Shown here one piece after another: positions 1 through 46,766 of a stretch of DNA of 46,766 bases; within the stretch, counting starts at the first letter, position 1, and each line of letters starts with the position of its first letter. Origin of the DNA: Rhodoplanes serenus (GTDB taxonomy: Bacteria > Pseudomonadota > Alphaproteobacteria > Rhizobiales > Xanthobacteraceae); assembly GCA_945861855.1 (NCBI GenBank), contig CAMAWG010000013.1, positions 1 to 46,766 of the forward strand. Direction: 5' to 3'. The translations under genes were made by a program, and so were the position numbers. The notes under the pieces are model-generated. The model worked only from the letters and a program-made list of their open reading frames with translations. It did no database searches and was not told the DNA's origin.

Positions 1-30
1 CGCGAGCCAGGAGACCTGCCGTCAGCAGTG
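1..30 (+). promoter_or_regulatory. Cobalamin riboswitch, 3' end only (cut by left edge)
   Basis: Positions 5-20 read AGCCAGGAGACCTGCC, the conserved 3' end of the adenosylcobalamin riboswitch. The rest of the aptamer lies left of the window. It is followed by a small hairpin (CATGC at 33-37, GCATG at 42-46) and about 135 bases of leader before the receptor start at 156. AGACT at 103-107 could pair with AGTCT at 148-152, which touches the Shine-Dalgarno sequence, so control of translation start is possible; that pairing is only an inference. The position just ahead of a TonB-dependent receptor gene is the classical btuB arrangement. Confidence 0.8.
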
Positions 31-155
31 GTCATGCGCGAGCATGTCGGTCGGGGTGTACTGACAGTAGCCGAACCAATCGCCCTTATGGGACGAATGG
101 GGAGACTTCGTTCGCGGTGACGCACCACTAGGGCGTGCCACCCGAGGAGTCTGTC

Positions 156-2177
156 ATGCGTTCCGTTACGTTTGTTGCGTCGCTGCGCCATGTGCGCAGT
201 GTTGTCGCCGCGTTTTTTGGGCTCGTCATCTCGCTGCTGCCCGGGCTTGTCGAGCCCGCTCGAGCCCAGAACACGCTCGCGTTGCCGGCCATTGACGTGG
301 TCGTCAGCCCGACCTTGATCCCAACGCCGGCCAACCAAACCGCCAGCGCGGTGACCGTCATCACCGCGGCTGACATCGAGCGCGATCAGCGCCGCACCGT
401 GCCCGACGTTCTGCGAGCCGTGCCGGGGCTCAACGTCGTGCAGGTCGGAGGCGTCGGCGGGCAGACGTCCGTCTTCATGCGCGGGATGAACGCGAACCAC
501 GTGAAGGTCATAATCGACGGCATCGACGCGAGCGATCCCAGCAGCTTCAACGGCGCGTTCGACTTTGCCCATCTCCTGGCCGGGGACATCGAGCGCATCG
601 AGGTGCTGCGCGGCCCGCAAAGCGGCCTTTATGGCTCGGATGCGATGGGGGGCGTGATTTCCATCACGACCAAGAGGGGCGAAGGCCCGCCAAAGGTGAA
701 AGGAATGGTCGAAGGCGGTTCCTTCGGGACCTTGAACCAGACGGCGGGCATGAGCGGCTCGCAGGGCAATTTCGACTATGCGTTCAATGTCCTGCACGTT
801 CGTTCGACGAACGTCCCGGTGACGCCGCTCAACTTGCTCGCGCCGGGCGTGCGGCGAAACAACGACAGCTACAACAACTGGACCTACTCGGCGAACCTCG
901 GCGCCAAGGTCACCGACACTCTCGCTGTCAGGCTCATCAGCCGCTATACGCAGGCGAAGCTCGGGTTCACCGGCGACGATTTCGTCAACTTCGTCCCGCC
1001 TGCGCCGGAACGATTCCAGAGCACCCAGTTCAACCACAATACGTATCTGCGCGGCGAGGCGGTCTGGCTGCCGTTCGGCGACAATTTCAAGAACATCTTC
1101 GGCGTGAGCTATAGCAATCTTTGGAATCGAACCGTCAATCCCAATCCCGACGGGTTTTTCACCGTGTTTCCCCCGCCCGTGGTGAATCTGGGAAAACGGA
1201 CCAAATACGACTGGCGCGGCGAAACGACGCTCACGCAGGGGCAGATTCTTGTCGTGGGCCTGGAGCATCAGAAGGACACGCTTCGGACGGATTCGACCGG
1301 TGCGTTCGATCAGTTCTTTAATTTCTTCCAGACGACAACAACTGCGAAAACCGCGAACAGGGCTGGCTTCCTCGAACTCCAGTCGGACTTCGGCAATCGC
1401 TTCTACCTCGCATCGAACATTCGCCTCGATGACCACGACAGCTTCGGCCGCCACACGACTTGGCGTCTTGCCCCGGTTTTCATCGTTCCGGTGACCGACA
1501 CCAAGCTCAAGGCGTCTTACGGCACGGGCTTCAGGGCTCCGACTCTGACGCAGCTCTTTGTAAACAATCCCTCGTTCGGCGTCGTCGCCAATCCCAATCT
1601 GCAACCGGAAATCAGCAAGGGTTTCGATTATGGCTTCGAGCAGTCGCTGCTGAACAATCGCTTCGGCTTCGGGGTGACGTACTTCAGAAACGACATCGAG
1701 AATCTCATCGTCGGGACGTTCGATCCCGTGACCTTCATCTTTTCCAGTACGAACATCGGACTGGCGAAGACGCAGGGCTTTGAATCCTTCGCGTCCCTTT
1801 CGGTCACGGAATGGTTCAAGGTCCGTGCCGATTACACCCGGACCTTCACCCGCAATCAGGCGACCGACCTTGGACTGCTCAGGCGCCCCGGAAACAAGGT
1901 CAGTCTGGCGGCGATCTGGAATCCGATCGACCGGTTCACTCTCTCGACAACGGTCCTCTATGTCAGCTCGTGGGTGGACATCACGCGCACCGGCGACATT
2001 CCGAGACTCAATGCGCCCGACTACACGACGGTCAATCTCGCGGCGAACTACGAGGTGGACAAGCACCTCAGCGTGTTCGCCCGGGCCGACAATCTGTTCA
2101 ACCGTCAGTATCAGAATCCCATCGGCTTCCTCAGTCCGGGCCTGGGCGTGTTTGGCGGCGTACGCGTGACGAATTGA
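156..2177 (+). CDS. btuB: TonB-dependent outer-membrane receptor, BtuB-like (probable cobalamin uptake)
   Basis: The 673-residue protein has a signal peptide (about residues 1-37, ending ARA), a TonB box-like stretch DVVVSPT at 47-53, a plug domain (VPDVLRAVPGLNV, VFMRGMNANH, IERIEVLRGPQSGLYGSDAMGGVI) and a C-terminal beta-barrel with TonB-dependent receptor motifs (YGTGFRAPTL, LQPEISKGFDYGFEQ, ADNLFNRQYQ). It would import a large chelate across the outer membrane using TonB energy. The ATG at 156 is chosen over the GTG at 135 because GAGGAG lies just upstream of it. The partial cobalamin riboswitch in the leader points to vitamin B12 or a precursor as substrate. The substrate is therefore inferred from regulation, not from the barrel itself. 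Confidence 0.88.
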   Translation: MRSVTFVASLRHVRSVVAAFFGLVISLLPGLVEPARAQNTLALPAIDVVVSPTLIPTPANQTASAVTVITAADIERDQRRTVPDVLRAVPGLNVVQVGGVGGQTSVFMRGMNANHVKVIIDGIDASDPSSFNGAFDFAHLLAGDIERIEVLRGPQSGLYGSDAMGGVISITTKRGEGPPKVKGMVEGGSFGTLNQTAGMSGSQGNFDYAFNVLHVRSTNVPVTPLNLLAPGVRRNNDSYNNWTYSANLGAKVTDTLAVRLISRYTQAKLGFTGDDFVNFVPPAPERFQSTQFNHNTYLRGEAVWLPFGDNFKNIFGVSYSNLWNRTVNPNPDGFFTVFPPPVVNLGKRTKYDWRGETTLTQGQILVVGLEHQKDTLRTDSTGAFDQFFNFFQTTTTAKTANRAGFLELQSDFGNRFYLASNIRLDDHDSFGRHTTWRLAPVFIVPVTDTKLKASYGTGFRAPTLTQLFVNNPSFGVVANPNLQPEISKGFDYGFEQSLLNNRFGFGVTYFRNDIENLIVGTFDPVTFIFSSTNIGLAKTQGFESFASLSVTEWFKVRADYTRTFTRNQATDLGLLRRPGNKVSLAAIWNPIDRFTLSTTVLYVSSWVDITRTGDIPRLNAPDYTTVNLAANYEVDKHLSVFARADNLFNRQYQNPIGFLSPGLGVFGGVRVTN

Positions 2178-2184
2178 GGCGCGG

Positions 2185-2218
2185 CCGGCGGCGCCGGTTT
2201 GGAGGCCGGTGCCGCCGG
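2185..2218 (+). other. Strong GC hairpin between btuB-like gene and membrane protein gene
   Basis: CCGGCGGCGCCGG (2185-2197) and CCGGTGCCGCCGG (2206-2218) form a 13-pair stem with one G-U pair and an 8-base loop. No T-run follows, so it is not a clean intrinsic terminator. It may attenuate expression of, or protect mRNA ahead of, the downstream gene. Confidence 0.5.
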
Positions 2219-2282
2219 TGCTATGAAACACTGAAATGCCGGGCGCCGCGATCGCTTCGCGCTGACAGCAAAGGACCTCGCC

Positions 2283-2849
2283 ATGTTGACCCAATCCCAT
2301 TCCGATCTCGATCACGGCCGCTCCGCCGCGTGGCTGTGCGCCGCGCTGCTGGTCATGGCCTGCGCCTCGGCCAGCATGGTTTTCGCCTGCGCGGCGCCAT
2401 TTGCCGCTTTCGCGGTTCTGGCCGCGGCGGTGCTGCCGCTTCGGCCAGCGCTGATCGTCATCGGCCTCGTCTGGGCGGTGAATCAGGCGCTGGGCTTCGG
2501 CATCCTCGGTTATCCGCGGACTTTCAATAGCGCCGTCTGGGGCCTCATCATCGGCGGGGCGGCGCTTGCGACGACAGCCGTCGCGGCGGGCGCGTTCCGC
2601 CGGTTTGCGCGGTTGAGCCGCTTTGCGGTCTATCCGTTCGCTCTGGTGGCCTGCTTCGCGGCCTATGAGCTCATCATGCTGGCGATGGTTCCGATGCTCG
2701 GCGGCATCGAGTCGTTTTCGCCGCAGATCGTGGGCCAACTCGCCTTCGTGAACGCGATCTGGCTCGCTGGGCTGATCGTGGCCTACGAGCTTCTGCGGCG
2801 CGTCAACGGCTGGGTGCCGCGCCGCGCATCCGGCGGGCGCTCGCTGTAG
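2283..2849 (+). CDS. Small integral membrane protein of unknown function, next to B12 receptor
   Basis: The 188-residue protein is mostly hydrophobic, with about five or six membrane segments (near residues 14-50, 53-75, 84-105, 115-140 and 150-170). Short charged stretches are FRRFARLSRF and the basic C-terminus. AAGGA lies about ten bases before the ATG. The gene starts 105 bases after the riboswitch-controlled receptor and points the same way, so it may be part of the same B12-responsive transcript. Its size and topology would suit an uptake-related membrane component such as an ECF-type S component, but I do not recognise a diagnostic motif, so the function is unknown. Confidence 0.7.
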   Translation: MLTQSHSDLDHGRSAAWLCAALLVMACASASMVFACAAPFAAFAVLAAAVLPLRPALIVIGLVWAVNQALGFGILGYPRTFNSAVWGLIIGGAALATTAVAAGAFRRFARLSRFAVYPFALVACFAAYELIMLAMVPMLGGIESFSPQIVGQLAFVNAIWLAGLIVAYELLRRVNGWVPRRASGGRSL

Positions 2850-2958
2850 CCGGTGTCCCGCACCGCTGAGGCCGAGGTTTGAAAACTCCCGCCGCGCCTT
2901 GAGCCGATGCAATCTGCTGACCTATCCTCGCGTGACGGCGTCAGGGAAGGGCTTGCAT

Positions 2959-3426
2959 ATGGCTGAGGCGAAACTGACCGGAGGCACCGAAGACGACCGC
3001 AAGGAAATCCTCCGGCTGCACGAGAAGTACATCGACGTGAACACCCGCTTCGACTGGGAGGGCCTCGCGCCGCTCTACAGCCCGTCGCCGGACGCGACCT
3101 ATTTCAATCTCAACGGCCACACCTACAACGGCCGCGACCACTGGATCCGGCTCTGGAAGTTCTACGGGCAGAACGTCGCGTCGACCTACTGGACGCCGTT
3201 CGACATCGGCGGCGCTGTCACCGGCGATCTCGCCGTGGTGTGGTGCCACCGCAAGACGCGGCGGCAATGGACCGGCAAGGAGCCGCCGCCGAAAAATATC
3301 AACTATGACGGTACGGAATTCATCTCGCGCTCGACCATGGTGTTCCGCAAGGAGGACGGTGCGTGGCGGGTGGTTCACGCGCATTTCTCGCCGGCGGATT
3401 CCGGCCCGCGCCCGGGCGGGGTCTGA
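2959..3426 (+). CDS. SnoaL-like / NTF2-like domain protein
   Basis: The 155-residue protein has the NTF2-like pattern: an N-terminal helix (DRKEILRLHEKYIDVNTRFDWEGLAPLYSP), a middle strand region (ATYFNLNGHTYNGRDHWIRLWKFY) and a C-terminal sheet (TMVFRKEDGAWRVVHAHFSPA). This fold is used for small ketosteroid-isomerase-like enzymes, dehydratases and ring-hydroxylase beta subunits, so the substrate cannot be told. The ATG at 2959 is chosen because GGGAAGGG precedes it; the upstream GTG/TTG-type starts have no such site. The stop is three bases before the start of the LLM oxidoreductase gene, so the two are probably translated from one message. Confidence 0.8.
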   Translation: MAEAKLTGGTEDDRKEILRLHEKYIDVNTRFDWEGLAPLYSPSPDATYFNLNGHTYNGRDHWIRLWKFYGQNVASTYWTPFDIGGAVTGDLAVVWCHRKTRRQWTGKEPPPKNINYDGTEFISRSTMVFRKEDGAWRVVHAHFSPADSGPRPGGV

Positions 3427-3429
3427 AGC

Positions 3430-4443
3430 GTGGCGAAGCTTCCGAGGCTCAGCGTCCGGCTGCACGGCGGGATGACGCCGCAGGCCTGCGTCGAGCAGGC
3501 GCGGGCCGCGGAAGCGGCGGGCATCGACGCCATCTGGTTTGCCGAGAACCCCTTCGCGCGCGGCATCGTCGCGGCCGCCGCCGCCTGCGCGCTGGCGACG
3601 AGGACACAGAGCATTGGGGCAGGGGTGTTCAACCCTTACGGCCGCCACCCGACGCTGATCGCCATGGAGATCGGCGCGCTCGATGAGTTGTCCGGCGGGC
3701 GCGTGCGGCTCGGCATCGGCTCAGGCCTCGGCCATGCGGTCGAGCGCATGGGATTCAGCACCGCGAAATCGCTCACCACCTTGCGGGAGGCCATCGTCAT
3801 CCTGCGTGCGCTGCTGCGCGGGGAAGAGGTGACCTTTGCCGGCACCGCATTCAACGTGCAGCGGGTCAAGCTCGACTACAAGGCGCGCGCCGACATTCCG
3901 ATCTTCATGGCGGCGCGGGGGCCGAACGCGGTGAAGGCCTGCGGCGAGATTGCCGACGGCATGATCGTCTCCAACATGTGCACGGCGGGTTTCTCGGCCA
4001 AGGCGGTGGAGAGCCTGCACCAGTCCGCGCGCACCGCCGGCCGCGCGATGCCCGGCGTGGTGCAGTACATGCCCTGCGTTCCGCGCGCCGACCGGGACGA
4101 GGCCCACCGCTCCGCCAAGCGCGCCATCGCCGACATGCTGCCGGCCTACTGGACGTTGGCGCAGAAGCTGCCGGGCGCGAAGGCCGCGCTGATGGACGGC
4201 AGCGGCATTTCGGAAGACGATTTCGCGGCGGCGGTGGCGCGCCTCAAGAGCGGCGAGGCACCCGATGCGGTGCTCGATGAGCGTTATGTCATGGCCTTCG
4301 CCATCGCCGGCAACGCCGACGACTGCCGCGCGCAGGCGGCGGCCTATGCCGCGGCCGGCGTCACCGAACTGGCGCTGACGTTCTTCGGGCCGACCTTCGC
4401 CGTCGACATGGCCTACATCGGCAAGGCTTGGGCAGCGAGATAG
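3430..4443 (+). CDS. LLM-class (luciferase-like) flavin/F420-dependent oxidoreductase
   Basis: The 337-residue protein has the bacterial luciferase-like TIM-barrel pattern: QARAAEAAGIDAIWFAENPFARG near the N-terminus, TQSIGAGVFNPYGRHPTLIAMEIGALDELSGGRVRLGIGSGLG around 58-105, then PIFMAARGPNAVKACGEIADGMIVSNM. The last motifs are typical of the branch that includes F420-dependent enzymes such as Mer. It starts with GTG three bases after the NTF2-like gene. The family uses either FMNH2 or F420. A full F420 synthesis set lies about 20 kb away in this window, so F420 is a credible cofactor here, but this is inferred from the presence of those genes. Confidence 0.85.
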   Translation: MAKLPRLSVRLHGGMTPQACVEQARAAEAAGIDAIWFAENPFARGIVAAAAACALATRTQSIGAGVFNPYGRHPTLIAMEIGALDELSGGRVRLGIGSGLGHAVERMGFSTAKSLTTLREAIVILRALLRGEEVTFAGTAFNVQRVKLDYKARADIPIFMAARGPNAVKACGEIADGMIVSNMCTAGFSAKAVESLHQSARTAGRAMPGVVQYMPCVPRADRDEAHRSAKRAIADMLPAYWTLAQKLPGAKAALMDGSGISEDDFAAAVARLKSGEAPDAVLDERYVMAFAIAGNADDCRAQAAAYAAAGVTELALTFFGPTFAVDMAYIGKAWAAR

Positions 4444-4491
4444 AGCATGATCCCGAAAAGTGGGAACCGGTTTCCGGATAAGGTCATGCTC
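4443..4491. repeat. Palindromic dispersed repeat between convergent genes
   Basis: GAGCATGA (4443-4450) and TCATGCTC (4484-4491) are perfect inverted arms around an imperfectly paired centre. The sequence resembles a short palindromic repeat found many times in Bradyrhizobium-type genomes. It begins on the last base of the LLM stop codon and sits between that gene and the convergent Bug-type gene, so it may also act as a two-way transcription terminator. Confidence 0.7.
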
Positions 4492-4504
4492 AAGTAGAAG
4501 CGGC

Positions 4505-5479
4505 TCACATCTTCTGCAGGTTCGCCACATCCACCGCGCGCTTCCAGCGCACGCGCTCCTCGGCGAAGAATTTCTCGACTTCGTCCGGCGTGCCGCCGAT
4601 CGGCTCCGATCCGATCGCGCGGATCTTTTGAATCACCTCGGGCTTGCGCAGGATCGCGTTGGCCTCGGTGCTGAGCTTGGTTACGATCTCGCGCGGAGTC
4701 TTGGCCGGGACCGACAGCGCATTCCACGAGCTTGCCTGATAGCCCTTCACGACGGTGCCGATCGGCGGCACGCCCGGCAGCAGCGCCACCGGCTCGGCGG
4801 TCGAGACGCCGATCGCAATGAGCGTGCCGGCCTGAATGTGCGGCAGGATCGGCCCGAGATTGTCGATCATCATGGGGACGCGTCCGGTGATGACGTCCTG
4901 CAGCGACTGGCTCGTACCCTTGTAGGGGATGTGGTTCATCTCGACGCCCGCAAGCGCCATGAACAGCGAGATGCAGAGGTGGCTGGTCGAGCCGACGCCC
5001 GAGGTGGCGTAGTCGATCTTGCCGGGCTCGGCCTTGGCCTTGGCGATCAGCTTTTCGATCGATTTGACGCCAAGGGAAGGGTGCACCACCAGAACATTGG
5101 GAAACCGCGCCACCATGGTGATCGGCGTGAACGACTTCTCCATGTCGAACGGCAGAGTGTTGTAGAGGTAGGCGTTGATCGCGTGGGTGGCGGGCGGCGC
5201 CATCAGCAAGGTGTAGCCGTCGGGGTCGCTGTTGGCGGCGAAGGCCGCGCCGATGTTGGCGCCGGCGCCGGGCTTGTTGACGACGTTGAACGGGCTCTTG
5301 AGCGTAGTGGAATACTGGTCCGCCATCACGCGGGTGAGAATGTCGGTGTTGCCGCCGGGCGGGAACGGCACCACGATCTGCGCGGGACGGGACGGGTAGT
5401 CGCTCTGGGCGGCCCCGGTGGCCGCTGCGGCGATAATGAGAGCCGATGCCGCCATTCCAACCAGGATTGCGCGTTTCAT
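4505..5479 (-). CDS. Bug-family periplasmic solute-binding protein (tripartite tricarboxylate type), copy 1
   Basis: The protein has 324 residues. MKRAILVGMAASALIIAAAATGAAQ is a secretion signal, followed by the Bug/TctC pattern YPSRPAQIVVPFPPGGNTDILTRVMADQ, NVVNKPGAGANIGAAF and PDGYTLLMAP. Such periplasmic proteins bind carboxylic acids for TctAB-type transporters. The start at 5479 follows GGGAGA; the longer reading frame from 5518 lacks a signal peptide. No tctA or tctB gene is in the window, so its partner is unknown. It is the last gene of a minus-strand catabolic string, next to the amidohydrolase gene, which may make or use its ligand. Confidence 0.88.
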   Translation of the reverse strand: MKRAILVGMAASALIIAAAATGAAQSDYPSRPAQIVVPFPPGGNTDILTRVMADQYSTTLKSPFNVVNKPGAGANIGAAFAANSDPDGYTLLMAPPATHAINAYLYNTLPFDMEKSFTPITMVARFPNVLVVHPSLGVKSIEKLIAKAKAEPGKIDYATSGVGSTSHLCISLFMALAGVEMNHIPYKGTSQSLQDVITGRVPMMIDNLGPILPHIQAGTLIAIGVSTAEPVALLPGVPPIGTVVKGYQASSWNALSVPAKTPREIVTKLSTEANAILRKPEVIQKIRAIGSEPIGGTPDEVEKFFAEERVRWKRAVDVANLQKM

Positions 5480-5544
5480 GTGAATGTCTCCCATCCGCCG
5501 ATGGATGTTTCGAAGCAAAAGTCAGGCCATTCCACTTACAAAAT

Positions 5545-7029
5545 TCAATCTGCCGCCATGCCGCCACCCATCGGGCCGAGCGTGTTCCGGCGCAGTGCGC
5601 GGCCGGGCCGGTCCCCGGTCGCGGCGCCATCGTTCCACACCGTGCGGCCGTTGACCATCACGAGCGCGATGCCGGCGGCGGGTGTCTTCGGCCTGTCGAA
5701 GGTCGCCGTGTCCGCGATCGTGTCCGGATTAAACAGCACGAGATCGGCGCAGGCGCCGGGGCGCAGGCTGCCGCGATCCTTCAGTCCGAATTGCGCCGCC
5801 GGCAGCGCGGTCATCCGCCGCACCGCCTCCTCCAGCGGGAACAGCTGCACGTCACGCACATAGTGGCCGAGAACGCGCGGGAAGGTGCCCCACAGCCGCG
5901 GATGCGGATGCTGGTCGTGCGGTAACCCGTCGGAGCCGATCATGGTGTGCGGATAGGACAGCACGCGCCGCACGTCGTCCTCGCTCATCATGAAGTAGAC
6001 GGCGCCGGCCGGCAGCAGCCGGTTCGCCGCCTCCGTCATGTCGCAATTCAGCTTCGCCGCGATCGCATCGAGCGTCTGGCCGGCGAATTCGGGATGGCTG
6101 TTCGACCAGGTGACGATGATCTTGCTCGCGAGCGGAATGCGCCGCGGGTCGAGCATGGTCGAGGCGGCGACATAAGGATAAACGTCGAGGCCGAGTTTCT
6201 GGGTCTTGCGCGCCTCGTCGATCAGCTTGAGCGTGTCGTTCACGAGGCCGTGGTTGGGCGTGCCGCTCGCCTTGTGATGCGAGATCACCACGGGAATGTC
6301 GGCCGCCTTGCCGATCGCGATAGTCTCGTTGACCGATCGGACCAGATGCGAGGCCTCGTCACGCATGTGGGTGGTGTGGATGCCGCCATAGGCGCGCAAG
6401 GGCTTCGCCAGCGCGATCACCTCCTCGGTCGGCGCATCCTTGGCCGGCGGATAGTACAGCCCGGTGGACATGCCGATGGCGCCGCTTTCCAGCGACGTTT
6501 CCAGCGTCTGCCGCATCGCGTCGATCTCGGGTTGTGTGGCGGCGCGATCGAACCGGTCCATCGCGCCGGCGCGCAGGGTCGTGTGGCCGACCTGACAGGC
6601 GGCGTTGAGCGCCGGCGGATCGCGGTCGAGTGCCGAGAGATAGCCGTCGAAGCTTGCGAAAAACTGCTTGGGCTCCCGCCCGATGATGTCGAGCGGCGGC
6701 GGCGGGTAGCGGTCGATCGACAGCGGCGCGAGGCTGATCCCGCAATTGCCGGTGATGACGGTGGTGACGCCCTGACTGATCTTGCACTCCATCAGCGGAT
6801 CGCTCAGCAGCGCGCGGTCGTCGTGGGTGTGGGTGTCGATGAACCCCGGCGCCAGAGCGAGGCCGTTCGCCGGTATTTCGCGGCCGCCCTTCATCTGCGA
6901 CAGATCGCCCATCGCCGCGATCCGGTCGTCCTTGACCGCGAGATCGCCGCGCACGCCGGGCCTGCCGCTGCCGTCGATCAGGCGCGCGCCGCGGATGATC
7001 AAATCGGGCTGTGAACCGTCGGATGGCAT
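5545..7029 (-). CDS. N-acyl-D-amino-acid deacylase-like amidohydrolase (D-aminoacylase family)
   Basis: The 494-residue protein belongs to the amidohydrolase superfamily. Zinc-binding motifs are THTHDD (His67, His69) and GNCGISLAP (Cys96, the bridging cysteine typical of D-aminoacylases), with later motifs HTTHMRDEASHLV, VISHHKASG and IGSDGLPHDQHPHPRLWGTFPRVLGHYV. The C-terminal GSLRPGACADLVLFNPDTIAD is the usual end of the family. The expected reaction is hydrolysis of N-acyl-D-amino acids or similar amides in the cytoplasm. The ATG at 7029 is chosen over 7059 because CGGGAG precedes it. The gene sits between two solute-binding protein genes in a catabolic string. Confidence 0.85.
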   Translation of the reverse strand: MPSDGSQPDLIIRGARLIDGSGRPGVRGDLAVKDDRIAAMGDLSQMKGGREIPANGLALAPGFIDTHTHDDRALLSDPLMECKISQGVTTVITGNCGISLAPLSIDRYPPPPLDIIGREPKQFFASFDGYLSALDRDPPALNAACQVGHTTLRAGAMDRFDRAATQPEIDAMRQTLETSLESGAIGMSTGLYYPPAKDAPTEEVIALAKPLRAYGGIHTTHMRDEASHLVRSVNETIAIGKAADIPVVISHHKASGTPNHGLVNDTLKLIDEARKTQKLGLDVYPYVAASTMLDPRRIPLASKIIVTWSNSHPEFAGQTLDAIAAKLNCDMTEAANRLLPAGAVYFMMSEDDVRRVLSYPHTMIGSDGLPHDQHPHPRLWGTFPRVLGHYVRDVQLFPLEEAVRRMTALPAAQFGLKDRGSLRPGACADLVLFNPDTIADTATFDRPKTPAAGIALVMVNGRTVWNDGAATGDRPGRALRRNTLGPMGGGMAAD

Positions 7030-7071
7030 GGCGAACTCCCGGAACTGACGCGGCATCATAGTAGCGGACGC

Positions 7072-8034
7072 CTACACCGGCACGAACAGCTCTTCCGGCG
7101 CGACGACACGGGGCACAAGACCCTGCTCGTGCAGATATTGGCCGATGGCGGTCAGCGCCGGCCGGTTGGGTTCGATGCCATAGGCGAAGAAATCCGCGCC
7201 TAGAACGCCCCGAGTCTCTTCAATGTGGTCGATCAGCCAGGGCAGCGACAGCCGCAGCGCGTCGGTGTCGTAGAGACCGTTCGCCGCGAGATCGCGCGCC
7301 TCGCAGAAGGCGCGGTAGAGGCTCTTCGCTGCGGAAGGGTGCTCGTGGTGCACGTCCTCGCGGATAACGACGACGTGCATGATCGGGAAAATCCTCGTGC
7401 GGCGGAAATAGTCCTGTTCGGTTGCCTTGAAATCGGGAAACAGCCGCGCGATTCCCGGCCAGCGTTGGTCCCACAGCGCCGGAAAGTGGTTCGAAAACAG
7501 CACGTCGATCTGGCCCTCCTTGAACATGTCCTCCAGCGTTCGGTCGGCGGGCAGGTGTTGCATCTGCACGCCAGGCGGCGGCGCGGGCGGCTGGGCCGAC
7601 GGCGGCACCGGCGCGTGCAGCCCGCCGATCCACCAGCTCATGTCGCGCTGGGTGACGTCATGATCGTGATCGAGCATCCCCTTCGCAAATACGACGCCGG
7701 TCGAGGTGAACTGCGCCGTGCCCGCGCGCTTGCCCTTGAGATCGGCCGGCGAGCGTATCCCGGCGTCGCTCCTCACATAGATGCAGGAGTGCCGGAACAT
7801 CTTCGACAGCATCACCGGAATACCGACGAACGGGCATGCGCCGCGCGCCTTCATTGCCGTGTAATTCGCCAGCGACATTTCCGCGACATGGAACTCGTTT
7901 CGCAGCATGGCCTGGAACGCCTGCTGCGGGCGCATCAGGCTGATGTCGAGTGCGATGCCCTCCGCCTTGACGCGGCCGTCGATCAGCGGCCGGGTGCGGT
8001 CGTAGTCCCAGCAGGCGAGTGTCAGCGGGAGCAT
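7072..8034 (-). CDS. 4,5-dihydroxyphthalate decarboxylase-like / solute-binding-fold protein
   Basis: The protein has 320 residues. Its start LTLACWDYDRTRPLIDGRVKAEGIALD and the following SLMRPQQAFQAMLRNEFHVAEMSLANY match the family named after 4,5-dihydroxyphthalate decarboxylase, which has the fold of periplasmic binding proteins (NMT1/PhnD type) but no signal peptide here. LKGKRAGTAQFTSTGVVFAKGML is the binding-fold hinge region. Without a signal peptide it is probably a cytoplasmic enzyme, possibly a decarboxylase of an aromatic acid. It starts two bases after the stop of the Bug gene upstream, so they are translationally linked. The exact substrate is not visible. Confidence 0.75.
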   Translation of the reverse strand: MLPLTLACWDYDRTRPLIDGRVKAEGIALDISLMRPQQAFQAMLRNEFHVAEMSLANYTAMKARGACPFVGIPVMLSKMFRHSCIYVRSDAGIRSPADLKGKRAGTAQFTSTGVVFAKGMLDHDHDVTQRDMSWWIGGLHAPVPPSAQPPAPPPGVQMQHLPADRTLEDMFKEGQIDVLFSNHFPALWDQRWPGIARLFPDFKATEQDYFRRTRIFPIMHVVVIREDVHHEHPSAAKSLYRAFCEARDLAANGLYDTDALRLSLPWLIDHIEETRGVLGADFFAYGIEPNRPALTAIGQYLHEQGLVPRVVAPEELFVPV

Positions 8035-8036
8035 TT

Positions 8037-9008
8037 TTATTGCGCGCCGGTGATTTTGGCGGCGGCGACGACGTCCTTCCACTTCACGATATCGGTTCTG
8101 ATCCGCTCGGCCACAGCCTCCGGCGGGCCGGGCTCCGGATCGACCCCCTGGATCGTCAGCGCCTGCTGGATCTCCGGCAAGGCGGCGACCGCGAGCACGG
8201 TCGCATTGAGCTTCTTGACGATGTCGGCGGGCACCCCGGCCGGCACCACGATCGCGGTCCACAGTGCGGCTTCGCAGCCCGGAACGCCGGCCTCGGCGAC
8301 GGTCGGGATGTCCGGCAGCGTCGCGTTGCGTTTCTCGCTCATGGTGGCGAGCGCGCGAAGCTTGCCCTCGCGGATGAACTGAAGCGTCGGCGGGATGGTG
8401 CTGACCGAAAGTTCGATGCGGCCTTGCATCAGATCGACCATCGACTGCGCGGTGCCGCGGTAGGGGACATGGGTGACATCGATTCCGGCCTTGCGTTTGA
8501 ACAGCTCGCCGCCGAGATGCGCGAGCGTGCCGGTGCCCGCGGAGGCATAGCTCAGAGCGCCGGGCTTTGATTTCGCCAGTGTGACGAACTCCTGCAGGTT
8601 CGAGGCCGGGACCTGCGGCGCGCTGACCAGCACGAAGGGCGAACTGCCGATCATGGCGACCGGCGTGAAGTCCTTGATGGGGTCGAACGGCAGGTTGGGA
8701 TTGAGCGCGGCGCTCGCCGCATGGGTCGTGGTGTTGGCGAGCCCGATCGTATAGCCGTCGGGCGCCGCCTTCGCGACCGCGTCGGTGCCGATCACGGTGC
8801 TGCCTCCGACCCGGTTCTCCACCACGATCTGCTGCCCGAGCCGCTCACCGGCCTTGGCGGCAATCAGCCGCGCGATGATATCGGAGCTGCTGCCCGGTCC
8901 GAACGGCACGATCATCTTGATCGGCCGCTCGGGCCATTCCGCACAAGCGGGGCTCCCGCCGATGCTTGCCGCGGCAACGAGCGCTGCAAGAATGATCGTT
9001 CGTATCAT
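8037..9008 (-). CDS. Bug-family periplasmic solute-binding protein, copy 2
   Basis: The 323-residue protein has the signal MIRTIILAALVAAASIGGSPACA and then the family pattern EWPERPIKMIVPFGPGSSSDIIARLIAAKAGERLGQQIVVENRVGGSTVIGTDAVAKAAPDGYTIGLAN. It binds a small acid in the periplasm. GGAGA lies before the ATG at 9008, which excludes the longer frame starting at 9263. It lies between the FAD monooxygenase gene (13-base gap) and the dihydroxyphthalate-decarboxylase-like gene (2-base gap), so the ligand may be the substrate of this pathway. It differs clearly in sequence from the Bug protein at 4505 and is not a recent copy of it. Confidence 0.88.
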   Translation of the reverse strand: MIRTIILAALVAAASIGGSPACAEWPERPIKMIVPFGPGSSSDIIARLIAAKAGERLGQQIVVENRVGGSTVIGTDAVAKAAPDGYTIGLANTTTHAASAALNPNLPFDPIKDFTPVAMIGSSPFVLVSAPQVPASNLQEFVTLAKSKPGALSYASAGTGTLAHLGGELFKRKAGIDVTHVPYRGTAQSMVDLMQGRIELSVSTIPPTLQFIREGKLRALATMSEKRNATLPDIPTVAEAGVPGCEAALWTAIVVPAGVPADIVKKLNATVLAVAALPEIQQALTIQGVDPEPGPPEAVAERIRTDIVKWKDVVAAAKITGAQ

Positions 9009-9021
9009 GTTGCCATCTCCA

Positions 9022-10239
9022 TCACGCAATCTGCTCGGCCTCGCGCAAGCTTTCAAACAGCGCCGTCCGCAGCAGGAATTTTCGCGCCAGGACCGGATCC
9101 TCGGCCTGACGCCGCAATTCGTCGTGGTTGCGCTTTCGCACCGCCGGATCGCGTTCTTCCAGCATGCGCTTGTTGCGGATGGTCTGCGCCTGGGTGTGTT
9201 TGACCGCCACATGCCGCCGCTGCCGCTCATATCTGTCGAGTTCCGCATCGTCGGCGGTGCCATGCAGGATGCGGGCCAGCTTGTCAGCGAGGTTGAAGGC
9301 GTCGTGCACGCCGCTGTTCAATCCCATGCCGCCGATCGGGCTGTTGACGTGGGCGGCATCGCCGGCAAGCACCACGCGGCCCGAGCGGAACTTGCGCGCG
9401 ACGCGCTGGTGCACCGTATAAAGATTGCAGCCGCAGATTTCGAAATCGCGATCGAGGCCGAGAAATTTCTTCAGGCGATTTTGCAGCGCTTCTGGGCGCT
9501 TCAATTCGTTCTCGTCGTCGTCGATGTTGGTCGGGAAGTGGATGCGCCAGCGGTCCGGCGGGCCTTTCCAATGGAACAGGTTGGAATATTCGTCCGGATC
9601 GGAAATGTAGTTGCGCTCGGTGTAGCCGTGCTGTCGGAAGTCGTATGCCACTTCGATATTGATCGTGCGCTCCGGATAAGTGAAGCCTTCGAATTCGACA
9701 TCGAGGTCTTTCCGGGCGATGCTGCGCGCGCCCTCGGCGCTGACGAGATAGCTGCCGCGGACGATCTCGGTCTCGCCGGCGGCATTCTTGACATGCGCCA
9801 GCACGGCGTCGGCTGTCTGCTCGAAGCCGGTGAACTCCGTCGCCATGCGCACCGCGATCAGCGGGTGCGCCTTCACCATCTTCAGCGCCTCCTCGATAAT
9901 CTTGATGCGCTCGCACTGCAGCACGTAGGGGAAGCGCGTGTCGTCTTTCAGCAGCGCATGATCGAATTCGGCGATCAGCGCGTTGTCCTTGCGGTCCCAG
10001 TATTGGAACTTCGGCGCGATCAGGCCGCGCGGCTCCATCTTTTCGTAGAGGCCGATGCGGTCGAAGAATTCCAGCGTGGTCGGATGGTTGGAGCCGGCGC
10101 GCGGCACCTGATCGAGAAAATTCTCGTCCGACATCGCCTCGATCAGAACGGCGGCAACCTCCTGCTGCGCCAGCGCAAGCGCCAGGCACAGGCCCACCGG
10201 GCCTGCGCCCACGATGATGACGGGATCGGGTTTCGCCAT
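9022..10239 (-). CDS. FAD-dependent monooxygenase (PHBH/TfdB-type aromatic hydroxylase)
   Basis: The protein has 405 residues. An N-terminal Rossmann motif VIIVGAGPVGLCLALALAQ binds FAD, a central DG-like motif appears as GSYLVSAEGARSIARKDL, and the second FAD motif VVLAGDAAHVNSPIGGMGLNSGVHDAFNLADKL lies near residues 300-330. These are the marks of class A flavoprotein hydroxylases that use NAD(P)H and O2 to hydroxylate phenolic or heterocyclic rings. The ATG at 10239 is the first one in frame with the Rossmann motif. A VOC gene lies 20 bases upstream and a Bug gene follows, pointing to uptake, hydroxylation and ring processing in one string. The substrate is unknown. Confidence 0.85.
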   Translation of the reverse strand: MAKPDPVIIVGAGPVGLCLALALAQQEVAAVLIEAMSDENFLDQVPRAGSNHPTTLEFFDRIGLYEKMEPRGLIAPKFQYWDRKDNALIAEFDHALLKDDTRFPYVLQCERIKIIEEALKMVKAHPLIAVRMATEFTGFEQTADAVLAHVKNAAGETEIVRGSYLVSAEGARSIARKDLDVEFEGFTYPERTINIEVAYDFRQHGYTERNYISDPDEYSNLFHWKGPPDRWRIHFPTNIDDDENELKRPEALQNRLKKFLGLDRDFEICGCNLYTVHQRVARKFRSGRVVLAGDAAHVNSPIGGMGLNSGVHDAFNLADKLARILHGTADDAELDRYERQRRHVAVKHTQAQTIRNKRMLEERDPAVRKRNHDELRRQAEDPVLARKFLLRTALFESLREAEQIA

Positions 10240-10259
10240 CGAGCGTCCGACGCGGCGCG

Positions 10260-10637
10260 TCACTTCTGCGGCACGACGTCCTTCACGGCGCCGGCCCAGC
10301 CGGTGTGGGTGAGGTCGAACACGAGGCCGGTCGGCGACTGGTATTTCGCCTCGTAGAACGACTTCGGCGAAGTCGGACGCCCGGCGAGATATTTTCCGCC
10401 CGCACCCACCACCTTTTTCTCCGCGGCGTCGAGGTCGTCGACCCACATGCCGAAATGATAAAGGCCGAGCTTTTCGTCGCCTTCTTTCTTGAGCAGCGCG
10501 ACATTGAAGATGCCGTCCGACATATAAATGCCGCGCCGGGCGGTGCCCGCGCGCTTCATGTCGAAGGCCTCCTCGAAGAATTTCGCCGAGGCTTCCGGAT
10601 CCTCCACGATGACTGCGATGTGCCGGAGCTTGGACAT
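10260..10637 (-). CDS. VOC (glyoxalase/extradiol dioxygenase-fold) protein
   Basis: The 125-residue single-domain VOC protein has the two paired beta-alpha-beta-beta-beta modules: MSKLRHIAVIVEDPEASAKFFEEAFDMK and LYHFGMWVDDLDAAEKKVVGAGGKY. Possible metal ligands are His5 (RHIAV), His in LYHFGMW and a late acidic residue (VFDLTH). Members may be lyases, isomerases or dioxygenases, and this short form is not enough to decide. AAGGAA lies before the ATG at 10637. It precedes the FAD monooxygenase gene by 20 bases in the same string. Confidence 0.82.
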   Translation of the reverse strand: MSKLRHIAVIVEDPEASAKFFEEAFDMKRAGTARRGIYMSDGIFNVALLKKEGDEKLGLYHFGMWVDDLDAAEKKVVGAGGKYLAGRPTSPKSFYEAKYQSPTGLVFDLTHTGWAGAVKDVVPQK

Positions 10638-10704
10638 GGGTCGGTTCCTTTCGATTTGTGCGCCATGATGCGGCACCCGACGCTCGCGCGCAACCTTGCG
10701 AATC

Positions 10705-12306
10705 TCAGTCGTAAACCGTGTCGATGTAATGGTCGGAATCGACCACAGCCTCGATCACGGTCGGCCCCTTGGCCGACAACGCCTTCGTCACGGCGCCTTC
10801 CAGCGCCGCTGCGCTGCGCACGCCGACTGCAGGCACCCCGAAGTAGTGCTGCGGCGGCTCGGTGTACTCCTCGGTCTGCAGCTCGGTGCCGTAGAGCGGG
10901 AACTGGCGGCGGATCTGCTTGACCTTGATCAGCGCCAGCCACTTGTCGTCGAGCACGATGACAGGCAGAGCAATTCCCATGCGCTTGGCCACCGCGACCT
11001 CGCCGCAGGTCATCTGGAAGCAGCCGTCGCCCAGCATGCAGACCACGGGCAGGTCCGGCCGCGCGAGCTTGGCCGCGATCGCGCCCGGCAGGCCGAAGCC
11101 CATCGACGACCAGCCGTTGGTGATGTGGAAGGTCTTCGGTGCGTGCGCGGTCCACTGGCTGGCGATCTGGTGGGTGTGCGCGCCGACGTCGAAGGAGAGA
11201 ATCCCTTCGCGCGGCAGCGCGCGCCGCACTGCGTCGATCGCGGCGTGGGCGGTGAAGGTGTTGGTGGCGGGGCGCAGCGCCGCATGGAACGCGCGCCGGT
11301 GGTCGGCGAGGACCGCGGGCGTCCAGGTGTTGGTCGAGGCGGGGAGGGCGGCGAGCTTTTCAAGCGAACGATCGAGATCGCCGGTCACCTCATGCGCCAT
11401 CGTCACCGAGGGCGCGACATCGGCCTTCTCGATATCGATCTGCAGCAGCGGCACATCCGCGATCCACGCCTCGTATTCGACTTCGACGGTGTCGTAGCCC
11501 AGGCCGACGATCAGATCGGCCGAGCGAAGCAGCTTTCGCTGGATCTGCCGGCACGACCGCTCGATCACGCCGATCGAAAGCGGATGATCCTCGCCGATCA
11601 TGCCCTTGGCCATCGTCGTGGTGGCGAACGGCAGGTTGTGCCGCTCGATCGCCTGCAGCAGCAACTCCGGCCTAGCCATGCGCATGGCCGAGGAGCCGAG
11701 CACCGCGATCGGCCGTTTCGCCCCGGCGATCAACTCACCGGCCTTGGCAATGGTCGCGTCGGACGCCGGCACGATCTTCGAATAGGCTCTCATCGCGGCC
11801 GTATCGTTCTTCACCGGCGCCAGCGCCACGTCCTCCGGCAGATCGAGATGCACCGGGCCGCGCGGCTCGCTCATGGCGATGCGGATCGCCTCTTTCACCG
11901 TCTCCGCGATCTTGCCCTTCTCCAGCCGGAACGACGCCTTGGTGATCGGCGCAAACAGCGCGTGGTGGTCGATCCACATCTGGATGCGCCGGCCGAGCTG
12001 ATCGGTGTTGAGGTTGCAGGTGATGGCGATCAGCGGGGAGCGGTCGAGCCAGGCATTGCCGACGCCGGTGGTGAGATTGGTCGCGCCGGGGCCGAGCGTG
12101 GCGATGCAGAGGCCGGGCTTGCCCGTCATGCGGCCGGTGACGTCGGCGGCGAAGCCGGCGGAGCCCTCGTGCGCTGTCAGCACGAAATCGATGCCGCCCT
12201 TGCGCATCGCCTCCATCAGCGGCAGCACGTTGCCGCTCGGAATGCCGAAGCCGCGGTCGATGCCGGCCGCCTTCAGCGTAGCGACGATGAGATCGGCGTT
12301 GTTCAT
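10705..12306 (-). CDS. Thiamine-diphosphate-dependent enzyme, acetolactate-synthase-like
   Basis: The 533-residue protein has the three ThDP-enzyme domains. The N-terminal Pyr domain contains GIPSGNVLPLMEAM and the catalytic glutamate in TAHEGSAGFAADVTGR (Glu47). The middle domain contains KAGELIAGAKRPIAVLGSSA. The C-terminal PP domain contains MGFGLPGAIAAKLARPDLPVVCMLGDGCFQMTCGEVAVAKRM (GDG near residue 425). It lacks other signs of a biosynthetic acetolactate synthase, so a catabolic decarboxylase or ligase role is equally likely. The start at 12306 has only a weak ribosome site. It is the first gene of the minus-strand catabolic string, 67 bases ahead of the VOC gene. Confidence 0.85.
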   Translation of the reverse strand: MNNADLIVATLKAAGIDRGFGIPSGNVLPLMEAMRKGGIDFVLTAHEGSAGFAADVTGRMTGKPGLCIATLGPGATNLTTGVGNAWLDRSPLIAITCNLNTDQLGRRIQMWIDHHALFAPITKASFRLEKGKIAETVKEAIRIAMSEPRGPVHLDLPEDVALAPVKNDTAAMRAYSKIVPASDATIAKAGELIAGAKRPIAVLGSSAMRMARPELLLQAIERHNLPFATTTMAKGMIGEDHPLSIGVIERSCRQIQRKLLRSADLIVGLGYDTVEVEYEAWIADVPLLQIDIEKADVAPSVTMAHEVTGDLDRSLEKLAALPASTNTWTPAVLADHRRAFHAALRPATNTFTAHAAIDAVRRALPREGILSFDVGAHTHQIASQWTAHAPKTFHITNGWSSMGFGLPGAIAAKLARPDLPVVCMLGDGCFQMTCGEVAVAKRMGIALPVIVLDDKWLALIKVKQIRRQFPLYGTELQTEEYTEPPQHYFGVPAVGVRSAAALEGAVTKALSAKGPTVIEAVVDSDHYIDTVYD

Positions 12307-12365
12307 GGAGGGAATGCGCCCTGGCCTGTGTCGGGCGCCATGTATCACACGGCGCCGCCAAAATG

Positions 12366-12401
12366 CTCAAGGGGCGGCGCATGGCTGCACCGCCCCTTGA
12401 G
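12366..12401 (-). terminator. Hairpin with T-stretch after the sox operon
   Basis: CTCAAGGGGCGG (12366-12377) and CCGCCCCTTGAG (12390-12401) make a perfect 12-pair stem with a 12-base loop. Read on the minus strand it is followed by CATTTT. It lies downstream of soxF and upstream of the ThDP enzyme gene, so it probably ends sox transcription. Confidence 0.6.
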
Positions 12402-12419
12402 TTCGCGCTCACCTCTCCG

Positions 12420-12509
12420 CGTCATGCCCGGCCTTGTGCCGGGCATCCACGCCTTTCTTTACCTGGTCCAAGTAAGGCGTGGATGGCCGGGACAAGCCCG
12501 GCCATGACG
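12420..12509. repeat. Rhizobiales-type palindromic repeat, copy A (~90 bp)
   Basis: The two arms are CGTCATGCCCGGCCTTGTGC... at the left and the near-complement ...GGGACAAGCCCGGCCATGACG at the right, with an inner pair ATCCACGCCTT / AAGGCGTGGAT. Two more copies are at 17962-18051 and 44706-44792. The element is non-coding and lies between soxF and the sox terminator hairpin. Confidence 0.85.
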
Positions 12510-12553
12510 TTGATGGGTTGGTGCTCGTTGCCGAGTGCCGCTACCAGGCAGCG

Positions 12554-13816
12554 TCACGTAAAAATGTCGGCGATGATGCCGGCGTACCACCCCATGTTCT
12601 CCACCTGCGTCTGCTTGCGAAGCTCGGCGGTCTCGCCGGTCTTGGAGACGAAGGTCTCGGTCGCCGCGATCTTGCCGTCCTTGGCCGCGTAGCTGCCGCC
12701 GACCTTCACCGTGTCGTCGGTCTCGATCAGGCTCCAGCAGGTGTTGGTGTAGCGCGCCGGAAAGGTGCGGCCATTGGCGAGTTCGCCCCGGATCATCATC
12801 GCCGCCACCTTGGCCTGGCTGTTGGCCGAGAAGCCCGACTTCGGCATGTCGCCGGGGATGCAGGAGTCGCCGACGATGTACACGTTGGCGTCGGTCGCCG
12901 AGCGCATGTTCTCCGGATTGATCGGGCAGAAGCCGCTGGCGTTGGCTAAGCCCGCGTCGCGCGCGATCTTGCCCGCCATCTGCGCCGGGATCACGTTGAT
13001 GAGCTGCGCCTTGTATTCCGCGAGATCGGTCTTCACCGTCATCGACTTGGCATCGACGTTCTTGACCCCGCCGTGCATCTTCGGGTCCTGCCACTCGATC
13101 ATACCGGCGTAGTGCTTCTGCCAGCCCTCCATGAACAGGCCCTGCTTGGAGAAGTTCTCCTTCGGGTCGATGATGACGATGCGCGATTTCTTGTGGCCCT
13201 TGGCCTTGAGCACATGCGCCATCATCGACACGCGCTCGTAGGGGCCGGGCGGGCAGCGGTAGGGATTGGGCGGCGCGATCATCACGATGGTGGCGCCGTC
13301 CGACAGCGCGTTGAGTTGCTTCCGCAGAAGCTGGGTCTGCGCGCCGGCCTGCCAGGCGTGCGGCAGCTTGCGGCTCGCCTCCTCCGACCAGCCGGGCACC
13401 GAGTCGAACTTGAGATCGATGCCGGGCGCCAGCACCAGCCGGTCGTAGGCCAGCACGGTGCCGTTGGCGAGCTTGACGGTCTTCTTCTCGCGGTCGACCG
13501 AAGCCGCCATCTGGCGGACGTGCTTGATGCCGTAGGCCTTGGATATCTTGTCGTAGGAATGGGTGATCTGCTCCCAGGTCTTGAAGCCGCCGAGATAGAG
13601 GTTGGAGTGGAAGCAGGTGGTGAAGCGCTTGGCCGGCTCGACCAGGCTGACGTCGAGGCCGCCGTCCTTCGCCACGTATTTCGCAACCGTCGCGCCGCCG
13701 GGGCCGCCACCGACCACGACCACCTTAGGTTTCGCCTGCGCGAACGCCGGCATGGGGAACGTCGAAGCCGCCAGCGCCCCGACGCCACCGATGAATTGTC
13801 TTCTGTTCGCTTTCAT
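12554..13816 (-). CDS. soxF: SoxF/FccB-type sulfide dehydrogenase flavoprotein
   Basis: The 420-residue protein has a twin-arginine signal (MKANRRQFIGGVGALAASTFPMPAFAQA) and a FAD Rossmann motif GGGPGG at 36-41. The family block TTCFHSNLYLGG carries a conserved cysteine (Cys68), and NPYRCPPGPYERVSMMAHVLK holds the second. The C-terminal FCSD domain runs from FCPINPENMRSATDANVYIVGDSCIPGDMPKSGFSANSQ. It would oxidise sulfide in the periplasm and pass electrons to the cytochrome encoded just upstream. GGGAGG sits at the right distance from the ATG at 13816 rather than the ATG at 13822. It is the last gene of the leftward sox string. Confidence 0.9.
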   Translation of the reverse strand: MKANRRQFIGGVGALAASTFPMPAFAQAKPKVVVVGGGPGGATVAKYVAKDGGLDVSLVEPAKRFTTCFHSNLYLGGFKTWEQITHSYDKISKAYGIKHVRQMAASVDREKKTVKLANGTVLAYDRLVLAPGIDLKFDSVPGWSEEASRKLPHAWQAGAQTQLLRKQLNALSDGATIVMIAPPNPYRCPPGPYERVSMMAHVLKAKGHKKSRIVIIDPKENFSKQGLFMEGWQKHYAGMIEWQDPKMHGGVKNVDAKSMTVKTDLAEYKAQLINVIPAQMAGKIARDAGLANASGFCPINPENMRSATDANVYIVGDSCIPGDMPKSGFSANSQAKVAAMMIRGELANGRTFPARYTNTCWSLIETDDTVKVGGSYAAKDGKIAATETFVSKTGETAELRKQTQVENMGWYAGIIADIFT

Positions 13817-13847
13817 TGTCATCCTCCCGTTATGATCGATTGGCTTT

Positions 13848-14177
13848 TCACTTCGACTTGAGATTGCCGAAATAGGCGGCGAGCGCCGCGATCTCTTCCT
13901 TGGAGAACTTGCCAGCAATGGTCTGCATCACCGGATTGTCGCGCCGCTTCGCCCGGTACTCGTCCATGATCTCGACGAAGCTCGCTTCCGGCCAGCCGAC
14001 GATCGGCGGGATGCCCTGGTATCGGCCACTGAGCTGATGGCAGGTCACGCATTCGGACGAAAGATACTCCCCGAGCGCGCGGTCGCCGGCGGCTACCCCG
14101 ATCTTCGGAGCAAACGGCAATAGAGCGAGTAAAGCTGTGGCGGCAACGAGGCACGATGTCGCCCGCGTCCTCCGCAT
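13848..14177 (-). CDS. soxE: Small c-type cytochrome, SoxE/FccA-like
   Basis: The 109-residue protein has a signal peptide (MRRTRATSCLVAATALLALLPFAPKIGVAA) and one haem-binding motif CVTCH (Cys43, Cys46, His47). The likely distal methionine is in NPVMQTIAGKFSKEEIAALAAYFGNLK. It is the partner of the flavoprotein that follows 31 bases later and would take electrons from it in the periplasm. It has one haem and is shorter than the di-haem SoxE of Paracoccus, so the soxE name is by position and it could equally be called FccA-like. It begins two bases after the soxD stop. Confidence 0.85.
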   Translation of the reverse strand: MRRTRATSCLVAATALLALLPFAPKIGVAAGDRALGEYLSSECVTCHQLSGRYQGIPPIVGWPEASFVEIMDEYRAKRRDNPVMQTIAGKFSKEEIAALAAYFGNLKSK

Positions 14178-14179
14178 GG

Positions 14180-14893
14180 CTATTCCACCTTCGGTCCCTT
14201 GCCCGGCTCCGGCGTCACGTCGATGGCGCGGGCGCGGCCGGTGATCCTGGCCGCGCCGGGAAGACAATTGTTCATGCAGGGCGATTTGCGCCACAGCGAC
14301 TTCTCCGTCACGTCGCGGTCATCATCGCGGAAGTTTCGCTCGTTGGGAAGCTTGATGCTTTTGAACGAATTGGCATTCAACTCGAAATGTTCATCCTGGA
14401 TAATGTCGTTCAGGTAGAAAACGTATGCTGTCACCGCGTAGAGCTCGTCGTTGGTGAGCGACTGCGCGTTGCCGAACGGCATGGCGCGGCGGATGTAGTC
14501 CATCACCGTCGAGGCGTAGGGCCAGTAGGAGCCGACCGACTTCACCGGGTCGTGGGTGGCGAGCGTGCCGGCGCCGCCGGCGACGATTGGCCAGCGCCCG
14601 GCGCTCTCGCCGAACTCGCCGTGGCAAGCGGCGCATTGCTGCATGTAGATGGCTTCGCCCTGCTTCACCGTGCCCTTGCCGGGCGGCAGGCCCTGGCCGT
14701 CGGGGCGGATATCGATGTCCCAGCCGGCGATTTCCTCCGGTTTTGCCTCGCGGCCGATGCCGAGGGGCTTGGCTGCTTCGGCATGGGCGTTCTGCTTGGT
14801 GGCCTTCGGAGCGGCGGCGATCATGCCGGCGCTCGCAAAGACAAGCGCAAGCACGCCGGCACTCAGCACGGCGAGTCTAGACGACTTCGACAT
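14180..14893 (-). CDS. soxD: SoxD, cytochrome c subunit of sulfane dehydrogenase
   Basis: The 237-residue protein has an N-terminal signal (residues 1-28) and a single haem site CAACH (Cys87, Cys90, His91). The cytochrome domain contains WPIVAGGAGTLATHDPVKSVGSYWPYASTVMDYIRRAMPFGNAQSLTNDELYAVTAYVFYLND, typical of SoxD/sulfite-dehydrogenase cytochromes. The C-terminus has a CMNNC pair that is not a haem site. It accepts electrons from the SoxC molybdenum centre as sulfane sulfur on SoxY is oxidised. It is shorter than the di-haem Paracoccus SoxD. The start at 14893 overlaps the soxC end by 17 bases, so the two are translated together. Confidence 0.9.
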   Translation of the reverse strand: MSKSSRLAVLSAGVLALVFASAGMIAAAPKATKQNAHAEAAKPLGIGREAKPEEIAGWDIDIRPDGQGLPPGKGTVKQGEAIYMQQCAACHGEFGESAGRWPIVAGGAGTLATHDPVKSVGSYWPYASTVMDYIRRAMPFGNAQSLTNDELYAVTAYVFYLNDIIQDEHFELNANSFKSIKLPNERNFRDDDRDVTEKSLWRKSPCMNNCLPGAARITGRARAIDVTPEPGKGPKVE

Positions 14894-16151
14894 TCTCAAC
14901 CTCGCCGCTCTTGTGCAGGTGCCAGGTCTGGATGCCGTTGTTGTGGTAGATCGAGTTGACGCCGCGAAGTTTTCGCAGCTCCGCCTTGCTCGGCTGCACG
15001 TAGCCGGTCTCGTCCGTCGCCCGCGATTGCAGCAGCAGGTCGCTGCCGTTCCAGTCGAACTCATAATAGAAGCGCGTCAGCGCCTTGTCCCAGGACGGGC
15101 CGTCGATCTTCGCCGCCCTCCAGTTTCGGCCGCCGTCGAGCGAGACATCGACGCGGGCGATCCTGCCGCGCCCCGACCACGCGATGCCGGACAGCACCGT
15201 GAAGCCCTTCTTGTGATTGACCGGCGCCTGCGGGCTCGGGTTGGTGATGACGGATTTTGCCTCCATCACATAGGTGAAGCGCCGGGCCTGGCCGTTTTCC
15301 ATGAGATCGGTGTACTTCGAGGTTTCCTCGCGGGTGTGCCAGGGCTGATCGCCGACCTCGATGCGACGCAGCCACTTCACCCACATGTTGGCCTCCCAGC
15401 CGGGGAGCACCATCCGCGCCGGATAGCCGTTCTCCGGATAAAGCATCTCGCCGTTCATGCGGTAGGCGATGAGCGCGTCATCGAGCGCCTTGGCGAGCGG
15501 CAGCGAGCGGGTCATCGCCGCGGAATCGCCACCCTCCATCAACAGCCATTTCGCCTTGGGCTTGAGTCCCGCCTCGTTGAGCAGAACTTTCAGCGGCACG
15601 CCGGTGTACATCACGCAATGCACCATGCCGTGGGTGTATTGCGCGCCGTTCAACTGCGCGCCGCGCCACTCCATGCCGGAGTTGGCGGCGCATTCGCAGA
15701 AGTAGGCGCGGTTGATCCGCGGCATGCGCTTGAGGTCGTCGAGCGTGAAAATGAGCGGCTTATCGACGAGGCCGTGGATCATCAGCCGGTAGTCGGCGGG
15801 ATCGACCTCGGCGATGCCGGAGTGGTGGCGCTCGAAGCACAGCCCATTCGGTGTGATCGGCCCGTCGATCTCGTGCAGCGGCGTGAAGCTCACCGAGCTT
15901 TGCGGCGAGGCGGTGAGCCACGACACATCGCGGCGGCCGATGTGCGCCTCGGTTTTTGCGGGCTTGCCGTAGGTGCGCGATGCGACGCCTTCGCCGAGCA
16001 TCTTGGTCCAGTCGGCGACGTTTGGCGGCAGGTTGGCGGGATTGGGTTCCGCGCCGAGGGCCGGGGCGGTCAGCGCTGCCGCGCCGCCGGCGAGCCCTGC
16101 CCGGAGAAAGCCGCGGCGTGAGGCGAGCTTGGACTTGTCGCTGTTGTTCAT
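14877..16151 (-). CDS. soxC: SoxC, molybdenum subunit of sulfane dehydrogenase
   Basis: The 424-residue protein has a twin-arginine signal (SRRGFLRAGLAGG, residues 11-23) and a sulfite-oxidase-type molybdopterin domain. Block FCECAANSGMEWRGAQLNG (around 151-169) contains the candidate molybdenum-ligand cysteine, and the later blocks GYPARMVLPGWEANMWVKWLRRIEV and the C-terminal dimerisation domain are intact. It oxidises SoxY-bound sulfane sulfur in the periplasm with SoxD. AAGGAA lies before the ATG. The 78-base gap from soxB holds a sequence shared with other sox spacers (16177-16197), so soxC may have its own controlled promoter. Confidence 0.95.
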   Translation of the reverse strand: MNNSDKSKLASRRGFLRAGLAGGAAALTAPALGAEPNPANLPPNVADWTKMLGEGVASRTYGKPAKTEAHIGRRDVSWLTASPQSSVSFTPLHEIDGPITPNGLCFERHHSGIAEVDPADYRLMIHGLVDKPLIFTLDDLKRMPRINRAYFCECAANSGMEWRGAQLNGAQYTHGMVHCVMYTGVPLKVLLNEAGLKPKAKWLLMEGGDSAAMTRSLPLAKALDDALIAYRMNGEMLYPENGYPARMVLPGWEANMWVKWLRRIEVGDQPWHTREETSKYTDLMENGQARRFTYVMEAKSVITNPSPQAPVNHKKGFTVLSGIAWSGRGRIARVDVSLDGGRNWRAAKIDGPSWDKALTRFYYEFDWNGSDLLLQSRATDETGYVQPSKAELRKLRGVNSIYHNNGIQTWHLHKSGEVENVEVV

Positions 16152-16176
16152 GCTTTCCTTCCCAGGCGGCTATCTA

Positions 16177-16197
16177 TGCACAAAATTGCATATGTTC
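16177..16197 (+). promoter_or_regulatory. Candidate SoxR operator, site 1 (soxB-soxC gap)
   Basis: TGCACAAAATTG followed directly by CATATGTTC. It contains a perfect inverted repeat TATGCA (16175-16180) and TGCATA (16187-16192). It matches 17 of 21 positions with site 2 (19046-19066, minus strand), 15 with site 3 (19156-19176) and 14 with site 4 (21885-21905). It lies 26-46 bases ahead of the soxC start. A 6-pair hairpin (CGGGAA at 16197-16202, TTCCCG at 16215-16220) lies between it and soxB. Confidence 0.5.
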
Positions 16198-16229
16198 GGG
16201 AAAATTTTTCGGTATTCCCGGCTCTTATT

Positions 16230-17912
16230 TCAGGTCCCCAGGACACGCACGCGGCCGGCTTCGCCCGGCGCAACCACGCGCCGCTTCTCGATGTGGCGCA
16301 TCACCACGTCCCAGATCGCCGGACCCTCGGTTCCCTCGTTCACGCTGGCCCAGCCGGTGACGACATAGTCCTTGGCCGCATCGAGGGGCTTGCCGGTTCG
16401 CAAGGATTTAAGATCGCTGATCCGGTGGCCGGCGTTTTGACTTACATCAATGGTGAACGACACGCCGCCCACGCGCACCATGTCGCCGCCCTGCTGGTAG
16501 TAGGGATCGGGGTTGAACAGGTTGTCGGCCACGTCCTCCAGCACCTCCTTGAGCCGCGCCCCGGTCATGGTGGTGCGATAGGCTGCGGGATAGGAGAGCG
16601 CGGTGGCGTTGTAGATGTCTTCCCGGGTGATGTCCTGCCCCGGCAAGAGCGAGTTGCCCCAGCGGAAGCCCGGCGACAGCGCGATCTCGGCGTCGCGTTC
16701 GGTGAGCAGCGCATCGCAGATCACGTCGTCGAGCGTGCCGTTGAAGTTGCCGCGGCGGTAAAGCAGCGTTTCGGTCCGACCGATCGCTTCGCCCAGCATC
16801 TTTTCGTGGGGCGCACGGATCGCGGCGATCTTCCCGGCCATCTCGGCGTCCGGCGCGATCACGTCCGAGAAGATCGGGATCAGCTTGAAACGAAAATCCT
16901 TCACCTCTCCACCGCGCACGTCGAGGTCGAGCCGCGAGACGAATTTGCCGTGACTTCCTGAAGCCACCAGCAGGGTCCTGCCGATTCGCACCACGTCGGG
17001 CAGCGCATCGTGGGTATGGCCGGTGAGGATGACGTCGATGCCCTTTACCCGCGCCGCAAGCTTGCGGTCGACGTCGAAGCCGTTGTGCGACAGCAGCACC
17101 ACGAGGCCGGCGCCCTGCTGGCGCGCCTTCTCGACATTGCCCTGCAAGTCCTCCTCGCGGATGCCAAACGACCAGTTCGGCATCATCCAGCGCGGATTGG
17201 CAATCGGCGTGTAGGGGAAGGCCTGCCCGATCACCGCGATCTTGACGCCGCCGCGCTCCAGCATGGTCATAGGCTCGAACGCCGCCTCGTTCCATTCGGT
17301 GTCGCGGATGTTCTGGGCGAGGAAGGGAAATCCGAGCTTCTCGGCGATCGCCTTGACGCGCTCGGCGCCGAGCGTGAACTCCCAGTGGCCGACCATGGCG
17401 TCGGGCTTCAACAGCGCCATGCAGTCGACCATGTCCTGGCCTTTGGTGAGCATGGACGTGTAGCTGTTCTGCCAGGTGTCGCCGCCGTCGAGGAATACGG
17501 TGCGGTCCCCCCGCTCGGCGCGGATCGCCTTGAGCACGGTCGCGATTCGGTCGAGGCCGCCGAGGCGGCCGTAGCTTCTGGCGAGAGCCGTGAAATCCTC
17601 GGAGGTGAGCGCATAGGCGGCCGCGCTGCCGGCCGGAATCTTGTAGAGGTCGAGAAAGTCCCGCCCCGTCACATGGGGGACGTGGCCGCGCGCGTCGCCG
17701 ACGCCGAGGTTGATCGACGGCTCGCGGAACAGCACCGGCATGAGCTGGGCATGGATGTCGGTAAGGTGGACCAGCGTGACGTTGCCGACCGCCTCGAAGC
17801 GGAGGAGATCGGCCTGCGTCATGCGCTGTTGCGCGAACGCGCGCGACCAACCGCCCGGCGCGAGTGCCGCCGTCGCCGCCCCGACCTGGAGAAGTTCGCG
17901 CCTGGAGATCAT
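16230..17912 (-). CDS. soxB: SoxB, thiosulfohydrolase
   Basis: The 560-residue protein has a twin-arginine signal (MISRRELLQVGAATAALAPGG) and a 5'-nucleotidase-like fold with two manganese sites. Metal ligands are in TDIHAQ (51-56), DGGDTWQNSYTS, VGHWEFTLG, LLSHNGFDVD and TGHTHD. The C-terminal domain (SPGFRWGNSLLPGQDITREDIYNAT and DPYYQQGGDMVRVGG) is also complete. It releases sulfate from the sulfonate on SoxY in the periplasm. The protein has full length for the family and no damage. A palindromic repeat separates it from soxZ upstream. Confidence 0.96.
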   Translation of the reverse strand: MISRRELLQVGAATAALAPGGWSRAFAQQRMTQADLLRFEAVGNVTLVHLTDIHAQLMPVLFREPSINLGVGDARGHVPHVTGRDFLDLYKIPAGSAAAYALTSEDFTALARSYGRLGGLDRIATVLKAIRAERGDRTVFLDGGDTWQNSYTSMLTKGQDMVDCMALLKPDAMVGHWEFTLGAERVKAIAEKLGFPFLAQNIRDTEWNEAAFEPMTMLERGGVKIAVIGQAFPYTPIANPRWMMPNWSFGIREEDLQGNVEKARQQGAGLVVLLSHNGFDVDRKLAARVKGIDVILTGHTHDALPDVVRIGRTLLVASGSHGKFVSRLDLDVRGGEVKDFRFKLIPIFSDVIAPDAEMAGKIAAIRAPHEKMLGEAIGRTETLLYRRGNFNGTLDDVICDALLTERDAEIALSPGFRWGNSLLPGQDITREDIYNATALSYPAAYRTTMTGARLKEVLEDVADNLFNPDPYYQQGGDMVRVGGVSFTIDVSQNAGHRISDLKSLRTGKPLDAAKDYVVTGWASVNEGTEGPAIWDVVMRHIEKRRVVAPGEAGRVRVLGT

Positions 17913-17961
17913 TTCAGCATTCCGCGCTCATGGGCGTATCGGGCGGTCTGAGGTCTCTCCA

Positions 17962-18051
17962 CGTCATGCCCGCGCTTGTCGCGGGCATCTACGTCTTCAA
18001 GGCAGTGCAACAAGAAAAGCGTGGATGGCCGGGACAAGCCCGGCCATGACG
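17962..18051. repeat. Rhizobiales-type palindromic repeat, copy B, inside sox operon
   Basis: This copy has arms CGTCATGCCCGCGCTTGTCG and CGGGACAAGCCCGGCCATGACG-like, with a shorter, more diverged centre than copies A and C. It lies between soxZ and soxB, both leftward, so it would be transcribed and could form a strong RNA hairpin within the sox message. Confidence 0.8.
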
Positions 18052-18070
18052 GGGTGGTGTCTCAATGTTT

Positions 18071-18397
18071 CTAACTAACCTTGATCGTTTCTTCGCCGAC
18101 GATCGTGGAGCCGTCGTCGTCGGTCCAGGTCAGCACCACCGGGCCGGACTCTTGGGCCTTGAACTTGAACTGGATGTACGGGTTCGCCGAGATCGCCGGC
18201 TCGAAGTCGGCGGCGAACACCTGCTTGCCGGCCACCGTGCAGACGAACTTGTTCAGAATCTTGCGCGGAATGGTGTTGCCCGCACTGTCCTTGCGCTGGC
18301 CTGATTCCATGACATGCGACACAAGCGCCTTCACTTCGACCAGGTCGCCCTTCTTGGCTTCCTTCTTGTCGAGTTTCATGCGTGGTTTGACGGCCAT
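18071..18397 (-). CDS. soxZ: SoxZ, sulfur-carrier partner of SoxY
   Basis: The 108-residue protein has no signal peptide and shows the immunoglobulin-like SoxZ pattern: KGDLVEVKALVSHVMESGQRKDSAGNTIPRKILNKFVCTVAGKQVFAADFEPAISANPYIQFKF and the ending GPVVLTWTDDDGSTIVGEETIKVS. It forms the SoxYZ carrier complex and travels to the periplasm with SoxY through the Tat system. It lies 39 bases after soxY. The downstream gene in this string is soxB after a palindromic repeat. Confidence 0.95.
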   Translation of the reverse strand: MAVKPRMKLDKKEAKKGDLVEVKALVSHVMESGQRKDSAGNTIPRKILNKFVCTVAGKQVFAADFEPAISANPYIQFKFKAQESGPVVLTWTDDDGSTIVGEETIKVS

Positions 18398-18436
18398 TGG
18401 TATCTCCTGGAAATGAGTTGCGACGGCGGGGCTTGC

Positions 18437-18895
18437 TCAGCCGCCGCAGCCGCCGATCGTGACCTTGACCTGCTTGCGCGCCATGAAGAACGAGCCGTCG
18501 TTCATCTTGGCGACGGCGATCACGTCTTGCGTCGCCGCGAGGCGGATCCGGGTGTTGGCCTCGGCGATGCCGCTCGCCGGTGAGAAGTGGAATGTCGCGA
18601 CGCCGGAGCGGGGATTTTCGCTCGCGAGGATCAGCACGTCGGTGACATGGGACTGTTCGGTCATCGGGCTTTCCACCGTGACCGTCATCGGCACCGTGTT
18701 GCCGTTCTCGGCGATCTCGGGGAGGTCGAGCTTGACCTTGCCCTGCGCCGGCGTCTTGCCGCCGGTGAATTTCGCGATCGCCTCGTCGGAGTCGTTCTTG
18801 GCCAGCGCCGGGCCGCTTGAGGCGCCGAGCACCGCCACGGTGACTGCGCCGGCGCCGAGCGCAAGGGCCTGACGGCGATTGAAGTTCGGTATCAT
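18437..18895 (-). CDS. soxY: SoxY, sulfur-carrier protein
   Basis: The 152-residue protein has a twin-arginine signal (NRRQALALGAGAVTVAVLG) and ends in GGCGG, where the cysteine is the covalent carrier of thiosulfate sulfur. The domain between (GKVKLDLPEIAENGNTVPMTVTVESPMT, HVTDVLILASENPRSGVATFHFSPASG) is full SoxY. AAGGAG lies before the ATG at 18895; the longer frame to 19951 is not supported. It is the first gene of the leftward sox string and faces soxA across a 369-base spacer. Confidence 0.96.
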   Translation of the reverse strand: MIPNFNRRQALALGAGAVTVAVLGASSGPALAKNDSDEAIAKFTGGKTPAQGKVKLDLPEIAENGNTVPMTVTVESPMTEQSHVTDVLILASENPRSGVATFHFSPASGIAEANTRIRLAATQDVIAVAKMNDGSFFMARKQVKVTIGGCGG

Positions 18896-19045
18896 TTCAG
18901 CTCCTTCAAGTCCCGAATTCCACAAACCGATGCTCGAAGCGGGAGCGATTGTGCGCTTGTTTAGGCCGGCGCGCCAATGCGGCGAACGGTCATCGCCTGC
19001 ATGGCGGCTATCCGTCAAGCCTCCCTGGCGCCCGCTTTGGCAGCG

Positions 19046-19066
19046 GAACATATTCATTTTCATGCA
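19046..19066 (-). promoter_or_regulatory. Candidate SoxR operator, site 2
   Basis: On the minus strand it reads TGCATGAAAATG followed by AATATGTTC, identical to site 1 at 17 of 21 positions. It faces the soxY side of the spacer, about 150 bases from the soxY start. Confidence 0.5.
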
Positions 19067-19155
19067 AGTATCTAGGCGATCGATCGGGCCTTTGCAACTG
19101 CTTTTGCGTCTCCGCGCAATTGTATTCCACGGATTGTGCGGTGCGTGCTTTCCCA

Positions 19156-19176
19156 TTCCAGAAAGTGCATATATTC
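19156..19176 (+). promoter_or_regulatory. Candidate SoxR operator, site 3
   Basis: It reads TTCCAGAAAGTG followed by CATATATTC. The inverted repeat CCAGAA (19158-19163) / TTCTGG (19174-19179) brackets it. Identity with site 1 is 15 of 21, and TGCATATATTC differs from TGCATATGTTC of site 1 at one base. It lies about 90 bases ahead of soxA. Confidence 0.45.
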
Positions 19177-19264
19177 TGGCATGGATCGGCTGCGGCGTTT
19201 GTCGAGCTTGACTCCGGCAGAGCGGCCAAGAAACAAGAAGACAACGAGCAGTGGAGGAATCGGC

Positions 19265-20086
19265 GTGAACAAGGGTCTCATCATTCTGGCTGCGTGCTGC
19301 GCGGCGGTCGCCGCGGCGCCGTTTGCACTGGCGCAGGACGAAACCGAGAAGGGCGTCGAGAAGTATCGCCAGATGCTCAAGGAGGATCCGTGGAGCAATC
19401 CCGGCCTGCTCGACGCCGACCGCGGCGAGGGGCTTTGGAAGACGGCCGCCGGTCCGAACAAGGTCTCGCTTGAGAAATGCGATCTCGGCAAGGGCGCCGG
19501 CGTGGTCGACGGTGTGTTCGCCGAATTGCCGCGCTATTTCGCCGACGCCAGCAAGGTGATGGACCTTGAGACGCGCCTGATGTGGTGCATGGAAAAACTC
19601 CAGGGCTGGAAGCACGCCGATCTGGTCAAGAAGCCGTATCCGGCCGGCGGCCAGCCGGTGAAGGACCTTGGCGCGATTGCCACCTATGTCGCCAGCAAGT
19701 CGAGCGGCATGAAGTATGCGGCCAAGCTCGACAAGCCGGAGGAGAAGGCTGTGGTGGACGCAGGCCACGCCATCTTTTTCCGGCGCCAGGGCCCGCACGA
19801 CTTCTCCTGTGCCACCTGCCACAACGATTCCGGCAAGCGCATCCGGCTGCAGGGGCTGCCTTATCTCGCCGATCCGAAAGAGGCCAAGCAGGTCATCGGC
19901 CAGTGGCCAGCCTATCGCGTCTCCACCACGCAGGTGATGACGATGCAGCACCGCATGTACGACTGCTACTGGCAGATGCGCATGCCCGAATTGGAGATGG
20001 GCTCGGATGTGAGCGTGGCGCTCATCGCCTATCTGACCAAGAGTGCCGAGGGCGGCGAGATCGCCGCTCCCGGCCTGAAGCGCTGA
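19265..20086 (+). CDS. soxA: SoxA, cytochrome c subunit of SoxAX
   Basis: The 273-residue protein has a signal peptide (residues 1-23) and one haem motif CATCH (Cys182, Cys185, His186). The active-site cysteine that carries persulfide is Cys234 in MYDCYWQMRMPE. Two N-terminal cysteines (LEKCDLG, LMWCMEKLQGW) replace the first haem of di-haem SoxA forms. SoxAX joins thiosulfate to SoxY oxidatively in the periplasm. The start is GTG at 19265 with GGAGGA eight bases before it; the ATG at 19136 lies in the promoter spacer. It heads the rightward sox string. Confidence 0.95.
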   Translation: MNKGLIILAACCAAVAAAPFALAQDETEKGVEKYRQMLKEDPWSNPGLLDADRGEGLWKTAAGPNKVSLEKCDLGKGAGVVDGVFAELPRYFADASKVMDLETRLMWCMEKLQGWKHADLVKKPYPAGGQPVKDLGAIATYVASKSSGMKYAAKLDKPEEKAVVDAGHAIFFRRQGPHDFSCATCHNDSGKRIRLQGLPYLADPKEAKQVIGQWPAYRVSTTQVMTMQHRMYDCYWQMRMPELEMGSDVSVALIAYLTKSAEGGEIAAPGLKR

Positions 20087-20103
20087 GCGGGCAGGAGAGC
20101 ATC

Positions 20104-20724
20104 ATGAAAAAGACCGCCATCGCCATCGCCGCTGTCCTGATTGCCGGCACCGCCGGTTCGTCCGCGCAGCAGAAGCCCGCCGTCGACACGGCGAAGATCG
20201 GCGCTGCCATCGTCGCGGCATTCCCGACCGCGCCGGCCGACTGGAAGTCGCGTTTCGAGCAGGACGAGACGATGAAGGAATGTTCGATCCACGAGAATTC
20301 GCCGCCGAAGGCCGTGGCGGACGCGATCCAGAAGCGCGAGAAGGCCAGGATCGAATACCCCGCCGACGGCAAGCTCGTGGGCGACTGGAAGGCCGGCGAG
20401 CGGCTGGCGCAGTCCGGCTACGGGCTCCGCTTCACCGACTATCCGGCGCGCAACCCCAACGGCGGCAACTGCTACGCCTGCCATCAGTTGACCAAGGCCG
20501 AGGTGAGCTACGGCACCATCGGCCCGACCCTGCTGAACTACGGAAAGATCCGCAATTTCAGCGAGGCCGATACCAAGGCGGCCTACGAGAAGATCTACAA
20601 TGCGCAGGCCGCCTATCCCTGCTCGAACATGCCGCGCTTCGGCACCAACAAGGTGCTGACCATCGACCAGATCAAGAATCTGGTGGCGCTGATCATGAGC
20701 CCGGACAGCCCGGTGAACAAATAA
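20104..20724 (+). CDS. soxX: SoxX, cytochrome c subunit of SoxAX
   Basis: The 206-residue protein has a signal peptide (MKKTAIAIAAVLIAGTAGSSAQ) and a haem motif CYACH (Cys123, Cys126, His127). Family blocks GGNCYACHQLTKAEVSYGTIGPTLLNYGKIRNF and YPCSNMPRFGTNKVLTIDQIKNLVALIMSPDSPVN (with the methionine ligand) are present. It is the small electron-transferring partner of SoxA. The N-terminal extension before the haem is long, as in the larger SoxX subtype. GGAGAG lies before the ATG, 17 bases after soxA. Confidence 0.95.
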   Translation: MKKTAIAIAAVLIAGTAGSSAQQKPAVDTAKIGAAIVAAFPTAPADWKSRFEQDETMKECSIHENSPPKAVADAIQKREKARIEYPADGKLVGDWKAGERLAQSGYGLRFTDYPARNPNGGNCYACHQLTKAEVSYGTIGPTLLNYGKIRNFSEADTKAAYEKIYNAQAAYPCSNMPRFGTNKVLTIDQIKNLVALIMSPDSPVNK

Positions 20725-20756
20725 TTTTCCAATATAGAAGCCCTTGGAGGCCTATC

Positions 20757-21272
20757 ATGTCCACCACCAGCAGGCGCGGATTTCTTGGCGCAATGGCCGT
20801 CTCCGGCGCGACGTTCGCGGCATCGCGGGCCGGCGCGGCGCCCGGCAAGCTCGATCTGTCGAAGCTGAAGAAGGACACCGACGTCGCCTGCGTCTATCAC
20901 CTGGATTTCGGCGATCCGCAGCGGTTCGGCTAGCTCATCACCAACATGAACAACCACCTCAGCGTCTACGAGTTCGACACCATGCGGGTGAAGCTCGTTC
21001 TCGTCGCGCATGGCGCGGGGCTGAAGTTCTTCCTCGACGATCTCACCGGTACGCCCTGGGCCAACGACAAGATCGATCCCGATCTCTACAAGCGGTTCAC
21101 CGGGCTCACCAAGTTCGGCGTCGAGGCGTATCTGTGCGAGATCACCTACAAGCGCCAGAACATCGACATGGCCAAGACCAAGACGGACTCGTTCCTGAAG
21201 TTCGTGCCGTCCGGCGTCGCCACCGTCGCCGAGCTGCAGGCCAAGGGCTTCGCCTATCTGAAGGTGGGATAA
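20757..21272 (+). pseudogene. DsrE-like Tat-exported protein of sox locus, split by in-frame TAG
   Basis: The frame opens with ATG at 20757 behind TTGGAGG and a twin-arginine signal (SRRGFLGAMAVSG), then reads KLDLSKLKKDTDVACVYHLDFGDPQRFG. A TAG stands at 20931-20933. The same frame continues without a shift as LITNMNNHLSVYEFD, KLVLVAHGAGLKFFLDDL and ends GVATVAELQAKGFAYLKVG at 21272. The whole would be 171 codons. The second half has the DsrE/DsrF-like pattern of a sulfur-trafficking protein. One C-to-T change (CAG to TAG) would explain it. It may be a true pseudogene, a polymorphism, a sequencing error, or a gene read through; translation could restart at the ATG at 20946 but without a signal peptide. 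Confidence 0.75.
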
Positions 21273-21298
21273 GTCCTCGGAATGACGCGGAGAGGGCC

Positions 21299-21868
21299 TT
21301 AGCTGTTCGCCTTGATATAGTCGCGCAGCGTGCCTTTTTCATAGCCGCGCTCCGCCACGAATCGGAACATCGTCAGGAACGCCGCCGGCGCGAGATAGCC
21401 CTGGATGCGCGAGACCTCGCGATCCTTTGGCTGCTTCGCCGCGAGGCCAGTCAGACTGTCCGCAAAGAACTGAATCGTCGGCGTGTAACGGACGCCGTAT
21501 TTCTGCGCCAGGGCCTTTTCGCTGAGCTTCTGGCCGTCGAAATCCGTCACCTCGCGCGAGCCGATGATGTTGAGCTGCAGGATCTCGAATCGCTCCCGGA
21601 TGTAGCTCGTAATCTCCGGCTTGGCGAAATTGACCAGATGCGTTTCCTTACAGTAGGGGCAGCCGCGCAGCTCCCACATGATGGCGAGGCGCTTCTTCTT
21701 CTCGCGCGTGGCGGCAAGGTCGTCGGCGAGTTCGAGGAAGCTTTCGAGAAACCAGGGTTGGGTGTAGATGCCGTCGTCGGTCAGAATCGCTTCTGCGTGC
21801 GCGGAAGCGTTGATGAGGCCGAGTGCTCCCGCGGCCGATCCGGCGAGGAAAGTGCGGCGTGACAGCAT
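21299..21868 (-). CDS. soxW: SoxW, exported thioredoxin-like protein
   Basis: The 189-residue protein has a twin-arginine-type signal (MLSRRTFLAGSAAGALGL) and a thioredoxin fold with the redox pair CPYC (Cys70, Cys73) in WELRGCPYCKETHL and a cis-proline loop YTPTIQFF. It is the Sox-associated thioredoxin that keeps periplasmic sulfur proteins reduced. In Paracoccus it receives electrons from the membrane protein SoxV, but no soxV is seen in this window. It is convergent with the DsrE-like gene and divergent from soxS. Confidence 0.85.
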   Translation of the reverse strand: MLSRRTFLAGSAAGALGLINASAHAEAILTDDGIYTQPWFLESFLELADDLAATREKKKRLAIMWELRGCPYCKETHLVNFAKPEITSYIRERFEILQLNIIGSREVTDFDGQKLSEKALAQKYGVRYTPTIQFFADSLTGLAAKQPKDREVSRIQGYLAPAAFLTMFRFVAERGYEKGTLRDYIKANS

Positions 21869-21880
21869 CGGGCCATTCCT

Positions 21881-21908
21881 GATATGCAGAATCCTGTATA
21901 TGTATATC
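21881..21908 (+). promoter_or_regulatory. Candidate SoxR operator, site 4 (soxW-soxS spacer)
   Basis: An imperfect palindrome: GATATGCAGA (21881-21890) faces TGTATATC (21901-21908), with about 10 of 14 arm positions matching. Bases 21885-21905 align with sites 1-3 (TGCAnnAA, then TG, then nATATGT). It lies between the soxW start (21868) and soxS start (21937), so one protein bound here could control both, including its own operon soxS-soxR. Confidence 0.55.
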
Positions 21909-21936
21909 GAGGCGGGCGGGCGAACGGCAAGGGTTC

Positions 21937-22428
21937 ATGGCCACCAGGAACAATAGTGGATTGAGCCCCACCGGCCGCGGCATGCGGACCCAAGCAAACC
22001 ATACCCTCGCGTGGCGCGGGCTTGCGGCGCTTTTTGCAGCGCTGTTTGTGGCGGCGTTTGCAGCAACCGCCGCCCCGGCCGCGGAGCTTGTCATGTTCCG
22101 CCGCGACGGCTGTCCGTGGTGCGCGAAATGGGATCGCGAGATCGGGCCGATCTATTCCAAGACCGAATTCAGCCGCCGCGCGTCGCTGCGGCTTATCAAT
22201 CTCGACCGCGACCCCGCCCCGACGATCGTTCATGCACCGATCCACTACTCGCCCACCTTTGTGCTGGTCGAGGGCGGCAAGGAGTTGGGCCGCATCGAAG
22301 GCTATCCGGGCGACGAATTTTTCTGGGTCCGTCTGCAGAATTTGCTGGAGCTTTTGCCGGCACCCGCGCCCAAGGAATCGCGTAAGGGCGGCCCTGTGTC
22401 CGGCACTGGCACGGAGCGCCTGCTGTGA
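21937..22428 (+). CDS. soxS: SoxS, periplasmic thioredoxin-like protein
   Basis: The 163-residue protein has a long N-terminal tail and then a signal or membrane segment (about residues 27-49). A thioredoxin-like domain follows with CPWC (Cys59, Cys62) in FRRDGCPWCAKWDREIG, and a cis-proline loop HYSPTFVLVEGGKELGRIEGYPG. In Paracoccus, SoxS is a periplasmic thioredoxin that keeps SoxY active. The start could be 21937 (AAGGG just upstream) or 21982, which gives a shorter signal; 21937 is kept. The last bases overlap the soxR start by four bases. Confidence 0.82.
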   Translation: MATRNNSGLSPTGRGMRTQANHTLAWRGLAALFAALFVAAFAATAAPAAELVMFRRDGCPWCAKWDREIGPIYSKTEFSRRASLRLINLDRDPAPTIVHAPIHYSPTFVLVEGGKELGRIEGYPGDEFFWVRLQNLLELLPAPAPKESRKGGPVSGTGTERLL

Positions 22429-22796
22429 AGGCCCGCGCCACTCCGTCCCGGTCCGCCGCCGCGCCGAAGGTGAAGCCACCGGCGGGCCTCGACATCGACA
22501 TGATGCTGTCGAACGCGAGACTGGCGAGCGAATTTCTCAAGGCGCTGTCGCATGAGGTGCGTCTTCTCATCCTCTGCTTTCTCATCGAGGGTGAGAAGTC
22601 GGTGAGCGAGATCGAGAAGATGCTCAAGCTGCGGCAGCCCGCGGTGTCGCAGCAGCTGGCGCGGCTTCGCGCCGAAGGCCTGGTCGAGGCGCGGCGGAAC
22701 GGCAAGAACATCTATTATTCGCTGGCCCGCTCCGAGGTCCGCGATGTGATCCAGGTGCTGCACGACGCCTTCTGCCGGACGCGCAAGACCCGTTGA
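22425..22796 (+). CDS. soxR: SoxR, ArsR-family sulfur-responsive repressor
   Basis: The 123-residue protein has a winged helix-turn-helix domain: FLKALSHEVRLLILCFLIEGEKSVSEIEKMLKLRQPAVSQQLARLRAEGLVEARRNGKNIYYSL. Two cysteines (Cys51 in LLILCFLI and Cys117 in HDAFCRTRK) are in the positions used by the SoxR/BigR/SqrR group to sense reactive sulfur, whereas metal-binding ArsR ligands are absent. It represses sox genes until thiosulfate or sulfide is present in related bacteria. It begins with GTG overlapping the soxS stop. Candidate operators are at 16177, 19046, 19156 and 21881. Confidence 0.9.
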   Translation: MKARATPSRSAAAPKVKPPAGLDIDMMLSNARLASEFLKALSHEVRLLILCFLIEGEKSVSEIEKMLKLRQPAVSQQLARLRAEGLVEARRNGKNIYYSLARSEVRDVIQVLHDAFCRTRKTR

Positions 22797-22833
22797 TGTG
22801 CTATTGAATCTCCCTCAATTCCGAGGAGGCTAA

Positions 22834-24036
22834 ATGGCCGGGCTGCTCGCGGGCCTGCGGGTTCTCGATCTCACCAATGTGCTGGCGGGCCCGTTCTGCT
22901 GCTATCAGCTCGCGCAGCTCGGCGCCGAGGTGATCAAGGTCGAGACGCCGGGGACGGGCGATCTCGCGCGCCAGCTCGGCGCCGATCCCGAGCTCAATCG
23001 CCGCCTGATGGGCGCGTCATTCCTGGCGCAGAACGCCGGCAAGCGCTCGATCACGCTCAACCTGAAGAACGACAAGGCCCGCGAGGCGTTCACGCGGCTG
23101 GCGAAGACGTCCGACGTGGTGGTGGAGAATTTCCGCCCTGGCGTGATGGACCGGCTGGGGCTCGGCTACGACACGCTGAAAGGCATCAAGCCCGACCTGA
23201 TCTATTGCGCGATCTCCGGCTTCGGCCAGGATGGGCCGCTGAAGCTCAATCCGGCCTATGACCAGATCATCCAAGGCCTGTCCGGCGTGATGAGCGTCAC
23301 CGGCGACGCGCAATCGGCGCCGCTCCGCGTCGGCTATCCGGTGGCCGACACGATGGGCGGGATCACCGCGGCCTATGCGATCAGCGTCGCGCTGTTCCGC
23401 CGCGAACGGACCGGCGAGGGCGAGTTCATCGACGTGTCGATGCTGGAGTCGACCCTGGTGGCGATGGGATGGGTGGTGTCGAACTGGCTGATCGCCGGCG
23501 TCCGGCCGGAGCCTTTGGGCAACGAGAACATGACCGCGAGCCCCTCCGGCACATTCCGCACCGGCGATGGCCTGCTCAACATTGCCGCCAACCAGCAGCA
23601 GCAGTTCGAGGCGCTGTGCCGGTTAATCGGCCGGCCGGAGCTCGTGGCCGATCCGCGCTTCGCCGGCCGTGAGGACCGCAAATGCAATCGCTTCGAGCTG
23701 AACAAGGAGATCGAGCAGGCGCTGGCGGTTCGCTCCGCGAAAGAATGGTCGGCGCTGATGAACGACGGCGGCGTACCGGCCGGCGAAGTGCTCGACGTGC
23801 CCGCGGTGCTGGAGCATCCGCAGATCGTCGGGCGCGGGCTTCTGCGCACATTCACCGACGTGCCGGATGTCGACAAGGACGTGAGCGTGGTGCGTTCCGG
23901 CTTTCGTCTTGCGAGCGGCGATCCCGCGCCGGCCTCGCCGCCGCCGGCGCTCGGCGCCGACACCGGGAGCCTGCTTGCCGAGCTCGGCTATTCCGGAAGC
24001 GAAATTGAAGCGCTGGCGCGCGACAAAGCCATCTAG
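22834..24036 (+). CDS. Family III CoA-transferase (CaiB/BaiF type)
   Basis: The 400-residue protein has family III motifs: GLRVLDLTNVLAGPFCCYQLAQLGAEVIKVETPGTGD, NAGKRSITLNLKN, VVVENFRPGVMDRLGLGYDTLK and ISGFGQDGP. In FIDVSMLEST the position of the catalytic aspartate of formyl-CoA transferase seems to hold Glu205. It would move CoA between acids. GAGGAGG lies before the ATG. It starts 37 bases after soxR on the same strand, and the citryl-CoA-lyase-like gene follows 12 bases later, so the two probably make an acyl-CoA and cleave or condense it. Confidence 0.88.
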   Translation: MAGLLAGLRVLDLTNVLAGPFCCYQLAQLGAEVIKVETPGTGDLARQLGADPELNRRLMGASFLAQNAGKRSITLNLKNDKAREAFTRLAKTSDVVVENFRPGVMDRLGLGYDTLKGIKPDLIYCAISGFGQDGPLKLNPAYDQIIQGLSGVMSVTGDAQSAPLRVGYPVADTMGGITAAYAISVALFRRERTGEGEFIDVSMLESTLVAMGWVVSNWLIAGVRPEPLGNENMTASPSGTFRTGDGLLNIAANQQQQFEALCRLIGRPELVADPRFAGREDRKCNRFELNKEIEQALAVRSAKEWSALMNDGGVPAGEVLDVPAVLEHPQIVGRGLLRTFTDVPDVDKDVSVVRSGFRLASGDPAPASPPPALGADTGSLLAELGYSGSEIEALARDKAI

Positions 24037-24048
24037 GGAGTGACGTCG

Positions 24049-24903
24049 GTGACGAAATCCAGAGTTCGCAGGAAAAGGCCGGAAAAGACCCCGGAGGAGT
24101 GGTGGTCCACGTCCATCATCGACATGAAGCCGGGCATGATCCGCTTCCGCGGCTACGCCATCGAGGATCTGATCGGGCGCGCCGGCTTTGCCGACATGGT
24201 CTATCTCCTGACGCGCGGCGAGCTACCGCATCCGGAAGCCGCGAAGCTGCTCGAAGCAGCCTTGGTCGCGGCGGTGGATCACGGCCCGCAGGCGCCGTCG
24301 ATCGCGGCGGCGCGCATGGCGATGACCTGCGGCGTCGGCATCAACAATGCGATGGCGTCGGCGATCAACATGCTGGGCGACGTGCACGGCGGTGCGGGCG
24401 AGCAGGCCGTTGCGTTCTACAATGCCATCGCCATGCGCCTCGGCAAATCAGCCGACAAGAAACGCATGGCGCAGGCGGTGAGGGCCGAGATCGACGCGCT
24501 GGCGAAGCAAGGTGTCCGCCATGTGCCCGGCTACGGCCACCGCTTCCATCCGCTCGATCCGCGCGCCCCGCGCCTTCTGGCGCTTGTCGATGCCGCGAAA
24601 AAATCCGGCGCGGTCAGCGGCCGCTTTGCCGCCGTCGGCCGCGCCATCGAGGCGCAGCTTGCCGAAAGGGCTGGCCATCCGATCCCGATGAACATCGACG
24701 GCGCGACCGGCGTGGTCTATGCCGAACTCGGCTTTCCGCCGCCGCTCTGCCGCGGGCTTTTCGTGCTGTCGCGCTCGGTCGGTGCGCTCGCCCACGCCTT
24801 CGAGGAGATGCAGTCCGGCGAGCGCAGCAAGGGTCCGATCCCGCGCCACCTGATCTGGAATTACACCGGCCCGCCGCCGCGCAAGGCCCCCCGCAGAAAA
24901 TAG
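24049..24903 (+). CDS. Short citrate-synthase-like protein, citryl-CoA lyase type
   Basis: The 284-residue protein keeps the citrate-synthase catalytic set: His113 in GDVHGGAGEQA, His164 in GYGHRFHPLDPRA and Asp217 in MNIDGATG. It is much shorter than citrate synthase (about 430 residues) and lacks most of the N-terminal part, as do citryl-CoA lyases. With the CoA-transferase just upstream, the likely reaction is retro-aldol cleavage (or formation) of a citryl-, malyl- or citramalyl-type CoA ester. The GTG at 24049 is chosen because AGGGAG at 24035-24040 overlaps the other GTG at 24040. It ends three bases from the convergent cupin gene. Confidence 0.82.
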   Translation: MTKSRVRRKRPEKTPEEWWSTSIIDMKPGMIRFRGYAIEDLIGRAGFADMVYLLTRGELPHPEAAKLLEAALVAAVDHGPQAPSIAAARMAMTCGVGINNAMASAINMLGDVHGGAGEQAVAFYNAIAMRLGKSADKKRMAQAVRAEIDALAKQGVRHVPGYGHRFHPLDPRAPRLLALVDAAKKSGAVSGRFAAVGRAIEAQLAERAGHPIPMNIDGATGVVYAELGFPPPLCRGLFVLSRSVGALAHAFEEMQSGERSKGPIPRHLIWNYTGPPPRKAPRRK

Positions 24904-24906
24904 CGC

Positions 24907-25308
24907 CTAGTGCGCGTCGCGTTCGTCGGCGTACCAGGACGGCTTTTCCGGATAATGCGGGCCGTCATAGACCTCGATCACGATGGTGTCCTCATGCGCG
25001 ACCGCCGGGCCGTGCACATTGCCCTTCGGATTGCAGTAGAAGCTGCCCGCCGTCAGCACCACGCCGGTTGAGGTGTATTCGTACTTGCCCGAAAGGCAGA
25101 TCATGAACTGGTTCGACGAATGATAGTGCGGCTGCGGAATCCCCGCGCCCTTGGCGAACCGGATCATCGCGATCGAGGCGCCGGTCTCCTCGTTCCGCCA
25201 CAGCATCTTCTCCGAAATGCCTTTCAGCGATTTTTCCCGCCACGGCATTTTCGCGGTGTCGACCAGGATCTCTTCGAGCCTGGGCGCTCCTTCGGGCAGC
25301 TTGACCAT
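24907..25308 (-). CDS. Single-domain cupin, end of F420 gene string
   Basis: The 133-residue cupin has metal motif 1 PQPHYHSSNQFMICLSGKYEY (two histidines and a glutamine) and motif 2 GSFYCNPKGNVHGPAV. It resembles small ChrR/dioxygenase-like cupins, which bind iron or zinc; the reaction is unknown. GAGGAA precedes the ATG at 25308, and the frame from 25431 is rejected because it begins in the M24 gene. It starts 11 bases after the M24 stop, so it is probably the last gene of the F420 string. Confidence 0.82.
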   Translation of the reverse strand: MVKLPEGAPRLEEILVDTAKMPWREKSLKGISEKMLWRNEETGASIAMIRFAKGAGIPQPHYHSSNQFMICLSGKYEYTSTGVVLTAGSFYCNPKGNVHGPAVAHEDTIVIEVYDGPHYPEKPSWYADERDAH

Positions 25309-25319
25309 CGGTTCCTCGT

Positions 25320-26543
25320 TTATCCCGGCAATTGCTGAAAGTCGGTCGAGAACGAATGCATCCGCCTCGCGCCATCGCCGGTGATGGTGATGGTCTCGGC
25401 GAACACGCAGCCGGTCTCGCCGTTGTGCCATTTGGGATCGAACAGGTCGATGTTCATGGCGAACACCATGCCGGTCTTGAACTCGTCGCCGATCGCCTTG
25501 AGCGCGACGTCGTCAGCGCCATGCACATGATGGCGGTAGCGCGGATATTCCAGCGAGGCGAGGCCGTGGCCGTGGATGCCGGCTTCGCAGATGCCAAATC
25601 CCGACCCGGTGATGACGTCGCGCACCGCATCCATCGCCGTCGAGATCTTTGCGCCCGGCTTGAACAAATTGAGCCCCGTCCGGTATGCGGTCAGGCACGC
25701 CTCGTAGATGTCGAGATAGCGCGGCTCGGGTGATCCCAGACAGAAGGTGCGCTCGACGTGGGTGTAATAGCCGCCGAACTTCGGGTGCATCTCGCAGATG
25801 ATCATGTCGCCCTTCTCGAGCGGGCGCATGGTCGGCACGCGGAACGGATGCGGGTAGGGATGCTTGTCGGCGGCCCACAGGAACAGCGTCGGTTCCTCAC
25901 CGCCGTTCGACATCATCGCATGCATCATGTTGGCGTAAACCTCGCACTCTTTGACGCCGGCGCGCGCCGTGTCGCGGCAGGTCGCGAGCATGAGATCGCC
26001 GAGCTTCGCCGCCTTGTCGAGCGCCGCGATTTCCTCCGCGCTCTTCACCACGCGAAGCTTCTCCATCATGTCTTCGAGATTGACGAGGTCGATGCCCGGC
26101 AGCCGGTCCTTGAGCCGGTTGTAGAGGCTGTGCGGCGTCCAGCCGTCCGGGTCGAGTGGACCGGCGAGGCCGTCGATGCCGATCTTCGCATTGGTCATTT
26201 TCAGCTCGGTCAGGCGGCCGGCGATGCTGTCGGCAAAGGTGCCCTTGCGCGAACGCACGTCGGCGACCCAGCTCTGCGCACCCTTCCAGTAGTCCGTGAA
26301 CACCGGCGAGAAGACGAAGGTGGTTGGTTCGCCTGCCAGCGGAAACACCAGCACGTTGTGCTCGGAATTGCCGCCGATCGGGCAGAGATAGCGCGCGTTG
26401 GCGATGTTGAAGTCCCACATCGCCGGCCAGCCGATCAGCACGAGGCAGTCGAGGCCGCGCTTTTCCATCTCGGCGCGGGTGAGCGCCCAGCGCCGGTCTC
26501 GCTCTTTCAGCGACAGCGTCGGATATTCGGTAAGCTTGCGCAT
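25320..26543 (-). CDS. Creatinase-like M24 protein with degenerate metal site
   Basis: The 407-residue protein has the two-domain creatinase/prolidase layout: an N-terminal domain (1-165) and a pita-bread domain (from VKSAEEIAALDKAAKL). In the latter the usual two aspartate metal ligands are replaced by Glu251 (MIICEMHPKFGGYYTHVERTF) and His262, while His326 (GIHGHGLAS) and Glu383 (FAETITIT) remain. The fourth position is FAMNIDLFDP instead of an EP motif. Like creatinase, which needs no metal, it may hydrolyse a C-N bond without metals. It lies 21 bases after the epimerase in the F420 string. A role in peptides, creatine-like compounds or an F420-linked substrate is all possible. Confidence 0.82.
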   Translation of the reverse strand: MRKLTEYPTLSLKERDRRWALTRAEMEKRGLDCLVLIGWPAMWDFNIANARYLCPIGGNSEHNVLVFPLAGEPTTFVFSPVFTDYWKGAQSWVADVRSRKGTFADSIAGRLTELKMTNAKIGIDGLAGPLDPDGWTPHSLYNRLKDRLPGIDLVNLEDMMEKLRVVKSAEEIAALDKAAKLGDLMLATCRDTARAGVKECEVYANMMHAMMSNGGEEPTLFLWAADKHPYPHPFRVPTMRPLEKGDMIICEMHPKFGGYYTHVERTFCLGSPEPRYLDIYEACLTAYRTGLNLFKPGAKISTAMDAVRDVITGSGFGICEAGIHGHGLASLEYPRYRHHVHGADDVALKAIGDEFKTGMVFAMNIDLFDPKWHNGETGCVFAETITITGDGARRMHSFSTDFQQLPG

Positions 26544-26564
26544 GGCCGTTTCCTCGATTTTCTT

Positions 26565-27527
26565 TTAGACGCCGAGTTTCTTCAGCGCCGCCAGATAATC
26601 CGCGATGCCCTTTTCCAGATCGTATTCGGGCTTGTAACCCAGCTCGTCGCGCGCGCGGGAAATGTCATAGACGCCGGTTGCGGGATAAGGAAAGCCGTAG
26701 AAATTTAGGCCCCCACCGATCTCCATCTGCGCGTTCGGGATGTGCTTCTTGATGACGCGCTCGAAGTCGCGCAGCGTCACGCCCACGCCGGTGCCGATAT
26801 TGTAGACGCGGCTCTTGAGCTTTTCCGCGACGGTCGCGAGATAGATGCCGAGCGCCGAGTCTTTATTGTAAACAAAATCGTCCTTGTCGTCGCCGCCCTG
26901 TTCAAGCTTGAACGGCAGCCCATGCGCCGGGTTCTCGACGATCCGGCTCATCACCGCCATCGGCCCGTGCCGCGCGGTCTTGCCGGGACCGTAGGTCGAG
27001 GCAAAGCGCAGCGATACCGTCTCGATGCCCATGTTGTCGTTGTAATAGGCGCAGACGTTCTCACCCATGAACTTCGCCGAGTCGTAGATGCGCTTCGGCT
27101 TCGCCGGCAGGTCCTCTGACATCGGCTTCCAGGTCGGCGAGCCGTATTCGCCGAGCACCGGGCCGTAGACGCCCTTTGCGCTGGTGAATACCACGCGCTG
27201 CACGCCGAGCGCGCGGGCGGCCTCCAGCACGTTGACGAGGCCCATCACGTTGACCTGGATGCTCAGCGCCGGATTGCCCGCCGACACCGCACCGACGAAG
27301 GCCGCGGCATGCACGACATGCGTGACCTTGTGCTTCTTGATCGCCTGCAGGATGCGCGGCATGTCGAGCACGTCGCCCTGCTCGAAGTCGAACTTGTCGA
27401 GGATGTCGCCGACCAGGCTGTCGTCGCGGTGGCGGGCGAAGATCACCGGCCGGTGGCCTTCGCGCACGAACTTGCGGCTCGTTTCGGCGCCGATGACGCC
27501 CATGCCGCCTGTGATCAGGACCTTCAC
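26565..27527 (-). CDS. NAD-dependent epimerase/dehydratase (extended SDR), joined to F420 string
   Basis: The 320-residue protein has the extended SDR pattern: GGMGVIG (7-13) for NAD binding, [28 protein letters not shown] and the catalytic YDSAK (Tyr148, Lys152). The C-terminal part, [25 protein letters not shown], is that of sugar-nucleotide epimerases and related lyases. The GTG at 27527 overlaps the cofC stop by four bases (GTGA), with GGGAG just before it, so it is translated with the F420 genes. The substrate is unknown; the F420 pathway itself does not need such an enzyme. Confidence 0.85.
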
Positions 27528-28141
27528 GCCGGTGCTCCCGACGCCGCGAGTTGTTCTCTGGCGTAGCGCCGGTATTCGTCCGGCGTATCGAGATCGTGCG
27601 CGAGCCCCGGCCGGCGCAGGATGCGAGTTCTCATACCTTGCGCCTTCGCCGCGTCGAGATGCGCCTGAAAGCTGTCCGGCCCGAAGCGGAAGAAATCGGG
27701 TGTCGGCGGCGCCAACGCGAGCGCGTTGGTTCCCTGCTCTTGCTCGTCGGGCGCGATGACGCAAGCTGGCCCGGCGCCGAGCGCCGAGACGAGCGCCTTC
27801 ACGTCGTCGGCTGTGACGGTGGGAAGATCGCTTGGCAGCACCGCGACGGCGCGTGCGCCGTGTTCCGCGGCATATCGGGTGGCGAGGCTGAGCGCCGCGT
27901 TCAAGCCGCCGCCCGTGTCCTCCAGGGCATGCAGCCCCTGGCCGCGCATCAGCGCGAGCAGCAGCGGGTCTGCGGTCACGACCACGGCATGCGCGGGCTT
28001 GAACGTGTCGAGCGTCACGTCGAGCACGCGGCCGAACAGCCGCCGGTTGAGGGCGGCCCGGTCGTCGGTGCCCAAAAGCCCGGCCAGCCGCGACTTGCCC
28101 GCGCGAAACGGTTTGACGGGGATGATGGCCCAGCATTCCAT
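27524..28141 (-). CDS. cofC: CofC, phospho-lactate-type guanylyltransferase of F420 synthesis
   Basis: The 205-residue protein has the CofC pattern: [19 protein letters not shown] near the start (nucleotide binding), [49 protein letters not shown] and the terminal [15 protein letters not shown]. It activates a three-carbon phospho-acid (2-phospholactate, phosphoenolpyruvate or 3-phosphoglycerate, depending on organism) with GTP for CofD. It starts three bases after the cofD stop. Which acid is used cannot be told from the sequence by eye. Confidence 0.9.
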
Positions 28142-28144
28142 GCG

Positions 28145-29101
28145 CTATTCCACTGCTTCCGTGGCCAGTTCAAAGGCGAACCCGACCGCATCTTGCGCCA
28201 GCCGCCGCTTGTCGTCGAGCGTGCGCATGATGGTGTCGCAGACCTTGACCCGGCAGCCCAGCGCCTCGATGGCCGGCGCCAGATCGCGATCGACGGTGTC
28301 GATGACCCAGCCGCCGACCAGCCGGCCGTAGTGCTGCGCCACGCCGAGGGCAGAAGGCTCGACGCCGAACTCGCCCATCATCTTGCCGAGCGGCCCCTTG
28401 ATCGCCTTGCCGCCGACGATCGGCGAGACCGCAGCCACCGGGCGCCTGCGCAGCGCGTCCTTGATTCCGGGCAGCGCCAGGATCGGATCGATGCTGACGA
28501 ATGGGTTGGACGGCGCAATGACGATGGCTTGCGCGCGGCCGAGCGCCTGCCGGAACGCTTCGCCCGGCTTGGCCTTCGCCGCGCCCCGGAACGTCACGCC
28601 GCGAAACGTCGGCTTGCACTGCCGCCGCACGAAATAATCCTGGAAATCGAGCGTGCCTTCGTTGGTCTCGACCACGCTGCGGATAGGATCGTCGCTCATC
28701 GGCAGGACCGAATGCGCGATACCGAGGCGGCGCGCCAGGAGCGCGGTGACCTCCGATAGCGTGCGGCCCTTGGCCAGCGCTTCGGTCCGCAGAACATGCG
28801 TCGCCAGATCGCGGTCGCCGAGCTTGAACCAGGTCTGCCCGCCGAGCCGCTCCAGCGCCGCCATGAAATTCCACGTCTCGCCGGCGAGCCCCCAGCCGCG
28901 CTCAAGATCGTTCATATCGGCGAGCGCGTAGAGCACCGAGTCGACGTCGGGCGAAATGTGCAGGCCAAGATGAACGAAATCGTCGGCGGTGTTGACAACG
29001 ATGGCGAGCCGTTCGGGTGGCAGCACGGCGGCAAGACCGCGGCAGAATTTTCCGCCGCCGACGCCGCCGGCCAGTGCGAGAACGAGTCTCTCATCCGTCA
29101 T
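28145..29101 (-). CDS. cofD: CofD, 2-phospholactate transferase of F420 synthesis
   Basis: The 318-residue protein has CofD motifs: [21 protein letters not shown] at the start, [59 protein letters not shown] and [19 protein letters not shown]. It transfers the phospho-acid from the GDP-activated form to the deazaflavin Fo, giving F420-0 or its dehydro form. The start is ATG at 29101. It lies 8 bases after cofE and 3 bases before cofC. Confidence 0.95.
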
Positions 29102-29109
29102 GCGGCCCC

Positions 29110-29904
29110 TCAGCGGAACAGGTCGATCTCGCGCGGCCGGATCAGATCGTCCGCCGATCCGTCTGCGACGGGCAGAGTGAGCCCCCGCAGCAGCACGACC
29201 GGAGTGCCTTCGCCGGCCTGGCCCATCAGCATTGACGCTGCCGCGGCGATCTCGTCGGCGATGCCGACCTCGGTGGAGCGCAATTCGCGGCCGAACAGGT
29301 CGGGCGTGCCGCGGAGATCGAGCAGCGTTGGCAGCCCAGCCGCGCCGAGCGCCACGCCGACCGTGCCGTTCCGCCACGCGCGGCCCAGGCTGTCGATCAT
29401 CAGCACGCCCGCCTCGATGCCGGTGTCTTTTGCAAGCCGCGCCCTGATCTCGCGGCACGAGCGGTTGCAGTCTTCCGGCAGCAGCAGCACGCGATGCTCG
29501 TCGGCCGACACGTTCGAGGCATCGATCCCCGCGTTCGCCAACACGATGCCGCTGCGATGCGCCACGACCAGCACGTTCTTGCGGTGCCGCACCACCTCGG
29601 TGGATTCGCGAAGGATCAGCTCGACCAGCCGCGGGTCCTTGTCCACCTCGGCGGCGACTGTTTGCGCGCGTGCCGATGGCGTCACCTCGCGCAGATCGAC
29701 AACGCGCCTTTCGGCCTTGGACACGATTTTTTGCGCGACGACGACGATGTCGCCGCGCCGCAACGCAAAACCGGAGGCGGCCAGCCCTTGCAGGATCAGG
29801 TCGGCGACGTTGTCGCCCGGCTGCACCAGCGGAATCCCCGCCAGCGCCGAGATGCTCAATTCGGCGGCGGGCTTGGCGCTGGGTTTTGCGGCGGGACTAG
29901 CCAT
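29110..29904 (-). CDS. cofE: CofE, F420:gamma-glutamyl ligase (stand-alone)
   Basis: The 264-residue protein has CofE motifs: GIPLVQPGDNVADLILQGL, RRGDIVVVAQKIVSKAERRVVDL, RHRKNVLVVAHRSGIVLANAGIDASN, LLLPEDCNRSC, VLMIDSLGRAWRNGTVGVALGAAGLP and RSTEVGIADEIAAAASMLMGQAGEGTPVVLLRG. It adds glutamates to F420-0 using GTP. It has only the ligase domain and lacks the C-terminal flavin reductase domain of mycobacterial FbiB. The ATG at 29904 follows GGAGG and overlaps the end of the npdG gene by eight bases. Confidence 0.93.
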   Translation of the reverse strand: MASPAAKPSAKPAAELSISALAGIPLVQPGDNVADLILQGLAASGFALRRGDIVVVAQKIVSKAERRVVDLREVTPSARAQTVAAEVDKDPRLVELILRESTEVVRHRKNVLVVAHRSGIVLANAGIDASNVSADEHRVLLLPEDCNRSCREIRARLAKDTGIEAGVLMIDSLGRAWRNGTVGVALGAAGLPTLLDLRGTPDLFGRELRSTEVGIADEIAAAASMLMGQAGEGTPVVLLRGLTLPVADGSADDLIRPREIDLFR

Positions 29905-30583
29905 CGGTCGCCTCCGCCGGCAGTCCGGTGATGGCAATCCCGGAATGCTTCACTTTGTACTGGCGGTTGAGGGTGATCAGCACCGAGGTCAAAGCCTCGG
30001 CCACCACGGAATTCGCCAAAGGCCCCGCGTGGAACGCGCGCATGCCGGCGTCCCGCGCCAGCGCGATCACCTGCGCGCGCGCGTCGCGGTCGTCGCCGCA
30101 CACCAGCACGTCGCAGTCGATGGCATGGCCGATCTCTATCAGGAGTTCCGCCGAGACGTTCTGGAACGCCGAGACGACCCGCACGCCGGAGCCAAGCATC
30201 GCCTGCGCCTTGACCACGGCAGAGCCGCCGTCCGGCAGTTGCACGCGGCCGACCTGCGGCGGGACGAGCGGCACGGTGACGTCGACCAGGATTTTTCCGA
30301 TAAGCGCGGTCTTGACCTCCTCCAGGGTCGGAAGCTGCGCGGCATAGGGCACCGTAAGCACGACCACGTCGCTGCTCTGCGCCGCGGCGAGGTTGCCTGT
30401 GCCCTCCGCGCGATCCACGCCGACACGCGCGTTGATTGCGGCGGCGGCGGCCTGCGCGCGCGCGGGTTCCCGCGAGCCGATCACGATATGGTGGCCGGCA
30501 TGGGCCCAGCGCAGCGCCAGGCCCGAGCCCTCCTTGCCGGTGCCGCCGAGCACGGCGATTTTTTGCTTTGGTTCCGGATGCAT
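29897..30583 (-). CDS. npdG: F420H2:NADP+ oxidoreductase (Fno/NpdG)
   Basis: The 228-residue protein has GGTGKEGSG (13-21) near the start for NADP binding, IVIGSREPARA, DVVVLTVPYAAQ and VVSAFQNVSAELL, all typical of NADPH-dependent F420 reductases. It moves hydride between NADP(H) and F420, so it supplies reduced F420 to other enzymes. Presence within the synthesis string indicates that F420 is used as a redox carrier here. The ATG at 30583 is five bases after the fbiC stop. The long upstream frame to 31474 is a shadow of fbiC. Confidence 0.92.
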   Translation of the reverse strand: MHPEPKQKIAVLGGTGKEGSGLALRWAHAGHHIVIGSREPARAQAAAAAINARVGVDRAEGTGNLAAAQSSDVVVLTVPYAAQLPTLEEVKTALIGKILVDVTVPLVPPQVGRVQLPDGGSAVVKAQAMLGSGVRVVSAFQNVSAELLIEIGHAIDCDVLVCGDDRDARAQVIALARDAGMRAFHAGPLANSVVAEALTSVLITLNRQYKVKHSGIAITGLPAEATDG

Positions 30584-30588
30584 GGCGT

Positions 30589-33045
30589 TCAGCCCGCCGC
30601 GAGCGCGCGCGGCCGGGCGGCGCGCGTGGCAATGAGCGGCGCCAGTTCCGGCGCCCGGTACGACGCCGCGCGGCGGGTGGCCGGAGCGTCCTTGTAGAGC
30701 GTCGTGCGCTGGCGTGGGGTGCGCCCGAGTGAAGCGATCAAAACGTCCATCTGCTCGGGCGAAAACTCCTGGCCGTGTTCGGTTCCGGCCGCCCGCGAGA
30801 TGCTTTCGTTCATCAGGGTGCCGCCGAGATCGTTGGCACCGGCGTTGAGACAGGCGGCGGCGCCGTCGGACCCAAGCTTCACCCACGACACCTGGATGTT
30901 GGGGATCAATGGATGCAGCACCAGCCGCGACACCGCGTGCATCAGCACCGTCTCGCGGAATGTCGGGCCCTTGCGGGCGCGGCCCTTCAAATAAAGCGGC
31001 GCCTCCATGTGCACGAACGGAAGCGGCACGAATTCGGTGAATCCGCCGGTGCGTGCCTGCAGATCGCGGATGTGCAGAAGGTGCCGCGCCCAATGCTGCG
31101 GCCGATCGATATGGCCGAACATGATGGTCGCGGTGGTCGGCAGGCCGCGCCGGTGCGCTGCCTCGACGATGGCCAGCCACTGCTCCGTCGAAAGCTTGTC
31201 GGGGCACAGCACGGCGCGCACCTCGTCGTCGAGGATTTCCGCCGCGGTCCCGGGCAGGCTGCCGAGCCCTGCATCGCGCAGCCGGTCGAGATAGTCGCCG
31301 ATGCCAAGCCCAAGGCTGGTTGCGCCGTGATGGACTTCGAGCGGCGAGAAGGCATGCACATGAATGTCGCTCACCGCGCGCCTGGCGGCGTCGAGGATCG
31401 ACAGGTAAGTGTCGCCGGTGTAGCGCGGATGGATGCCGCCCTGCATGCAGACTTCGGTTCCGCCGCGGGTCCATGCCTCGCGCACGCGGCGGGCGATCTC
31501 CTCGCCGTCGAGGTCGTAGGCCGGGCCGCGCAGCGTGTCGCCGAGCCTGCCCTTGGAGAAGGCGCAGAACCTGCAGCCGTAGCTGCAGACGTTGGTGTAG
31601 TTGATGTTGCGGTTGACGACGTAGCCGACAGTGTTGCCGCTGACGCTCTTTCGCAGATCGTCCGCTGCGGCGCAGACGGCATCGAACTCACCCCCGCGCG
31701 CCTGGAACAGCGCGACGATCTCGTCCTCGCCGAGCCGATGGCCTGCTTCGGCGCACCGGACGATCCGGTCGAGCGCCGACGATGCGATGGCCGGCGCCTT
31801 CAATGAATTGCTTGCTTGTGCCCCGCCTCGTCGTCCCGGCGCCCATTCCTCGCCGCGCGCGAACCCGTCCGCGTCGGAGGCGCGCAGCACCGCCGTCTGC
31901 CCCGCCGGGTCGAGCCATTGCACCGGCTCGCGCACGTACGCCGGATAGATCGCCAGCCGTTCGGTTAGGCACTTGCCTGCCGCTGCCGTCTCCGCGCGCA
32001 GGCGCTCGATCGCGGGCCACGGCGCTTCGGGATTGACGTGATCGGGAGTCACCGGCGAGACGCCGCCCCAGTCGTTGATGCCGGCGGCGATCAGATCGGC
32101 CATGAGGCCGGGGCTGAGATTCGGCGGCGCCTGGATGTTCATGTCTGGCCCAAACACGATCCGCGCCATCGCCACGGTCCAGAGCATGTCGGTGCCGGAT
32201 GGTTCAGCCGCGCGGGCCATGCCGGTGTCGTCCTTGGCGCGAAAGTTCTGGACGATGACCTCCTGGATATGCCCGTGGCGGCGATGCGACGCCTCGATCG
32301 CCAGCAGCGAGTCGATCCGCTCGGCCCGCGTCTCGCCGATGCCGATCAGGATGCCGGTGGTGAACGGCACCTTGAGTTTGCCCGCTGCCTCGATGGTTGC
32401 CAGCCGGACAGCCGGCTCCTTGTCGGGCGAGCCGTGGTGCGGGCCGCCGCACAGGCCAAGGCGCGGCGAGACGTTCTCCAGCATCATGCCCTGCGACACC
32501 GACACGCGGCGGAGCGCCGAAACATCGGCCTCGCTCATCACTCCGGGGTTGACGTGCGGCAGGAGCCCCGTCTCGCGCAGCACCAGCGCACATATCGCCA
32601 CGAGATAATCGACCGTGGTCGCATATCCGAGCCGCGCCAGCGCCCGCCGCGCGGCCTCGTATTTCAGCTCCGGCTTGTCGCCCAGTGTGAACAGCACCTC
32701 CTGGCAGCCGGCGGAAGCGCCTGCGCGGGCGATGGCCAGGACCTCGTCCGGCGAGAGATAGGCGGACGCGACCCCGCGCGGGCCGCGCACGAAGGTGCAA
32801 TAGCGGCAGGTGTCGCGGCAAAGCCGGGTCAGCGGGATGAACACCTTGCGCGAGTAGGAGACAATCTGTCCGTGGCCCCGGTCGCGCAGCCGCGCGGCTT
32901 CCGCCATGAGTTCGGGGAGGGGCGCCGCGGCCCAGCGTTCGATCGCATCGCGGGGCGCCGCTGCCGTCAGCACGTTGGAATACTCCCGATACCGGTCGAA
33001 AACGTCTGAACTGAGCGAGCCCGCCCTGCTTTGGCGGTGCAGCAT
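30589..33045 (-). CDS. fbiC: FbiC, Fo synthase (CofG-CofH fusion)
   Basis: The 818-residue protein carries two radical SAM domains. The N-terminal CofG half has CRDTCRYC (Cys76, Cys80, Cys83) and the C-terminal CofH half has CSYGCRFC (Cys487, Cys491, Cys494). Together they make the deazaflavin Fo from tyrosine and a flavin precursor. The fused form is the actinobacterial type; archaea and cyanobacteria have separate proteins. Family blocks VLFTLGDKPELKYEAARRAL, TGILIGIGETRAER, GGIHPRYTGDTYLSIL and MNESISRAAGTEHGQEFSPEQM are intact. It heads the F420 string. The start has no clear ribosome site, so the exact first codon is uncertain. Confidence 0.95.
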   Translation of the reverse strand: MLHRQSRAGSLSSDVFDRYREYSNVLTAAAPRDAIERWAAAPLPELMAEAARLRDRGHGQIVSYSRKVFIPLTRLCRDTCRYCTFVRGPRGVASAYLSPDEVLAIARAGASAGCQEVLFTLGDKPELKYEAARRALARLGYATTVDYLVAICALVLRETGLLPHVNPGVMSEADVSALRRVSVSQGMMLENVSPRLGLCGGPHHGSPDKEPAVRLATIEAAGKLKVPFTTGILIGIGETRAERIDSLLAIEASHRRHGHIQEVIVQNFRAKDDTGMARAAEPSGTDMLWTVAMARIVFGPDMNIQAPPNLSPGLMADLIAAGINDWGGVSPVTPDHVNPEAPWPAIERLRAETAAAGKCLTERLAIYPAYVREPVQWLDPAGQTAVLRASDADGFARGEEWAPGRRGGAQASNSLKAPAIASSALDRIVRCAEAGHRLGEDEIVALFQARGGEFDAVCAAADDLRKSVSGNTVGYVVNRNINYTNVCSYGCRFCAFSKGRLGDTLRGPAYDLDGEEIARRVREAWTRGGTEVCMQGGIHPRYTGDTYLSILDAARRAVSDIHVHAFSPLEVHHGATSLGLGIGDYLDRLRDAGLGSLPGTAAEILDDEVRAVLCPDKLSTEQWLAIVEAAHRRGLPTTATIMFGHIDRPQHWARHLLHIRDLQARTGGFTEFVPLPFVHMEAPLYLKGRARKGPTFRETVLMHAVSRLVLHPLIPNIQVSWVKLGSDGAAACLNAGANDLGGTLMNESISRAAGTEHGQEFSPEQMDVLIASLGRTPRQRTTLYKDAPATRRAASYRAPELAPLIATRAARPRALAAG

Positions 33046-33310
33046 GGCCGAAGTTGCGGCGGCGGTGCAATTCGCTTGTCCCGAAGGGGCCCATGCCGTC
33101 CGCGCATTCGGGATCGGGTGCGGCTGAATGCTGGTCTCGCCGGCGCTCTCGGCCGTTCCAAAACCGGGTGAATCTCGAATTGTACCAATGTATTCAATGG
33201 ATAAGCCCGGATTTTAACGCTTCTTTCACCCTGATAGGCAAGCATGTCACGACCGTTGGGCCGTCAGCGATACCGCCGGACAGGCGGTGGAAAAGATCAT
33301 GTAAGTGTCG

Positions 33311-35818
33311 ATGACGGCGGGACATTCCAAACCGCGGCGCATGTTTCGTGGGCTCAGCGCAAGCATTGCGTTGAAGCTTTATTGCTTCGCGTTCCTGGCC
33401 CTGTTGGCCGTGGCGTCGCTTTCGATCGCATCGATCTATTTTTCCAGGACGACGGAAAGCGCCGCCCACCGTCTTTATGGCGATGGCCTCCTCGGCGTCC
33501 TGAGTTCAACCCGCCTCGAACTTCTGCTCGCCAAACATCGCCACACCGTGGAGCGTATGCCGGGCGAAGCGGACCGGATCCGGCGTCAGGCGCTGCGCCA
33601 TGAACTCGATCAGTTCAGCCTCCGGCTATCGGACCTGATCGGGGAGATCGCCTCGAAAGCCGTGCTCGATCCGGATTCTCTGGAAAGCCGCATCGCCGAA
33701 GGCCTGCCGCCGCTGTTCGAGGCGGCGGATCAGGTCGCGCTCCACGCCGCCGAATCCGCGCCGGACAAAGCTGCCGAAGCGGCCAGCACCTACACACTGA
33801 TCGCCGGCGGTGTCGAACTGCTGATCAAGGATTACCGCGAGTTTCGCATCAAGGAGGCGCAGGAGGCCATCAGCTTCGTCAGCGCGGCGGCAAGGTCGCT
33901 CTCGCTGTGGGTTCTGCTGTCCGCTTTCGCGGCGATCGTGCTGGTCGGCCCGATCGGGCTCGCCACCATGCACCGCGGGCTGGCGCGGCTTGGCGGCATC
34001 ACCCAGGCGATGACGAGGCTTGCCCGCCACGACACCACCACCATCGTCCCGTCGCGCGACGACCGCGACGAGGTCGGCGCCATGGCGCGTGCCGTGGAGG
34101 TGTTCAAGGACAACGCCATCCAGCTCATCGCCCGCGAGGTCGAGCTCAAGCAGCTCAACCGCCGCGTCGACATCGCCTTGAACAACATGACCCACGGGCT
34201 GTGCATGTTCGATGCCGAGCTGAAGCTGATCGTCTGCAACAAGACCTACGTCCAGATGTACGAACTCACTCCCGAGCTGGCGAAGCCTGGGACGGTGCTG
34301 CAGGCGATCGAGAACTATCGCGCCACCATCGGCAACGGCGCGATAGCCACCCCAGAGCAGATGGCGGCAGCGACCGCCATCGATGCGCGCGAGGCCTCCG
34401 CCTTCACCCAGGAGCTGATGGACGGCCGCGTCGTCGCGGTGTCGCAGCGGCCGATGCAGGACGGCGGCTGGGTCGCCGTGCACGAGGACGTCACCGAGCG
34501 CCGGCGCGCCGAGACCAAGATCGCGCATCTGGCGCGCCACGACATGCTGACCAATCTGCCCAACCGCGTGCTGTTCCGTGAGCATCTGGAGAATGCCTTC
34601 GACCGCGTTCAGCCGGGCCGGGGATTCGCCGTGCATTGCCTCGATCTCGATCATTTCAAGACCGTCAACGACACGCTTGGCCATCCGATCGGCGACGAGC
34701 TCCTGAAGCTGGTGGCCGCGCGCCTGATCGAGGCGGTGCCGTCCACGGATTTCATCGCCCGCATCGGCGGCGACGAATTCGCGGTGGTGCAGACCGACGT
34801 CAGCCGGCCCGAGCAGTGCAGCCAGCTCGCCTCCCGCATCGTCGAACTGGTCAGCCGGGCCTACGACATCGACGGCCGCCACATCGTGATCGGCACCAGC
34901 ATCGGCATCGCGATCGCGCCCAACGACGGCTCGAACCCCGATATGCTCCTGAAGAACGCCGACATGGCGCTCTACCTCGCCAAGGGCGACGGCCGCGGCA
35001 CCCATCGCTTCTTCGAACGCGAGATGGACAAGCGGCTGCAGTTGCGCCGGGCGCTGGAGCTCGATCTCCGCAAGGCCATTGCCGGCGGCGAATTCGAGAT
35101 CTATTACCAGCCGATCCTCTATCTTCAGACCGGCAAGGTCAGCGGCTTCGAAGCCCTGCTGCGCTGGAACCACCCCGAGCGCGGCATGATCTCGCCGGCC
35201 GACTTCATTCCGCTGGCGGAGGAAACCGGACTGATCCTGCCGCTCGGCGAATGGGTGCTGCGCACCGCCTGCACGCATGCGGCCAAGTGGCCGCAGCCGG
35301 TCGCCGTCGCGGTCAATCTGTCGGCCAAGCAGTTCAAGGGCCGCAACCTCGTGCAGTTGACGCTGAATGCGCTGGCCGCATCGGGCCTGCCGCCGGGGCG
35401 CCTCGACCTTGAGATCACCGAGTCCGTGCTGCTTCAGGACGAGTCCCATACGCTCGCGATCCTGCATCAGCTTCGCGAGCTGGGCGTGCGCATCTCGATG
35501 GACGATTTCGGCACCGGCTATTCGTCGCTCGCGTATCTGCGAAATTTCCCGTTCGACAAGATCAAGATCGATCGCTCCTTCGTCCGCGACATGCTGGTGC
35601 GCAAGGATTGCCAGGCCATCGTTCGCGCGGTGGTGGGCCTGGCGCGCAGCCTCGGCATCACCACCATCATCGAGGGCGTCGAGACCAAGGAGCAGTTAGA
35701 GACCGCCAAGGCCGACGGCTGCGACGAGGGGCAGGGCTACCTGTTCGCCAAGCCGATGCCGGAGGGCGAGGTTGCCGAATACCTCGCCCGATGCGCGCGG
35801 GTCGCCGCCGCGGCGTGA
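33311..35818 (+). CDS. Membrane-bound GGDEF/EAL protein with HAMP and PAS domains
   Basis: The 835-residue protein has a membrane segment (about 20-40), a periplasmic part, a second segment (about 195-218), a HAMP linker (GLARLGGITQAMTRLARHDTT...DEVGAMARAVEVFKDNAI), a PAS-like domain (NNMTHGLCMFDAELKLIVCNKTYVQMYEL), then GGDEF (486-490) and EAL (614-616, in FEALLRWNHPERG). Both catalytic motifs are intact, so it could make and break cyclic di-GMP. The 265-base spacer before it separates it from divergent fbiC; no clear regulatory site was seen there. The start could also be GTG at 33305. Confidence 0.9.
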   Translation: MTAGHSKPRRMFRGLSASIALKLYCFAFLALLAVASLSIASIYFSRTTESAAHRLYGDGLLGVLSSTRLELLLAKHRHTVERMPGEADRIRRQALRHELDQFSLRLSDLIGEIASKAVLDPDSLESRIAEGLPPLFEAADQVALHAAESAPDKAAEAASTYTLIAGGVELLIKDYREFRIKEAQEAISFVSAAARSLSLWVLLSAFAAIVLVGPIGLATMHRGLARLGGITQAMTRLARHDTTTIVPSRDDRDEVGAMARAVEVFKDNAIQLIAREVELKQLNRRVDIALNNMTHGLCMFDAELKLIVCNKTYVQMYELTPELAKPGTVLQAIENYRATIGNGAIATPEQMAAATAIDAREASAFTQELMDGRVVAVSQRPMQDGGWVAVHEDVTERRRAETKIAHLARHDMLTNLPNRVLFREHLENAFDRVQPGRGFAVHCLDLDHFKTVNDTLGHPIGDELLKLVAARLIEAVPSTDFIARIGGDEFAVVQTDVSRPEQCSQLASRIVELVSRAYDIDGRHIVIGTSIGIAIAPNDGSNPDMLLKNADMALYLAKGDGRGTHRFFEREMDKRLQLRRALELDLRKAIAGGEFEIYYQPILYLQTGKVSGFEALLRWNHPERGMISPADFIPLAEETGLILPLGEWVLRTACTHAAKWPQPVAVAVNLSAKQFKGRNLVQLTLNALAASGLPPGRLDLEITESVLLQDESHTLAILHQLRELGVRISMDDFGTGYSSLAYLRNFPFDKIKIDRSFVRDMLVRKDCQAIVRAVVGLARSLGITTIIEGVETKEQLETAKADGCDEGQGYLFAKPMPEGEVAEYLARCARVAAAA

Positions 35819-35929
35819 GCGGGCCTCTCGGATCGGAATGACAGGCGAGAGACGCTCGCGCTCGGCTTTACTCATCCCGGCGCGTTGCTAAAGTGCCCCT
35901 CGAAACCGGTTGCTCGCAGGGAGATCGCC

Positions 35930-36310
35930 ATGGGCTACGACAAGGGCCACAAGGAATTCCACGGCGTCGACATGAAGGAGGGATTCCACACGGTGCCCGG
36001 CTATCCGTGGGGCTTCTCGGAAAAAATCCTGGCGGGCTCGCTCGACGAGAAGAACAAGGTCGGCAACCGCACCCGCATCCTGAAGATCGAGGCGGGCGCG
36101 TTCTCAACCGTGCCCTTCGTGCACGAATACTGGGAAGAGGTGTTCCTGGTCTCCGGCGACCTGGTTTGCGGCAGCGACGCGCAGGGCAAGGGCGGCGAGT
36201 CGTTCACCGGGCCGACCTATTGCGTGCGTCCGCCCGGCGTCTATCACGGCCCGTTCACGTCCAAGAACGGCTGCCTGCTACTGGAGACGCACTACTTCGT
36301 GCCGAAGTAG
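35930..36310 (+). CDS. Single-domain cupin
   Basis: The 126-residue cupin has a motif-1-like stretch FVHEYWEEVFLVSGDLVCG and a motif-2-like stretch YCVRPPGVYHGPF. Metal binding residues are fewer than in classical cupins. AGGGAG lies before the ATG at 35930. It resembles small cupins found near aromatic or acid breakdown genes. Function unknown. Its end overlaps the opposite-strand small gene at 36255-36626 by 56 bases. Confidence 0.78.
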   Translation: MGYDKGHKEFHGVDMKEGFHTVPGYPWGFSEKILAGSLDEKNKVGNRTRILKIEAGAFSTVPFVHEYWEEVFLVSGDLVCGSDAQGKGGESFTGPTYCVRPPGVYHGPFTSKNGCLLLETHYFVPK

Positions 36311-36626
36311 CCCGCGCGCCCGGGATCGCCGCTCCCGGCACCCGGCGGGACGGCTTGCGCTCGACCACGATGGTGCGCGGCGCCGAGGCCGGGCCCGTGA
36401 ACACGACCGACTTTTGCAGGTCCTTGCGTGGTGGAGCCAGTTTAGGCAGCGCGGCACGGACCTGATCGACCGGCAGCCCCATCAGCGAGGCGGCGATTCC
36501 AGCCTGTTCGTCGAGCTCGTCGGACAAGCCCCGAGCGGCGGCGATGGCTTCCTCGAGCGTCGGCGCTTCCTGCCGGACGCGGCGGGGGCCGTACTTGGTC
36601 TTCCATATATCGTTGTTTTTGCTCAT
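36255..36626 (-). CDS. Small conserved protein of unknown function
   Basis: The 123-residue frame begins MSKNNDIWKTKYGPRRVRQEAPTLEEA, followed by a helical stretch (AARGLSDELDEQAGIAASLMGLPVDQVRAALPKLAPPRK) and a basic tail (SAPRTIVVERKPSRRVP). I recall similar small proteins in Bradyrhizobium-type genomes but know no function. The last 19 or so codons run antisense through the end of the cupin gene and look low in complexity, so the true protein may end near the PSRRV stretch in relatives. The helical part could bind a partner; no domain is recognised. Confidence 0.6.
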   Translation of the reverse strand: MSKNNDIWKTKYGPRRVRQEAPTLEEAIAAARGLSDELDEQAGIAASLMGLPVDQVRAALPKLAPPRKDLQKSVVFTGPASAPRTIVVERKPSRRVPGAAIPGARATSARSSASPVAGSRSWT

Positions 36627-36652
36627 GAATCCAAATCTCTTGCGTCGCGATC

Positions 36653-36678
36653 CGCACCACCTTGCCTTAAATGGTGCG
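36653..36678. other. Inverted repeat ahead of the small gene
   Basis: CGCACCA (36653-36659) pairs with TGGTGCG (36672-36678) across 12 bases, with further partial matches outside (TTGCGTCGCG / CGCAGCAAG). It lies 27-52 bases upstream of the minus-strand start at 36626 and could be an operator or leader hairpin. Confidence 0.4.
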
Positions 36679-36743
36679 TCGCAGCAAGAAATATTGTGCG
36701 ATGCGGTAGATCGTCCCACCCCGCGAGGCCTACCGCGTGTACC

Positions 36744-37487
36744 TCAGTGCTCCAGCAGCAGCGACCCGAAGCCGTCGATCCGGTCGTCGATGCCGTTCTG
36801 GCGCAGCGCCCACCAGTAGATGCAGGTGTTGATCGCCAGCACCGGCTTGTCGAGCCAGAACTCCGCCAGGCCGGCGAGCCGCGCCATCGCCAGGTTGGTG
36901 CCGACCTGGACGATCGCATCGACGTCGGGCCCGTTCACCTCGACGATGGCGTCGCGCAATTCGCGCTCCGAGACGTGCGCGATCAGCACCGGGCTTTTGC
37001 ACTTGAGCCCCTTCAGCTTCACGATCTCGAAGCCGCAATCCTCGAAGAACTTTCGCACCTGCCCGTCGCCGACCGGCATATAGGGCGTGATGATGCCGAG
37101 GCGTTTGGCGCCGTAGCGCTTCAGCGCCTCCTGCGAGGCGTCCGAGCCCATGCAGACCTTGACGCCCGCCCGCTGCTCGACCCGCTGCTGCAGGAGCCTG
37201 CTGCCTTCCAGCCCGTCCCAGAATGTCTCCGACGACATCCCCATGACCAGATAGTCCGGCTCGCAGGTCATCACCCGGTCGACCGTCTCCATCATGGTCG
37301 TGCGGATGTTCTCCATCAGCCTGTTGAAGTCGTCGTCGTTGTGGATCGGATCGTTCGGGATCGAGATGCGCCCGAAGTGATTGGTGACGCCGCGCGGCGC
37401 CATGGCGTCGAACTCCGGCTGCACCGAGGTGTTGGTCGAAGGCGCGATCACGGCGAACTTCTTGCGGAATCCGAGGGAGTCGGTCAT
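36744..37487 (-). CDS. Asp/Glu racemase superfamily protein, maleate-isomerase-like, one catalytic cysteine
   Basis: The 247-residue protein has the superfamily layout: FAVIAPSTNTSVQPEFDAM at the start, YLVMGMSSETFWDG where the first catalytic cysteine usually stands (Met84-Ser85 here), KRLGIITPYMPVGDGQVRKFFEDCGFEIV and LAINTCIYWWALRQNG with the second cysteine (Cys222). Maleate isomerases use both cysteines; arylmalonate decarboxylase uses only the second. It may therefore be a decarboxylase or another non-racemising member. It is divergent from the HpaB-like pair. The start has only a weak ribosome site. Confidence 0.82.
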   Translation of the reverse strand: MTDSLGFRKKFAVIAPSTNTSVQPEFDAMAPRGVTNHFGRISIPNDPIHNDDDFNRLMENIRTTMMETVDRVMTCEPDYLVMGMSSETFWDGLEGSRLLQQRVEQRAGVKVCMGSDASQEALKRYGAKRLGIITPYMPVGDGQVRKFFEDCGFEIVKLKGLKCKSPVLIAHVSERELRDAIVEVNGPDVDAIVQVGTNLAMARLAGLAEFWLDKPVLAINTCIYWWALRQNGIDDRIDGFGSLLLEH

Positions 37488-37558
37488 GGGGCTCAATGCT
37501 CGCTTTTGCCTTTCCGCATGATAGGGTTTTGCAAGCCGGGACCACAATGGGAGCCGCG

Positions 37559-39034
37559 ATGCTGCGCACGGGCAAGGAACATCTGGAATCGCTGCGCGAC
37601 GGCCGCGTGGTCTATATCGGCGGCGAGCGCGTCGATGACGTCACGAGTCATCCGGCGTTCCGCGAGGCGGCCAAGACCGTCGCTGCCATCTACGACATGA
37701 AGGCCGACCCGGCGCTCCGCGACGTCATGACCTTCGAGGAGGACGGCGGCCGCCATTCCATTTACTTCCTGCGCCCGAAATCCCGCGACGGCCTGCAGCG
37801 GCGGATGGAGGGTCATCGCCGGATCGCGGATTTCACCTATGGCATGTTCGGCCGTTCGCCCGATCATATGGCGTCCTACGTCACCGGCATGGCGATGAAC
37901 CCCGGCGCGCTGCCTGAGCCGCACGGCCACGGCGACAACCTCGTGAAGTACCACCGCCACATCCGCGACAACGACACCTATGTCGCCCACGCGGTGGTGC
38001 CCCCGCAGGCCGCGCGCAATCCGGAATTCTATCAGCGCAAGAACATCGCGGCGCCGACGCTTCGCGTCATTCGCGAGGATGACGACGGCGTGGTCATCTC
38101 CGGCATGAAGATGCTGGCGACCGCCGCGCTCTATGCCAACGAAATCTGGATCGGCAACGTCATCCCGCTCGCCCCCGACCAGAAGAAGGAGTCGATCACC
38201 TGCGCCATCCCCTGCAACGCCCCGGGCCTGGCGCTGTGGTCGCGCAAGCCCGCGGCGGTGGGGCTCACGTCCGAGTTCGATTCGCCGCTCGCCTGGCGCT
38301 ACGACGAAAGCGACAGCATGCTGATGTGCGAGAACGTCAAGGTGCCCTGGGAGAGGGTGTTCGTCCACGACGACGCGCCGTTGTCGCGCGACATCTACAT
38401 CAAATCGGCGGCGCATTGCTTCGGCAATGTCCAGTCCTGCATTCGCTTCTGGTCGAAGATGCGGCTCCTGCTCGGCCTTTGCAGCCGGATTGCCAACGCC
38501 ACCGGCGCCGACCAGGTGCCCGCGGTGCGGGAGAAGCTCGGCGAAATGGCGGCGATCGAGGCCACGATTCACGGCCTGATCCACGGCCAGATCAACGCCT
38601 TCGAGAACTGGCCGGAGGGCTACGTCTGCTTCAACCACCGTTTCATGTATGCGGGCCTCGACTGGTGCACCCAGAACTACAGCCGCTTCATCGACGAATT
38701 GCGCACGCTCTGCGGCGGCAGCGTGTTCCAGATGCCGGCCGACATCTCGGTGCTGGAGAATCCGGAACTTGCCAGGCAGTTCGACGCCTTCTGGCAGACG
38801 CCGCAGGCGGATTCGCTCACGCGCATGAAGCTGTTCAAGCTCGCCTGGGATATGACCGGCTCGGAGTTCGCCGGCCGGCATCTGCAATACGAGAAGTTCT
38901 ACGCGGGCGCCGCGTTCATCGTCCGCGGCCACAGCTTCCGCGAGACCGACTGGGCGGAGTTCAACGCTCTGGTGGACAATCTGATGGCAAGCTACGACGT
39001 GCCGAACGTCGGCAAGCGCGTGGCGGCGGAGTAG
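37559..39034 (+). CDS. HpaB-type FADH2-dependent monooxygenase, tandem copy 1
   Basis: The 491-residue protein belongs to the 4-hydroxyphenylacetate 3-monooxygenase oxygenase family. Blocks include RTGKEHLESLRDGRVVYIGGERVDDVTSHPAF at the start, KYHRHIRDNDTYVAHAVVPPQAARNPEFY, DDDGVVISGMKMLATAALYANEIWIGN, WRYDESDSMLMCENVKVPWERVFVHDD and NAFENWPEGYVCFNHRFMYAGLDWC. It would hydroxylate a phenol-like compound using reduced flavin supplied by a separate reductase, which is not in the window. GGGAG precedes the ATG at 37559, which also matches the start of copy 2. Confidence 0.88.
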   Translation: MLRTGKEHLESLRDGRVVYIGGERVDDVTSHPAFREAAKTVAAIYDMKADPALRDVMTFEEDGGRHSIYFLRPKSRDGLQRRMEGHRRIADFTYGMFGRSPDHMASYVTGMAMNPGALPEPHGHGDNLVKYHRHIRDNDTYVAHAVVPPQAARNPEFYQRKNIAAPTLRVIREDDDGVVISGMKMLATAALYANEIWIGNVIPLAPDQKKESITCAIPCNAPGLALWSRKPAAVGLTSEFDSPLAWRYDESDSMLMCENVKVPWERVFVHDDAPLSRDIYIKSAAHCFGNVQSCIRFWSKMRLLLGLCSRIANATGADQVPAVREKLGEMAAIEATIHGLIHGQINAFENWPEGYVCFNHRFMYAGLDWCTQNYSRFIDELRTLCGGSVFQMPADISVLENPELARQFDAFWQTPQADSLTRMKLFKLAWDMTGSEFAGRHLQYEKFYAGAAFIVRGHSFRETDWAEFNALVDNLMASYDVPNVGKRVAAE

Positions 39035-39037
39035 GGC

Positions 39038-40513
39038 ATGTTGCGCACCGGCAAGGAGCACCTGGAATCGCTGCGCGACGGCCGCGTGGTCTATATCGGC
39101 GGCGAACGCGTCGATGACGTCACCCGCCATCCGGCGTTCCGCGAGGCGGCGAAGACCGTCGCTGCCATCTACGACATGAAGGCCGACCCGGCGCACCGCG
39201 ATGCGATGACCTACGAGGAGGACGGCGGCCGCCACTCGTTCTATTTCCTGCGCCCGAAGACCCGCGAAGACCTGCAGAAGCGCTCCGACGGCCACCGCCG
39301 CATCGCCGACTTCACCTATGGCATGTTCGGCCGCTCGCCCGACCACGTCGCGTCCTTCGTCACCGGCATGGCGATGAAGCCCGACGCGCTGCCGAAGCCG
39401 CACGCCTTCGCTGACAACGTGCTGAAATACCACCGCCACATCCGCGACAACGATACCTACGTCGTCTACGCCGTGGTGTCGCCCCAGGCGGCGCGCAATC
39501 CAGAGTTCTATCAGAAGAAGGCCATTCCGGTGCCGTCGCTCCGGGTCGTGCGCGAGGACGACGACGGCGTGGTCATCTCCGGCATGAAGATGCTGGCGAC
39601 CGGCGCGCTCTACGCCAACGAGATCTGGATCGGCAACGTGATCCCGCTCGCGCCGGACCAGAAGAAGGAGGCGATCACCTGCGCCATCCCGTGCAATGCC
39701 GCAGGACTGTCGCTGTGGTCGCGCAAGCCCGCCGCGGTGGGGCTGACCTCGGAGTTCGATTCGCCTTTGGCCTGGCGCTACGACGAGAGCGACAGCATGC
39801 TGATGTGCGACAGCGTGAAGGTTCCCTGGGAGAAGGTGTTCGTGCACGACGACGCGCTCTTGTCCCGCGACATCTACATCAAGACCGCGAGCCATTGCTT
39901 TGGCAACCATCAGTCCAACGTGCGCTACTGGTCGAAGATGCGCTTGCTGCTCGGCCTGTGCAGCCGGATCGCCAACGCCACCGGCGCGGATCAGGTCCCG
40001 GCGGTGCGGGAAAAGCTCGGCGAGATGGCGGCGATCGAGGCGACCATCGGCGGGCTGGTCAACGGCCAGATCAACGCCTTCGAAAGCTGGCCGGAGGGCT
40101 ATGTCTGCTTCAACCGCCGCTTCATGTATGCGGGCCTGGAATGGTGCACGCAGAACTACAGCCGCTTCATCGACGAGCTTCGCACGCTGTGCGGCGGCAG
40201 CGTGATCCAGATGCCGGCGGACATCTCCGTGCTCGACGATCCCGAATTGGCCAAACAGTTCGACACCTTCTGGCAGACCCCGCAGGCGGATTCGCTGACG
40301 CGCATGAAGCTGTTCAAGCTCGCCTGGGACATGACCGGCTCCGAGTTCGCCGGCCGGCATCTGCAATACGAGAAGTTCTATGCCGGTGCGTCGTTCATCA
40401 TCCGCAATCACTCGTACCGCGAGACCGACTGGAGCGAGTTCAACGGACTCGTCGAAAGGCTGATGGCGGGCTACGATGTGCCCGAAAAGAGCAAGCGCGC
40501 GGCTGCGGAGTAG
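39038..40513 (+). CDS. HpaB-type FADH2-dependent monooxygenase, tandem copy 2
   Basis: Also 491 residues, it aligns with copy 1 end to end without a gap and is roughly 85% identical by eye. Differences cluster in surface-like parts (around residues 75-85, 115-128, 155-165 and 285-300 and the last 20 residues). It starts three bases after the stop of copy 1, so the two are made from one message. Two subunits may form mixed oligomers or act on different phenols. The ending FNGLVERLMAGYDVP is intact and nothing suggests decay. Confidence 0.88.
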   Translation: MLRTGKEHLESLRDGRVVYIGGERVDDVTRHPAFREAAKTVAAIYDMKADPAHRDAMTYEEDGGRHSFYFLRPKTREDLQKRSDGHRRIADFTYGMFGRSPDHVASFVTGMAMKPDALPKPHAFADNVLKYHRHIRDNDTYVVYAVVSPQAARNPEFYQKKAIPVPSLRVVREDDDGVVISGMKMLATGALYANEIWIGNVIPLAPDQKKEAITCAIPCNAAGLSLWSRKPAAVGLTSEFDSPLAWRYDESDSMLMCDSVKVPWEKVFVHDDALLSRDIYIKTASHCFGNHQSNVRYWSKMRLLLGLCSRIANATGADQVPAVREKLGEMAAIEATIGGLVNGQINAFESWPEGYVCFNRRFMYAGLEWCTQNYSRFIDELRTLCGGSVIQMPADISVLDDPELAKQFDTFWQTPQADSLTRMKLFKLAWDMTGSEFAGRHLQYEKFYAGASFIIRNHSYRETDWSEFNGLVERLMAGYDVPEKSKRAAAE

Positions 40514-40515
40514 GG

Positions 40516-40667
40516 CTCTTTCCCTCTCCCCTTGTGGGAGAGGGTGCCCGAGCGAAGCGAGGGCGGGTGAGGGGTCGGTGTCTTGATGAATCGCTGCCCC
40601 CTCACCCGGCTCGTGCTCGCTGTCGCTCCGCACTCGCCACCCTCTCCCACATGGGGAGAGGGAAGAG
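40516..40667. repeat. Long inverted repeat between convergent genes
   Basis: The outer arms (about 40516-40545 and 40638-40667) are near-perfect complements; each arm is itself a hairpin of the type CCCTCTCCCC...GGGAGAGGG. An inner pair GGGTGAGGGG / CCCCTCACCC is also present. The element is typical of dispersed palindromic repeats in Rhizobiales. It lies between the second HpaB-like gene and the convergent CocE-like gene and may stop transcription from both sides. Confidence 0.8.
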
Positions 40668-40687
40668 CGTCCGTTGCGCGTTCGTGC

Positions 40688-42436
40688 CTATTTCCCCGGG
40701 ATGACCGGCAGCATCACATAGGCGTTCCGCGAAGGCCCCGCGTGCAGTGTCACGTCGCCGCCGAACACCGCAGCGGGCCGGTCGCGCGGATCGTCGTGCC
40801 TGAACGGTCCAACGCCCGTGAAGGTGCCCAGCGTCTTCAACCCGCCGCCCGCGCCGCCCGGATAGACATAGTCCCTGCCGCGCACGGACAGGGCGAGGCG
40901 ATAGCCCGCCGGCACCACGATGCAGGTCGGCCAGACCTCGACGTCGCACTCCACCACCTCGCCCTTCTTCAGCTTCTGCTCCTCGTCGTGGGTGTGATAC
41001 GGCCGGTAGGGCAGGGTGAGCTTCCTGTCGAGCTTTCGGTGCGACGCGCGCAGCCAGCCCTGCGCCAGCGGGGTATGCGGGTCGAGCGCGCCCTGGAACA
41101 CAAGCTCCTTCATGTCAGGTGAGAACGCCCGCACCACCAGGAACAGGTCGGCGTCCTCGGTCGCCGACGACACGAACAGCTTGGCCGCGATCGGGCCGGT
41201 GATCTCGGTGTCGCGCTTCAGCGGCTCGGTCATGAACGTCACGCCGTCACCCAGACCCTTGTAGGTGACGGACGATTTCTTCGCCTGCCGTTTGGTCGAC
41301 AGCGAGAAATCCGCCGGGTCGAGGAAAAACTTCGTCCACTTCGACCGCTTGAGCGGCCATTCCTTTTCGTGCCGTTCGACGAACCTGTCGACGTGGCGCA
41401 CCTGCAGCAGCACCTTCGGCTGCTTGTCCCAGCCGGTTTTCTCGCCTTTGAGGAAGTGGCCGAAGAACTTCTTCTGCAGCGCGACGCCGTAGTCGGTGTA
41501 GAAATGCGTCCAGTGCTCGAGGCCGTGGCTCTCCAGCCATTTCTGCTTCGAAGCGGCGCGCACGAAACCCTCGAAGTTGCCGCGCGGATGTAACCCTTGC
41601 CCGCCCCAGTTGGCGGCCGAGAACAGCGGCACCTTCACCTTCGACCAGTCCGGCATCCGCGACTGCCAGTATTCGGCGGTGTCGAGCTTGTGCTTGAGGC
41701 AGTCCTCGTAAAAATTGCGGCGGTTGGCGCCAAGCTCCTCGTCGGTCAGTTCCAGCGGCCCCGACACCCAGTCGCCGGTCATCCGGCTGCGGAAGCCGCG
41801 CGTGCCGCGGCCGTGCTGCAGCGTGTAGACTTGGTTCTCCGACCAGCCCTTGGTGAAGCCGTTGCAGAAGATGCCGCCGTGGTGCGCCATGTCGCGGTAG
41901 AAGTCGGCGGCGCCCTCCCAGAGGCAGATCGCGGCGAGGTGCTTGGGCTGCAAGGCCGCCGCCTGCCACTGGTTCTCGGCGTAGTAGGAAATGCCGTTCA
42001 AGCCCACCTTGCCGTTCGACCACGGCTGCACGCCGGCCCACTCGACGCACTGCGCCAGATCCTGCGCCTCACGCAGCGACCAGATGTCGATCGTGCCCGG
42101 CGAGCGCCCGGCGCCGCGGCTGTCGACGCGAATGACAACGTAATCGTCCGGCACCCACTTTTCCGGATCGACCACCTCCCAGCACTGGTACTTGTTGGTG
42201 GAGCCGGTCGGCACGTCGGGCCGCGTCTCGCACATGATCTTCCACTGCTCATGATAGAGATCGTCGAAATGCAGCCACTTGCCGTAGGGGCCGTAGGTCA
42301 TGATGACGGGATATTTTCCGGCCTTGATCGGCCGGTAGATGTCGCAGCGGACGACGAGGCCATCGTCCATCGCGATCGGCATGTCCCAGTCGATCCGCAT
42401 GCCGTCGCGGATTTCGCTGACTTCGCGGTAGCTCAT
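40688..42436 (-). CDS. CocE/NonD family alpha/beta hydrolase (X-Pro dipeptidyl-peptidase-like)
   Basis: The 582-residue protein has the CocE/NonD pattern: PIAMDDGLVVRCDIYRP at the start, YVVIRVDSRGAGRSPG, and a nucleophile elbow GLNGISYYAE with Ser150. Other blocks are FGHFLKGEKTGWDKQPKVLLQVR and the C-terminal jelly-roll (PIAAKLFVSSATEDADLFLVVRAFSPD... TLGTFTGVGPFRHDDP). It would hydrolyse an ester or amide. GGGGGAA precedes the ATG. It is the last gene of a five-gene minus-strand string that includes an aromatic hydroxylase. Confidence 0.87.
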   Translation of the reverse strand: MSYREVSEIRDGMRIDWDMPIAMDDGLVVRCDIYRPIKAGKYPVIMTYGPYGKWLHFDDLYHEQWKIMCETRPDVPTGSTNKYQCWEVVDPEKWVPDDYVVIRVDSRGAGRSPGTIDIWSLREAQDLAQCVEWAGVQPWSNGKVGLNGISYYAENQWQAAALQPKHLAAICLWEGAADFYRDMAHHGGIFCNGFTKGWSENQVYTLQHGRGTRGFRSRMTGDWVSGPLELTDEELGANRRNFYEDCLKHKLDTAEYWQSRMPDWSKVKVPLFSAANWGGQGLHPRGNFEGFVRAASKQKWLESHGLEHWTHFYTDYGVALQKKFFGHFLKGEKTGWDKQPKVLLQVRHVDRFVERHEKEWPLKRSKWTKFFLDPADFSLSTKRQAKKSSVTYKGLGDGVTFMTEPLKRDTEITGPIAAKLFVSSATEDADLFLVVRAFSPDMKELVFQGALDPHTPLAQGWLRASHRKLDRKLTLPYRPYHTHDEEQKLKKGEVVECDVEVWPTCIVVPAGYRLALSVRGRDYVYPGGAGGGLKTLGTFTGVGPFRHDDPRDRPAAVFGGDVTLHAGPSRNAYVMLPVIPGK

Positions 42437-42510
42437 GGCGTTCCCCCGGCGGCGCTGCGTGTCGGCTTTGCCGCAATTGTCCCCGCTCGGAGAGGCGTTG
42501 TCCATCGTAG

Positions 42511-43752
42511 TCAACCGGCCCGCCGGCTGTCGTCCAGAATCCGCTGCACCTGCACGCTGCGCCCGTCGTGGTCGCGCATCAGGTCGTTCACGGCCCAGCT
42601 CACGTCCTTGTTGCGGCGTTGCTCGCGCGGCTTGAGCTGGTCGGTGATGTAGGAGCCGTCGATCTGGCCCTGCCGCACGAGGCCCGAGCCGAACGCGCCC
42701 TGCTCGCGCTGGTATTTGGCCAAACCCGCATCGATGCCGAGCGCGGCGATGGAATCGGCCAGGTGCTCCGCGTCCATCGCGCATTTTGTGGTGCCGGCGC
42801 CCGGATGCGGCCGCGCCAGGAACGCGGCGTCGCCGAGCAGCGCCACGCGGCCGAACACGGTCTGCGGCGAGATGAAATCGAAGATCGCCTGGAAGAACGG
42901 CCGCGGGTCGCGCTCGAAAATCTCCGCGACCTGCGGCGCCACCAGCGCCCGCGCCTGCGCCTTGCTCCAGGCGATGACGTCGGGACGCAGCAGCGTCGGC
43001 GGGATCGATGTGCCGTGGCACTTGCCGCTCTCGTCGGTGCAGAGATCGGCGAGCTTTTCCGGAGTCGTCGGTCGGTACCAGACGATGTTGTAGGCGCGCT
43101 GGCCCGGCTGCGTCTCGTTGTTCCGTCCCGGAACCGGATAGGCGAGGAACAATTCGCCGGGCGGCAGGCAATAGGTGTAGTTGGTGAACAGCTCGGCGTG
43201 GATCGCCGGCGGCACGTCGCGCTCGTCCAGCATGGCGCGCCAGGCGACATAGCCGGCGTAGTCGGGCTTCGCGCCCGGCAGGAACAGCTCGCGCACCGTG
43301 GAGCGCCCGCCGTCGGCGCCGATCAGGAGGTCGCCGCGCTCGCGCGCGCCGTCCGAGAAAATCGCGGTGACGCCGCCTGCGTCCTGCTCGACGCCGGTGA
43401 GAGACTTGCCTAGATGGTAGCTCTCGTCCGGGATCGGGTCGCGCAGCGAGCGGAACACCCGGCCCCACGAGCTCATCAGGCGGGCGGTCGGCCGCTCGTC
43501 GGTGCACCGGCCGTCATGATCGAGGAAGATCACGTTGTCGATGGCGATCCCCATCGAGTCGTCGAACGGAATGCCGAGCCGCCGGGTGACGTCGTGCAAC
43601 TGCGGATGCGTGCTGATGCCGGCGCCGCGGCCGGAAAGCTCCTCGGCATTGCGCTCGAACACCACCGCGTCCCAGCCGATGCTGCGCAGCATGTTGGCGG
43701 CGAATAGGCCGCCGACCGAACCGCCGATGATGAGCGCGCGGGGCTTGGTCAT
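42511..43752 (-). CDS. FAD-dependent monooxygenase, 2,6-dihydroxypyridine 3-hydroxylase-like
   Basis: The 413-residue protein has a Rossmann motif ALIIGGSVGGLFAANMLRSIGWDAVVFER, then LSGRGAGISTHPQLHDVTRRLG, GDLLIGADGGRSTVRELFLPG (DG motif) and VALLGDAAFLARPHPGAGTTKCAMDA (second FAD motif). The ARPHPGAGTTK variant and GVEQDAGGVTAIFSDG are features I associate with dihydroxypyridine hydroxylases. It would add a hydroxyl to an electron-rich ring using NADH and O2. The gene starts nine bases after the aldo/keto reductase stop. The substrate is inferred from family resemblance only. Confidence 0.85.
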   Translation of the reverse strand: MTKPRALIIGGSVGGLFAANMLRSIGWDAVVFERNAEELSGRGAGISTHPQLHDVTRRLGIPFDDSMGIAIDNVIFLDHDGRCTDERPTARLMSSWGRVFRSLRDPIPDESYHLGKSLTGVEQDAGGVTAIFSDGARERGDLLIGADGGRSTVRELFLPGAKPDYAGYVAWRAMLDERDVPPAIHAELFTNYTYCLPPGELFLAYPVPGRNNETQPGQRAYNIVWYRPTTPEKLADLCTDESGKCHGTSIPPTLLRPDVIAWSKAQARALVAPQVAEIFERDPRPFFQAIFDFISPQTVFGRVALLGDAAFLARPHPGAGTTKCAMDAEHLADSIAALGIDAGLAKYQREQGAFGSGLVRQGQIDGSYITDQLKPREQRRNKDVSWAVNDLMRDHDGRSVQVQRILDDSRRAG

Positions 43753-43761
43753 GCGTTGCGT

Positions 43762-44685
43762 CTACTGCGTGATCCGGTCAAGCTCGGCAACTTCGTCCGC
43801 TGGCAGCTTGACGCTGCCCGCACGCACATTCTGTTCGATCTGCTCCGGCGTCATCGCGCCCGCGATTACGCTGGCCGTCACCGGCCGCGCCAGAAGCCAG
43901 CCGAACGCGATGTCGAGCAGACTGCGATTCGACCGCAATGCGAAGTCTCGCAGCCGGTCGGCGATGTCCCAATTCCGTTCGTTGATGACGTCCGACGCGT
44001 GGTGACTGCTGTATGCCAACCGCGCCTCCTTCGGTAGCGGTTTGCCGCGGACATACTTGCCACTGAGAAAGCCACCGGCAAGCGGCGCGTAGGGCAGGAG
44101 CGACATGCCGCGCTTGCGCATCAGCGGCACAAGGTCGCGCTCGATCTCGCGCACCAGCAGGCTGTATTCGTCCTGGCAGGTGACGAAGGGTGCGGCGCCC
44201 AGGCGCGCCGACGTGTCGAGCGCGGCCGAAACCTGGGTGGGGGAGAAGTTGGAACAGCCGATCGCGCGCACCTTGCCGCCGCGCACCAGCTCATCGAGCG
44301 CACGCAGGGTTTCCTCGATCGGCGTGTTGGGATCGGGGAAGTGGACCTGGTAGAGGTCGATGTAGTCGGTGCGCAGCCGCCTCAAGCTTGCCTCCACGGT
44401 GCGGCTGATGGTCCGCCTCGACGCGCCACTCGGGCTTCCCCAGCCGAACTTGGTAGCGATCACGACCTGATGGCGCCGCTTGCCGATCGTCTCGCCCAGG
44501 AAGGATTCCGAGGTGCCGTTGCCGTAGGCGTCGGCGGTGTCGAACAGCGTAATGCCGAGATCGATGGCGCGGTCGACGACGGCGCGGGCGCCGGCGACAT
44601 TGTGGATGCGGCGGCCGAAGTTGTTGCAGCCGACGCCGACGATGGAGACTTCGATACCTGAATTCCCAAGCTTCCGTTTGTCCAC
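43762..44685 (-). CDS. Aldo/keto reductase
   Basis: The 307-residue protein has the AKR catalytic set: Asp and Tyr in FDTADAYGNGTSESFLGE, Lys in VVIATKFGWG and His in YQVHFPDPNTPIEETLRALDELV. Cofactor binding blocks GKVRAIGCSNFSP, ITPEQIEQN-like MTPEQIEQNVRAG and VIAGAMTPEQIEQN are present. It reduces aldehydes or ketones with NADPH. The GTG at 44685 is chosen because GAGGCAGG precedes it; frames further upstream run into a palindromic repeat. It lies between that repeat and the FAD monooxygenase gene. Confidence 0.88.
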   Translation of the reverse strand: MDKRKLGNSGIEVSIVGVGCNNFGRRIHNVAGARAVVDRAIDLGITLFDTADAYGNGTSESFLGETIGKRRHQVVIATKFGWGSPSGASRRTISRTVEASLRRLRTDYIDLYQVHFPDPNTPIEETLRALDELVRGGKVRAIGCSNFSPTQVSAALDTSARLGAAPFVTCQDEYSLLVREIERDLVPLMRKRGMSLLPYAPLAGGFLSGKYVRGKPLPKEARLAYSSHHASDVINERNWDIADRLRDFALRSNRSLLDIAFGWLLARPVTASVIAGAMTPEQIEQNVRAGSVKLPADEVAELDRITQ

Positions 44686-44705
44686 CGCGCCTGCCTCGCA
44701 TTCGG

Positions 44706-44792
44706 CGTCATGCCCGGCCTTGTGCCGGGCATCCACGCCTTTTGTCCTTACTAAGCAAGACGTGGATGGCCGGGACAAGCCCGGCCATGACG
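44706..44792. repeat. Rhizobiales-type palindromic repeat, copy C
   Basis: Arms CGTCATGCCCGGCCTTGTGC and GGGACAAGCCCGGCCATGACG-like match copy A closely; the centre differs. It separates the BKACE gene from the aldo/keto reductase gene, both leftward. Confidence 0.85.
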
Positions 44793-44815
44793 GGGAGAGG
44801 TACTGCTGACACGCA

Positions 44816-45697
44816 TCACTGCGACCGTTGCAGCCCCAAAATCGTCCGCGCCTCGTCCGGCGTCGCCACCTCGCGGCCGAGCCGCTGTGCGATGCCGACC
44901 ATGCGGTCCACCAGCACGGCGTTGTTTTTCGCAAATTCGCCCGGCGTGATGAACGGGTTGTCCTCGTAGCCGACGCGCACATGCCCGCCGAGCGCGACCG
45001 CCAGCGCAAGGATCGACCACTGCTTCTCCGGGTTCATCACGCTGACGTTCCAGATCACGTCCGGCGGCAGGTTGTCGACGAAGAACTGCAGCGCCCGCTC
45101 GGTCGGCGGCATCCAGGTGCCCCCCGGCCAGCCGATGAACAGCGTGACGTAGGTCTGGGTCTTCAGGTATCCGGCCTTGCGCACGAAATCGAGATGCCAG
45201 AACGCGCCGGTCTGGAAGCACTCGCATTCGAGCTTGACCTTGTGCTCCTCGGCGGCCTTCGCATAGGCGATCAGTTCCTCGACCGGATGGATCGCCATCA
45301 TTCTTTTCGGCGGCAAGGTCGGCACCGGCTGGAAATACTCGTCGTGGGCGTTGAAGGCCACCGCCATCATGTCGGGGCCGAGCTTCATCAGCTCGATCTT
45401 CTCCTCGATCCGCGCCGACGCCACGCCGTATTGCATGATCGTATCGACCTTCTCGGTGATCATGTGGTGCAGCTTTTTCCAGTCCGCGTGGTGGATGCGC
45501 GACACCATCCGGCCGTCGGACTGGATCGTCTCTTCGAGCGTGCGCCGCCCGTGAATGTGCGAGATGGCCGCGCCGGCCTTCGCAGCGTCGACGTATTGCT
45601 GCGCGCAGGCCGCGATATCCTCCTGCGGCGGACAGAGATTGTTGTGCGGATAGGAGGTGCGCGAGTCGGCGGCCACTGTGATGATCAGTTTTTCCAT
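44816..45697 (-). CDS. BKACE family enzyme (beta-keto acid cleavage, DUF849)
   Basis: The 293-residue protein has zinc-binding HIHGR (His47, His49), the block LMKLGPDMMAVAFNAHDEYF, and the signature GGHVRVGYEDNPFITPGE near the C-terminus. The family uses zinc to split a beta-keto acid with acetyl-CoA into a CoA ester and acetoacetate. Known members act on keto-aminohexanoate, carnitine derivatives and others, so the substrate is unknown. It starts nine bases after the Gfo/Idh/MocA stop, so the two are probably co-translated, and the pair is consistent with oxidation of a hydroxy acid to a beta-keto acid before cleavage. Confidence 0.87.
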   Translation of the reverse strand: MEKLIITVAADSRTSYPHNNLCPPQEDIAACAQQYVDAAKAGAAISHIHGRRTLEETIQSDGRMVSRIHHADWKKLHHMITEKVDTIMQYGVASARIEEKIELMKLGPDMMAVAFNAHDEYFQPVPTLPPKRMMAIHPVEELIAYAKAAEEHKVKLECECFQTGAFWHLDFVRKAGYLKTQTYVTLFIGWPGGTWMPPTERALQFFVDNLPPDVIWNVSVMNPEKQWSILALAVALGGHVRVGYEDNPFITPGEFAKNNAVLVDRMVGIAQRLGREVATPDEARTILGLQRSQ

Positions 45698-45706
45698 GAC
45701 GTTCCC

Positions 45707-46717
45707 TCAATCGACCGCTTCTATTCTGCCGCTTTTGCCCGACCGTACCACGGCGTCGAACACGGCCATGCCGTGCAGCACCTGGTCAATCGCGACCGGG
45801 TAGGGCCGCTTCTGCTCGATACAACGCCCGAATTCAACAAGCTCGGCGTTGAGCGTGTCGAACGCCGGGCTCTCGATAATCTCGTCCGGCGGCGCGGTGA
45901 CCGGCCCGGTCGGCGCCACCGTCGAGATTGGCACATAGCGAAATCGCGCCAGGTTCGGTTTGGAAAATTCCGCCAGACCCTTGGTGCCGAACACAGTGAA
46001 GCTCAAGGTCGTCGCGGTCGCGACCGAGCAGAACAGGAGGCCCGTCGCGCCGCTCTTGAATCGCAGCATGATGTTGCTGGTGTCGTCCGACGGCCCCGGA
46101 ATGTAGCGGCCGGTGGTGCAGAGCACATCGCGGACCGGCCCCGCGAACTCGATCATGTGGTCGATCGAATGCACGCCCACCGCGGTGATCGCCCCGCCCG
46201 GCGCCTCGTCCGGCTGGGCGCGCCAGTTGCCGGCCGGGATGAACTGGCCGGTTGAGGTGGTGTGCGCGCCGACCATCGACATGACCTGGCCGACCCGGCC
46301 GTCGGCAATCCGCTTCCTGATCTCGACCACGGACGGATGGAAGCGCCGGTTGAAGCCGACCGCCAGCACGATCCCGGCGCGTTTGGCAGCCGCAACCGCG
46401 GCCTCGGCGCTCGGCCGGTCGAGCGTCAGCGGCTTCTCGACATGGATGTGCTTGCCCGCGACCGCCGCGGCCATAACCTGCTCGGCGTGCTGGCTGTGCG
46501 GCGTCGCCAGCACCACCGCGTCGATGTCCGGGTTCGCCAGCGCATCCTCGTAGCGGTCGAGCAGCGGGATATTTTTCTCGCGGCAATAGTCCTCCGCGCT
46601 GGCGCGCGTGCGCGTATAGGCCGCGACGAATTGGATGGCGTCGGTCTTGCCGTGCACCGCGTTGACCAGCGAACGGCCCCAGCGTCCCAGCCCGATGATG
46701 GCGGCGCGGACGGTCAT
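45707..46717 (-). CDS. Gfo/Idh/MocA family oxidoreductase
   Basis: The 336-residue protein has a Rossmann start AAIIGLGRWGRSLVNAVHG, then AVVLATPHSQHAEQVMAA, HVEKPLTLDRPSAEAAVAA with the catalytic lysine, VGFNRRFHPSVVEI and GVHSIDHMIEFAGPV with the catalytic aspartate and histidine. It oxidises or reduces a sugar-like or cyclitol-like substrate with NAD(P). It is the first gene of the minus-strand string. The ATG at 46717 begins directly with the Rossmann fold. Confidence 0.88.
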   Translation of the reverse strand: MTVRAAIIGLGRWGRSLVNAVHGKTDAIQFVAAYTRTRASAEDYCREKNIPLLDRYEDALANPDIDAVVLATPHSQHAEQVMAAAVAGKHIHVEKPLTLDRPSAEAAVAAAKRAGIVLAVGFNRRFHPSVVEIRKRIADGRVGQVMSMVGAHTTSTGQFIPAGNWRAQPDEAPGGAITAVGVHSIDHMIEFAGPVRDVLCTTGRYIPGPSDDTSNIMLRFKSGATGLLFCSVATATTLSFTVFGTKGLAEFSKPNLARFRYVPISTVAPTGPVTAPPDEIIESPAFDTLNAELVEFGRCIEQKRPYPVAIDQVLHGMAVFDAVVRSGKSGRIEAVD

Positions 46718-46738
46718 GGCAGGGCCTCGCCTCCTTTA

Positions 46739-46762
46739 CCTCTCCCCGCTTGCGGGGAGAGG
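46739..46762. repeat. Hairpin at right edge, probably start of a dispersed repeat
   Basis: CCTCTCCCCGC (46739-46749) and GCGGGGAGAGG (46752-46762) form a perfect 11-pair stem with a two-base loop. It resembles half of the repeat at 40516-40667 and is cut by the window end. Confidence 0.6.
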
Positions 46763-46766
46763 TCGA

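Follow-up and report, generated by a model that had tools for sequence, protein, structure and literature searches.

An F420-biosynthesis operon without fbiE in an uncultured Xanthobacteraceae bacterium

The window analysed here (a stretch of 46,766 nucleotides) very probably carries an F420-biosynthesis operon of an ordinary proteobacterial kind, which purifying selection maintains in a Xanthobacteraceae bacterium; fbiE, the dehydro-F420 reductase gene, is absent from it, and its trailing epimerase-family gene is probably outside the pathway. Gene identity, order, intact motifs and constraint were read from the sequence, and the reactions are those expected from characterised families. The host is a MAG of an uncultured Xanthobacteraceae (G000, 84.8% complete, 248 contigs) and falls in the same genus as a Xanthobacteraceae MAG, in agreement with the initial annotation, which had proposed a probable proteobacterium. 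The genes of the operon and its downstream neighbours are the following:

30589..33045, minus strand: fbiC, bifunctional FO synthase, CofG and CofH fusion, 818 aa (NF006687, 1144.7 bits)
29897..30583, minus strand: npdG (fno), NADPH-dependent F420 reductase, 228 aa (TIGR01915, 212.5 bits)
29110..29904, minus strand: cofE, stand-alone F420-0:L-glutamate ligase, 264 aa (TIGR01916, 262.8 bits)
29102..29109, minus strand: cofE/cofD junction of 8 bases, the fbiE slot in same-genus G001, Afipia sp. and Rhodovulum sp. PH10
28145..29101, minus strand: cofD, phospholactate/phosphoenolpyruvate transferase, 318 aa (TIGR01819, 317.6 bits)
27524..28141, minus strand: cofC (fbiD), guanylyltransferase, 205 aa (TIGR03552, 142.7 bits)
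26565..27527, minus strand: NAD-dependent epimerase/dehydratase-family gene (PF01370, E 8.7e-43), GTG start, 4-base overlap with cofC
25320..26543, minus strand: M24 peptidase/creatinase-like gene (PF00557, E 1.5e-28), part of the resident neighbourhood

The order fbiC, npdG, cofE, cofD, cofC, already proposed in the initial annotation, was confirmed on the minus strand. The whole-protein scores of all five products, far beyond chance, exceeded the curated NCBIfam cut-offs (1018 bits for CofGH in PRK09234 (NF006687), 149.8 for npdG, 180.65 for cofE, 257.45 for cofD and 105 for cofC). Junctions of at most 8 bases or overlaps had been claimed and were found: from 5' to 3' along the operon, fbiC and npdG are separated by 5 bases, npdG and cofE overlap by 8, and gaps of 8 and 3 bases follow between cofE and cofD and between cofD and cofC. 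The lower limit given for the string, 26565, had to be corrected, as CofC ends at 27524 and the stretch 27527-26565 is a sixth, previously unnamed gene of the epimerase family. With 212.5 bits against a cut-off of 149.8, NpdG qualifies as an F420:NADP oxidoreductase of the NpdG/Fno type, and its best solved structure, 5n2i, is an F420:NADP oxidoreductase. Residues 18-264 of CofE aligned with the A. fulgidus CofE (2phn); the protein is a single domain devoid of the FbiB nitroreductase domain and scored 203 bits with PRK13294 (FbiB), below the cut-off of 304. A scan of positions 24800-33400 for sigma-70-like promoters found none, the mean in shuffled sequences being 1.0.

The string had also been described as undamaged, and alignment for lost catalytic residues had been suggested as a check. 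The genes are intact and the FbiC cysteines and CofC ligands were all retained. The two radical-SAM CxxxCxxC motifs (C76/C80/C83 and C487/C491/C494) are invariant in the 13 aligned FbiC sequences, that of the window included. In a CofC survey of 73 rows (window included, at least one genome entered twice), K16, D105, N139 and S157 are conserved throughout and T138 is always T or S. Against same-genus copies, dN/dS values were 0.12-0.24 for FbiC, NpdG, CofE and CofD and 0.30-0.42 for CofC; for the pair formed by the window and G001, they were 0.22 (FbiC), 0.24 (NpdG), 0.22 (CofE), 0.23 (CofD) and 0.42 (CofC). CofC, 53% identical to that of G001, has diverged more quickly than the genes around it, which was counted against our explanation. 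Since these low values indicate that the operon is maintained, an F420-type product is probably made by the host.

By analogy with the characterised families, FbiC would form FO from tyrosine and a riboflavin intermediate. CofC would activate a C3 phospho-acid with GTP (PEP or 2-phospholactate, not 3-phosphoglycerate), CofD would join the activated acid to FO, CofE would add the glutamate tail, and NpdG would reduce the cofactor with NADPH. Synthesis of 3PG-F420 was rejected on the basis of CofC position 154, which is Gly in the window, where Mrhiz-CofC has S162. This position is Gly in 69 rows and Asp in 4, and Ser or Thr in none of the 73. According to the literature, the Mycetohabitans 3PG-F420 operon resembles that of the window in its Gram-negative host and stand-alone CofE, but its CofC has Ser at this diagnostic position. 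With the mycobacterial FbiA/FbiB/FbiC/FbiD pathway, the window shares the FbiC fusion and the FbiD substrate motif RFGPDS, carried by its CofC and by Mtb FbiD (6bwg); it differs in that CofE is not fused to a reductase domain and npdG lies inside the operon.

The initial annotation had called the string complete. Because fbiE is absent, the operon is incomplete for the PEP route, and the final reduction, needed only with PEP as precursor, would have to be avoided via 2-phospholactate or performed by a gene encoded elsewhere. The dehydro-F420 reductase of the PEP-dependent mycobacterial and Thermomicrobium systems, as FbiB C-terminal domain or as FbiE, was found neither in the operon nor in the 85% complete host assembly, where TIGR03553 gave no match at E≤1e-3. 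The three PF00881 proteins of this assembly fit other nitroreductase models better; one of them bears a weak resemblance to the Afipia FbiE (27% identity; E 9e-14, the database being tiny) and scored only 22.5 bits with the FbiB model. Between cofE and cofD, fbiE is present in G001, Afipia sp., PH10 and the chloroflexote Dictyobacter. The best solved match of the G001 FbiE protein is the C-terminal domain of Mtb FbiB (4xom, 109.5 bits; next 64). Loss of fbiE in the lineage of the window is the likelier history. Among 34 distinct FbiC-bearing genomes, a strong TIGR03553 match (at least 124 bits) was detected in 7, the other 27 remaining at 65 bits or less, so that the absence of fbiE is the common state.

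Since the assembly is 84.8% complete and split into 248 contigs, fbiE could sit in its missing part. It does move, as cofE-fbiE-cofD is on a different contig from fbiC in PH10 and fbiE lies beyond cofC in another genome (G032). A relocated fbiE, or one in the unassembled 15%, would complete the PEP route as in mycobacteria and Thermomicrobium; the lack of a TIGR03553 match in the host and the strong match in just 7 of the 34 genomes make this unlikely. That the host is truly devoid of fbiE and yet makes an F420-type cofactor, through 2-phospholactate (a route that has yet to be established in bacteria), by using dehydro-F420 or with an unknown reductase, is put forward with considerable doubt.

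The choice between PEP and 2-phospholactate (2-PL) in Gram-negative producers is discussed in passages of PMC6450877 and PMC8764529. A synthesis from 2-PL, as proposed for archaea, in which the reductase is not needed, can be entertained tentatively. In its favour, CofE is stand-alone and CofD is nearer to the archaeal CofD of M. mazei (3c3d, 248.5 bits) than to M. smegmatis FbiA (6uvx, 163.9 bits). In addition, the Oligotropha and Paracoccus CofC prefer 2-PL when paired with the M. jannaschii CofD (mBio 2022, PMC8764529). However, its authors caution that the choice of partner CofD may have produced this preference artificially, and the CofC/CofD pair of Ca. E. factor moved towards PEP with its cognate CofD. 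According to PMC6450877, no lactate kinase forming 2-PL has been identified. Furthermore, fbiE-bearing G001 has a CofD 71% identical to that of the window, and no residue of CofC, CofD or CofE separated operons with fbiE from those without it (7-8 versus 60-68 rows, related rows not being independent).

Reduction of dehydro-F420 by an unrelated reductase, or use of dehydro-F420 itself by the cell, appears rather doubtful. It would accommodate the 27 of 34 FbiC-bearing genomes without a strong fbiE match and the two alphaproteobacteria that, according to passages of PMC8498797, make detectable F420 in trace amounts. The operon, however, offers no candidate gene: the epimerase, considered as the missing F420 step, was rejected, as it is kept (88-95% identity) in five same-genus genomes without an FbiC match.

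In the initial annotation, F420 was held to be uncommon outside actinobacteria and archaea, and the FbiC fusion to be of actinobacterial type. Neither statement was supported. Within the host's order, an FbiC match was obtained in 47 of the 397 genomes sampled. Passages of a 2021 FEMS review (PMC8498797) place F420 on record in Proteobacteria (trace amounts in Oligotropha and Paracoccus) and the fusion in both Actinobacteria and Proteobacteria. The proposed FbiC phylogeny gave proteobacterial neighbours, the window FbiC lying inside a proteobacterial clade with an SH-aLRT support of 98%; as to the actinobacterial side, the tree holds a single row, Rhodococcus, which falls in this same clade and whose branch of 2.26 was marked unsure. 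FbiC identity was 57-68% to proteobacterial copies outside the genus and about 52% to Rhodococcus. According to passages of PMC8498797, the fusion arose in Actinobacteria and was later acquired by others, and PMC8764529 considers that Gram-negative F420 genes come most likely from actinobacteria. A recent direct transfer from actinobacteria is nevertheless highly improbable for this operon, given the position of FbiC in the 98% clade (shared with the unsure Rhodococcus row), the genome-like composition of 26565-33045 (GC 0.68, tetranucleotide correlation 0.945) and a one-domain CofE of 264 aa instead of the actinobacterial-type FbiB fusion.

The string is thus ordinary, since fused-FbiC operons are already known in Proteobacteria, FbiC occurs in the order as stated, and plasmid 2 of Aromatoleum aromaticum EbN1 (NC_006824.1) has the same order, fbiC-npdG-cofE-cofD-cofC, with fused FbiC (65% identical), stand-alone CofE and nothing between cofE and cofD. 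Unlike the window, the EbN1 operon is among insertion sequences on a plasmid typed as conjugative and is followed by a crotonase gene instead of the epimerase. The commonest arrangement fetched, npdG-cofE-cofD-cofC-fbiC (37 of 95 loci), encodes the same five enzymes with fbiC last, whereas it is first in the window. Less usual are the lack of the fbiE gene that the orthologous G001 operon has, and a second F420 set in the host assembly.

The G001 operon has the same five genes, an FbiC 78% identical and flanks in common, with the epimerase, M24 and cupin genes downstream and, upstream, a small gene (35885-36310 in the window) with others further out. It differs by fbiE between cofE and cofD and by the absence of the GGDEF-EAL gene (33305-35818) that separates fbiC from the small gene in the window; this gene is also absent there in G002. 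Of the 10 same-genus genomes searched, 6 carry the epimerase at 88-95% identity, five of these six being without an FbiC match; at E≤1e-60 it went undetected in G002, G005, G008 and G009. The M24 gene adjoins it in G001, G003, G004, G006, G010 and G012. The epimerase belongs to the site as a resident gene, probably one outside the F420 pathway. Beside it, only cofD-cofC are seen in G006 and only cofC in G003, and none of the five genes in G004, G007 and G010. An FbiC match is present in G001, G002, G005 and G008 and absent from the other six of the ten genomes (G003, G004, G006, G007, G009, G010); F420 thus seems dispensable in the genus. In G002 (MAG, 76% complete), whose contig ends inside npdG, a search for the other operon half gave no CofE match. 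The host assembly holds another five-gene F420 set, possibly a contamination, on a 5.6 kb contig with a GC of 0.689 and a tetranucleotide correlation of 0.877. Window pieces gave correlations of 0.913-0.961, and ten host loci, one of them itself a window piece, 0.847-0.947.

The initial annotation had further supposed that F420 is used, and no direct sign of this was seen. The sole luciferase-like gene on the contig is at least 22 kb from the operon, although, among the 51 loci that do not belong to the window-type group and extend 5 kb on both sides (all arrangements and phyla), 33 have such a gene within 5 kb, as do two members of the window's clade within 2 kb. The host has 32 PF00296 matches; 18 of the 31 scanned (a 112-aa LLM fragment was left out) hit TIGR03619, a model named for F420, at E≤1e-20. 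At E≤1e-3, FbiC-bearing genomes gave 34 (host), 41 (G001), 30 (G002), 10 (G005) and 27 (G008) matches and genomes without FbiC 61 (G003), 40 (G004), 57 (G006), 51 (G007), 22 (G009) and 34 (G010), in genomes of differing size and with a match above the curated cut-off in none of the 11. Luciferase-like abundance was therefore rejected as evidence of F420 use, same-genus genomes without FbiC being as rich in matches. PF04075 (F420H2-dependent quinone reductase-type) had no match in the host or in the control genomes, so that its absence from the host is uninformative.

Taken alone, this operon is one more member of a known group. Its contribution is a pair open to testing: as fbiE is present in the same-genus operon that G001 carries at this genomic site, the two operons form a natural with/without comparison, which bears on how Gram-negative producers devoid of FbiE obtain the saturated cofactor. 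Moreover, the genus provides a series in which the F420 operon is present, partial or absent while the neighbouring epimerase stays 88-95% identical.

In the window, the F420 genes and their immediate neighbour are arranged as follows:

33045-27524, minus strand: fbiC, npdG, cofE, cofD and cofC, in this order (five open reading frames)
27527-26565, minus strand: NAD-dependent epimerase/dehydratase-family gene with a GTG start, overlapping cofC by 4 bases

Read from the sequence, the operon junctions are a 5-base gap, an 8-base overlap, an 8-base gap and a 3-base gap, and the cut-offs of the curated NCBIfam models were exceeded by all five genes. The genes and their order were as described in the initial annotation, whose low end (26565) has to be corrected, as it takes in the sixth, epimerase-family gene (27527-26565). 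Downstream of the latter lie an M24 peptidase gene and then a cupin gene. The five enzymes would catalyse the reactions deduced from well-studied families.

The genes had been called undamaged, and this was borne out. In FbiC, both cysteine triplets of the radical-SAM type (76/80/83 and 487/491/494) showed no change across 13/13 aligned sequences. CofC K16, D105, N139 and S157 were unchanged in 73/73 surveyed rows, position 138 (T in the window) was T or S in 73/73, and D183 and D185 were present wherever the match extended that far (71/73). CofE and NpdG aligned to solved relatives over nearly their full length, as did CofD to archaeal CofD. For window FbiC, Nei-Gojobori dN/dS was 0.19-0.22 in comparison with two copies from the same genus; NpdG gave 0.12-0.24, CofE 0.22 and CofD 0.23-0.24, and CofC had higher values (0.30-0.42). 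The operon is maintained by selection.

The string had also been described as complete, which did not hold: no FbiE (dehydro-F420 reductase) is encoded in the operon, where just 8 bases separate cofE and cofD, and the window CofE is stand-alone. For Thermomicrobium, a separate homologue, FbiE, is described in passages of two papers (PMC6450877, PMC8498797). In the orthologous operon of G001, a same-genus genome, a 207-residue protein is encoded exactly between cofE and cofD. It scored 138.6 bits with the FbiB C-terminal model (cut-off 249.55, below which this and every other match found fall) versus 83.9 with BluB, and its best solved match was the C-terminal domain of Mtb FbiB (109.5 bits; next, 64). 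G001 and the window have in common the epimerase, M24 and cupin genes downstream and, upstream, several genes including a small one without a Pfam match (35885-36310). Between this small gene and fbiC, the window also carries a divergent GGDEF-EAL gene (33305-35818), missing from that place in G001 and in G002, another same-genus genome. The order cofE-fbiE-cofD was also found in Afipia sp. (L094), in Dictyobacter, a chloroflexote, and, on another contig, in Rhodovulum sp. PH10. The simplest reading is that fbiE was lost in the window lineage, a view based on a comparison of four genomes rather than on a reconstruction. A literature search restricted to open-licence PubMed Central found no description of a genus in which fbiE is present in some genomes and absent from others.

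The host MAG (4.48 Mb in 248 contigs, the window being C13) is 84.8% complete with 2.1% contamination. At that completeness, TIGR03553 gave no match in the assembly at E<=1e-3. Its three PF00881 proteins fit other nitroreductase models better, only that of malonic-semialdehyde-reductase type passing its own cut-off; one of them (L051) bears a weak likeness to Afipia FbiE (27% identity). When a strong fbiE match was set at 124 bits or more, with several incomplete MAGs among the genomes searched, 3 of 13 FbiC-bearing genomes of a first set had one (G001, G019, G032), as did 5 of 22 in a second set (Afipia sp., PH10, Neopusillimonas, Xanthobacteraceae Bin_30_3_2, Dictyobacter). Since PH10 is G019 (identical match coordinates), this makes 7 of 34 distinct genomes; all others gave 65 bits or less. 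Operons with fbiE and those without could not be told apart by any position in CofC, CofD or CofE.

A second complete set of the five F420 genes lies on a 5,574-base contig of the same assembly (C216; L036, 1-5574), with fbiC (plus strand) convergent with npdG-cofE-cofD-cofC (minus strand), and every one of these frames is open. Identity to the window set is 65% for FbiC and about 37-66% for the proteins overall. By its composition, this contig could belong to the host or be contamination. A dual set in the host genome is possible, because other genomes hold two full FbiC copies: the closed chromosome of Bradyrhizobiaceae AGun1 (L090, L095), G032, G040 and the single-contig G268.

The site was then compared among same-genus genomes. 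Of the 10 searched, 6 (G001, G003, G004, G006, G007, G010) have the epimerase gene at 88-95% identity, and of these G001 alone has an FbiC match; stretches of 14-19.5 kb around it were examined, and for G003 and G006 these stretches are the range covered for all F420 genes but fbiC. As it is kept in genomes mostly without FbiC, the epimerase is a resident of the site and probably not an F420 gene. None of the five F420 genes was found in the stretches beside it in G004, G007 and G010. The G006 stretch, which begins at a contig end in a genome with 9% estimated contamination, holds cofD and cofC, and that of G003 (single contig) cofC only, with T138 replaced by Ile and S157 by Cys. These leftovers need not be dead, since dN/dS between the two cofC genes is 0.18. 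At the expected place of fbiC-npdG-cofE, a gene for a large rhodanese/60KD_IMP/PPDK-N protein lies divergently beside them (G003, L193:1871-6010; G006, L194:3-3203; both minus); the G003 protein adds a PEP-utiliser domain, and the G006 copy is cut by the contig end. A TctC gene immediately precedes the epimerase in G007 and G010 and lies between cofC and epimerase in G003. G005 and G008, also of this genus, have an F420 operon arranged cofE-cofD-cofC-fbiC and no epimerase match.

The host is an uncultured member of the Xanthobacteraceae (Alphaproteobacteria), a family label inferred through G002, whose FbiC (26,555-base contig) is 87% identical to that of the window. Elsewhere, the window carries sulfur-oxidation genes (12554-19951: a flavocytochrome c sulfide dehydrogenase chain, SoxY and a molybdopterin oxidoreductase that we take to be SoxC-like) and two neighbouring HpaB-family (4-hydroxyphenylacetate 3-hydroxylase) genes (37496-40513). 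CaiB-type CoA-transferase and citryl-CoA lyase genes (22834-24903) lie just past the operon's neighbours; on a plasmid of Sphingobium TomTYG73 (L173:9202-12636), citryl-CoA lyase and CoA transferase genes also follow fbiC.

FbiC-type matches at E<=1e-100 were found in 47 of 397 sampled genomes of the host's order (host included) and in 13 of 61 close genomes (host included). Among the 47, 23 were full-length fusions, the host's among them, 23 were half-length, which suggests that CofG and CofH are encoded separately, and one was in two pieces; split and fused types are thus equally frequent in this order (23/397 each). The match in two pieces (G157:C2:192030-194365, genome 99% complete) has an internal TGA, and this fbiC is probably broken. 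Aromatoleum aromaticum EbN1 has the gene order of the window on its plasmid 2. According to passages of a FEMS 2021 review (PMC8498797), it is confirmed that F420 is produced in Proteobacteria, FbiC fusions occur in both Actinobacteria and Proteobacteria, and F420 is made in trace amounts by Oligotropha carboxidovorans and Paracoccus denitrificans.

The fusion had been regarded as the actinobacterial type. A quick maximum-likelihood tree was built from 103 FbiC rows, a single one actinobacterial (Rhodococcus). In it, window FbiC grouped with the G002 and G001 copies (99%) within a 98% clade of 12 rows. This clade also holds the host's second FbiC, PH10, Afipia sp., one of two copies each from AGun1 and G032, and one more proteobacterial MAG. 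The lone Rhodococcus row (branch 2.26, flagged unsure by the program) fell there too. Window FbiC shares 57-68% identity with the compared proteobacterial copies from other genera, and about 52% with Rhodococcus. A recent and direct transfer from actinobacteria is not supported; with one actinobacterial row only in the tree, an older transfer is possible. In L087, a contig labelled as a Klebsiella pneumoniae MAG, the order is cofE-cofD-cofC-fbiC and FbiC falls among those of gammaproteobacterial MAGs, so that the contig is probably mislabelled.

NpdG provides a route for F420 reduction with NADPH. The F420 had been presumed to be used, for which the surroundings gave no support. The only PF00296 (luciferase-like) match on the window contig (3445-4368) is 22 kb or more from the operon, whereas a luciferase-like gene lies within 5 kb in 33 of 51 other loci having 5 kb on both sides and, in the window's own clade, within 2 kb in L094 and L095. 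Across whole genomes of the genus, luciferase-like counts were no higher where FbiC is present than where it is absent. The window's luciferase-like gene (3430-4443) has a TonB receptor and a SnoaL-like gene as neighbours.

Regarding the precursor, Ser/Thr at position 162 of Mrhiz-CofC is presented as the mark of 3-phosphoglycerate use in an mBio 2022 article (PMC8764529). Window CofC has Gly at this position, in RFGPDS, as in Mtb FbiD; PEP or 2-phospholactate would therefore be expected. Window CofD scored higher with archaeal CofD (248.5 bits) than with FbiA (163.9 bits).

Overall, the F420 operon of the window is real, intact and under selection. It belongs to a known kind and lacks one step, a reduction, of the mycobacterial pathway.
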